Shown piece after piece: positions 1-41,505 of a stretch of DNA of 41,505 nucleotides (its first letter is position 1; every line of letters starts with the position of its first letter). The position numbers were made by a program, and so were the translations under genes. The notes beneath the pieces are model-generated. The model was not told the origin of the DNA. It saw only the letters and a program-made list of their open reading frames with translations, and ran no database searches. Origin of the DNA: Lentisphaerota bacterium (GTDB lineage: Bacteria; Verrucomicrobiota; Lentisphaeria; Victivallales; Victivallaceae); the NCBI GenBank assembly GCA_015061495.1, contig SUWL01000016.1, positions 1 to 41,505 on the forward strand, in the 5' to 3' direction.

Positions 1-674
1 GGTATCCGATAGAAATCCAGTCGCTATGGTATGCGGCGCTGGAATTTCTCGGAGAAAAAACGCTCGCCCGACAGGTTAGCAGCAGTATCGAATCCCTCTT
101 TTTCAACACCTCTCATCCGGCAGATTGCCTGCATTGTGCCAGCGGAACCCCTGCTCATGCTGCTGTCGCCGATGATCATTTGCGCAGCAACATCCTGACG
201 GCAATCATATTCGGCGCAGTAAAAGATCAAAATATCATAAAAAAGATCATCAACGCCTCCGGCAAACTGTTGATTCCGGGAGCTATCCGTACTTTGGATG
301 ACGTGAATGTGCAGTATCAATTACCGATACATCACCATGGGCAATTGCTCAATGATCCATCCCACCCTTACAGCGGACATTACTGCGGTCCGGAAGACAC
401 ATCACGCAAAGCATCGTATCACAATGGCACGGCATGGTGTTGGCCATTTCCAGCATACTGCGAAGCACTTTATCTCGCCGGAAAAAGTGAAAAATCACGT
501 AAACGCGCCTTTTCGCTGCTGATGTCTGCCGCCGATCTGTTGGAGAACGGCATTGCCGGAGAACTCCCGGAAGTCATTGACGGAGACATGCCGCACCGTA
601 ACGGCGGATGTCCGGCTCAAGCCTGGAGCATTTCCGAATTTTACCGGGTTTATATGATTTTGAAAAAGGAATGA
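1..674 (+). CDS. Glycogen debranching enzyme-type protein, C-terminal part (partial, start outside window)
   Basis: The reading frame is open from base 3 to the TGA at 672-674 and shows 223 residues, so the N-terminus lies before the window. The visible part matches the (alpha/alpha)6-barrel C-terminal domain of amylo-alpha-1,6-glucosidase/glycogen debranching enzymes (GDE_C type). It shows an EIQSLWYAAL helix near the beginning, LLIPGAIRTLD in the middle, then YHNGTAWCWPF, and near the end ELPEVIDGDMPH followed by GGCPAQAWSISEF. By family knowledge such enzymes hydrolyse alpha-1,6 branch points, or related glycosidic bonds, during alpha-glucan breakdown. The next gene starts 7 bases after the stop, so the two are probably co-transcribed. 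Exact substrate cannot be decided because the N-terminal domain is missing. Confidence 0.8.
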   Translation, partial: YPIEIQSLWYAALEFLGEKTLARQVSSSIESLFFNTSHPADCLHCASGTPAHAAVADDHLRSNILTAIIFGAVKDQNIIKKIINASGKLLIPGAIRTLDDVNVQYQLPIHHHGQLLNDPSHPYSGHYCGPEDTSRKASYHNGTAWCWPFPAYCEALYLAGKSEKSRKRAFSLLMSAADLLENGIAGELPEVIDGDMPHRNGGCPAQAWSISEFYRVYMILKKE

Positions 675-681
675 TGACTTC

Positions 682-2184
682 ATGCGTATTCTGCTTAAAG
701 GATTTGTGGCGGACGGAACGAATGAACCTGCCAGAAGATCCGTTTTAATTGAAAATGACACCATCATTGCTGTAGAAAAAGAGATTTCCGGCAGTTGTGC
801 CGCAGAAAAGATCTTCCAATTCAGAGATGAGATCATCGCGCCGGGTTTTATTGATGTTCACGGGCACAGCGACCTGTCACTGGCGGCGTTTCCTGGGGGA
901 GAAAGCAAACGCAGTCAGGGTGTAACCACCGAAATAACCGGAAATTGCGGACTTTCAGCCTTTCCGGTGACCTCAATGAACCGGGATCACCTAAATGATC
1001 TTTATGCCGATTACGGGATCAGCATATCCTGGAATGATCTGACGGAATACCGTCAAATGCTCGTTTCCAGAGAGGTGAAGTTACGGACGTATGCACTTTG
1101 CGGTCATAACACCTTGCGCGCCTCTGTGGCCGGATATGAGAAGCAGGAGTTATCCATTGAAGAGTTAATGCGCATGCAAGAATATCTTGAACGGGCTCTG
1201 AAAGACGGTTCACCCGGTTTATCTACCGGACTGTTGTACACTCCCGGATGTTTTGCAAATCCGGAAGAAATAACCTCATTGATGCGGGTATTGACAAAAT
1301 ATAATGCCGTATATGCCACGCATTTGCGCAGCGAAGGCGATCATTTGACGGAAAGTTTGACTGAAACATTGGAGTGCGCAAAAAAAGCAGGTCTGAAAAA
1401 AGTGGAGATCAGCCATTTTAAAACCGCCGGTGAAAACAATTGGCACAAAATCGATCAGGCTTTTGAAATCATACACGCTTACCGGGATCAGGGAATCGAT
1501 GTCCGCTTTGACCGCTATCCTTATACAGAAAGCCAAACGATGTTAAGCGTGATTCTCCCCGCTCCATTTGACACTATGCCAGATCGTGATATAACCATTG
1601 CATTCCGGGATGAAAATGCCGTCAAACTGGCGATCTCCTCCTTAAAAAAGCGTCCTGAATCAGATTGGTCACGTTGGCGGCTAACCGGAACTACTCATCC
1701 GTATTGGCACAAATTTGCCGGGCAAAAATATCATAACTTGCCTGGCGACCGGATTATGGCAGTTATAGATCAACTGAAATTTGATGCAACAACTGCCACA
1801 ATTGGAGCAGCAGGGATGTCTGAAAACAACCTGCTCCGGATCATTACCGATCCGCTTTGCATGCCCGGAAGTGACGGGAATGCCGTCCGCGGCAAAACGC
1901 CATCCGGCACGCCCCACCCCCGGGCATTCGGAGCTATCGCCAAATTTTTCCGCATGAAACTGGATGCAGGGGAAACTATCGGAAACGTTGTTGCATCTGC
2001 GACATCAAAACCGGCAGATTTTTTCAATCTGCCGGATATCGGCACACTTCATTGCGGAAAAAAGGCCGATATAACCGTCTTTTCACCGGAAGAAATCAAC
2101 TCGGATGCCGATTTTACAGATCCTTACCGCCCGGCAGCAGGAATACGCTTATCCATGCTTGACGGCAAACTGCGTTTCTTCTGA
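682..2184 (+). CDS. N-acyl-D-amino-acid deacylase (D-aminoacylase family amidohydrolase)
   Basis: This is a 500-residue amidohydrolase-superfamily protein of the D-aminoacylase family, which removes the acyl group from N-acyl-D-amino acids. Metal-site features are visible in order: the D-x-H-x-H-x-D stretch at residues 58-64, the GNCG segment with Cys89, His214 in ATHLRSE, His245 in ISHFK, and the Asp398 of PGSDGN that would act as general base. The C-terminal TSKPADFF and KKADITVF strands are typical of the beta-sandwich part. ATG at 682 follows AAGGA by 11 bases. It lacks a signal peptide, so it is probably cytoplasmic. It lies 7 bases after the debranching-enzyme gene. Its last 61 bases overlap, in opposite orientation, the end of the coiled-coil gene. 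Substrates could be N-acyl-D-amino acids from peptidoglycan or racemised peptides; specificity is not readable. Confidence 0.88.
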   Translation: MRILLKGFVADGTNEPARRSVLIENDTIIAVEKEISGSCAAEKIFQFRDEIIAPGFIDVHGHSDLSLAAFPGGESKRSQGVTTEITGNCGLSAFPVTSMNRDHLNDLYADYGISISWNDLTEYRQMLVSREVKLRTYALCGHNTLRASVAGYEKQELSIEELMRMQEYLERALKDGSPGLSTGLLYTPGCFANPEEITSLMRVLTKYNAVYATHLRSEGDHLTESLTETLECAKKAGLKKVEISHFKTAGENNWHKIDQAFEIIHAYRDQGIDVRFDRYPYTESQTMLSVILPAPFDTMPDRDITIAFRDENAVKLAISSLKKRPESDWSRWRLTGTTHPYWHKFAGQKYHNLPGDRIMAVIDQLKFDATTATIGAAGMSENNLLRIITDPLCMPGSDGNAVRGKTPSGTPHPRAFGAIAKFFRMKLDAGETIGNVVASATSKPADFFNLPDIGTLHCGKKADITVFSPEEINSDADFTDPYRPAAGIRLSMLDGKLRFF

Positions 2185-5100
2185 TTATTTTTTCTGCCGG
2201 CATCAATATTCTGCAGCAGCCGGACTGCCGCCGGAGATAAAGATGGCTGATTACGCAACTTTTCCAATTCCCTGGATATTCCGATCCAACCGATACGGAT
2301 ATCTGCGCCGGAACTTGCCATTGCCGCCCGCATGGCGGTTTGTTCATCTTTTTCAGCCAATGCGATCAGAGTTTCAACGACTTTGGCATTAGGACGGACT
2401 CTCGGGAGATCATTTTTAGGAACGATATCAGCATTTTCCAATTTTTCCAACTCTTCAAGCGCACGGCCGGTATCTCCGGCCTTGAATCTGGCAAATGCGA
2501 GCAGCGGTAAAAATACCGGATGTTTCTCGCTGACGATCTTTTGATAATACCACACCGCAGACCGCCAGTCATTATTCAATTCAGCCTCTCTGGCGGCCTC
2601 TGCCATAAAACGCATACGTTCTCGCCGGTGATCAAGTTCATAACCTAACGTTTTTTCCAATGCCGGATCAGGAGGATTGCCAAGCTCCCGGGCACGTTCA
2701 TAAAAAATCACCGCCTCGCTGCGCCGATCGGAAATCGAGGCTGAAAGCAGTCTTGCCAATTCGATCTGGATCTCCGCTGAATCCGGAATGATCCTTTCTG
2801 CGCTCAACAATTTCTGTTCAGCCTCGCTGGGACGTCCCAATCCGGCATCAATAAGGGCGTCGCACATCATGACATGGGGATTTTCCGGATGCGATTTTTT
2901 CAATCGGTCAACAATCATTTTGGCATTACCGAAACGCTTGTTGCTGATATAACAGCGAGCCGTATACAACGCCAGCGGCAGGTTATCCGGAGCAGCGTCC
3001 AAAGCCGCAGTCAAATGACCGGAAGCATCTTTGAAATTTCCCCGGTGAAAATAAATCAACCCCAAACGCTGATGCACCAGTGCGAAGTCCTCTTTTGCAG
3101 CCAGAGCCTGTTGATAATTCCAGATCGCCAATTCGATTCTGCCCTCTTTTTCCGCAACGACACCTAAACCGGCGAGTTCTTCCGGCGAACGTTTGCTGCG
3201 GCGGACGTATGTTTTTTTATCCTCGTCAGAATTCTTTTTCTGAACCATAGCATTCAACCGGTCACGTTCCGCGGCAAGTTCGGCATTGAGTTTGTTGACC
3301 TCTTCAAGCTCATCCTCCAGACGTTCCACTTTGGAAGCATCAATTTTGCCAAGCAATTCGCTTGCCGATTTCCGATGAAGCTCCGCAAGTTCAACATTCA
3401 GTTTCTTAAGTTTGGAGATTTCATCCTGCCGCAGCAGCAGTGTTTTGGAAATATCATCACATTGCATCCGTAATTTTGCATATTCTTCTGCGCTTCTTTT
3501 CAACTGCTCCTGCAACTGATGGATCCGGTCATTCAATGCGGCGGCAGCAGCGGCAGCGGCGCGCAATTTATCTGCTTCCGCGCGACATGAAACGTGTACA
3601 TCTTTGGCGGCATCATCCTGCAGAGCTAAAATCCGTTGATTCAAAGCACCCAGTTCTGCGGTCTGATTTTTGATCAAAGCTTCAAGTTCATAATTTGCCC
3701 GACGCAGTTTTTGCACTTCTTCATCGATAGTCCGTGCTGCTGTCAGTTCTTTTTCGAGCCTGCTTTTAGTTGATTTCAATTTATCAAGTTCGACCCGGAT
3801 ACTGCTTAATAAACTCTCCTGCTCACTGAATTTCAACTTCAATGCCGCCAGTTCGATTTCCCGTTCCCGCAGAACGGCAAGATCCCGTTCCAGATTCTTA
3901 AACCGTTCAATTTCTTTGACAGCAGCTTCCAACTCGATCAATTTACGTCGGGATGCCTCAAATTCATCGGACTTTTTACGCAGCTGTATTAATTCACTCT
4001 GATTTTGTTCGTATGAACTTTTCAACTCGGCATTCAGCCGTTGCTCTTTTGCCAGTGATTGTTTCAACTGGGCATTTTCCAGCAACCGCAATTTAGCTCG
4101 TTCCAACTCTGCCTGCCGGGGTTTAGCAGCTTCTGCCAATGCCCGATTCTCCCGGTTTTCAGCAGCCAGTGCATTGAAATTTTTCTGTAATTGTTCATAA
4201 TCGCTCCGCAATTGCTGCAGAGAATTGATTTCCTGCTGGAGTTTTTTCTCCTTTTCCATTGCCAGGATTATTTCATCCCGATTTTTGAGGTTTTCGTCAT
4301 TAACAGCACGCAACTTGCGCTCCGTTTCAGTCAATGATTTTTTACAGGAATCAAGCGACGTTTGCAATGTTGAAATTTCATTTTGGGCAACCGCCAGATC
4401 ATCTTCCAGTTTTTTTACAGACTCTCTGGCAGAAGCCGCCGCCCGAAAATCAGCACTCTCACGGGTCGCCAAACGTTTTGCCAACTCTTCAGCCCGGTCA
4501 AAAAGACGTTTCACATCCTCTTCCAATCCCCGGTTGCGATCCCGCAATCCGGACAACTCTGCCGCATTGATTCTTGCATGGTTCTTTTCCTGTTCCAAAT
4601 TCATCTGCAGCTGTCGGTAAGACTCTTCCAGAGCTGAATACTTTTTTTGCACAGAACGCAAATCATTGCCGATGAAGTCCAATTCTCGTTGTAAAGATGC
4701 TCTTTTCTGTTCTGCATCATTTTTTTGAAGCTGCAATTCGGCATAGCGTTGTGATGCAGCAATCAATTGTGACTGCAATTCTTTATTACGCGCTTCTGCA
4801 GCATTCAGCATCTTTTGTCGTTCGGCATTCAATACCATTTCGGCTTCTAATTTGCGATCAGCGATCGTTGCAGCATCTTTATTTTTTCCCAAAGCGTCAC
4901 GCTCTGCTGTCAACACGGCAATTCGTTTATCCGCATCCTGCTGTTGTTCTTTCAAGGAAGCATTGGCATTACTCAAAGAAGATATCTGTTTATTCAAACG
5001 CTCGATTTCAATTTTTGCCTCTTTTTGCAAAGTTTGCAGTTGGATATACCGCTCCTGCAGATTTTCGAACTGCTCAAGTCGGATGGTCAAATCACCTGTT

Positions 5101-5960
5101 TTGCGATTCAAATTCAGCAATTCATCATTGCGCTGTTTAAGCAAATCTTCAAGTGCATTTTTAGCGACACTGCTCAAACGGAAATTTTCTTTCTCTATTT
5201 TCAACTGTTGATTCGCCGCCGACAGCTCTTTATCCAAACGCTCAACATTCATCCGTTCTGAAATCAGCCGTTGCTCCAAAGTCTTTATACGTTCCTCCGG
5301 CCGTTTCAATTCGGCAGTCTGAGCCTGATATCTTTTTTCCAGCAAAGCATATTTATCCGCGGCAATTTTGCGATCACGCAGGAGTGCGGCGATTTCAGAT
5401 TCCAAATTGCGCTGTTTTTGCAACTCTTTTTCAAGTTTTTGATTTTGCAGCTTGGACTCGGTCACCTCCTGCCGAAGTTTCGCCAGTTCCCGGATATCGA
5501 TATTAACCGTATGCCCGGATGACGCAACAGGAGAATGATCTTTAGTTGAGACCGGTCTCACCGGTTTTACGCTTTGCCCGGGATTGGCATTTTGCCCTTT
5601 TTTACCAGCCGGTGCCACCGGAGCAACCGCTGCTGACGAAGAATTATTTTGAGCGACCTTGCGCCCCTCCCCCAGCAAACGGCGCAATTCAGTGATCTGG
5701 CGGTCGCAATCTCTCAACCGGTCGGAAATGACCCGCTGGTTCCAATCCGGCCGCGCAGAACGGACTGCCTGATAATTTTTCCGGGCTTTTTCAAAATATT
5801 TGAGTGCATCAGTATAGTTGCCTCTTTCACGCAAAGTTTCCCCATGTTCAAAATTGGTGTATCCGGATCGCCAGGAATCCCATGGAGACGGGGCGGCACT
5901 CGCACTCATGCAGCATAATATCAGCAGAGTGTATCCCAGAAAATATTTTATCCGATTCAT
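2124..5960 (-). CDS. Large exported coiled-coil protein with C-terminal TPR repeats
   Basis: This 1278-residue protein begins with a clear signal peptide: a positive start (MNRIK), a hydrophobic core and a likely cut after SASA near residue 22. A short TPR-like helical part follows, then a low-complexity Ala/Pro/Val linker to about residue 155. A very long heptad-rich Glu/Lys/Leu/Gln coiled coil runs from about 155 to about 930. Residues 950-1190 hold TPR-type helical hairpins (for example ELAGLGVVAEKEGR and AIWNYQQALAA). I do not recognise a named family; a structural or scaffolding role in the periplasm or envelope is inference. Its ATG overlaps the hflX stop by four bases (ATGA, 5957-5960), so translation is probably coupled. 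The final 20 codons are antisense to the deacylase gene. Confidence 0.85.
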   Translation of the reverse strand: MNRIKYFLGYTLLILCCMSASAAPSPWDSWRSGYTNFEHGETLRERGNYTDALKYFEKARKNYQAVRSARPDWNQRVISDRLRDCDRQITELRRLLGEGRKVAQNNSSSAAVAPVAPAGKKGQNANPGQSVKPVRPVSTKDHSPVASSGHTVNIDIRELAKLRQEVTESKLQNQKLEKELQKQRNLESEIAALLRDRKIAADKYALLEKRYQAQTAELKRPEERIKTLEQRLISERMNVERLDKELSAANQQLKIEKENFRLSSVAKNALEDLLKQRNDELLNLNRKTGDLTIRLEQFENLQERYIQLQTLQKEAKIEIERLNKQISSLSNANASLKEQQQDADKRIAVLTAERDALGKNKDAATIADRKLEAEMVLNAERQKMLNAAEARNKELQSQLIAASQRYAELQLQKNDAEQKRASLQRELDFIGNDLRSVQKKYSALEESYRQLQMNLEQEKNHARINAAELSGLRDRNRGLEEDVKRLFDRAEELAKRLATRESADFRAAASARESVKKLEDDLAVAQNEISTLQTSLDSCKKSLTETERKLRAVNDENLKNRDEIILAMEKEKKLQQEINSLQQLRSDYEQLQKNFNALAAENRENRALAEAAKPRQAELERAKLRLLENAQLKQSLAKEQRLNAELKSSYEQNQSELIQLRKKSDEFEASRRKLIELEAAVKEIERFKNLERDLAVLREREIELAALKLKFSEQESLLSSIRVELDKLKSTKSRLEKELTAARTIDEEVQKLRRANYELEALIKNQTAELGALNQRILALQDDAAKDVHVSCRAEADKLRAAAAAAAALNDRIHQLQEQLKRSAEEYAKLRMQCDDISKTLLLRQDEISKLKKLNVELAELHRKSASELLGKIDASKVERLEDELEEVNKLNAELAAERDRLNAMVQKKNSDEDKKTYVRRSKRSPEELAGLGVVAEKEGRIELAIWNYQQALAAKEDFALVHQRLGLIYFHRGNFKDASGHLTAALDAAPDNLPLALYTARCYISNKRFGNAKMIVDRLKKSHPENPHVMMCDALIDAGLGRPSEAEQKLLSAERIIPDSAEIQIELARLLSASISDRRSEAVIFYERARELGNPPDPALEKTLGYELDHRRERMRFMAEAAREAELNNDWRSAVWYYQKIVSEKHPVFLPLLAFARFKAGDTGRALEELEKLENADIVPKNDLPRVRPNAKVVETLIALAEKDEQTAMRAAMASSGADIRIGWIGISRELEKLRNQPSLSPAAVRLLQNIDAGRKNNQKKRSLPSSMDKRIPAAGR

Positions 5961-7249
5961 TGCAGAAACTCCTTGAAACGGTGTTGAAATTTTTCTTCAA
6001 TAGCAAAAATCAATTCAGCAGAACCATCCGGAGCATAAGTTTCCTCGTATATTTTTCCGGAATTATGCACCAGAGTAATCAAATCATAACGGTTGGGCGG
6101 TATCACCGCTTTTAACAGACATCTGGAGCGGGAAGCAAAATCTGCCAGCAGCCGGCGCAATTCATCCAACCCCTCTCCTGAATGAGCAGACACATAAACG
6201 GCATCAGGAAACAGCCCCCGTAATCTTGCCAATTTTACAGACTCTGCCTCGCAATCAATGCAGTCGGTTTTGTTGAAAACAACTATCATCCTTTTTTCAT
6301 CCGCGCCCAACTCACGCAAAACGCCCAAGGTGGTTTCCCACTCATTATCGATATCATCAGATGAGATGTCCAAAACCAGCAACAGAATATCTGCCAGCAC
6401 TGCTTCTTCCAGTGTCGATTTGAATGCTTCAACCAACTGATGCGGCAATTTCCGGACAAATCCGACAGTATCATTCAACACCATTTCAACATTACCCGGC
6501 AAAATGATCCGTCTGGCAGTCGGATCAAGAGTCGCAAACAGTTGATCTTTCACAAAAACGTCCGCATTGCACAATGCATTGAGCAAAGAAGATTTACCGA
6601 CATTGGTATACCCGACCAGCGCTCCTTGTACCACCGGTCGGCGGATACGGGATTTGCGTTGTGAAGCGCGTTGTTTGCGAACCAGAGCCAATTCGTCTTT
6701 CAGCTGCTGAATCCGCCGTTTGATCAAACGGCGGTCGGTTTCCAATTGTGCTTCCCCCTGCCCGCGATTGGTCGTCCCTCCGCCACGCTGGCGGGACAAG
6801 TGTGTCCAAGCTTTGTGCAGACGCGGCAGAGAATACTCCAGTTTTGCCAGTTCCACTTGCAAAACAGCCTCTTTGGTTTGGGCTCTGGAAGCAAAAATTT
6901 CTAAAATGATCTCTTCCCTGCCCACGACCGGACAACCGGCAAGTTTTTCCCAGTTTCTCTGCTGGGATGGCGTTAAATCCGAGTCAAACACCAGAAGATC
7001 GGCTTCACACTCCTGAACCATCCGGGCAAGTTCTTCAGCTTTGCCGGTACCGGTACGGTAACGCACCTGTGATCCACGTAAGCGGACAACTTCCGGTTCA
7101 AGCGGAATAATATCCAGATTTCTCACCAGATCAGCCAACTCATCCAGCTGCGACTCCACAACCGAACGATCCTGATCCTGCTCTAAAAAACCGATCAGAA
7201 ATGCCCGCTGTCTGGCAATTGCGGCAATCTCCTGCTCCAACTCAATCAA
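5957..7249 (-). CDS. hflX: GTPase HflX
   Basis: A 430-residue ribosome-associated GTPase of the HflX family, which splits or rescues stalled 70S ribosomes. The N-terminal HflX domain (1-205) ends in a basic helical linker, followed by the G domain: G1 GYTNVGKSS at 213-221, G3 DTVGF at 260-264, G4 NKTD at 326-329 and G5 SAHSGEG at 354-360. The glycine-rich segment before the linker (QRGGGTTNRGQGE, about 154-166) is typical. The start is TTG at 7247-7249, supported by a strong GAGGAGG seven bases upstream; no better ATG exists. The gene begins 12 bases after the malic enzyme stop and overlaps the coiled-coil gene by ATGA, so it is central to a co-transcribed run. Confidence 0.95.
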   Translation of the reverse strand: MIELEQEIAAIARQRAFLIGFLEQDQDRSVVESQLDELADLVRNLDIIPLEPEVVRLRGSQVRYRTGTGKAEELARMVQECEADLLVFDSDLTPSQQRNWEKLAGCPVVGREEIILEIFASRAQTKEAVLQVELAKLEYSLPRLHKAWTHLSRQRGGGTTNRGQGEAQLETDRRLIKRRIQQLKDELALVRKQRASQRKSRIRRPVVQGALVGYTNVGKSSLLNALCNADVFVKDQLFATLDPTARRIILPGNVEMVLNDTVGFVRKLPHQLVEAFKSTLEEAVLADILLLVLDISSDDIDNEWETTLGVLRELGADEKRMIVVFNKTDCIDCEAESVKLARLRGLFPDAVYVSAHSGEGLDELRRLLADFASRSRCLLKAVIPPNRYDLITLVHNSGKIYEETYAPDGSAELIFAIEEKFQHRFKEFLQ

Positions 7250-7261
7250 TGAAAAACCTCC

Positions 7262-8596
7262 TCAACGCCGTTTAAGACGTGCAGTTAATTCAGCCTCATA
7301 AGCATCAAAATCGTCGATCGGCAACTGCGCAACGCCGGTTTGCACTGCCGCTTCAGCGACCTTGCGCGCCACGTGTGGAACTACCCGGGGATCAAACGGT
7401 TTGGGGATCACCATATCCGGGCGGATACCGGCAGGAGTATCAAAAACTCCGCGTGCCGCATCTGCCGGATACGCCTTTTTAAGAATTTCTTTGACATCCT
7501 CCGGGAATTCCATCGTTGCCAATTCAGCCAAAGCCTGACTGGCGGCAAGTTTCATCTCTTCATTGATATCTTTGGCGCGAACATCCAGTGCCCCGCGGAA
7601 AACCCCGGGAAATCCCAGCACATTGTTGATCTGATTTGGGAAATCACTGCGTCCGGTACCAGCCAATGCGGCTCCGGCAGCGATTGCCACATCCGGGAAA
7701 ATTTCCGGAGTCGGATTTGCCATGGCAAACACGATCGCATCACGATTCATGCTTTTCACCATATCGGCACTTACACAATCCGGGGCAGAAAATCCGAGAA
7801 AGATATCAGCTCCCTTGATCGCCTCACTCAATGTCCGCAACGGGGTATCTTTGGCAAAAAGTTTCTGCTCTTCGCTCAAATCAGTTCTGCCGGTATGAAG
7901 CACTCCATTGATATCACAGAGCATCATGTTTTCCAGTTTTGCTCCGGCAGCAAGATAAAAACGGCTGCATGCCAATCCTGCAGCACCGGCACCATTGACG
8001 ACAAAACGGCAATCTTCGATCTTTTTGCCAACAACCTGCAAACCGTTGATGATCGCTGCCAGCGAAATAATCGCAGTACCATGCTGATCATCGTGGAAAA
8101 CCGGGATATTCATCCGCTGTTTCAAAGTACGCTCGACCTCAAAACAAGCAGGTGCAGCAATATCTTCGAGGTTGATTCCTCCAAACGTCGGCTCAAGATG
8201 TTCAACGGCATCGATCAACTTTGCGGCATCTGTACGGTTGCGGTCATTGAAAACTTTTCCAAGACAGAGCGGAACAGCATCGATATCCGCAAAGTGTTTG
8301 AAAAGCACGGCTTTTCCCTCCATAACCGGCAATCCGGCTTCCGGACCGATATTTCCCAATCCCAAAACAGCAGTTCCATCGCTGACTACAGCAACCATAT
8401 TACCGCGGGATGTGTAACGCCATACCTGCTTTATATCATTCTTTATTTCCAGACACGGTTGAGCCACACCGGGGGTATAAGCCAGAGAAAGATCGTCTGC
8501 TGTATCGCACGGTTTGGTGGAATTAACCGCAATTTTTCCCGGACGACAACCTGAATGATAATTCAATGCCATTTTTTTTGCTTCTTCTGCAGTCAT
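7262..8596 (-). CDS. NAD(P)-dependent malic enzyme
   Basis: This 444-residue enzyme oxidatively decarboxylates malate to pyruvate with reduction of NAD(P). Diagnostic pieces are LAYTPGVA with the catalytic Tyr at about residue 40, the EGKA segment with the catalytic Lys at about 95, the metal-binding NLEDI at 142-146, FHDDQHGTA at 167-175 and a Rossmann VVNGAGAAG at 199-207. ANPTPEIFP lies further on. It is the short bacterial form and lacks the phosphotransacetylase-like domain of E. coli MaeB. The ATG is preceded by GAAGGA. It lies 32 bases after the phosphatase-fold gene and 12 bases before hflX. The cofactor preference cannot be read safely. It would feed NAD(P)H and pyruvate into central metabolism, compatible with the Rnf complex nearby. 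Confidence 0.94.
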   Translation of the reverse strand: MTAEEAKKMALNYHSGCRPGKIAVNSTKPCDTADDLSLAYTPGVAQPCLEIKNDIKQVWRYTSRGNMVAVVSDGTAVLGLGNIGPEAGLPVMEGKAVLFKHFADIDAVPLCLGKVFNDRNRTDAAKLIDAVEHLEPTFGGINLEDIAAPACFEVERTLKQRMNIPVFHDDQHGTAIISLAAIINGLQVVGKKIEDCRFVVNGAGAAGLACSRFYLAAGAKLENMMLCDINGVLHTGRTDLSEEQKLFAKDTPLRTLSEAIKGADIFLGFSAPDCVSADMVKSMNRDAIVFAMANPTPEIFPDVAIAAGAALAGTGRSDFPNQINNVLGFPGVFRGALDVRAKDINEEMKLAASQALAELATMEFPEDVKEILKKAYPADAARGVFDTPAGIRPDMVIPKPFDPRVVPHVARKVAEAAVQTGVAQLPIDDFDAYEAELTARLKRR

Positions 8597-8628
8597 TTTC
8601 TATATCCTTCAAAAATGTTTGATTTCAA

Positions 8629-9324
8629 TTAAAGTTGCGGACGGACATTCCACCGGGTACTGTGCCATGCTCCATCGGAAAACTCATAAACACCGAATGC
8701 ACCGGTTGCCAGTTTCAGAGAACCCTCCAGCGACTCTCCTCCCGGCAAAATGGCTTTGGAAAATCTGGCGATACCATTACTGGTAACTGCCACAACAGTC
8801 TTGCCGGTATATTTTTCCAAAATCAATGCGGCGAAATCCTGCCACTGTTTTTCCAATTCACCCGCCCGCTCGGCAAGGAAATACCATGCCTTGGGAAGGA
8901 CGGCTTCAGCATCCCATCTTTTCAATGCTGCCTTACCGGCAGCCCGCAAATCATCCAGCGCAGTATCCGGAGTTATAGCGGCGGGATCTTCAACGATTCC
9001 CAACCGTAGAACAACCTCATCCTCCGGTTTACCGTCATCACTGCCGTAGTCCAATTCAGAGAGAAATTCTGTTTCTTCCAACGCAGCATCCGGAAACGAT
9101 GCCGCGATTCCGACAGCACTCTGACACGTCCGCTGCAGCGGAGCGTGGAAAATCACCTGCGGATCAAATCCAAGTTCTGCGATCATTGCTCCGGCAGCGT
9201 ATGCCTGTTTCATGCCGGTTTCGGTCAAGGGAATATCTGTTGCACTGCCGACCCGGAGGATAACATCTCCGGAATTGAACGTATTTCCATGACGGACAAC
9301 TATCAAACGGGTAACTTCACTCAT
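8629..9324 (-). CDS. Histidine phosphatase (phosphoglycerate mutase-like) family protein, second catalytic His replaced
   Basis: This is a 231-residue member of the histidine phosphatase superfamily. The nucleophile motif RHGNT is at residues 11-15 with His12, and the second Arg lies in LQRTCQSA (Arg65). The C-terminal strand that normally ends in a catalytic His (SHG-type) reads VAVTSNGIARF here, so the His position is Asn183. This was checked on the nucleotide sequence (AGT AAT GGT). Either activity is altered or another residue takes over. The ATG at 9322-9324 overlaps the kdsB stop (ATGA), so it is coupled to KDO activation. A role in a sugar-phosphate step of LPS precursor synthesis is possible but only inferred from position. 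Confidence 0.85.
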   Translation of the reverse strand: MSEVTRLIVVRHGNTFNSGDVILRVGSATDIPLTETGMKQAYAAGAMIAELGFDPQVIFHAPLQRTCQSAVGIAASFPDAALEETEFLSELDYGSDDGKPEDEVVLRLGIVEDPAAITPDTALDDLRAAGKAALKRWDAEAVLPKAWYFLAERAGELEKQWQDFAALILEKYTGKTVVAVTSNGIARFSKAILPGGESLEGSLKLATGAFGVYEFSDGAWHSTRWNVRPQL

Positions 9325-10163
9325 TTCAACAACTCTCCAGCTTTGGCGATCAGCTTTTCTGCCCTGACAAGGTCTTCCGGAGAATCAACTCCGCTGGTGG
9401 CGGCATCATAACCGGCCGGATATGTCACTTCTACCATCCGGACCGGAATACCGTTTTCAATAAAACGCAACTGCTCAAGCTGCTCAAATTTTTCATATTC
9501 ACCAAGCGGAGCCTGGGAGAAATACGCCAGTGCGGCAAATTTATAGGCATACAATCCAACATGACGGCATACCGGAGAGAAACCTCCGGCAGCAGCAAGT
9601 TTTTCTTCTCCGCGGATCGCCGGAATAATATTTTTTGAAAACCACTTCGCATTACCATCAGCACCAATGATCGCCGTCGTCCCGGAGAAAGGCGAATCTT
9701 TTTTAGATTCTCTCAATGCTGCCAATGCATCCCAATCCAAGCGGGTGTAGGGAGTAGCGACCTGAGTTTCCGGGTGTTTTTCAAACGCATCCAGCAATGC
9801 GCTGATGAACTGCGGCGGACACAAAGGATTGTCTCCTTGCAGATTCAACAATACATCCGGCCGCTCTGCCCGGTTGACAGCAACTGCCCAAACCCGGTCA
9901 GAACCGGAACGGCAACTGGACGGAGTGATCTCCACCGGAATGTTGTGCTGCTGACAAAATTCAATGATTTTAGCACTGCCTTCTCCGGCAGCCTCCGGTT
10001 CTTCGGTTGCCACAACAGCTTCACAACCGCTGCGGCTGCGGCATACGGAATCAGCGATTTCCCAAACCCGCTGTAAAATAGGTTTACCACACAATTCTGC
10101 CAGCGGTTTTCCCGGAAAACGCTTTGAACCATAACGGGCCGGAATAACGATCAAACTTTTCAC
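9321..10163 (-). CDS. kdsB: 3-deoxy-manno-octulosonate cytidylyltransferase (CMP-KDO synthetase)
   Basis: A 280-residue KdsB that activates KDO with CTP for lipid A-core synthesis in the cytoplasm. The nucleotide-binding N-terminus VIPARYGSKRFPGKPL is nearly invariant. LLNLQGDNPL carries the metal-binding Asp, RHVGLYAYKF and FEQLEQLRFIENG follow, and GVDSPEDL is at the C-terminal side. It is some 30 residues longer than typical KdsB, mostly in the middle around residues 145-185. The start is GTG at 10161-10163 with AAGGG about ten bases upstream; no ATG competes. It is the first gene of the run kdsB-phosphatase fold-malic enzyme-hflX-coiled-coil protein. A separate promoter was not recognised between it and the terminator just upstream. 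Confidence 0.93.
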   Translation of the reverse strand: MKSLIVIPARYGSKRFPGKPLAELCGKPILQRVWEIADSVCRSRSGCEAVVATEEPEAAGEGSAKIIEFCQQHNIPVEITPSSCRSGSDRVWAVAVNRAERPDVLLNLQGDNPLCPPQFISALLDAFEKHPETQVATPYTRLDWDALAALRESKKDSPFSGTTAIIGADGNAKWFSKNIIPAIRGEEKLAAAGGFSPVCRHVGLYAYKFAALAYFSQAPLGEYEKFEQLEQLRFIENGIPVRMVEVTYPAGYDAATSGVDSPEDLVRAEKLIAKAGELLK

Positions 10164-10186
10164 TTTTCAATACCCTTAACATAAAA

Positions 10187-10213
10187 ATGAGGAACGATGA
10201 CAACGTTCCTCAA
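10187..10213 (-). terminator. Rho-independent terminator after the tail-anchored repeat gene
   Basis: On the minus strand a 9-base-pair stem (TGAGGAACG with CGTTCCTCA) and a 7-base loop are followed directly by TTTTTA. The arms lie at 10204-10212 and 10188-10196. It sits 25 bases past the stop of the repeat protein gene and about 25 bases before the kdsB start. It therefore separates the two transcription units or acts as an attenuator for kdsB. Confidence 0.8.
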
Positions 10214-10237
10214 TCAAATAACATTTTCACTCTGACG

Positions 10238-11326
10238 TCATTTCCCGAAAGGAATTCCGGGAATCTCAATCTCGATCAGATGCTCAAAACCCAAATAATG
10301 GAATGTCGTCAACACAGTAGTTGCAATCAGCAACAACAATGTCAATATTGCCATAATCAAATAAAACGTTGACGGTTGTGATTTTGTCGGCGTTAAGACT
10401 CCGGGAACACCTTGAGGAACTCCAGGCATTCCAGGTTTCTGCGGCATACCTGGGGCAACCGGGGTGACCGGTTTCTGCGGCATGCCCGGGGCAACCGGGG
10501 TGACCGGTTTCTGCGGAGCTGCTGCCGGAACGACCGGAGTGACCGGTTTCTGCGGAGCTGCTGCCGGAACGACCGGGGTGACCGGTTTCTGCGGAGCTAC
10601 TGCCGGAACGACCGGGGTGACCGGTTTCTGCGGAGCAGGCGCTGCTGCTGCCGGAGGCACGTTATTACCAGGGCGCTGTATTCTGACAGTACGATCATCA
10701 TCATCGGTCTGTTCCACTGTAGAAAGCACCTGATTCTTTCGGGTATTTGTATCAGGGATAACTGCAGAAGTCGGGACAGCTGGTTTCAACTTGACAGTCA
10801 TGCGGGTTTTGGTATCATCCTCGCCGTTGGATTCCTGCTGAACCGATGGTACAGACGGACCAGCCGGAACTGACGGCTGCAACTTAACCGTCATGCGGGT
10901 TTTGGTATCATCTATTGCCGGAGAGGCAGCAGGGATTTGCGGTGCCACCGGAGCAGCTGGTTTCAACTTGACAGTCATACGGGTTTTGGTATCATCCTCA
11001 TCCGCAGTCGGAACATCTGCCGGCTCAACCGGGGCTGCCGGTTTCAATTTGACGGTCAACCGGGGTTTGGAAACGTCTTCTCCGGCAGGAGCTGCGGGGG
11101 CTTGAGGAACTTCCGGGGCTGCCGGTTTCAATTTGACGGTCAACCGGGGTTTGGAAACGTCTTCTCCGGCAGGAGCTGCGGGGGCTTGAGGTGCTTCAGC
11201 AGAAGCAGCACCAATATTCGGACCAGTTGCTCCGGGAGCAATGGTACGCAAACGAACCGTCTTTCTGGTTCTGGTATCTTCGTCCGAAACAATCGGCGGA
11301 ATCTGATTGTTTTCCTGATCTGCCAT
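10238..11326 (-). CDS. Tail-anchored, repeat-rich membrane protein with TVKL modules (unknown function)
   Basis: This 362-residue protein has no signal peptide. It has a single hydrophobic segment near the C-terminus (about 321-345) and a tail of some 17 residues. The topology suggests a cytosolic, disordered N-terminal region anchored by its tail. Residues 15-205 hold repeated acidic-basic modules: one TRKTVRLR, two copies of [16 protein letters not shown], three of [11 protein letters not shown], and degenerate DTNTRKN and [10 protein letters not shown]. Spacers are Ala/Pro-rich. Residues 230-310 contain five PQKPVTPV repeats and Gly/Pro/Met-rich variants. I recognise no enzyme domain. The threonine-centred modules look like phosphorylation or docking sites, but that is inference. 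ATG at 11326 follows AAAGGA. It lies 52 bases after a TPR gene, so they are probably one unit. Confidence 0.82.
10451..10640. repeat. 45-base tandem repeats encoding PQKPVTPV units
   Basis: A block of consecutive near-identical units, each 45 bases (15 codons), with the shared core GGTGACCGGTTTCTGCGG on the plus strand. Shorter 36-base variants lie at the left edge. They keep the reading frame of the repeat protein, so copy-number change would lengthen or shorten the Pro-rich linker without breaking the gene. Confidence 0.85.
11029..11191. repeat. 84-base tandem duplication inside the repeat gene
   Basis: Two copies of an 84-base unit (28 codons) begin at about 11031 and 11115. About 77 bases are identical between copies, including synonymous positions, which points to recent duplication or conversion. 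Each copy encodes one [10 protein letters not shown] module with its Ala/Pro spacer. Confidence 0.85.
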
Positions 11327-11378
11327 TTTTCAAATCCTTTCCAACAATTATTCTTAACAAAAATAATAATTCCAATAA

Positions 11379-12773
11379 TTATTCATTTGCCGCACATTCC
11401 AACGCACTCATGCGCTGGGGAACGTCACGGTAATTATTCATACTGATCAAAATCTGCCGGTAATTTTCTTTGGCTTTTTCAACATTGCCGACAACTTCAA
11501 ATGCATTGCCGAGATAATACATCGCATCACGTTTGTATCTGTCCATACGCGGCATATCATCGACCGCCTCCTGCAAAAATCCGATCGCTTTTTCCGGATC
11601 ATTAGCGATCAATGCACATTTGCCGAGATAAACCAGACTGCCGCGCCTTTTTTGCGGGTTTTCTGCAACCGCCGTAAATGTCGCAACTGCCGCATCATAC
11701 ATTTCAAATTCAAACTGAAATTCACCGAGATCAAATTGCAATTGCATATCATTCGGAAAACGCTGGGCCCGCATCGTGACATGCTCAAAACGGTAATCAT
11801 AAATTTGTTTTTCCAAATCAGCGATCTGCGCTTCCGCATTCTCATAAGCCTCCGGATTGGCTTTGATCGTGTCAGCGACCAAACGCAGTTGAGCAAGATA
11901 TGCTTTTTCAATATGCTTATCCAACACCGGATCAAGAACGCCAAGCTTTTCCGCAACGGTCTGATACTCTCTCAAGGCATCTTCATATTTGCCGGCAACC
12001 ATGTAAGCATCCGCCATTTTACGGCGCATATCGACCGAATCTCTGCGCCGCAACTCCGCAGAAAAACGATCGATCAGCAACTGCGCCTGATCAGCATCGT
12101 GGATGGTACCATCCAACAGTTGCTGGATAATAGCATCTTCGGCATCGGCAGCATTAGCTTTTTTATTGCTTCTCTGATCGTTGAAGTTGCCGCGCTCAAT
12201 GCTGGCAAGCACCATTGCCGCCTGCAGACCGGCTTTATCAACGTTCTTTTTATCAGAACTTTTGGCAATCATATCCTGATGGATCTTCAGTGCATCAATT
12301 CCCTGACCATTGCGCTGCATGGCATCGGCAAGTTTTTTCATCAGCGCCGGTGTCGGATGCAATTTACAAAGAACATTCAATGCGGAAACCGCACACCATG
12401 GAGCACCGGCATTATCGCTGATATCAGCCAATGCCGCAAGAACCGCCGGACTGTCAACACACGCGCCAAGGTTGCTCTCACACATTGCCATGGCTTTTAT
12501 CGGATCTTTACCGGCAACAATTCTTGCCGCAATAGCTTTGAAAAAACCGCAAAATTTGACTGCGAATTTGATTCCGCCGCCTTGCGTTTTGAGTTTTTCC
12601 AACTCATATTCACGCAACTTGTCGCAAAGGACCGGTACATCCGGATGCTTGCCGATAATCGGAACTAATATATCCACTGCACTCTCGAAATCCTGCACAG
12701 AAGCCATGCGGCTTGCTCTGGTCAAAGAATCCCGCACATAGATCGGAGCCTGACTGACTGTTTTGCGATTCAT
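11379..12773 (-). CDS. Cytoplasmic TPR-type helical repeat protein
   Basis: This 464-residue protein has no signal peptide or membrane segment. It is built of paired helices with TPR character. Clear units include MRRKMADAYMVAGKYEDALRE, LGEFQFEFEMYDAAVATFTAVAE and AMYYLGNAFEVVGNVEKAKENY; the N-terminal 200 residues are more divergent alpha-alpha repeats (DALKIHQDMIAKS). No enzyme motif is seen, so a scaffold or adaptor role is inferred from the fold. ATG at 12771-12773 has AGGAG 15 bases upstream, a long spacing. The repeat protein gene follows after 52 bases on the same strand, making it the natural partner. The upstream region carries several short repeats described separately. Confidence 0.85.
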   Translation of the reverse strand: MNRKTVSQAPIYVRDSLTRASRMASVQDFESAVDILVPIIGKHPDVPVLCDKLREYELEKLKTQGGGIKFAVKFCGFFKAIAARIVAGKDPIKAMAMCESNLGACVDSPAVLAALADISDNAGAPWCAVSALNVLCKLHPTPALMKKLADAMQRNGQGIDALKIHQDMIAKSSDKKNVDKAGLQAAMVLASIERGNFNDQRSNKKANAADAEDAIIQQLLDGTIHDADQAQLLIDRFSAELRRRDSVDMRRKMADAYMVAGKYEDALREYQTVAEKLGVLDPVLDKHIEKAYLAQLRLVADTIKANPEAYENAEAQIADLEKQIYDYRFEHVTMRAQRFPNDMQLQFDLGEFQFEFEMYDAAVATFTAVAENPQKRRGSLVYLGKCALIANDPEKAIGFLQEAVDDMPRMDRYKRDAMYYLGNAFEVVGNVEKAKENYRQILISMNNYRDVPQRMSALECAANE

Positions 12774-12900
12774 AATAAAAAATCACTCTCCTGATACACA
12801 AAATAAGAACTACACAAATATACATGTACGTAAACTACACTTTGTTTGTGTTTTTTACAAGTGATTTTCGTTAAAAAAGTCAAAAAAAAGTGATTTTTCT
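12774..12900. promoter_or_regulatory. Intergenic region with repeated motifs ahead of the TPR gene
   Basis: This 127-base AT-rich gap lies between the rnfE stop and the TPR start. AGTGATTTT occurs at 12860-12868 and 12889-12897, and its reverse complement at 12779-12787, directly beside the Shine-Dalgarno AGGAG (12788-12792). AACTACAC occurs at 12808-12815 and 12833-12840, 25 bases apart, flanking the palindrome TACATGTA (12821-12828). A weak minus-strand promoter (TTGTAA, 17 bases, TAGTTT) can be drawn in the same region. No clear hairpin terminator for rnfE is seen, only T-rich runs. Confidence 0.45.
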
Positions 12901-13584
12901 TCAATCGTCAGATATCCGGCAAATTCCGCAATTACGGCAATTCAGCCCACGCGGCGGAACATAAAGAGTATGGTTACGGATCGCTGCCCGGCGATTGAAG
13001 TAATTTTTTACCGCCAAAATGCAACCGACAATCACAAAAGCTCCGGGTGCCGCTCCCGGCAGTAAAAAGTCCGTAGTCCACCCCGGAATCAATTTGATCC
13101 CGAATACTGCACCGCAAGTCAAAAACTCCCGGATCACTCCCAACATGGAAAGCGTCAGCGTAAATCCCACCCCCATTCCTAATCCGTCAAGTATAGATCG
13201 GAATGGAGAATTTTTAGATGCAAATGCTTCTGCTCTGCCCAAAACTATACAATTTACCACAATCAGAGGAATAAAGATACCCAATGCTTCATAAAGTGCC
13301 GCCGGAGCATACGCCTGCAACAGCAGATCCACCACCGTCACAAATGCGGCAATAACTACGATATAGACTGGGATCCGGATTTTTTTGGGCGTTATCGAAG
13401 CGATCAGACTGATTACGAAATTGCTTCCCAGCAAAACGCATGTCGTTGCGATCCCCATGCCGAAACCATTAACGGCACTGCTGGTCAATGCCAATGTCGG
13501 ACAGGTGCCCAACAGCAAAACCAATACCGGGTTTTCTTTCCAAATTCCTTTGGCGAAGTCATTGAACACGCCGTTTTTCATCAT
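12901..13584 (-). CDS. rnfE: Rnf electron transport complex subunit RnfE
   Basis: A 227-residue integral membrane subunit of the ion-pumping ferredoxin:NAD oxidoreductase (Rnf), homologous to RsxE and NqrD. It carries the two membrane cysteine motifs expected for the buried iron-sulfur centre shared with RnfA: LGTCPTLA near residue 28 and PLIVVNCIVLGRAEAFA in the middle. The chosen start is ATG at 13582-13584, which overlaps the rnfG stop (ATGA) and follows GGAG. An in-frame extension of 15 residues upstream is not family-like. The C-terminus ends in an unusual CRNCGIC triplet of cysteines. It is the last gene of rnfABCDGE. Confidence 0.95.
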   Translation of the reverse strand: MMKNGVFNDFAKGIWKENPVLVLLLGTCPTLALTSSAVNGFGMGIATTCVLLGSNFVISLIASITPKKIRIPVYIVVIAAFVTVVDLLLQAYAPAALYEALGIFIPLIVVNCIVLGRAEAFASKNSPFRSILDGLGMGVGFTLTLSMLGVIREFLTCGAVFGIKLIPGWTTDFLLPGAAPGAFVIVGCILAVKNYFNRRAAIRNHTLYVPPRGLNCRNCGICRISDD

Positions 13585-14213
13585 TGTTTCTCCATTCCGT
13601 TCAAAATGCCGCTGCAAAATGCTGCACAAATTTTATCAACTCCTCCGGCGATTGCCCGGCTGGTCACGGTGGCACCAGTCAAGTAAATCAAATGTCCGCC
13701 ATCTTTAGAAATTTTCCACTTGCCGCGATCTGCAGAATCACGGGAATTGAATTGATCCAGCCAACGGTTTTCCGGCACCTCCGGAGCTTTGGCAAACAAA
13801 TTATATATCGTCCTCTGAAACTTACGGTCACAAACATTTGCCCCAAGTCCCGGAGTCTCTTTGTGGCGCAACACCTGCACAGCGGTTATTTTGCCGTCGC
13901 CCTTAAATCCGACCAGCAGTTCGATTTCACCGCCATACCCGGCAACGCTCCCCTGCCCGATAAACCCGACGATCGTGGCTTTATTTTTTACCGGATAAAA
14001 AATCACGCCATCGACCTCAACCGGTTCACCGAGCTGATCAAATTCAGGAAGCGAAAGTCTGCGAAATGCTTTTGCCCGATTCTCCTTCCGGGCTTTGCTT
14101 ATCGGTTCTGCGGTCAATTGGGAAACCAGTGCCAGGGCCAACGCCGCTACGATCGCCGTCCCGCCCAAAAACAGCCCCAGTGTCAACATATTCTCACGAT
14201 CACGCAATTTCAT
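13581..14213 (-). CDS. rnfG: Rnf electron transport complex subunit RnfG
   Basis: A 210-residue membrane-anchored flavoprotein subunit. One N-terminal transmembrane helix (about 8-32) is followed by an FMN-binding domain. The segment TGATVTS contains the Thr182 expected to carry covalent FMN attached by ApbE-type transferase. The Asp that normally stands six residues before this Thr is Ile176 here. KETPGLGANVCDRKF is a typical mid-domain motif. The start used is ATG at 14211-14213, overlapping the rnfD stop in ATGA; the open frame further upstream lies inside rnfD and is not family-like. Confidence 0.94.
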   Translation of the reverse strand: MKLRDRENMLTLGLFLGGTAIVAALALALVSQLTAEPISKARKENRAKAFRRLSLPEFDQLGEPVEVDGVIFYPVKNKATIVGFIGQGSVAGYGGEIELLVGFKGDGKITAVQVLRHKETPGLGANVCDRKFQRTIYNLFAKAPEVPENRWLDQFNSRDSADRGKWKISKDGGHLIYLTGATVTSRAIAGGVDKICAAFCSGILNGMEKQ

Positions 14214-15319
14214 TTGTCCGTCTCCGCTTTTTTGCGTCTGCGCACATAACCGAACGGGCGATGACCACAGCAACGGTCAATCAAAGGAACCAGCGCATTC
14301 ATAAACAAAATTGCAAAACTCACCCCTTCCGGGTAATTACCGAAAATCCGGATCACCGAAGTCACGATCCCGCATCCAACTGCAAAAATCACACAGCCGG
14401 TACCGGTAATCGGACTGGTAACCATGTCCGTTGCCATAAATACTGCGCCGAGAAACAACCCTCCGTTAAGTACGTGAAATAATGGTCCCGGCGTGACTCC
14501 CGGAAAGAAAAAGTGTATAATTCCGGTAAACACCGCCACTGTACCGATGAAAAACAACGGTACCCGCCAGTTGATCAAATTCAACGCAACCAATATAATG
14601 TACCCGATGATCAATGCCAGCACACTGGTTTCGCCCAAACTCCCGGCACGATCTCCGATAAAATATTTCTTAAGCATTTCCCGGCTGCTCAAATGCTCAA
14701 AATTACGCTGTGCCTCAACACTTTTACCGACAATTTTCGGCGTTATTCCGGCTACTCCGAGCGGAGTGGCGCAAGTTACAGCATCTATTTCGCTGAAAAA
14801 TATACTGCGTTCAGGATAAGCACCGTTTTCCATACCCCGGCTCGGTGTCCACAAGGTCAATGCCGCAGGCAGAGCGATCAGCAGACCGACTCGTGCTACC
14901 AGTGCCGGATTGAAGGGATTATTACCCAGTCCGCCGTAAACCTGTTTACCAAGCCAGATCGCCAGAATCGCCCCGATGGGCAAAATGTACAGCGGAGTGC
15001 TTACCGGCAGACACAGAGCCAGCAATACTCCCGTCAATGCCGCCGAAAGATCCCCGACGGTCCGCCACACCACTTTCCCGGACATGGCACACCAGATGGC
15101 TTCAGCCGCCATGCAGCAAAGTGCCGAAACAACGATTATCAGCAATGCCCGCCATCCGAAAAAATACACCGATGCAATGATCGCCGGCAAAAGTGCAAAC
15201 AGCACTCCGCCCATGATCTTGCGTAAATTTGCACCGGTAGACAAGTGCGGAGAGGAACTCAACACCAAATTTCTGCCGGTCGGCAATCTGACTGCTCCTG
15301 TATTATTCTGTGCATCCAT
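14210..15319 (-). CDS. rnfD: Rnf electron transport complex subunit RnfD
   Basis: A 369-residue polytopic membrane subunit homologous to RsxD and NqrB. It holds GKQVYGGLGNNPFNPAL and, at residues 179-185, DAVTCAT, matching the flavinylation pattern D-x-x-T-x-A-T with Thr185 as the expected FMN site. FMATDMVTSPITGTG and RIFGNYPEGVSFAILFMN are family motifs in the C-terminal half. The start ATG at 15317-15319 lies eight bases after the rnfC stop. The gene overlaps rnfG by four bases. It probably binds FMN and riboflavin and forms part of the ion path, by family knowledge. Confidence 0.96.
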   Translation of the reverse strand: MDAQNNTGAVRLPTGRNLVLSSSPHLSTGANLRKIMGGVLFALLPAIIASVYFFGWRALLIIVVSALCCMAAEAIWCAMSGKVVWRTVGDLSAALTGVLLALCLPVSTPLYILPIGAILAIWLGKQVYGGLGNNPFNPALVARVGLLIALPAALTLWTPSRGMENGAYPERSIFFSEIDAVTCATPLGVAGITPKIVGKSVEAQRNFEHLSSREMLKKYFIGDRAGSLGETSVLALIIGYIILVALNLINWRVPLFFIGTVAVFTGIIHFFFPGVTPGPLFHVLNGGLFLGAVFMATDMVTSPITGTGCVIFAVGCGIVTSVIRIFGNYPEGVSFAILFMNALVPLIDRCCGHRPFGYVRRRKKAETDK

Positions 15320-15327
15320 AACTCAAG

Positions 15328-16671
15328 TCACTTTCCATTATTGGCGAGCTGTTTGCGCAACTCGGCTTTTGCCCGCCGGATATTCTGCACCAGCGGACGG
15401 TGATCCGGACAGACGTATGCGCATGAACCGCACTCCATGCAATCCATAACATGATTCTGATATGCCAAATCAAAGCGATCAGCTTCGATGGCAGTAGACA
15501 ACAGACACGGCATCAAATGCATGGGACACCCCTGCACACACCTGCCGCATCTGATACAGCCGCTGGATTCATAATTGACGGATAATTTCGTCGGCAGCAG
15601 CAGAATACCGGAAGTATTTTTAGCGATCGGCACCTGAAACGACTTTTGCGCAAAACCCATCATCGGCCCGCCGAAAATAAGTTTACCCGGCTCTTCAGTA
15701 ACCCCGCCGGCAAGTTTTACAGCTTCAATTGCCGGAGTACCGATTTTCAATTTCCAATTTCCCGGAGAAACCACCACATCACCGGTGACGGTAACGATTC
15801 TTTCAACCAGCGGAATACCTTTCATCACAGCATCAGACAGTGCCGCGGCAGTACCGACATTCTGCACCACGCAACCGGCATCCATCGGCAATCCACCTGA
15901 ACGGACAGTCCGCCTGGTAATGGCATTGATCAGTTGTTTTTCCGAGCCTTGCGGATAACGTACTTTGAGCGGCACAACTGTAACACCGAAGTGGTCTTCA
16001 AAACGTTCCAATGCTTCAATAGCATCTCCTTTGTTGATCTCCACCCCGATCACCGGACGGCGCACACCGAGGATCCTGCCGAAAATTGCCGCTCCGCGTG
16101 CAACTTTGCGCGGATGTTCAAACATCAGCCGGTGATCTGCGGTCAAATACGGCTCGCATTCAGCACCATTAAGGATCAATTCATCTATTTTTTTATCCGC
16201 CGGAGGAGATAACTTCACATGGCATGGGAATGATGCGCCGCCCATACCGACCAGACCGGCATCGATCACCCGCTGACGCAAGATTTCCGGATCGACAGTT
16301 TCCCAGTTTTCGATCGGATCAAACGGGGGATCTCCGCGATCTTCACCATCAGCGATAATTTCTATCGCCGCAGCAGGGACTCCCATGGGTCCCGGAACTT
16401 CAACGATACCGCCGACTTCACCACTGGTAGGTGCATGCAGATTGGCTGAAACAAATCCATCAGCCCGGGCAATCAACTGATATTTTTTTACTTTGTCACC
16501 TTTTTTCACCACGGGAACCGGAGGTTTACCGGCATTTTCCGCCAGCAAAACAAAATATCGTTCCAGAATCGGAGCACCGCGAACAGCATGACGGCAACTC
16601 AAATCCTTTCCGTCTCCTGCCGGATGAATTCCACCGGAAAAGGTCATCACATTGCGGGAACTCTTATTCAT
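15328..16671 (-). CDS. rnfC: Rnf electron transport complex subunit RnfC
   Basis: A 447-residue peripheral subunit that carries the NADH/FMN site and two [4Fe-4S] clusters. It starts with GGIHPAGDG-type sequence and has a barrel-sandwich region (KKGDKVKKYQLIA and APTSGEVGGI). GLVGMGGASFPCHVKL and LNGAECEPYLTADHRLM follow, as in the NuoF-like nucleotide and FMN domain. The ferredoxin motifs are CIRCGRCVQGCP and CMECGSCAYVCP in the last 90 residues. A GTG lies one codon upstream, but ATG at 16669-16671 is better spaced from AAGG. It overlaps the end of rnfB by eight bases. Confidence 0.96.
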   Translation of the reverse strand: MNKSSRNVMTFSGGIHPAGDGKDLSCRHAVRGAPILERYFVLLAENAGKPPVPVVKKGDKVKKYQLIARADGFVSANLHAPTSGEVGGIVEVPGPMGVPAAAIEIIADGEDRGDPPFDPIENWETVDPEILRQRVIDAGLVGMGGASFPCHVKLSPPADKKIDELILNGAECEPYLTADHRLMFEHPRKVARGAAIFGRILGVRRPVIGVEINKGDAIEALERFEDHFGVTVVPLKVRYPQGSEKQLINAITRRTVRSGGLPMDAGCVVQNVGTAAALSDAVMKGIPLVERIVTVTGDVVVSPGNWKLKIGTPAIEAVKLAGGVTEEPGKLIFGGPMMGFAQKSFQVPIAKNTSGILLLPTKLSVNYESSGCIRCGRCVQGCPMHLMPCLLSTAIEADRFDLAYQNHVMDCMECGSCAYVCPDHRPLVQNIRRAKAELRKQLANNGK

Positions 16672-17512
16672 CACCTCTTCCTTCCAATTTATTATATGCC
16701 GCGGTCAGGCGTTCATCAGCGGTAAGCAAACAGCCAACCGGACATTTTACTGCAGAAACGGCTTCCTGATCCAAAACCGTGACCGATTCATAATCGACTT
16801 GCGCCAAAAATCCATCCATTTTCACAGCATCCGGCAACATCCGGCTGCATTTGCCGCAACCGATACATCCGGCTTTACACATTTTTCGTTTTTCGGCACC
16901 TTTTATCGGAGAGTGGCAATAAACATGGACTTCTGCTTCTGCCGGAACCATTTTTATAACTCCGCGGGGACATGCTGCAGCACATTTTCCGCAGCCGACG
17001 CACAACTCCCGGTGAACGACCGCCACCTGTCCGATGATCTCGATCGCACCGAAAGGACATTTGCGGGCACAAGTGCCCAAACCGAGACAACCGTAACGAC
17101 ACTCTCCCGGTCCGCCGGCAACCATATTTGCCGCCACACAATCCTGAACACCATTATAATTCATTTTGCGAACTTCACCGATAAAACTGCGGCAGAGAAC
17201 CACTGCCTGCTTGCGCTCCACCTTGCCGGAGTCGATCCCGAGTGCAATGGAAATCGCAGAAATTTGTTCCGAACTGGAAACCGGACAATTTGCCGGACTG
17301 ACCTCTCCGGCAGCAAGGGCTTTGGCAAAATCCGCACACCCCGCTCTACCGCATCCCCCGCAATTAGCACCGGGAAGCAGTTCAAGTGCCAGATCCGCCC
17401 GGGGATCCGACTTGACACGGAACAATTTGACAAATGCTGCGATAACGACCCCGAGGATGATACCGGCAATCCCCATCAGCAAAATCGCATAAAGCAAAAC
17501 CATATAATCCAT
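16664..17512 (-). CDS. rnfB: Rnf electron transport complex subunit RnfB
   Basis: A 282-residue iron-sulfur subunit that takes electrons from ferredoxin. An N-terminal membrane helix (about 5-30) is followed by the RnfB-specific cluster motif at Cys51, Cys54, Cys59 and Cys76 (CGGCGRAGC, then NCP). Further cysteine clusters are CLGLGTCARKCP, CVGCGKCAAACP and CKAGCIGCGKC. The last one ends in RMLP, without the usual final CP. ATG at 17510-17512 follows AAGGTGA, and the gene begins 21 bases after the rnfA stop. Confidence 0.96.
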   Translation of the reverse strand: MDYMVLLYAILLMGIAGIILGVVIAAFVKLFRVKSDPRADLALELLPGANCGGCGRAGCADFAKALAAGEVSPANCPVSSSEQISAISIALGIDSGKVERKQAVVLCRSFIGEVRKMNYNGVQDCVAANMVAGGPGECRYGCLGLGTCARKCPFGAIEIIGQVAVVHRELCVGCGKCAAACPRGVIKMVPAEAEVHVYCHSPIKGAEKRKMCKAGCIGCGKCSRMLPDAVKMDGFLAQVDYESVTVLDQEAVSAVKCPVGCLLTADERLTAAYNKLEGRGDE

Positions 17513-17533
17513 AACGCAATCACCTTCTGAAAT

Positions 17534-18124
17534 TCAGCACAATCCGGAAAAACCGACAAACGCCATTGCCAGTATCCCGGCAGTAATCAATGCGATCGGT
17601 GTTCCTTCAAATGCTTTCGGAGGATCGGCAAGCTCAAGCTTTTCCCGGATGCTGGAAAAAAGCAGCAGAGCAAGGGCAAAACCTACTCCGGAGAAGGCCC
17701 CGAAAACCGTCGAATCCAAAACACTTCTCCCGCTTTCAGCATTTATCGTAGCCGCTCCGAGTACCGCACAATTAGTGGTAATAAGCGGCAGATAGATCCC
17801 CAACGCCCGGTAAAGAACCGGACTGACTTTCTGCAGCATGATTTCCAGCAGCTGCACCAGTGCCGCAATGACCAGAATAAAGGTCAATACCCTCAAAAAG
17901 CTCAAATCAACCACTTTATCATTGATATCAAAAACCAGCAAGTAGTTGGAGATCACTGAAGTTATACATGATGCCAGCGTCATTACCACTGTCACCGCGC
18001 CCCCCATCCCCAACGCAGTATCCAATCTTTTAGATACTCCCAAAAAAGGGCATATCCCCAAAAAACGGGTCAACACAAAGTTGTTGACCAGCACCGCTCC
18101 CACGGTCAGTTCCAGATACTTCAT
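17534..18124 (-). CDS. rnfA: Rnf electron transport complex subunit RnfA
   Basis: A 196-residue membrane subunit homologous to RsxA and NqrE. It has six hydrophobic segments and the two conserved cysteine sites FLGICPFLGVSKR and LPLITTNCAVLGA, which with RnfE hold the buried iron-sulfur centre. ATG at 18122-18124 is preceded by GGAGG at ideal spacing and overlaps the stop of the TM1266-type gene (ATGA). A 16-residue upstream extension is rejected because it would run through that ribosome binding site. It is the first structural rnf gene, giving the order A-B-C-D-G-E known from gammaproteobacteria. Confidence 0.96.
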   Translation of the reverse strand: MKYLELTVGAVLVNNFVLTRFLGICPFLGVSKRLDTALGMGGAVTVVMTLASCITSVISNYLLVFDINDKVVDLSFLRVLTFILVIAALVQLLEIMLQKVSPVLYRALGIYLPLITTNCAVLGAATINAESGRSVLDSTVFGAFSGVGFALALLLFSSIREKLELADPPKAFEGTPIALITAGILAMAFVGFSGLC

Positions 18125-18399
18125 AATTCCTCCGTTCCGGCAGCATTGCCGGGAAAACTCTGTTTGGAGCAAACGGTTTTCACACTCACTCCGGGCAACA
18201 TGCCCAATTTACCGGAAAGCGAGTTAATGACATCCCCGGGGGCATCCAGTATCACACTGATAACACTCAATGCCCGTTCCCGATGCGGAACCCCCATTCT
18301 GCCGATAATGTAACTGCCGCACTCATGCAGCAATTCATTTATTGCGGCTGCCTGGTTGACATCCTCAACAATTATACCGATCAATGCGATACGGTTCAC
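18121..18399 (-). CDS. TM1266-type small regulator (iron-only hydrogenase system regulator family)
   Basis: This 92-residue protein has an ACT-like beta-alpha-beta pattern: RIALIGIIVEDV, then INELLHECGSYIIGRMGVP, ALSVISVILDA and a C-terminal SGKLGMLPGVSVKTV. This pattern matches the small family first named TM1266, usually found beside [FeFe]-hydrogenase maturation genes and annotated as a putative regulator. The start is GTG at 18397-18399: AAGGAGG lies six bases upstream, inside the longer open frame, so the upstream GTG at 18420 is not used. It is translationally coupled to rnfA by ATGA and follows marR by 35 bases. Its role here, sensing or tuning electron flow through Rnf, is inference. 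Confidence 0.82.
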   Translation of the reverse strand: MNRIALIGIIVEDVNQAAAINELLHECGSYIIGRMGVPHRERALSVISVILDAPGDVINSLSGKLGMLPGVSVKTVCSKQSFPGNAAGTEEL

Positions 18400-18434
18400 G
18401 GAATACCTCCTTATGGTCACATTTCCGCCTTACT

Positions 18435-18881
18435 TCACTTATCCGGCCAGTTGCCGCTGCTGCCGATTTTTTTCTCGGTACAGCATCTGACCTCTGCAAG
18501 CAAATTGCAAAACTCTCCGCAACTGTTTCCATCAAGATCTGATGTAATCAACATATTGCACTGTTCGACCACTGCTTCGATCTCTTTTTTCAATGCATGA
18601 GCTGAATCGGCAGCATGCAGCCTGAAACTCCGCCGGTCAGCAGCATCGACCTCGCGGACGATCAGTTTTTTCTCCTCCAGCTGTTTTATCACGGCTGTGG
18701 TGGTACTTTTGCCCATCCGCAACTGTTTTGCCAGCTTATCCTGCGAAATACCATCATTCTCTATGATCCCCATAATAAACGGGAATTGTGCCATTGTGAT
18801 TCCCAGTTTTGCCAACTCTCTGGCATAGTAGGCATGCGTAAGACGGCTTATAATGTAGATATCCAATGTAACATCATTCAT
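18435..18881 (-). CDS. MarR-family transcriptional regulator with Cys-rich C-terminus
   Basis: A 148-residue winged-helix repressor. The recognition region ISQDKLAKQLRMGKSTTTAVIKQLEEKKLI and the wing VDAADRRSFRLHA are typical MarR. The last 45 residues hold five cysteines (EQC, NSCGEFC and RCC), unusual for the family and suggestive of thiol or metal sensing. ATG at 18879-18881 has AGGAG 12 bases upstream. It is the first gene of the unit leading to rnf and stands divergent from an RND efflux operon, with a candidate operator between them. It may control both. Confidence 0.9.
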   Translation of the reverse strand: MNDVTLDIYIISRLTHAYYARELAKLGITMAQFPFIMGIIENDGISQDKLAKQLRMGKSTTTAVIKQLEEKKLIVREVDAADRRSFRLHAADSAHALKKEIEAVVEQCNMLITSDLDGNSCGEFCNLLAEVRCCTEKKIGSSGNWPDK

Positions 18882-18935
18882 CCGTACAGCAAACTCCTGT
18901 TATGGGAAACATTTCCAACACATGCATTATTTAGT

Positions 18936-18963
18936 AATATACCCCGCTTACTCTCTTTTTCAA
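18936..18963 (-). promoter_or_regulatory. Candidate sigma70-type promoter for marR-rnf
   Basis: On the minus strand TTGAAA (18958-18963) is followed after 16 bases by TATATT (18936-18941). It lies about 55 bases before the marR start. It is the only good promoter seen ahead of the marR-TM1266-rnf unit. Confidence 0.6.
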
Positions 18964-19018
18964 GCAAATAAATCAAATAAAATTGCGATTTTATCTATTT
19001 TTATAAAACCTTTTGCCC

Positions 19019-19047
19019 TTGAAAAAAACTAAAAAAAGAGCTATATT
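19019..19047 (+). promoter_or_regulatory. Candidate sigma70-type promoter for the RND efflux operon
   Basis: TTGAAA (19019-19024), an exact 17-base spacer, then TATATT (19042-19047). Transcription would start near 19054, giving a leader of about 47 bases to the ATG at 19101. Confidence 0.7.
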
Positions 19048-19056
19048 ATAAAATTA

Positions 19057-19070
19057 GTTCGCAACCGAAC
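19057..19070. promoter_or_regulatory. Candidate MarR operator (inverted repeat GTTCG-CAAC-CGAAC)
   Basis: A perfect 5-base inverted repeat with a 4-base centre sits right at the predicted transcription start of the efflux operon. The divergent marR gene lies 176 bases away. Binding there would block the efflux promoter. The assignment to this MarR is inference. Confidence 0.5.
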
Positions 19071-19100
19071 CATCTAACATCAAACTATTGAGGACAATCA

Positions 19101-20171
19101 ATGAAAAAAACCATAATTTTATTTCTGTTTGCAGCAGCAGCCGGTGCAACGGAAGCGGCTGCACCGGTGCCGGTCGTAAAAACATCCAAAGTTCTGACCG
19201 TGGAAAAAACCGCGCCCAGACGGTACGCAGGATTGGTCGAAGCCGTTGAAAAAGTCGATATCATGCCGCGGGTGACCGGAGAATTGCGAAAAATCCACTT
19301 CAAAGAAGGTGAAATCGTCCAAAAAGGTTCTCTGCTTTTTGAACTGGAAGACACCACTTATCAAGCCGCCGTCGATGCTTTGGCTGCCCGCCGGGAACAG
19401 CTTCTCTCTCAAGTTGACTTCATGACCAGAGAATACACCCGGAATCAGGAGCTTATTGCAAAAAAAGCAGTTTCAGAATCGGTTTACGACCGTTCACTTT
19501 TTGACCTCAACTCTGCCAAAGCCCAGCTTAAAGAGGTAGAAGCATCCCTGATCAATGCCAGAAACGATCTGTCTTACACCAAAATTTATGCTCCCATTAC
19601 CGGCCGTATCGGCAAAAGCACCTTCACGGTCGGCAACCTGATCACCCCCAACGGCAAAAAACTTGCCGATATAGCGATGGTTTCCCCGATCAATGTGCGC
19701 TTTGCCATCAGCGAAACCGTATTGCGTAAAGAATTCAAAAGCCGAGAGGGAATCATGAAAAACGGTTCGGTAAGCATCAAACTTTCCGATTCATCCATTC
19801 ATCCGGAAACTTGCGGCATAACTCTGGTTGATAATCATATCAACAGTACGACCAATACAGTTACCTTGTGGGCGAAATTTCAAAACCGGGACAATCTGCT
19901 GATCCCCGGCGGTTATGTCACTGTTTACCTCAATCAAAGCAGCGGGAAATTCACCGCAGTTCTGCCATCGGCACTGGTGCTTTCCGAAAAAGGCACCGGG
20001 ATATATGTCATTAAAAAAGGACGTGCCGTTTTCCGCGAAGTGGTTACCGGCGGACTTGCCGGGGAACTCCAGATCATCAAATCCGGCGTTTCTGCCGGAG
20101 AAGAGGTGGTTATCGAGGGGTCACACAAACTGCAGGACGGCATGACCGTCCGTACAGCCAACCACGAATAA
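19101..20171 (+). CDS. RND efflux periplasmic adaptor (membrane fusion protein)
   Basis: This 356-residue adaptor has an N-terminal signal peptide (MKKTIILFLF, then Ala-rich, with a cut near residue 20). It has the usual order of lipoyl half (AVEKVDIMPRVTGELRKIHF and EGEIVQKGSLLFEL), an alpha-helical hairpin (about 90-150), the second lipoyl half (TKIYAPITGRIGKS), and beta-barrel and membrane-proximal domains to the end (DGMTVR). By family knowledge it links the inner-membrane pump to an outer-membrane channel. No acylated Cys is evident at the signal cut. The pump gene follows after ten bases. No TolC-type channel gene is in the window, so the channel must come from elsewhere. Confidence 0.93.
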   Translation: MKKTIILFLFAAAAGATEAAAPVPVVKTSKVLTVEKTAPRRYAGLVEAVEKVDIMPRVTGELRKIHFKEGEIVQKGSLLFELEDTTYQAAVDALAARREQLLSQVDFMTREYTRNQELIAKKAVSESVYDRSLFDLNSAKAQLKEVEASLINARNDLSYTKIYAPITGRIGKSTFTVGNLITPNGKKLADIAMVSPINVRFAISETVLRKEFKSREGIMKNGSVSIKLSDSSIHPETCGITLVDNHINSTTNTVTLWAKFQNRDNLLIPGGYVTVYLNQSSGKFTAVLPSALVLSEKGTGIYVIKKGRAVFREVVTGGLAGELQIIKSGVSAGEEVVIEGSHKLQDGMTVRTANHE

Positions 20172-20181
20172 GGGGAATAAC

Positions 20182-23100
20182 ATGTTCGCAGAATTTTTCA
20201 TACGGCGTCCCAAATTCGCATTTGTCATCTCCCTTATCACCGCTATTGTCGGAACGATTTGTCTTTTGCGGCTGCCGATTGCAGAATATCCGGAAATCGC
20301 ACCGCCAACGATCAAAGTTACCGCAATGTACCCCGGAGCCACCAGTCAGGTCATCGCGGAAACCATTGCCGGAGTCATCGAAGAACAGGTCAACGGCATC
20401 GAAGGTCTGCTCTATTTTAAAAGTGAAAGCGACAACAATGGCAACTACACTCTCACCTTGACCTTTGAACCGGGAATCGATTCCGATATCGCCCAGGTGA
20501 ATGTCCAAAATGCCGTTTCCCGTGCCGAAGCTCAACTGCCTCCGACCGTAACTGCGATCGGTGTCACCACCAAAAAACAATCCACCGACATGGTCGGTGT
20601 GTACGTTTTCCGTACAGACGAAAGCGAATTATCTTTGCTGGAACTTGCCAACTATGTCCGGATGAATGTCAAAGATCCCCTCGCCCGTCTCAACGGGATG
20701 GGTTTTGTGGAGATCCTTGGTGAACGCAATTACTCCATGCGCATCTGGCCGGATCCGGTCAAAATGTCCGCGCTGAAAATCACTCCGGAAACAGTCATCG
20801 CCAAACTCAATTCGCAAAACATTCCGGTTGCTCCGGGGTCAGTTGGCGGCGAAGGTGCCAACGAATTCTGTCAATGGAAAATTGATACCACCGGACGGCT
20901 CAAAACGCCGCAGGAATTTGAAGAGATCATCATTGCTTCCACATCTTCCGGAGAAGATATCCGACTCGGTGATATCGCCCGTATCGAACTTGGCGCAGAA
21001 CGATATACCGATGAAGGTTCATACAACGGACAATCCTGTATCGCACTGGCGATTTACCGTCAGGATGGAGCCAACGCAGTTCAGCTGGTAAAAGATGCCA
21101 ACGAACTGATGACCGAATTAAAGAAACGTTTCCCTGCCGGAGTAACCGTTGAACTTTCTTATGACCCGACCGCATATATTCTGGAAAATGTCCGGGAAAT
21201 CGCCTTTACTCTGATCGCCACACTTTTACTGGTAGTCGGGATCACCTGGATCTTTCTGCAGGATTGGCGCGCCACATTGATCCCCGCACTGGCGATCCCG
21301 GTTTCACTGCTGGGAACATTTGCATTCATGCAGTGTCTTGATTACTCAATTAACGTGCTGACTATGTTTGGATTGATCCTCGTGATCGGATCACTGGTGG
21401 ACAATGCGATCGTCGTGGTTGAGAATACCATGCGAATCATGGATGAAGAAAAGCTTTCAGCAGCAAATGCCACTGTAAAAAGTATGAAACAGATCACCGG
21501 TCCGGTGATTGCGGCGACACTGGTATCAGTAGCGATCTATGCACCGATCGGTTTTTACGGCGGTATCGTTGGAACGATTTATAAGCAGTTTGCGGTAACG
21601 ATGTGTATTTCACTATGTATTTCCGCATTCAACGCCTTGACTTTAAGTCCGGCACTGTGCGCGCTGATACTCCGTCCGACACCGGAAAAAAAGATCTTCT
21701 TTTTCCGATGGTTCGACTTCTCGCTCAACAGCACCAAAAAGGGATTTATCGGCTTATCAAGGATCCTCATCCGCCGTTTTTATCTGACAATCATTCTCAT
21801 GCTGACGGCATTGGGATGCTGCTTCTTTCTGGGAGTCAGATTGCCCGGTGGCTTCCTGCCGGCTGAAGACAAAGGGGTGCTGATGTGCGAAATCGAACTC
21901 CGCCCGGGAGCTTCGCTGGCAGCTACTTCGGCAGCAGCAGAACAATTCGCCGCCGAAGCGAAAAAAGTCCCCGGGGTCAGCAATGTACTGACCGTATCCG
22001 GTTTTTCCATATTCAGCGGTGCAAGCGAAAATCTCGGTTTTTTCATCGTCACCCTCAATGAATGGGGCAAACGCAATGCACCGGGACTGGATATCAACTC
22101 CATCAATGCCAAACTTGCTGAAATAGGTACGGAAAACTCTGCCGGGATCATCCGGGTATTCCAGCCGCCCGCTATAATGGGGCTGGGAGTTACCGGCGGT
22201 GTAACTTTTGCCTTCCGCACGGCAGGCAGTGACACCCCGCAGCAATTCGGCAGGGAAACCGGCAAACTGCTCGGTTTGCTCAATAATAAGGAAATCATGC
22301 CGGAAGTCGCATTCGCTTTCTCCGGATTTGATGCCAAAACCCCGCAATATTACCTGGAAATAGACCGGAGCAAAGCCGAATTTCTCGGAGTCAGCACCGC
22401 ATCTCTTTTCACTGCCTTGCAGAGCAATTTAGGCAGTATGTATGTGAATGACTTCAACATCAATGGGTACTCTTTCAAAGTAAAAATGCAGTTCGATGGA
22501 AACGAACGGCGCGATCTGAATGCGGTCGAAGAAATGGAAGTAATGAATTCAAAAGGAGAACCTGTACCGCTGAATGCCTTTACTTCCATAAAAACCATGC
22601 TTGGCGCCAGAAAAATAGAACGTTTCAACCAGAACATGTCTGCCGGAATAACGATCATTCCCGTTCCCGGTGCATCAACTGCGAAAATCATGACCCGAAT
22701 CGAAAAGCTTGTGGAAGAGAACTTCTCCAGAGAGTACTCCGTCAACTGGACCGATATGAGTTATCAGGAGCGGAACAACGACGGACAAATCGTGCTGCTG
22801 ATGGTCATGGCGGTGATTTTCGGCTACCTCTTTCTGGTGGCGCAGTATGAATCATGGACGATCCCGCTGCCGGTGATCCTGTCGGTGGCATTCGCCTTTC
22901 TGGGCGGAGTTTTGTCGATGGCGGCAACCGGAATGCTGTTGGATATCTACGCCCAGCTGGGATTGATAATGCTGATCGGATTATGTGCAAAAAGTACCAT
23001 TCTGATGGTGGAATTCTCCATGCAGGAACGTTCCGCAGGCAAATCTATCGCCCGTTCGGCGATCAATGGTGCAAACTACCGTTACCGGGCTGTGCTGATG

Positions 23101-23295
23101 ACAGCATGGAGTTTTGTATTCGGTGTGCTTCCGATGCTTTTTGCGACCGGAGCCGGAGCAGAGAGCCGCAAAGTCATCGGCATCGTCACATTCTGGGGGA
23201 TGTTGAGTGCAACGATCCTCGGCGTAACATTTATTCCGCCGCTGTTTGCCCTCTTTCAGAAAATGCGTGAATCAGCCAAACACAAACAGCAGTAA
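20182..23295 (+). CDS. RND efflux pump, HAE1/AcrB-type inner membrane transporter
   Basis: A 1037-residue proton-driven multidrug exporter. It starts with FIRRPKFAFVISLI and ends TM1 with LPIAEYPEIAPP, both classic HAE1 features. Two large periplasmic loops separate twelve predicted membrane helices. In TM4 the motif reads GSLVDNAIVVVEN, so the first of the two proton-relay Asp residues is present and the second is Asn. TM10 keeps the Lys in GLCAKSTILMVEF. Length is normal. It follows the adaptor by ten bases and ends just before a strong bidirectional terminator. Substrates cannot be predicted. Confidence 0.95.
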   Translation: MFAEFFIRRPKFAFVISLITAIVGTICLLRLPIAEYPEIAPPTIKVTAMYPGATSQVIAETIAGVIEEQVNGIEGLLYFKSESDNNGNYTLTLTFEPGIDSDIAQVNVQNAVSRAEAQLPPTVTAIGVTTKKQSTDMVGVYVFRTDESELSLLELANYVRMNVKDPLARLNGMGFVEILGERNYSMRIWPDPVKMSALKITPETVIAKLNSQNIPVAPGSVGGEGANEFCQWKIDTTGRLKTPQEFEEIIIASTSSGEDIRLGDIARIELGAERYTDEGSYNGQSCIALAIYRQDGANAVQLVKDANELMTELKKRFPAGVTVELSYDPTAYILENVREIAFTLIATLLLVVGITWIFLQDWRATLIPALAIPVSLLGTFAFMQCLDYSINVLTMFGLILVIGSLVDNAIVVVENTMRIMDEEKLSAANATVKSMKQITGPVIAATLVSVAIYAPIGFYGGIVGTIYKQFAVTMCISLCISAFNALTLSPALCALILRPTPEKKIFFFRWFDFSLNSTKKGFIGLSRILIRRFYLTIILMLTALGCCFFLGVRLPGGFLPAEDKGVLMCEIELRPGASLAATSAAAEQFAAEAKKVPGVSNVLTVSGFSIFSGASENLGFFIVTLNEWGKRNAPGLDINSINAKLAEIGTENSAGIIRVFQPPAIMGLGVTGGVTFAFRTAGSDTPQQFGRETGKLLGLLNNKEIMPEVAFAFSGFDAKTPQYYLEIDRSKAEFLGVSTASLFTALQSNLGSMYVNDFNINGYSFKVKMQFDGNERRDLNAVEEMEVMNSKGEPVPLNAFTSIKTMLGARKIERFNQNMSAGITIIPVPGASTAKIMTRIEKLVEENFSREYSVNWTDMSYQERNNDGQIVLLMVMAVIFGYLFLVAQYESWTIPLPVILSVAFAFLGGVLSMAATGMLLDIYAQLGLIMLIGLCAKSTILMVEFSMQERSAGKSIARSAINGANYRYRAVLMTAWSFVFGVLPMLFATGAGAESRKVIGIVTFWGMLSATILGVTFIPPLFALFQKMRESAKHKQQ

Positions 23296-23304
23296 AAGTA
23301 TCCC

Positions 23305-23340
23305 AAAAGCCCCGGCTCATTTCTGAACCGGGGCTTTTTT
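23305..23340. terminator. Bidirectional rho-independent terminator
   Basis: GCCCCGG (23309-23315) pairs with CCGGGGC (23328-23334) across a 12-base loop. Four A residues precede it and a run of T follows, so it works on both strands. It ends the efflux operon on plus and the aroE-to-rfaE2 run on minus. Confidence 0.9.
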
Positions 23341-23357
23341 CGCGTAAAAGTATCATC

Positions 23358-23852
23358 TTACCGCAGTGACGCGGCGATTTTTTCAACAATATTGGTAGTG
23401 GAAAAACCGGAAACAAAGGGCATGAATACGATTTCACTGCCGGAGTTTTCCAGTGCCGCACGTTCCGAAGGATCGAGCTTTTCCAATGTATAGTCACCGG
23501 CTTTGGCATATACATCCGGCTGCAAAGCGGCAAGCTCTTTGTCACAGCGGCTGCTGTCAAATACCACAACTTTGCTGACAGATTCCAATGCGGCAAGTAA
23601 ATATGCCCGGTCATTCTGGGAAACCAGAGGACGGGTATCACCTTTGAGTTCCCGGACAGAAGCATCAGAATTTATCAGCACCAGCAGTTCATCCCCCAGT
23701 TTTGCCGCTTCGATCAAATATGAAGCATGTCCGCGGTGCATCAAATCGAAACAGCCATTGGTTACAACCAGCTTTTTTCCTTGACGGCGAAGTTCATCCC
23801 GCCACGCAACGGCATCCTCAAGGGCAAGCAGACAACTTTGCGGATCTTTCAT
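23358..23852 (-). CDS. rfaE2: D-glycero-beta-D-manno-heptose 1-phosphate adenylyltransferase (RfaE2-type)
   Basis: A 164-residue cytidylyltransferase-fold enzyme that makes ADP-heptose for the LPS inner core. TNGCFDLMHRGH at residues 31-42 carries the HxGH-type nucleotide site, and LKGDTRPLVSQNDRAYLLAAL and GFSTTNIVEKI are characteristic of the RfaE C-terminal domain. It stands alone, without the N-terminal kinase domain of HldE, so a separate kinase must exist. ATG at 23850-23852 overlaps the stop of the dCMP deaminase gene (ATGA). Confidence 0.93.
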   Translation of the reverse strand: MKDPQSCLLALEDAVAWRDELRRQGKKLVVTNGCFDLMHRGHASYLIEAAKLGDELLVLINSDASVRELKGDTRPLVSQNDRAYLLAALESVSKVVVFDSSRCDKELAALQPDVYAKAGDYTLEKLDPSERAALENSGSEIVFMPFVSGFSTTNIVEKIAASLR

Positions 23853-24325
23853 TTTGCCTCGCCTTCATCAATAGAACGGACAACCACGCCTGCTTCGTGC
23901 AAAAGATTCATAGATACATCATCAATCGTATAATGCTGGTGATACACCACTTCCACGATTCCGGCATTGATGATCATTTTAGCACACAGCAAACATGGAC
24001 TGAAAGTCGTGTACAATGTTGCCCCTTTCAGCCGGATGCCATTATATGCCGCTTGAACGATGGCATTTTCTTCAGCGTGACTGCACAGACACTGCCCCAA
24101 TCCCTCACCGCTTGGAACATCCGAATTACAGCGCGGACAACCGCCGTCTGAACAGTTTTTGATTCCCCGCGGAGTACCATTGTACCCGGTGGAAATGATC
24201 TGTTTATCCCTGACGACCACGGCTGCGACCTGACGGCGGCTGCAATTGCTGCGGCTGGCGGCGACATGGGCGATATCCATAAAATACCTGTCCCATGACG
24301 GACGGACATGCTTTGATTGTGCCAT
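23849..24325 (-). CDS. dCMP deaminase (ComEB-type)
   Basis: A 158-residue zinc deaminase converting dCMP to dUMP for thymidylate synthesis. Catalytic zinc ligands are His83 of CSHAEENAI, with Glu85 as proton shuttle, and Cys111 and Cys114 of SPCLLCAK. An extra Cys set between residues 58 and 80 (CSDGGCPRC and QCLC) resembles the second zinc site of many dCMP deaminases. STGYNGTPRG is a substrate-loop motif. The start ATG follows AAAGGA. It begins 46 bases after the prepilin peptidase gene. Confidence 0.92.
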   Translation of the reverse strand: MAQSKHVRPSWDRYFMDIAHVAASRSNCSRRQVAAVVVRDKQIISTGYNGTPRGIKNCSDGGCPRCNSDVPSGEGLGQCLCSHAEENAIVQAAYNGIRLKGATLYTTFSPCLLCAKMIINAGIVEVVYHQHYTIDDVSMNLLHEAGVVVRSIDEGEAK

Positions 24326-24371
24326 TTTTTATCCTTTCATCCCAAATTCTTAAAAATATAAAATATTGTCG

Positions 24372-25244
24372 TTATTTCATCATCAGTGATACTGCAAAAT
24401 TCAAAATCGGGATATCAAAAAACATCCAGAACCACGTCCCCAGAGTAATAAACGGAACAAACGGCAGCGCAGCATCAAGTTTGCGGGTGATCGCGATCCC
24501 CCAATAGGTTCCGAAAAAAGAACCGCAAAAAAGCGCAAATACCGCTCCCGGCAATCCGAGAAGCATTCCGCAAAGCACCGTAAATTTGATATCTCCCCAT
24601 CCCATAATATTCTTGCGGCAAATCAATTTGCCGGTCAAGGCGAATATTGCCAGCACCCCTCCGGGCAGAGCGCCGCCGGCAAAAGAGAACCACAATGCTT
24701 CCCAACGGCTGCCGCTTGACCACGCCCCCGGAAATATCCACGCGGTCAGCAGCGCCAATACCATGCCGGTATATGTCAATTTGTCCGGAACCACCCGGAA
24801 TCGCAAATCAGTCATTGCACAGGTCACTCCAAAAAAAATCATCAGCATCCGCCCCGGTATTACTGCCGCATCCTGACGGAGCAAACCGGTTTTCAGCACC
24901 AGCAATGCAACCAGTACCCCGCAGCACAACTCCACCATAAAGTAGGATGCTGAATAAGGTGTCCGGCAGCTCCGGCATTTCCCGCGCAGCACCAGATAAC
25001 TGATTACCGGGATGTTATCATACCAGCGAATGGGATTTCCGCAAACCGTACAGTGACTTGAGGCTTTGGAGAGCGATTCCCCCCTGGGTATCCGCCAGAT
25101 GCAGACATTGAGAAAACTGCCGATACATGCACCGAATGCAAAAATCCAGAATATCACGACCGCTCCGACCCACGGATAACTCAATCCCCAGGAATTGAAC
25201 CAGTAACCAGCAGACTGATGATACCACATGTCCCAATTCAGCAT
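24372..25244 (-). CDS. Prepilin peptidase (A24 family, PilD-type)
   Basis: A 290-residue polytopic membrane aspartic protease that cleaves and methylates type IV prepilins and pseudopilins. The zinc-binding loop has two CxxC pairs at Cys65/Cys68 and Cys90/Cys93. The catalytic Asp residues are Asp146 in TDLRFRVVPD and Asp218 in GWGDIKF, a variant of GxGDxK. GACIGSFLNVCIWRIPRGES is typical of the N-terminal domain. Its start overlaps the aroE stop by seven bases. No pilin gene lies in this window, so its substrates are elsewhere. Confidence 0.93.
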   Translation of the reverse strand: MLNWDMWYHQSAGYWFNSWGLSYPWVGAVVIFWIFAFGACIGSFLNVCIWRIPRGESLSKASSHCTVCGNPIRWYDNIPVISYLVLRGKCRSCRTPYSASYFMVELCCGVLVALLVLKTGLLRQDAAVIPGRMLMIFFGVTCAMTDLRFRVVPDKLTYTGMVLALLTAWIFPGAWSSGSRWEALWFSFAGGALPGGVLAIFALTGKLICRKNIMGWGDIKFTVLCGMLLGLPGAVFALFCGSFFGTYWGIAITRKLDAALPFVPFITLGTWFWMFFDIPILNFAVSLMMK

Positions 25245-26086
25245 CTTCCGGTGATCTCCTCTTCAAATCCCGCACGCATAGCTTCCAAATCGGGTTTGAT
25301 CCCCGTCCACAACTCAAAACTGGCAGCTCCCTGCCGGATCAGCATTTCTTTACCGTTGGCGCAGGGGATATTGAATTTTCCGGCGATCTTCTGCAATCCG
25401 GTAGGATGATAGATCGTATCAAATATCCGCAGATTCATGCCCGGATGGAAAAATTTTTCTGCCAGAGCCGGCGGATCATCCGGCTTTAACCCGACAGATG
25501 TTGCCTGAACTAAAAAATCGGCACGCTCCAGTAATTCTGCCACAGATTTTTCATCTCCCGGGACAGTACAACAGCTTATCAGATCCGGATAATATTTGCG
25601 GCATAAATCTGCCAATTCCTGCGCTTTATTCAATGTACGGTTGATAAAACTGATTTCCCGGCATCCGCATCCGGCAAGATGTACCGCTGTAGCCCTGGCG
25701 GCACCGCCTGCCCCGCAAAAAACGATCCGTTTGCCGGTCAATTCCTCGTCAAAACAATATTTGAGAGCTTCCTCCAATCCGATCCCGTCGGTAGAATCGC
25801 CCAATATTCTGCCATCCGAAATGAGCAGCGTATTGACACTGCCGCAGCGTTCAGCACGGCAAGTCAATTCATCTGCCAGCAGCACAGCCTGCTGTTTGTG
25901 CGGAACAGTCAGATTGACTCCGGCAAGATTTTTTCTGGCATATTCAAAAAACTCCGGCAGCTCATCCGGCACGACATGACGTATCCCGTAAGGTCTGCCC
26001 AAACCGGCACGCTCAAACGCCGCATTCTGCATCCCCGGGGAACGGCTGTGCCCCACCGGATCGCCGATTACCATATATTTTTTCAT
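25238..26086 (-). CDS. aroE: Shikimate dehydrogenase
   Basis: A 282-residue enzyme reducing 3-dehydroshikimate with NADPH in aromatic amino acid synthesis. VIGDPVGHSRSP gives the substrate Ser residues, NLTVPHK holds catalytic Lys64, and Asp100 lies in DSTDGIG. The Rossmann loop is GAGGAAR at 125-131 and INRT follows. The open frame runs 84 codons further upstream, but that part is not family-like and contains a good promoter, so ATG at 26084-26086 is preferred. The Shine-Dalgarno is weak. It heads the run aroE, prepilin peptidase, dCMP deaminase, rfaE2. Confidence 0.93.
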   Translation of the reverse strand: MKKYMVIGDPVGHSRSPGMQNAAFERAGLGRPYGIRHVVPDELPEFFEYARKNLAGVNLTVPHKQQAVLLADELTCRAERCGSVNTLLISDGRILGDSTDGIGLEEALKYCFDEELTGKRIVFCGAGGAARATAVHLAGCGCREISFINRTLNKAQELADLCRKYYPDLISCCTVPGDEKSVAELLERADFLVQATSVGLKPDDPPALAEKFFHPGMNLRIFDTIYHPTGLQKIAGKFNIPCANGKEMLIRQGAASFELWTGIKPDLEAMRAGFEEEITGRC

Positions 26087-26128
26087 TTTTTTATCACTTT
26101 TCACTGGAAATTTTACCATTTTGGGGTT

Positions 26129-26157
26129 AATATACATGAACATCAAACTATTCGCAA
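26129..26157 (-). promoter_or_regulatory. Candidate promoter for the aroE operon
   Basis: On the minus strand TTGCGA (26152-26157) is followed after exactly 17 bases by TATATT (26129-26134). Transcription would begin near 26122, about 36 bases before the aroE ATG. This supports the shorter aroE start. Confidence 0.6.
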
Positions 26158-26202
26158 GAAGTTTAACAAAATAAATATGGATTTTTTTGGAGATTTTTAC
26201 AA

Positions 26203-26778
26203 ATGAAACTTGGAAAATTGCGTTTTCTGGTACTTTTGGCGTGTTCGCTGGTATTTTGTTCCGGATGTGAAATATTCCGGGAAGCTCTGGAAGAAAGTTA
26301 CTCGTCGGAAGACCCCACCAGTGATGATTTTGAATCAAAATTCAATATCGGAGTATTCCAAATAGTCCAATATCCGCGGGCATCCATTCTGGAAAAAGAG
26401 ATCAGCATCGACGAAAACAACAGCATTTGCATCAATACCAATGCGCTGTTCAGCAGCAAACGCATCCGGCAGGCAAGAGCCATTCCCCGTCCCGGGAATC
26501 CGGATGTCTACGATTTGGAATTCCGTATCGACCGTATGGGCAAAACCCAGTGGATGGTAATGCATGGTTCAGCGCGCAATGACCGGGTGGTTATGATGGT
26601 CGATGACCGTTTTGTCGGCTTCTTCCGTCCGCAGGAATTCGTTGACGGCAAACAAGATTGGGTAAAAGTCCGCATCGGGGTTGACAACTACACAGCTAAA
26701 GGCATTGTAAAATTTGCCAAAAAGAATTATGAATACTACAATCCGGAAGCCAAAAGCTGGTTCAACAACCTCTTCTGA
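26203..26778 (+). CDS. Putative lipoprotein of unknown function
   Basis: This 191-residue protein has an N-terminal lipoprotein-like signal (MKLGKLRFLVLLACSLVF) ending in CSGC. The likely acylated Cys is residue 22; the box is atypical because a Cys stands where Leu is usual. The mature part has a segment (about 75-185) with the pattern of a SecD P1-head-like subdomain: TNALFSSKRIRQARAI, W-M-V-M-HGSARNDRVVMMVDDRFVGFF, then GIVKFAKKN. That resemblance is weak and only by eye. A GGAGA lies nine bases before the ATG. Its last 50 bases overlap the ppk1 start in another frame. Confidence 0.75.
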   Translation: MKLGKLRFLVLLACSLVFCSGCEIFREALEESYSSEDPTSDDFESKFNIGVFQIVQYPRASILEKEISIDENNSICINTNALFSSKRIRQARAIPRPGNPDVYDLEFRIDRMGKTQWMVMHGSARNDRVVMMVDDRFVGFFRPQEFVDGKQDWVKVRIGVDNYTAKGIVKFAKKNYEYYNPEAKSWFNNLF

Positions 26779-28828
26779 AAATCCCGGATTCATCAGCCGT
26801 GAATTATCGTGGCTGGATTTCAATGCCCGGGTGCTGGATGAAGCCGGTATCACTGCCAATCCATTGCTGGAAAGATTGAAATTCATCTCCATATTCAGCA
26901 GCAATCTGGATGAATTTTTCATGGTCAGGATCGCCGATTTGCGCCATTTGATCCGGGCTGGAGAAACCGCACCTGACCCGGCTGGGAACTCCCCGGAATC
27001 ACAATTGCAGCAAGCTCACCGCAAAATATCCGGGTTACTGAAAAAACAGTATTCGCTGTTGAATGGAGAAATTCTGCCGCAATTGGCGGATTACGGTATC
27101 CGGCTCCGCAATTTCAAGGAACTTTCTGTAGCGCAAAAGAAAAAACTTGGCTCCACTTTTACCCGGCAGATCTTACCCGTATTGACTCCGCTGGCGATTC
27201 AAGATGGGAAGCCCTTTCCATTACTTAATTCCGGAACGATAGAAATCGCCGTCCGTTTGGAATTCCCTAAAAGCGGCAAAAAAACGATCGCCGCAGTGGA
27301 AGTTCCGGAACTGCTTGACCGTTTCATCCGGATCCCCGGGACAGTCAATGAATTTATTCTGATGGAGGAACTCATTGCCGCCCATATTGCCGAGCTGTTT
27401 CCGGGAGGGAGAGTACAGGCTCTGCAAATTTTCCGCATCACCCGCGACATGGACTATGCACTGGACAATGATGATTATGAAGATCTGCTTCATCATCTGC
27501 AGGATAAACTGCGGCAACGCAGCCGCCGGGATCCGGTCAGAGTGGAGTTTTCCGCGACACACAGTGATTTGAATCTGCAAAAATACCTGGCCGCATCTTT
27601 GGAGCTGGAACCGGAATATTGTTACCGCATCCCCGGTATGCTTCACCTCAAGCAATTCTCCTCTCTCATAGATCTGATAAATATGCCGGAACTGCAGGAA
27701 GCGCCATGGAAACCGGTACTGCCCGAAATTTTCACCCGCTTCGATTCAGTTTTCTCCGCCATTGCCAATCAAAAGGATATTCTGCTTGTCCATCCGTATC
27801 AGAGTTTCGCCCCGATAGTAAAATTGCTGGAAGAAGCAGCCGCAGACCCGGATGTGATCGCCATTAAACAGACCTTGTACCGGGTAAGCGGCAATTCTCC
27901 GGTCGTTAAAGCGCTGCAGCGCGCCGCAGAAAACGGCAAACAGGTCACCGTTCTGGTGGAACTTAAAGCGCGTTTCGACGAGAGCAACAACATCGCCTGG
28001 GCTGAATTACTCGACCATTCCGGAGCCCATGTCGTCTACGGGATACCCGGGTTGAAGGTCCATTGCAAAACGCTGTTGATCGTCCGCAAAGAATCCGGCA
28101 CTCTTCGCCGTTATCTCCATTTGGGAACCGGCAACTACAATGACAAAACTGCCGAACTTTACACCGACTTAAGTCTGTTGACCTGTGACGAGGAGTTGTG
28201 TACCGATGCGGCACTGCTGTTCAATCTGCTCACCGGCGGAACAGAGCCTCCGGACAAATGGCATAAGTTGAGTGTTTCACCATTCAATCTGCGCAGCGAT
28301 CTTATCCGGCTGATCGAACATGAAATTTCACTTGGCAGAAACGGCAGGATCATCGCTAAAATGAACAGTCTATCCGACCCGCAAATGATCCGTTTGCTGC
28401 ATCGTGCCGCTGCTGCCGGAGTAAAAACAGATTTGATCGTGCGCGGAATATGTTGTCTGCGGCCGTTGCCGAATGAAAAAAATCTGCGGATAATCAGCAT
28501 TATCGACCGCTATTTGGAACACTCCCGCATATTCTTTTTCGGCAATAACGGAGATGGAAAACTTTTCTGCTCAAGCGCCGACTGGATGACCCGCAATCTT
28601 GACCGCAGGGTTGAAACCATGTTTCCGGTAAAAAACCGTCGGCTGCAGAATATTATTATGACGCTTCTGGAATACCATCTGCACGACCGGGATAAGATGA
28701 GAATATTGAAATCTTCCGGCAATTATACAAAACCGGCGGAACGGTCATGGGATGGCAGCAGGAGTCAGCAAAAAATTTATTCTTACATAAGTGAGCAAAT
28801 TACCTCTTTTTATTCACTTGACACTTGA
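26729..28828 (+). CDS. ppk1: Polyphosphate kinase 1
   Basis: A 699-residue PPK1 that makes inorganic polyphosphate from ATP through a phospho-histidine. FISRELSWLDFNARVL and the following FSSNLDEFFMVRI are the N-terminal signatures. The C1 domain has GLKVHCKTLLIV with the phospho-accepting His, HLGTGNYN, and ELKARFDESNNI. The C2 domain shows YLEHSRIFFFGNNG with the second His, then SADWMTRNLDRRVE. ATG at 26729 is preferred over a TTG five codons upstream because AAAAGA precedes it. It overlaps the lipoprotein gene by 50 bases, suggesting coupled expression. Confidence 0.94.
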   Translation: MNTTIRKPKAGSTTSSENPGFISRELSWLDFNARVLDEAGITANPLLERLKFISIFSSNLDEFFMVRIADLRHLIRAGETAPDPAGNSPESQLQQAHRKISGLLKKQYSLLNGEILPQLADYGIRLRNFKELSVAQKKKLGSTFTRQILPVLTPLAIQDGKPFPLLNSGTIEIAVRLEFPKSGKKTIAAVEVPELLDRFIRIPGTVNEFILMEELIAAHIAELFPGGRVQALQIFRITRDMDYALDNDDYEDLLHHLQDKLRQRSRRDPVRVEFSATHSDLNLQKYLAASLELEPEYCYRIPGMLHLKQFSSLIDLINMPELQEAPWKPVLPEIFTRFDSVFSAIANQKDILLVHPYQSFAPIVKLLEEAAADPDVIAIKQTLYRVSGNSPVVKALQRAAENGKQVTVLVELKARFDESNNIAWAELLDHSGAHVVYGIPGLKVHCKTLLIVRKESGTLRRYLHLGTGNYNDKTAELYTDLSLLTCDEELCTDAALLFNLLTGGTEPPDKWHKLSVSPFNLRSDLIRLIEHEISLGRNGRIIAKMNSLSDPQMIRLLHRAAAAGVKTDLIVRGICCLRPLPNEKNLRIISIIDRYLEHSRIFFFGNNGDGKLFCSSADWMTRNLDRRVETMFPVKNRRLQNIIMTLLEYHLHDRDKMRILKSSGNYTKPAERSWDGSRSQQKIYSYISEQITSFYSLDT

Positions 28829-29073
28829 TTTTTTCACACAGCAGTGTATATTTTAATAAACAACTAAACCATTATGTAAACAAAAAAGGTAAAATCATGA
28901 TTTACGGCACCTTTTTAAAGATTTACGGTTTTGAAATAAAATAAACGTACATTCAGATACGTTTAAATAAATAATTGACACAAGTGTGGGGATTGGGGTT
29001 ATTATCATTGCATGGTGCATTGAACAATCTCCACCTGAATTCTACTTAATTCTACTTAAAAAGGGGGGATTTC
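28825..29073 (+). promoter_or_regulatory. Promoters and long leader of the symporter gene
   Basis: An upstream promoter candidate is TTGATT (28825-28830), 16 bases, TATATT (28847-28852). A second is TTGACA (28975-28980), 19 bases, TATTAT (29000-29005). Between them is an inverted repeat TAAACGTA/TACGTTTA (28942-28949 and 28958-28965, 8-base gap), a plausible operator. AAAAAGGT (28883-28890) can pair with ACCTTTTT (28909-28916). A tandem AATTCTACTT pair (29038-29057) sits just before the GGGGGG ribosome binding site. Confidence 0.5.
28897..28944 (+). CDS. Possible 15-residue leader peptide upstream of the symporter
   Basis: An ATG at 28897 follows AAAAGG by seven bases and opens a 15-codon frame ending in TAA. 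The peptide is two similar heptads, IYGTFLK and IYGFEIK, after the initiator Met. The ribosome binding site lies in one arm of the AAAAAGGT/ACCTTTTT hairpin, whose other arm is inside the frame. It may be a regulatory leader peptide, or chance. Confidence 0.3.
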   Translation: MIYGTFLKIYGFEIK

Positions 29074-31431
29074 ATGAGTTGGATTGACTGGATGATTGTC
29101 ATAATTCCTGTCGCATTTGTTTACGGGATGGGGTTATTTTCAAGGAGATATGTCCGCAGTGTTGCAGATTATCTTTCTGCCGGACGGGTTTGCGGCAGAT
29201 ATATCATCAATGTAGGAGGTATTGCCACTGCGTTGAGCATTATCGGAATTGTATCCACAATGGAAGTGAACTACAAAACCGGTTTTGCGATGAGTTTCTG
29301 GTCCAGTATGCTGCTGCCGTTGAGTATGATCATGGGATTGACCGGATTCTGCAACTACCGCTTCCGGGAAACCAAAGCGATGAGTCTGGGGCAATTCCTG
29401 GAAATGCGTTACAGCCGGAAATTCCGCATTTTTGCGGCCGGTCTGCGTTCGATTTCTGAAATCATTGCCAACTCAATTATGCCGGCGATCGCCGCCAGAT
29501 TCTTTATCTTTTTCCTTGACCTGCCGACTCATATCGAATTTCTCGGCATGAGAATATCTGTATTCATGCTGATCATGGCGATCTGTCTTTTCCTTGCGAT
29601 AAGCATCATTTGCATGGGTGGAACTCTGGCACTGCTGATTACTGACAGTATCCAGGGTATGCTCATGTATCCTATTATGGTGATGTTCGTCGGCTTTGTC
29701 CTCTATAAATTTGACTGGTCAAACCAGATCGTTCCGGTGATGCTCGACCGTGTTCCCAAAGAAAGTTTCCTCAATCCCTTTGATATATCGGATTTGCGCG
29801 ACTTCAATCTTTTCAGTTTGTTGATCCTCCCGTTTGTCGCCAATATTATTCACCGTGCCAGCTGGATCGGTGCCGGTTACTCCACCGCCGCCAGATCTCC
29901 GCACGAAGCAAAAATGGGTGATCTGCTCGGCACCTGGCGCGGACAGCTCAATACCATTTTACATATCCTTTTTGCGATCATGCTGATTACGCTGCTTAAC
30001 CACAAAGACTTCGCCACGGAAGCGCACCAGGTTCGTTCCCATCTCGCTGAAAAAGTGAACGAAGAAACCATGCTCAACCTCACTCCGGAAATGAAAACCC
30101 GTTTGGACAACGTCGTTCATGAAGCCAAACCGATCATTCACGAAGTCGGGGTCGACGCCCCGTTGAGTACCAAAGAAAATATCGACACCAAATTTCTTGC
30201 TCCCATTCATCAGGAGCTGCTCAAAGGCGACAGCAGTACTGCTGACATGGATAAAATCGAACGTGAAGCCGTCGGCAATGCGAAGTTTCAGCAATACCGC
30301 ACCTATTTCCACCAGCTGCAATTTGCCGCTGTTATGCGGGAAGTCCTGCCGCAAGGCATAGTCGGACTCTTTTTCCTGCTGATGGTCATGGCAATGATCT
30401 CCACTGATGACACCCGTATTTACAGTGCTTCTCTGACCTTTACCCAGGATGTGGTGGTACCGCTTTGCAAAAAGCCTTTAACCATGAATCAGCACGTCTG
30501 GGCATTGAGATGGGTATCGATCGGAGTCGGAGTCATCTTCTTTTTCATATCGATCTATATGGCGCAGTTGACCTATATCAACCTTTTCGTCACCATCGTC
30601 TGTATGATGTGGACAGGCGGCTGCGGTCCGGTGATGATCTTCGGGCTTTACAGCCGTATCGGGACAACTGCCGCAGCATGGACAAGTCTGTTGACCGGTA
30701 TGTTCCTGTCCTTTATTACAATTACCATTGACCGTTGCTGGCCATCTCACATTTACCCCTGGCTGCAGCGTCATGACATGGTTGATTCCGTGGGGAATGT
30801 TTTAAAGACCCTGTCTGATCCCCTGCCCTTTATCAAATGGGAAATGAATCCGCTGCGCTGCCCGATCAACTCCTATGAGTTTTACTTTATGACCATGATC
30901 ATCACGCTGCTCCTCTATGTGATCGTCTCCTATGCGACCTGCAAAGAGCCGTTCAATCTTGACCGCATGCTCCACCGCGGCAAATACAATCTGGACGGCG
31001 ACAAAAAAGATACGGTCAAATTCAGCTGGAAAGGAATTTTCAAGCAGATCATCGGAATCAACAAAGAATACTCGACCGGAGACAAAGCGATTGCGTGGGG
31101 ATTTTTCATATTCACCTTTATTTACCAATTCCTGCTGATCTTCCTGGTGGTCATGATCTGGAACTACTTCTCGCCATTCTCTGCAAAATGGTGGAGCGAT
31201 TACTTCTACATCACTCACGTTCTGGTTCCGGGAGCCATTGCTTTGATCACTACGTTCTGGTTCGGATGGGGCGGTATCAAAGACCTGATCGCCCTCTTCA
31301 GAGCGCTGGAAACACGGGTAGTGAACCACTTGGACAACGGAACCGTTTCCGGCAACATGTCACTTGCTGACAAAGCCGAGTTGGAAGCTGTAGATGCGGA
31401 TAATGAACAGAATACTGAAATCCAAAAATAA
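29074..31431 (+). CDS. Sodium:solute symporter family transporter with large soluble insert
   Basis: This 785-residue transporter of the SSS (SGLT-like) family is far longer than the usual 500. Early SSS features are VADYLSAGRVCGRYI, GGIATALSIIG and FLEMRYSRKFR. Residues 310-412 form a hydrophilic, helix-rich insert between two membrane segments (for example LTPEMKTRLDNVVHEAKPI). The core resumes with MAMISTDDTRIYSASLTFTQDV. A further extension after residue 565 holds additional membrane helices and an acidic tail. ATG follows GGGGGG by five bases. The solute is probably a sugar or sugar acid, judging from the catabolic genes next door, but that is inference. A perfect-stem terminator follows. 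Confidence 0.88.
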   Translation: MSWIDWMIVIIPVAFVYGMGLFSRRYVRSVADYLSAGRVCGRYIINVGGIATALSIIGIVSTMEVNYKTGFAMSFWSSMLLPLSMIMGLTGFCNYRFRETKAMSLGQFLEMRYSRKFRIFAAGLRSISEIIANSIMPAIAARFFIFFLDLPTHIEFLGMRISVFMLIMAICLFLAISIICMGGTLALLITDSIQGMLMYPIMVMFVGFVLYKFDWSNQIVPVMLDRVPKESFLNPFDISDLRDFNLFSLLILPFVANIIHRASWIGAGYSTAARSPHEAKMGDLLGTWRGQLNTILHILFAIMLITLLNHKDFATEAHQVRSHLAEKVNEETMLNLTPEMKTRLDNVVHEAKPIIHEVGVDAPLSTKENIDTKFLAPIHQELLKGDSSTADMDKIEREAVGNAKFQQYRTYFHQLQFAAVMREVLPQGIVGLFFLLMVMAMISTDDTRIYSASLTFTQDVVVPLCKKPLTMNQHVWALRWVSIGVGVIFFFISIYMAQLTYINLFVTIVCMMWTGGCGPVMIFGLYSRIGTTAAAWTSLLTGMFLSFITITIDRCWPSHIYPWLQRHDMVDSVGNVLKTLSDPLPFIKWEMNPLRCPINSYEFYFMTMIITLLLYVIVSYATCKEPFNLDRMLHRGKYNLDGDKKDTVKFSWKGIFKQIIGINKEYSTGDKAIAWGFFIFTFIYQFLLIFLVVMIWNYFSPFSAKWWSDYFYITHVLVPGAIALITTFWFGWGGIKDLIALFRALETRVVNHLDNGTVSGNMSLADKAELEAVDADNEQNTEIQK

Positions 31432-31451
31432 GCGTTCCGCTCCCATGATTC

Positions 31452-31493
31452 AAAATCAAAAACCACCAGTTGGACTGGTGGTTTTTGATTTTT
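31452..31493. terminator. Bidirectional terminator with perfect 19-bp stem
   Basis: The arms at 31452-31470 and 31474-31492 are perfectly complementary over 19 bases with a TGG loop. The core is ACCACCAGT paired with ACTGGTGGT, flanked by A-rich and T-rich runs. It ends the symporter transcript 20 bases after the stop and would also stop minus-strand transcription. Confidence 0.9.
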
Positions 31494-31620
31494 AAAACCC
31501 CCCGCATATATTTCCGGTGATTTTTATGACCGGACAAATTTATCTGCGAAGCACCGTCGCGAATCGGAGCGCAGGTGATGCAAACATCGTCCGGAACTGC
31601 TGTTTGGAGACTGTCACGTA
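31494..31620. other. Short non-coding gap between symporter terminator and lacI-type gene
   Basis: These 127 bases hold no convincing gene. A 6-base inverted repeat TCCGGT/ACCGGA (31513-31518 and 31529-31534) lacks a T-run, so it is not a clear terminator for the regulator gene. Confidence 0.4.
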
Positions 31621-32583
31621 TTATTTTACACTCTCTCTGACAATCAACCGGTAAGGCAGAGTGGAAATCCGGGGAATATTTTCTCCTGCCAGATATTTTT
31701 CAATAAGTTCCCGGACTTTCCGGGCGAGCTGCTGATATTCCTGGGTGACCGTGGTCTGGGGCGGAACGGCGTAGTTTGAGAAAAAAGTCTGCTCCGAAGC
31801 GATCAGTGAGATATCTTCCGGGATCCGTTTGTTGAATAGCGACATAGCATACAGCACGGTTATGCCGGCGCATCCTCCCGGGCAAAAAAGGGCATCGACT
31901 CCAAGTTTCAGAAGTTTGCCGACCTGTTCGACATAGCGGCTGTTGTCATTTCCGGAAAAGTGGATCAATTGCGAAGCATCCGGCAAATCAAGTTTTTTCA
32001 AAGCGGCACGGATCGCCTGTTCCCGTAATGACACGTTGCCTTCACCGGGATTACCGTGGATAATACATCCGATTTTTCGGCAGTTGCGTTCTTTGAGATG
32101 TTTCAAAGCCAGTTCCATCCCGGAAAATTCATCGGAATTGACAAAGAAAACATTATTACCAGATTTGACGGCACCCGGGTGACGATCCATAAAGATTAGC
32201 GGTTCAGCAAATTTATCTTCCCAATCAGCCAGTGCCGACGGCTCGATCCCGATCGCTGCCGCTGCACAAAAACGGATATCCGGGACTCTTTCCAAACTGT
32301 TTATCGGCAGGATCTCCACCCGGAATCCGGCTTCGGGCAGTTCCGCAGTCAGTGCCATAAGCAGCATATCAATGCAGCTTTGCACCGGATATGAACCGTT
32401 GTAAGGAGTGATGATCAGCACGTTTTTCAGCTTTTCAGAAATTCGCGGATGATAGTTGTATTTTACGGCGATCTTTCTGATTTTATCGGCGATATCCTTA
32501 TTCACCCCCGGATTACGACTGAAAACCCTTGATACCGTAGCTGGAGATACTCCGGCGATGTCTGCGATTTTGCGGATATTCAT
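31621..32583 (-). CDS. LacI-family transcriptional regulator
   Basis: A 320-residue sugar-responsive repressor. The N-terminal helix-turn-helix IRKIADIAGVSPATVSRVFSRN and hinge YNYHPR are classic LacI, followed by a periplasmic-binding-protein-like effector domain. The longer open frame begins nine codons earlier, but the AGGAG ribosome binding site lies inside it, so ATG at 32581-32583 is the start. It stands divergent from the SDR-led operon and convergent with the symporter, so either could be its target. The effector is unknown; a rhamnose- or cyclitol-like compound fits the neighbourhood. Confidence 0.93.
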   Translation of the reverse strand: MNIRKIADIAGVSPATVSRVFSRNPGVNKDIADKIRKIAVKYNYHPRISEKLKNVLIITPYNGSYPVQSCIDMLLMALTAELPEAGFRVEILPINSLERVPDIRFCAAAAIGIEPSALADWEDKFAEPLIFMDRHPGAVKSGNNVFFVNSDEFSGMELALKHLKERNCRKIGCIIHGNPGEGNVSLREQAIRAALKKLDLPDASQLIHFSGNDNSRYVEQVGKLLKLGVDALFCPGGCAGITVLYAMSLFNKRIPEDISLIASEQTFFSNYAVPPQTTVTQEYQQLARKVRELIEKYLAGENIPRISTLPYRLIVRESVK

Positions 32584-32642
32584 GAAACATTTTCTCCTTT
32601 TGTGAAACATTTTTAATATATCACCATTATTTGCGAAATCAA
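32583..32642 (-). promoter_or_regulatory. lacI-type gene promoter with two direct repeats
   Basis: On the minus strand TTGATT (32637-32642), 16 bases, TATATT (32615-32620). Two copies of TGAAACATTTT (plus-strand reading) start at 32583 and 32603, exactly 20 bases apart, so on the same helix face. They lie downstream of the -10 and could be sites for autoregulation. Confidence 0.5.
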
Positions 32643-32761
32643 GTCATCTGTTGCAGAAAGTTTTTCCTTTAGAATCGTTTTTTTGACTTGCAGAAAAGAT
32701 TTTTCAAATTAAATTATATTTAGAGAGTTTACCTTGACAAAAACACTTTTTAGGGAGATGT

Positions 32762-33511
32762 ATGATTATGGATTTTTCTGGAAAAACTGTGATGATCACC
32801 GGCGGAGCTTCCGGCATGGGATTGCTTTCCGGGCAGAAGTTTGCGGAATTGGGCGCAAATGTTGCATTACTTGATGTAAATGAAGCAGCGCTGGCTTCAG
32901 CAGAAGCCGGAATAAAAGCAGCCGGCGGCAATGTGCTGACGTTAAAAACAGATATTCGCAAATATTCTGAAGTAGAGTCCGCCGTCGGAGAAATCATTGA
33001 AAAATTTGGTGCGGTAGATATTTTACTCAATGCAGCCGGCGGTCTGGCTGCCCGCTGCTGCAATAGCAGTAATTACAGTTTTGAGCAGCTTCCCATTGAA
33101 GTAATCGATTGGGGAATTGATGTCAATTTGCGCGGTGCGATCTACTGCTGCCGGGCGGTTCTTGCCGGAATGATGGAACGTAAGTATGGCGTCATCATCA
33201 ATTTCGGTTCCGTCTCCGGCGAAGAGGGCGGCGGCGGGCCGACACTGGATTATTCTGCCGAAAAAAGTGCAATGAAAGGAATGACCAAATCTCTGGCGAT
33301 TTTAGGCGCTCCGCATAATGTCCGTTCGTGTTGTGTGATCCCCGGACCGGTATTGACCCGTCCCGGGATGGCAAGCATGAAAACATTGCTGGGCAGAGCG
33401 GCTGAACCTATCGAACTGGTGGATTTCATACTTTATCTTTGTTCTGATAAAGCAGCTTTTATCACCGGTTCGGCGCATGTTATCGATGGCGGCCGTCTGC
33501 TGGTACGTTGA
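32762..33511 (+). CDS. SDR-family NAD(P)-dependent oxidoreductase
   Basis: A 249-residue short-chain dehydrogenase. The Rossmann loop is TGGASGMG at residues 12-19, NAAGG follows, and the active site is YSAEK with catalytic Tyr and Lys. PGPVLTRPGM and FITGSAHVIDGG close the fold in the usual way. Start ATG at 32762 follows GGGAG closely; an ATG two codons later is equally possible. It is the first of five co-directional genes and is divergent from the LacI gene. The likely reaction is oxidation of a hydroxyl on a sugar, polyol or cyclitol. Substrate not readable. Confidence 0.92.
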   Translation: MIMDFSGKTVMITGGASGMGLLSGQKFAELGANVALLDVNEAALASAEAGIKAAGGNVLTLKTDIRKYSEVESAVGEIIEKFGAVDILLNAAGGLAARCCNSSNYSFEQLPIEVIDWGIDVNLRGAIYCCRAVLAGMMERKYGVIINFGSVSGEEGGGGPTLDYSAEKSAMKGMTKSLAILGAPHNVRSCCVIPGPVLTRPGMASMKTLLGRAAEPIELVDFILYLCSDKAAFITGSAHVIDGGRLLVR

Positions 33512-33544
33512 AGTAAAAATATACGGTTGGAGAATTTGCAGAAT

Positions 33545-34585
33545 ATGAATGTTTCAATGGTTTATTTCCCGGAGAAAGAGGTCGCTGTTTTTGAGAGACG
33601 GGATGAAAATTTTTCTCTGCAGCCGGATCAGGTGCTTATAAAAACTGACTATGATCTGATCAGTGCCGGAACGGAGCTTGCCAATTTCCATGAGATGCCA
33701 AATACAAAAACTGCAGGAGGTAACTTCCCGCATTATCCGGGGTACACTACCTCCGGACATATCGTCTGCACCGGTTCAAAGGTAAAAAATTACAAGCCCG
33801 GAGATCGTGTGGTCGCCGCGTGGGGCGGTCACCGGTCATGGATCGTCCGGACGGAAGACGAATACATGTGCTTGATCCCGGATGGATTTGATATAAAAAT
33901 TGCTGCAGTCGCGCATCTTTGTTCATTTCCGCTGCTGGCTGTCCGCAAGTTGCAAATCCAACTCGGCGAAGCATGTCTTATAGCGGGTCAGGGATTGCTG
34001 GGACTGTTGGCAGGTCAATTGGCAAGGATAGCCGGAGCTTATCCGGTTATTGTCAGTGATTGTTCTCCGGAACGCCGCGAACTGGCGCTGAAACTCGGTG
34101 CCAATTACGCTCTTGATCCGATGGCAGAAGATTATATCTCACGCGTGCTGGAATTGACAGAGGGAAAGGGAGTGGAAAAAGCCATTGAAGTTACCGGAAA
34201 TATCAAGGCACTGCAACAGTGTTTGGAGTGTACTGCTTGCAATGGCAGAATTTCATTATTAGGCTGTACCCGCATTTCAGACCAGACAATTGACTTTTAT
34301 AAATATGTGCACTGCAAAGGGATTTACCTTTTGGGGACTCACACTTCTGCCCGTCCGCAAGGCGACCGCACAGAGTGGGGATGGCCGGAAGTTGATGATT
34401 ACAAAACATTTTTCAAATTGGTAAAAGCCGGGAAGCTGGACGTTTCACCGATCATTTCAGAAATTGCCTCTCCGGAAAATGCCGGTGAGATATTTGAAAA
34501 AATCGGCATGCGTCCCAATCCGCCGTTGGGAATATTGCTGGATTGGACAAAAATTGATCCGGACGCCGGTGAAAATATTGGATAA
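33545..34585 (+). CDS. MDR-family dehydrogenase, SAGTE type without catalytic zinc Cys
   Basis: A 346-residue medium-chain dehydrogenase/reductase. The N-terminal GroES-like part has DYDLISAGTE where zinc alcohol dehydrogenases carry the catalytic Cys. The four-Cys structural zinc loop is also absent. YPGYTTSGHIVCTGSKV and KPGDRVVA follow, then a Rossmann segment GQGLLG near residue 153. Such SAGTE-type MDR proteins are often coded beside Gfo/Idh oxidoreductases, as here. The open frame begins at a TTG six codons earlier, but GGAG lies 12 bases before ATG 33545, so that start is chosen. The next gene begins 16 bases after the stop. Confidence 0.85.
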   Translation: MNVSMVYFPEKEVAVFERRDENFSLQPDQVLIKTDYDLISAGTELANFHEMPNTKTAGGNFPHYPGYTTSGHIVCTGSKVKNYKPGDRVVAAWGGHRSWIVRTEDEYMCLIPDGFDIKIAAVAHLCSFPLLAVRKLQIQLGEACLIAGQGLLGLLAGQLARIAGAYPVIVSDCSPERRELALKLGANYALDPMAEDYISRVLELTEGKGVEKAIEVTGNIKALQQCLECTACNGRISLLGCTRISDQTIDFYKYVHCKGIYLLGTHTSARPQGDRTEWGWPEVDDYKTFFKLVKAGKLDVSPIISEIASPENAGEIFEKIGMRPNPPLGILLDWTKIDPDAGENIG

Positions 34586-34601
34586 AGGGAGTTCTGTTGA
34601 A

Positions 34602-35630
34602 ATGCAAAAAATCAAAATTGCGCAAATCGGTTTTACTCATGAACATGCTGCCGGTAAGATCAATTCTCTGGAAAAGATGCCTGATGTTTATGAGATCGCC
34701 GGAGTGGTCAATGATTTGGGGATCAACTTGCCGCCGGATTATCTGACCGATGTGGATGCTCCTTTCCGGAAATATAAAATGCTCGCGTTGGAAGAGGTAC
34801 TTACTGATCCGGAAATCCGGGCAGTCACAGTTGAAGTGCCGAATAATGAATTGGTTGCACTTGCCATTGAATGTGCAAAAAATGGCAAGGCGATTCATAT
34901 GGATAAACCTGCTGGAGTGGATTTGGATTTGTACAAAAAGCTGCTGGATATCTGCAAAGAGAAAAAACTGCCGTTTCAGATGGGGTTCATGTTCCGGGGG
35001 AATCCGGCATTTCAGTTTTGTATCAAAGCGATCCGGCAGAAATGGATCGGAGAAGCAATTTCCATTGAAGCGGATATGAATCACGCTTACGGCGGAGAAA
35101 CTTATCAGAAGTATATTGCCCGTTTTACCGGCGGTCTTATGTTCAACTTGGGGTGTCACCTTATTGACTTCATCGTGGCGGCAATGGGGCAGCCGGAAAA
35201 CGTGACCGGTTTTCTCCGTTCAGCACCGGGAGATCCGGAAAATATCAAAAACAACTGTCTGGCGGTTTTGGAATATCATAATGCATTTGCAGTGGTCAGC
35301 TCCTGCAGCCGTCAGAAAAATTGTACTCAATCACGCCTGATCCGTATCGTGGGAACCAACGGAACGATCATCTTTTCGCCGATCGAACGTTTTGATGGAA
35401 AAAGTGTAGTTATCGAAATGGATTTAATGGAGGATATGGGTTATCCGGCCGGTAAGCATACCATATCTTTCCCGGTTCAATCTGATCGGTATGCCGGACA
35501 ATTGTCAGAATTGGCAGAAATGATCCGGGGAGAAAAGGAAAGCGTTTATCCGTTTGAACACGATCTGTTGGTGCATAAAGTCACCCTGGCTGCTTCCGGA
35601 TATATTGATTGGAAAAATAAAGGAGAATAA
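34602..35630 (+). CDS. Gfo/Idh/MocA-family oxidoreductase
   Basis: A 342-residue NAD(P)-dependent sugar or cyclitol oxidoreductase. The N-terminal Rossmann strand reads IAQIGFTHEHAAGKI, a variant lacking the full GxGxxG. The family Lys lies in MDKPAGV (Lys102, normally EKP), and FNLGCHLIDF at 181-190 carries the catalytic-site His186 and Asp189. The C-terminal beta-sheet domain is of normal length. ATG at 34602 follows AAGGGAG by 11 bases; the longer open frame lies within the previous gene and is rejected. Three bases separate it from the next gene. Confidence 0.92.
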   Translation: MQKIKIAQIGFTHEHAAGKINSLEKMPDVYEIAGVVNDLGINLPPDYLTDVDAPFRKYKMLALEEVLTDPEIRAVTVEVPNNELVALAIECAKNGKAIHMDKPAGVDLDLYKKLLDICKEKKLPFQMGFMFRGNPAFQFCIKAIRQKWIGEAISIEADMNHAYGGETYQKYIARFTGGLMFNLGCHLIDFIVAAMGQPENVTGFLRSAPGDPENIKNNCLAVLEYHNAFAVVSSCSRQKNCTQSRLIRIVGTNGTIIFSPIERFDGKSVVIEMDLMEDMGYPAGKHTISFPVQSDRYAGQLSELAEMIRGEKESVYPFEHDLLVHKVTLAASGYIDWKNKGE

Positions 35631-35633
35631 AAA

Positions 35634-36602
35634 ATGTACGCGATGATACTTGATCCGCAGTTGAATTTTGAGTGGAAAGAAGTTCCGGATCCCATACGTA
35701 AAGATGGAGAGGTATTGATCAAAGTTCATGCCGCTGCCGTCAATCGCGCTGATTTGATGCAGAAAGACGGTTGTTATGCTTCACCGCCGGATTGGCCGCA
35801 ATGGTGCGGTTTGGAAGTTTCCGGAACCGTGTTGGAAGCTCCGGAAAATTGTCACGTCAAAGCCGGAGACAAGGTTTGCGCTCTGCTCGGCGGCGGGGGG
35901 TACTCGGAATTGGTAACTGCTCCGGCAGGAATGGTGATCCCAATCCCGGAGGGGCTTTCGATGATCGAAGCCGCCACCTTACCGGAGGTTTGGGCAACGG
36001 TTTATCTGAATTTGCAGCTTGAAGCCGGCGGCTTGAACCCCGGAGATGTCTTTTACATGCAGGCCGGTGCCAGCGGAGTAGGTCTGGCTGCGATCCAATT
36101 TGCCAAACTGAAAGGGGCAAAAGTCATTACCACCATTGATTCTCCGGAAAAGGCGGAATTCGTCCGGAAACTCGGCGCGGATTTTGTACTGGATTACCGT
36201 ACCGAAGATGTCCGCCCGGTGATCGAAGCTAATCCGCCGACGGTCGCATTGGATTGTATCGGGGGAAAAATCATGGGGGAAAACTTCAAAAACATGGTCT
36301 TCGGCGGCCGCTGGATCATGATCGCCACAATGGCGGGCGGCATGACGCAAATCGATCTCGAAACGGTATGGCGCAAACGGATCCGTCTGATCGGCAGCAC
36401 GTTGCGCAGTCGCACTTCCGAAGAAAAAACCGCTATCCTGCAGGCTCTGCAAAAAGAACTCTGGCCGGAATTTACCAAAAGAAAACTTATTACCAATATC
36501 CACGCCGTTTTTCCGATCCGGGAAGTCGAATCGGCTCACGGAGTCCTCCGGCGGGCGGAAAATATCGGCAAAGTTGTTTTGACCTTCTGTGACGGAGAGT
36601 GA
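35634..36602 (+). CDS. Quinone oxidoreductase-type MDR protein
   Basis: A 322-residue zinc-free MDR enzyme of the NADPH:quinone reductase/PIG3 group. AAVNRADLMQKDGCY and GLEVSGTV are characteristic, and AGASGVG near residue 144 is the nucleotide-binding loop. Such enzymes reduce quinones or enones, or act on alpha,beta-unsaturated carbonyls. In this operon it could reduce an enone produced by an elimination step. ATG follows AGGAGA and the stop overlaps the GTG region ahead of the next gene. Confidence 0.92.
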   Translation: MYAMILDPQLNFEWKEVPDPIRKDGEVLIKVHAAAVNRADLMQKDGCYASPPDWPQWCGLEVSGTVLEAPENCHVKAGDKVCALLGGGGYSELVTAPAGMVIPIPEGLSMIEAATLPEVWATVYLNLQLEAGGLNPGDVFYMQAGASGVGLAAIQFAKLKGAKVITTIDSPEKAEFVRKLGADFVLDYRTEDVRPVIEANPPTVALDCIGGKIMGENFKNMVFGGRWIMIATMAGGMTQIDLETVWRKRIRLIGSTLRSRTSEEKTAILQALQKELWPEFTKRKLITNIHAVFPIREVESAHGVLRRAENIGKVVLTFCDGE

Positions 36603-36604
36603 AC

Positions 36605-37387
36605 ATGATGAAAAAATCTTTTTTCAACCGGCAGGAAACTGCGGTTACCGCCCTGCTTACCGCATCATCAATCCCGGAATTTGCCGCAAGGATCCGGGCA
36701 GCGGCGGCGGATGGAGCCGATGGGATCGCACTGGAAATAAATAATCTTCCTCCGGAAGAACGCACGACAGATAACTTCAGACTGCTTATGGGAGAAGTTC
36801 CGCTGCCGTTTATGTTCATCTGCTACCGCAACTGTCAATGGTTCGGCAATGACGATGAAGCCCGGCAGGAATTCCTGCTGCGGGCAGCGGAAGCGGGTGC
36901 TGAAGTTATTGACGTGATGGGCGATTTGTATGCCCCAAGTGATGATGAGTTGACCATGGAGCCGGCAGCCGTTGCCAGACAGAAGAAACTTATTGCTCAA
37001 ATCCATGAGCGCGGGAGTAAGGTTCTTATTTCATCTCACATGCCGGGATTACCGCCAAAATCCGCTGGAGAGATCATAAATTATCTTGAAATCCAATCGG
37101 ATCGCGGCGCAGATATTTGCAAAATCGTCACCAACTGCAATACCGAGGAGGGATTTCTGGAAGCGATCCGTGCCGACTTGATCCTTGGCAGGTCATTTGC
37201 GAAGCCGTTCATCCATATTTCCGGCGGTAAATACAACAAACTCCACCGCTTTTTGGGCACAAAACTCGGCTTGGCGATCACCTTTGGGGTGGCTGATTAC
37301 GCTCATGGTCCCTATTCACAACCGCTGATTTCGTCCTGCAAAAAGGTTCGTGACCTGATTCCATGGGATATCAGTTTTACGGAATGA
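36605..37387 (+). CDS. Divergent type I 3-dehydroquinate dehydratase homologue (Schiff-base TIM barrel)
   Basis: This 260-residue TIM barrel aligns by eye with type I dehydroquinase (AroD). The Schiff-base Lys is Lys173 in ADICKIV and the catalytic His is His145 in ISSHMP. Also kept are Glu44, Arg75 in CYRN, Asp103 in VID, Arg215 in LHRFLG, and Gln239. Two substrate-pocket positions differ from E. coli AroD: Arg48 is Asn46 and Glu116 is Met105. ATG at 36605 has GGAG seven bases upstream; the GTG two codons earlier is less well placed. As the last gene of an oxidoreductase operon it probably dehydrates a keto sugar or cyclitol rather than serving shikimate synthesis, though a housekeeping role is not excluded. 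Confidence 0.8.
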   Translation: MMKKSFFNRQETAVTALLTASSIPEFAARIRAAAADGADGIALEINNLPPEERTTDNFRLLMGEVPLPFMFICYRNCQWFGNDDEARQEFLLRAAEAGAEVIDVMGDLYAPSDDELTMEPAAVARQKKLIAQIHERGSKVLISSHMPGLPPKSAGEIINYLEIQSDRGADICKIVTNCNTEEGFLEAIRADLILGRSFAKPFIHISGGKYNKLHRFLGTKLGLAITFGVADYAHGPYSQPLISSCKKVRDLIPWDISFTE

Positions 37388-37443
37388 TGCCCTCGCATGA
37401 TTGTCAGATCATCACGCCGATGAAACGTTGAAAACAGAAAATT

Positions 37444-37484
37444 ACCGGCATTGCTCTTTTTTCTCAAAAGTAATGCCGGTTTTT
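37444..37484 (+). terminator. Terminator after the oxidoreductase operon
   Basis: ACCGGCATT (37444-37452) pairs with AATGCCGGT (37472-37480), with an inner CTTTT/AAAAG stem possible, followed by TTTTC. The A/T-rich left flank may let it act on the convergent rhaA transcript too. Confidence 0.75.
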
Positions 37485-37504
37485 CAATAAGCTGACAAAG
37501 TTGA

Positions 37505-38761
37505 TTATCTGCGGGAGAGAACCTGATTTTCATAGGTTCGAATATTTTCCATAAACTCCCAGTCCGGCGGGATATTATTTGTTTCGCAGAAGTAGTTCCA
37601 AACCGCGCCCCACGGCAGAGCTTTGGCAGCTTCCATTTGCGCCATCCGGCTGGTGAAGTCAAAGGAGTATTCCGCTTCGCAAATTTTGGCAAATGGTTCC
37701 AGCAAGGCGACCAGCAGGGCTTTTTGCATATTGCGTGTACCGATCACCCATGCCCCCACGCGGTTGATGCTGGCATCGAAATAATCCAATGCGATATACA
37801 CCTGATTTTTGCCCGCACCGCGAATTGTTTCCCGGGCGATAGACAGCAATTCATCGTTGAGCAGAATCACATGGTCGCTGTCCCAGCGCACCCCTCGGCT
37901 GACATGCAGCAGGATTTTTCCCTGCTGACAGCAGATGGCGGAAATTTTGTCCCCTATGGATTCGGTCGGATGGAAGTGTCCGGAATCCAGACAGATCAAT
38001 TTGTGGTTTTTCGCAGCATAAGAGAGGTAAAAATCATGAGAACCCACGGTAAATGATTCTGCACCGATACCGAAAAGTTTGGATTCCACGGCATCCAGAA
38101 GTTCCGTTTCCGGGAAATTTTCCTCAAAGGTGGCATCCAGTGATTCCAGCGGCCTCTGCCGCAAAATCAGCCGGTCGGCGGGAATATCTTTGAATCCGTC
38201 CGGCACCCACACATTGCACAAACATGGAGTTCCCAATACTTTGCCGAATTGAGCCCCGATCCGGCGGCACGCTTTGCCGTGATCAATCCAGAATTTCCGG
38301 ATAGCCAGATCCGGATGAGAAAGCGAAAGACCGTGATCGAGTTTTTCATGGGAATAATAAGCCGGAGCCAGATCCAGACCGATTTTACGTTCCTGCGCCC
38401 AGGCGAGCCAATCGGCATAATTATCGATGGTCAATGCATCGCGATCCTGACCGGGGAACATCTTATCCACTTCATGAGCTTGCAGATTCACCCGCAAAGT
38501 TCCGGCAAGCAGGCTCATCGCTTTATCCAGATCCTGCCGCAATTCACCGGCGTTGCGGGCGGCACCTGGATAGTTGCCGGTGACTTGACAACCGCCGGTC
38601 AGATCGTGTTCTACAGCTTCAAAACCTTTGACATCATCCCCCTGCCAGGCGTGGATGGATACCGGTTCAGCTGCCAGACGCCGCAATGCCGCATCGGTGT
38701 CAACTCCCAAAGCGGCATATTCCTCTTTGGCTGCGAGATAATTTTTTTCAATTCTGCTCAT
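37505..38761 (-). CDS. rhaA: L-rhamnose isomerase
   Basis: A 418-residue enzyme, the length of E. coli RhaA, converting L-rhamnose to L-rhamnulose with Mn2+. VSIHAWQGDDVKGFE near the N-terminus, GSHDFYLSYAA, CLDSGHFHPTESIGDKIS and HVSRGVRWDSDHV are metal- and substrate-site motifs. ATG at 38759-38761 follows AGGAG by ten bases; the open frame for 49 codons upstream is inside the rhamnosidase gene and rejected. It lies 16 bases after the rhamnosidase gene. Kinase (RhaB) and aldolase (RhaD) genes are not in the window. Confidence 0.96.
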   Translation of the reverse strand: MSRIEKNYLAAKEEYAALGVDTDAALRRLAAEPVSIHAWQGDDVKGFEAVEHDLTGGCQVTGNYPGAARNAGELRQDLDKAMSLLAGTLRVNLQAHEVDKMFPGQDRDALTIDNYADWLAWAQERKIGLDLAPAYYSHEKLDHGLSLSHPDLAIRKFWIDHGKACRRIGAQFGKVLGTPCLCNVWVPDGFKDIPADRLILRQRPLESLDATFEENFPETELLDAVESKLFGIGAESFTVGSHDFYLSYAAKNHKLICLDSGHFHPTESIGDKISAICCQQGKILLHVSRGVRWDSDHVILLNDELLSIARETIRGAGKNQVYIALDYFDASINRVGAWVIGTRNMQKALLVALLEPFAKICEAEYSFDFTSRMAQMEAAKALPWGAVWNYFCETNNIPPDWEFMENIRTYENQVLSRR

Positions 38762-38777
38762 AATACAGTTTCTCCTT

Positions 38778-41105
38778 TTACTTGTTTTCCCGTGCTGATT
38801 CCATGATACTGCCGGAGTACTCTCCGGCAGTAAGTATGCGCTCATCCGGCAAGCGGCAAATATAACCATCCGGGATCGTAATTTTATACTCCTGACGGGA
38901 AATTTCAACTTTTATTGCACCACCCGGAACCGGGATCCTGCCTTTGGCAAATTCCAAATCAAAAAGCCGGGGTGCAAACGCAAACTCCCGGAAACCGGGT
39001 AATAACGGTCTTACCCCCAGAATAACTCTCTGAAAGAAATTCACCGGTATCGTACCGAATGCATGGCACAGACTGCCGGAACCATCCATTGCTTCAACTC
39101 CGAAACCATGAATCCCGGCTTCATACAACGTCGGAGAACCGGTGGCTATACATCTGCCCCAATACTTTCTTATCCTCTCCAAACCGATATTTTCGACACC
39201 GCAAACCGCCGATGCCGAAAACCAGAAGTAATGAAGATAAAAATCCGGCATCAGGCACTTTTCCGAAACCAGTGCCGCGGCAAAAAACGGCATTCCAGCT
39301 TCCGAGGCTTCTCCGGTAAGCAGCCATAATGCATGAGCGAGCTGGCTGGACAATTTCACCGGATCTTTTTCAGTACAAAGCTCATCGACGATCCAGCCGG
39401 ACTCCGGAGAAACGAAACGTTTTTCCAGATTGGCAGCACTCAATTCCCGGCGGGCGCGATTTTTTTTGCCATCGTAAGCATAACCGGTAAATGCAGCAAG
39501 TTTTTCAACAGTTTTCACTGCAATAATAAACAGTGATGTGAGCATGGATTCTTTGGCTCCGCTGCAGCCATAACCGTTGGATTCAAAACTCCAATCAAAA
39601 AAGTTCCATCTGGCAGTTACTCCGGAACTGCGCAAAATCCCGTCTTCATCAGCCAGTTCCCAGGCGGCATCCAGAATTTTCTCCACATCCGGCAGATACT
39701 TTTTGACACCATCTCCATCACCGGAGTAGTAAAGATAATCCAGCAGCATCAATGGAGTATAAAGATTGGTCGCCGGGAATATCAACGGTTGTCCGCTGTA
39801 AAAAGGCTGCGGGATCACGGCCGGAATCATTCCGGATGGATGCTTCTGGGAAAAAAGCAATTCAAAGCAATGCCGGTGGATCTCCCCTGCCCCGAAACAA
39901 CTCAAACTGGCAAGATTATTCACGACCAGATCATTTGCCCAGAATGCCCTTTCTCGCCATGGGCAATCCGTAAAAACATCACTGGTACAGGCTGACAGAG
40001 TTTCACAACAGACCTCATTGATCCGGTTCAGCAGCTCATCGCTGCAGTAAAAACTGCCCCGTCTGACAAAGGGATAACGCAAATCTACGCCCCGGATGTA
40101 TTCTATTTTTACCGGGCGGTCAAATTTACGGATGGAAATCTGCAGCAGCCGGAATCCGCGTTCTGCGAAAGAGGTCGTCAACAAGTTGCACCCCTCTGCC
40201 AGTATAAAACAATCGGTAAAATGATAGTCCATGGTAAACTTGGTTTTCAACCGGCGGTTCACCATGGTTTCACCGTAGACGATCTGAACTTCAGTACCTG
40301 CCGGAGCATTGATCAGCATTTCCGCCCGTCCGGAAATTTCCCAATCAAAATCCACTATCATCCCCACACCGTTTTTCCCCGGCAGAATAACAGCTCCGGA
40401 ATTTTCATGCGGGGCGGCAAGTATGTCATCACGGCAGCTGATCCTTGCCGGCGGTATTGCAAAATGCTCCTCATCTTCCAAAAAAGGTGGTATTTCATGC
40501 GCATCATCCGGCAGATGGTTTACCACTTCGTAGCACTCGGCAATATCCACCGGGAAATAAACCTTCCGGTTCATTTCCGGCAGTTTATTGAGCCGTAACT
40601 CTTTGGCAAGTAAGCGTTCATCGACGACTTCCACGGCATTGCACCACGCATTACCCGGTTTAATCCGCAAATCACGGAATTCCATCTTGCCGGATTGTTT
40701 GGTGAACCAGGGGACATCCAGCTGCCAGGCTTTTGCCAGTTGTACCTGAAATGTCTCATCGCTTGACCACATGCCGGGGATTTCCGCGATCAGAGCCGGA
40801 ACCAGAGAGTTGAAAACGTAATTCTCTGCAAGCAGGGAATACACCTCAAAAAAAGCTTCATTCCTGCCGTTTTTCAAGTATGATGAAATCTCTATTTCAT
40901 CGTAAAAATTCAGCGTTGCTGATCCGCGAACCGGCCCGGAGTGGACAAAACTGCCATTGAGATACAAGCGGTAACGGCTGTCGGCAGATATCCGGATGAA
41001 TACCGGAGCATCGGTCTTCTCAAAATCCCACTCTTTTCTGGCATAAAAGAAACACTGCCTCTCCTGATCATAACCGGGACAGGTGATCCATTTGGCTTTT
41101 ATCAT
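38778..41105 (-). CDS. Alpha-L-rhamnosidase-type glycoside hydrolase (GH78-like)
   Basis: A 775-residue protein. Two N-terminal beta-sandwich domains (for example RISADSRYRLYLNG) precede an (alpha/alpha)6 barrel. The catalytic-acid motif region reads DCPWRERAFWANDL, a variant of the DCPxRxERxGWxGD motif of GH78. The C-terminal HAFGTIPVNFF and GVRPLLPGFREFAFAP match the end of the barrel and the closing beta domain. No signal peptide is seen, so it is probably cytoplasmic and acts on imported oligosaccharides. ATG at 41103-41105 follows AAGGAG by 11 bases; a GTG four codons earlier touches that site and is rejected. It is directly upstream of rhaA, which would use the released rhamnose. Confidence 0.88.
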   Translation of the reverse strand: MIKAKWITCPGYDQERQCFFYARKEWDFEKTDAPVFIRISADSRYRLYLNGSFVHSGPVRGSATLNFYDEIEISSYLKNGRNEAFFEVYSLLAENYVFNSLVPALIAEIPGMWSSDETFQVQLAKAWQLDVPWFTKQSGKMEFRDLRIKPGNAWCNAVEVVDERLLAKELRLNKLPEMNRKVYFPVDIAECYEVVNHLPDDAHEIPPFLEDEEHFAIPPARISCRDDILAAPHENSGAVILPGKNGVGMIVDFDWEISGRAEMLINAPAGTEVQIVYGETMVNRRLKTKFTMDYHFTDCFILAEGCNLLTTSFAERGFRLLQISIRKFDRPVKIEYIRGVDLRYPFVRRGSFYCSDELLNRINEVCCETLSACTSDVFTDCPWRERAFWANDLVVNNLASLSCFGAGEIHRHCFELLFSQKHPSGMIPAVIPQPFYSGQPLIFPATNLYTPLMLLDYLYYSGDGDGVKKYLPDVEKILDAAWELADEDGILRSSGVTARWNFFDWSFESNGYGCSGAKESMLTSLFIIAVKTVEKLAAFTGYAYDGKKNRARRELSAANLEKRFVSPESGWIVDELCTEKDPVKLSSQLAHALWLLTGEASEAGMPFFAAALVSEKCLMPDFYLHYFWFSASAVCGVENIGLERIRKYWGRCIATGSPTLYEAGIHGFGVEAMDGSGSLCHAFGTIPVNFFQRVILGVRPLLPGFREFAFAPRLFDLEFAKGRIPVPGGAIKVEISRQEYKITIPDGYICRLPDERILTAGEYSGSIMESARENK

Positions 41106-41120
41106 ATTGAATCGCACTCC

Positions 41121-41505
41121 TTAAATTTCCGGTATCTGCCACAATGAAGCGGCCTGTTCCGGCTTGGTTTCAACAAACATCCCCTCCGCCGACCTGGTCC
41201 ACACAGTTCCGGATTCGTAGATATTGAATGCATCCACCCCGATTTTTGCAATCTGTCTGGCATAATCTGCCGGATCGGGAATACCATGAAGCATCCGGCA
41301 GTAATTCACCGGAATATTTTTTGTCCGGCAGATTTTCAACAATTTCAGGCTGTCCGGCAAAAAACCATCGGACATCAACAGTTTATGGGTAACTTCATCG
41401 CAAAGTTTTTCATCAAGCCAGGTGTGGTAATCCCAGAAAAACTCCATCGGAGAGGATTTTTCCGGAGAACTGCCGAACATGCAATTGGCAATGTGCAGCC
41501 CGAAT
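41121..41505 (-). CDS. Unknown protein, C-terminal 127 residues (partial, start outside window)
   Basis: The frame is open to the right edge of the window, so the N-terminus is missing. The visible end has alternating helix and strand segments (LKLLKICRTKNIPVNYC, then ADYARQIAKIGVDAFNIYES), consistent with the last part of a TIM-barrel enzyme, possibly a glycoside-hydrolase-like one. I do not recognise the family. It ends 15 bases before the rhamnosidase start, so it is very likely in the same operon and connected with rhamnoside use. Confidence 0.65.
   Translation of the reverse strand, partial: FGLHIANCMFGSSPEKSSPMEFFWDYHTWLDEKLCDEVTHKLLMSDGFLPDSLKLLKICRTKNIPVNYCRMLHGIPDPADYARQIAKIGVDAFNIYESGTVWTRSAEGMFVETKPEQAASLWQIPEI

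Follow-up and report, generated by a model that had tools for sequence, protein, structure and literature searches.

What does a homologue of type I dehydroquinase do at the end of a row of four oxidoreductase genes that lies next to a gene for a LacI-family regulator? The question is raised by positions 32762-37387 of the window, i.e. the whole stretch of 41,505 nucleotides analysed here (contig SUWL01000016.1 of a Lentisphaerota bacterium); the host is described as a gut-type bacterium. Our answer is that the genes form a catabolic operon under LacI control whose substrate, a ring compound bearing a carboxylate, is oxidised, subjected to an elimination and reduced, a reading to which we assign a probability of about 0.5. 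The features are as follows.

31621..32610, minus strand: LacI-family regulator, start probably 32583 (PF00356, 41.3 bits; PF13377, 73.1 bits)
32584..32761, no strand assigned: putative intergenic control region; candidate lacI promoter TTGATT-16-TATATT on the minus strand, and at 32649-32666 the conserved element TGTTGCAGAAAGTTTTTC
32762..33511, plus strand: classical SDR dehydrogenase (PF00106, 145 bits)
33527..34585, plus strand: MDR dehydrogenase, AGTE replacing the usual zinc-site motif (PF00107, 86.6 bits)
34602..35630, plus strand: Gfo/Idh/MocA-type oxidoreductase (PF22725, 58 bits; PF01408, 34.7 bits)
35634..36602, plus strand: PIG3-type quinone/enone reductase, QOR (TIGR02824, 329.6 bits, cut-off 296.8)
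36599..37387, plus strand: type I dehydroquinase-like lyase, PF01487 homologue (K173, H145, R215, Q239 and R75, counted from 36605)
37420..37495, plus strand: intrinsic-terminator-like hairpin with T run (-21.9 kcal/mol, z -4.1), convergent with rhaA

All five reading frames, i.e. SDR, MDR, Gfo/Idh, QOR and the dehydroquinase homologue (the lyase), are open and pass the Pfam cut-offs of their respective families. Comparison with relatives makes ATG 33545 the more likely start of the MDR, and for the lyase ATG 36605 or 36608 is more likely than 36599; its Lys173 is numbered from ATG 36605 and would be residue 175 if counted from GTG 36599. With the preferred starts, the gaps from SDR to lyase are 33, 16, 3 and 2-5 nt. 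The tightly spaced operon, the divergent lacI and the terminator described in the first-pass annotation all hold, and they support a catabolic-type operon of five genes that has a LacI regulator gene to itself. None of 200 shuffled sequences folds as well as the terminator hairpin, which a simple scan did not report, probably since its loop exceeds the allowed length.

The lacI promoter candidate stems from a promoter scan, and the TGTTGCAGAAAGTTTTTC element, a putative control element, is among the conserved blocks found across 26 LacI-operon intergenic regions. Of the 80 named lyase loci, 24 have a lacI homologue (at least 40% identical) no more than 6 kb away from the lyase. An operator pattern, TGTTGCAGAAANTTTTTC, has seven sites with at most two mismatches in the own genome, compared with none for the reversed control pattern: one is the operon's own, five are located within called genes and one (L187) is intergenic. 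A wider LacI regulon based on these sites was considered and dropped, as inspection of their neighbours by eye revealed no sugar-type genes.

The lyase has the type I dehydroquinase fold and shares with AroD (PF01487) the predicted Schiff-base Lys170 as well as His143, Arg213 and Gln236 (St-DHQ1/AroD numbering, used for positions 46 to 236 in all family counts). K170, H143, R82 and R213 are present in 60 of 60 lyase-family members and in all seven AroD proteins, Q236 in 58/60 and 7/7, respectively, and the Schiff-base lysine predicted in the first-pass annotation is thus well backed by the alignment, together with the catalytic histidine. E46 and R48, each present in 7/7 AroD, occur in 0/60 lyase-family members, with the profile alignment and a larger alignment in agreement on both; E86 is kept in 1/60, and the placement of D114 is unreliable in the alignments. 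Judged by these residues, the active site is partly rebuilt relative to AroD. In addition, the lyase reaches 46 bits with the aroD equivalog model TIGR01093 (cut-off 139.3), and in a tree the lyase and its distant relatives split from the seven AroD proteins with a support of 100.

R213 and Q236 of St-DHQ1 bind the C1 carboxylate of the substrate (PMC9902378). E46 and R48 read the C4/C5 hydroxyls of dehydroquinate. The retention of the first pair and the absence of the second therefore suggest that the lyase acts on an acid differing at its far end; the conservation of R213 might also serve something other than carboxylate binding. The neutral sugar or cyclitol favoured in the first-pass annotation is less supported by this pattern. 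Unlike AroD, the lyase sits in an oxidoreductase operon, and most of its carriers have AroQ too. As type II AroQ is present in the own genome and in 57 of the 61 other carriers, the lyase is not the housekeeping dehydroquinase of its genome; the lack of another dehydroquinase, which the first-pass annotation had named, together with a lyase that acts at a normal rate on 3-dehydroquinate only, as an argument against its proposal, does not apply here.

Among 387 genomes of the phylum, 62 contain the lyase. Of the 80 named loci, 58 have one or more of five partner enzymes at a distance of up to 6 kb from the lyase, 40 have two or more and 28 three or more, with neighbourhoods taken from a gene caller that misses some genes (e.g. 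in L151). As one locus (L098) matches fully, with the identical six genes in identical order, and partial sets recur widely, the gene set of the window is more than chance, and the objection anticipated in the first-pass annotation, a set not conserved elsewhere, falls away. A smaller unit of SDR, QOR and lyase is found in several loci, including MAGs from Phycisphaerae and Planctomycetota (L166, L164). An extended SDR (EPI) is an additional member in many loci; it is absent from the window, and a search for it in the own genome, run without a positive control, gave no match. In a few loci the extra gene encodes an MBL-fold or serine hydrolase. A transporter is not a constant neighbour of the set across the loci compared. 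The cultured strain Victivallis vadensis DSM 14823 carries the operon (L143), and many named loci are from herbivore gut MAGs according to the record titles.

QOR and lyase are also associated beyond single loci. QOR homologues that are at least 66% identical occur in 50 of the 387 genomes, and 41 of these 50 also carry the lyase, compared with 62/387 overall (Fisher p 6e-31, kinship ignored). The two genes are at most 8 kb apart in 26 of the 41 genomes with both; in the other 15 they are not within 8 kb, which contig ends may explain in some cases. In nine of the 50 genomes no lyase was found, most of them having other genes of the set beside QOR, and several lyase-free QOR operons still hold LacI, MDR, EPI, Gfo/Idh or SDR genes, i.e. 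the remaining genes can work without the lyase. A recurrent protein of 384-399 aa in lyase-free operons was considered as a substitute, but its sequence resembles another Gfo/Idh protein and no replacement was found. The five-gene set of the first-pass annotation thus stands as a recurring association and not as a fixed unit: EPI is often added, 22 of the 80 named loci have no partner enzyme within 6 kb, and the lyase is a usual, not an obligatory, member.

The SDR has both the NAD site and the Ser-Tyr-Lys residues of classical SDRs, with S150, Y164, K168 and D38 as well as G14 and G18 of the glycine-rich NAD site kept in at least 95% of 30 homologues. In the MDR, A47-G48-T49-E50 is shared by 95% or more of 20 homologues, which we take to mean that a catalytic zinc is absent. 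The Gfo/Idh protein exceeds the cut-offs of PF01408, PF02894 and PF22725, and 95% or more of its 30 homologues share D101-K102-P103, H186 and D189. Enzymes of the Gfo/Idh/MocA family usually carry an N-terminal GxGxxG; here the N-terminus reads IGFTHEHA, which lacks this motif, and G10, H13, E14 and H15 are conserved to the same extent. Catalytic residues are retained in SDR, EPI and Gfo/Idh alike. QOR is like PIG3-type quinone oxidoreductases by score, the human PIG3-like chains 2oby and 2j8z being among its best solved relatives, and differs from them by its genomic linkage with the lyase. An Asp in QOR was considered as a sign of NADH use, and hence of a redox-neutral NAD cycle, and dropped given the conserved S170 and K173; as these residues fit NADPH enzymes, no cofactor is assigned.

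Based on these findings we suggest that one or more of SDR, MDR and Gfo/Idh would convert a hydroxyl on the ring into a ketone, with which Lys173 of the lyase would form a Schiff base, His145 helping to remove a β leaving group near the carboxylate, either water or an oxygen of the ring or of a glycosidic bond. The resulting enone would be saturated by the PIG3-type reductase, or another dehydrogenase would reset the oxidation level. We infer that the five genes act in one pathway with the steps ordered in this way, and that the product of the lyase is what QOR acts on, its reduction of an enone being suggested by family only. An acidic substrate is likewise inferred, with an ulosonic, uronic or quinate-like acid preferred over a neutral sugar or inositol. 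The operon thus probably breaks down an acidic ring compound, and of the oxidise-dehydrate-reduce scheme in the first-pass annotation the catabolic operon and the lyase residues stand, whereas its neutral ring substrate is less supported. A precedent exists in sialic acid catabolism, where RgNanOx oxidises C4 of an ulosonic acid before an elimination takes place between C3 and the carboxylate-bearing C2 (PMC7535918). In this RgNanOx/YjhC route a ring hydroxyl is likewise oxidised prior to β elimination on a carboxylated ring, but a single Gfo/Idh enzyme performs all steps without a Schiff base, whereas the route proposed here would employ a distinct lyase with a different fold. YjhC itself is a weak match to the Gfo/Idh protein of the window (E 4.3e-5). 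The literature searched held no described pathway with this gene set, which lends slight backing to the same impression in the first-pass annotation, and nothing relevant on anaerobic quinate metabolism.

More tentatively, the locus may represent a widespread, undescribed cassette built around a dehydroquinase put to a new use. This enzyme would eliminate a β leaving group from carboxylated rings that have first been oxidised, such as those of quinate-like, ulosonic or uronic acids, and the enone would then be saturated by the PIG3-type reductase. Bacteria of the herbivore gut and elsewhere could in this way remove hydroxyls from such acids, or open their rings, while avoiding aromatic intermediates.

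The same chemical logic might instead be applied to a neutral keto-sugar, 3-keto-glycoside or keto-inositol, which we regard as unlikely. The array of dehydrogenases and the LacI regulator would suit sugar or cyclitol catabolism, and in inositol/keto-inositol catabolism (IolG, IolM) Gfo/Idh and MDR dehydrogenases occur together, as here; the matches to these models are weak and far under the cut-offs, however (Gfo/Idh with IolG, TIGR04380, 53.3 bits vs 355; MDR with IolM, 89.1 vs 450 bits), and the dehydratase of that pathway is of another kind. The Gfo/Idh protein is also weakly similar to the DgpA family, which we take to comprise 3-oxidising enzymes. 3-Keto-glycoside routes follow the logic proposed here, i.e. 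oxidation, elimination and a reset of the oxidation level, but their lyases have other folds, and the carboxylate-binding pair kept throughout most of the lyase family favours an acid.

A quinate/shikimate-type catabolic operon, in which the lyase would act on 3-dehydroquinate or a close relative prior to enone reduction, is quite improbable. It would agree with the AroD-like fold, catalytic and carboxylate-binding residues and with the herbivore-gut origin of many loci, and one carrier (G025) has chorismate synthase, lacks AroQ and contains the lyase as its only PF01487 protein; yet the missing AroQ may reflect an assembly gap, this lyase (L101) has no partner enzymes nearby, and the loss of E46, R48 and, in all but one member, E86 as well as the low TIGR01093 score argue against dehydroquinate. 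It is very unlikely that the lyase, in place of a dehydration, catalyses C-C cleavage in a sugar-acid pathway, be it as a class I aldolase or in a hydrolase-like manner: a Schiff-base Lys and a carboxylate-binding Arg fit keto acids, altronate dehydratase and Mannitol_dh-family reductase genes (L116) or ILVD/EDD and DHDPS-family genes (L139) lie 3' of the lyase, and genes for a FAH-family hydrolase and D-lactate dehydrogenase adjoin a Mesorhizobium homologue, but His143, which serves a dehydratase, is invariant and sugar-acid genes are near few of the loci examined.

For the acidic ring compound preferred here, naming the substrate would correct the label 'type I 3-dehydroquinate dehydratase', which distant clade members carry in public records, reveal how the dehydroquinase fold took on a new target with its catalytic and carboxylate-binding residues fixed, and give a catabolic function to the operon of V. 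vadensis DSM 14823. Downstream of the operon, rhaA and an α-L-rhamnosidase gene are convergent to it; a link to rhamnose was considered and left out of the system, as homologues of the two were not seen in the other loci compared. In a separate locus (L112) a GH106-type gene precedes the lyase.

The five ORFs of the operon at 32762-37387, its terminator and the divergently oriented LacI gene agree with their description in the first-pass annotation. Since the operon genes are separated by only 2-33 nt, their arrangement fits a single transcript. Comparison with relatives suggests that two starts are probably better placed elsewhere, i.e. that of MDR at ATG 33545 and that of the lyase, the type I dehydroquinase homologue (PF01487), at ATG 36605 or 36608. 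The window's six genes are found in identical order in locus L098 (Lentisphaerae SIG82), with 66-93% identity. Relative to L098, SDR, MDR, Gfo/Idh (GFO) and the PIG3-type quinone reductase QOR are 89-93% identical and the lyase 66%; a closer relative of the lyase lies in L095 (74-75% identity to the window) and the nearest QOR in L097 (93%), and from these identities the operon looks mosaic.

The lyase is present in 62 of the 387 phylum genomes, including the own genome. Its neighbourhoods were compared in two overlapping and hence not independent sets, the first comprising 60 stretches that represent 56 of the 61 other carrier genomes (G067, G073, G092, G246 and G281 were left out), annotated with a home-made gene caller that missed some genes, and the second, named set comprising the best 80 of 216 relatives, where partner enzymes had to share at least 33% identity and lie on the same strand within 6 kb of the lyase. 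In these best 80 of 216, homologues of SDR were found near the lyase in 41 loci, of QOR in 36, of GFO in 30, of MDR in 22 and of EPI, an extended SDR from other loci, in 21, and a LacI homologue (at least 40% identity, either strand) in 24. Among the same best 80 of 216, at least one of the five partners adjoins the lyase in 58 loci, at least two in 40 and at least three in 28, and none lies within 6 kb in 22. Some absences of partners are contig ends, as flanks of more than 3 kb upstream plus 1.5 kb downstream were available, by a separate count, in 58 of the 80. SDR, QOR and lyase form a small recurring unit, which is also shared by a Planctomycetota MAG (L164) and a Phycisphaerae MAG (L166), and a distant version is located on a Mesorhizobium plasmid (lyase 32%, QOR 38%, several SDRs).

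QOR relatives with at least 66% identity occur in 50 of the 387 phylum genomes, own genome counted, and 41 of these 50 carry the lyase, which overall is present in 62 of the 387 (p = 6e-31 by Fisher's test, uncorrected for kinship). In 26 of the 41 genomes with both, the two genes lie on one contig at most 8 kb apart. The other nine of the 50 gave no lyase match, and all nine neighbourhoods were inspected. L191 combines LacI, MDR, EPI, GFO, an MBL-fold gene and QOR, one to several other enzymes adjoin QOR in L192, L193, L195, L196, L197 and L199, LacI and SDR are close by in L198, and L194 has QOR without other genes of the set. As most of the nine retain other set genes near QOR, the lyase belongs to the gene set often, but not always.

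In most carriers the lyase is not the shikimate enzyme. The own genome (assembly 89% complete) contains a single PF01487 match, the operon lyase, together with chorismate synthase and a type II dehydroquinase (AroQ), i.e. the lyase is not its sole dehydroquinase, a point that the first-pass annotation had left to be checked. AroQ was found in 57 of the 61 other carriers and not in G025, G331, G263 and G353. In G025 the lyase (contig C15:30132-30824) is the only PF01487 protein, and chorismate synthase is present while a type II dehydroquinase match is absent; here a dehydroquinase side activity of the lyase may serve the shikimate pathway, or else AroQ may fall in an assembly gap. The contig of the operon also holds, roughly 6 kb upstream of it, a shikimate dehydrogenase-like gene (25241-26338, minus strand; Shikimate_dh_N, 77.6 bits), which lies beside a prepilin peptidase gene and is probably an ordinary aroE. 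Halobellus, with two copies, Mesorhizobium and Natrinema have plasmid-borne homologues annotated as "type I 3-dehydroquinate dehydratase". Their neighbours are SDRs, genes of MaoC-like or FAH-family proteins or other genes of catabolism, and in the tree they are placed outside the housekeeping type I enzyme AroD. Plasmid-borne, dehydratase-annotated homologues are located at:

L175, 6099-8729
L176, 8875-9681
L177, 7782-8672

Probably, the enzymes act in sequence: a dehydrogenase would produce a ring ketone, the lyase would form a Schiff base with it and eliminate the group in beta position, and the product would be reset by QOR or by a further dehydrogenase. A precedent for such oxidise-then-eliminate logic on an ulosonic acid is RgNanOx, where C4 is oxidised and the bond at the carboxylate-bearing C2 is then broken by elimination (PMC7535918). 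Sugar-acid genes downstream of the lyase in L116 and L139 are at most suggestive as a substrate hint. As candidate substrates we would put ulosonic, uronic and quinate-type acids first.

Further genes of the window are:

29074-31431, plus strand, SSF sodium:solute symporter (785 aa), upstream of the LacI gene
37505-38761, minus strand, L-rhamnose isomerase (PF06134, 572 bits)
38778-41105, minus strand, alpha-L-rhamnosidase-like gene
14213-18172, minus strand, Rnf/Nqr-type ion-pumping complex cluster (NQR2/RnfD, RnfC-like, RnfB-like, Rnf-Nqr membrane subunit)

Relatives about 50% identical to the symporter follow the lyase in L116 (9905-12211) and L118 (9904-12213), making it a tentative candidate for the transporter. 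The L-rhamnose isomerase and alpha-L-rhamnosidase-like genes are convergent to the operon.

Literature searches on the operon's genes, on 3-keto elimination and on dehydroquinases in Verrucomicrobia, Victivallis and Lentisphaerae, covering mainly open-access papers, gave no description of the operon among the papers listed, which is a weak sign of novelty.

Hydrolase genes also occur near the lyase. SDR and lyase have a D-aminoacylase-like amidohydrolase gene upstream of them in three loci of Lentisphaeria (L102, L104, L107), and in Natrinema a D-aminoacylase (L177, 11668-13266) lies about 3 kb from the distant lyase homologue. A PF00144 beta-lactamase-family serine hydrolase is encoded in eight operons of the named set, L105, L106 (173 bits), L119, L137, L148, L152, L159 and L160.
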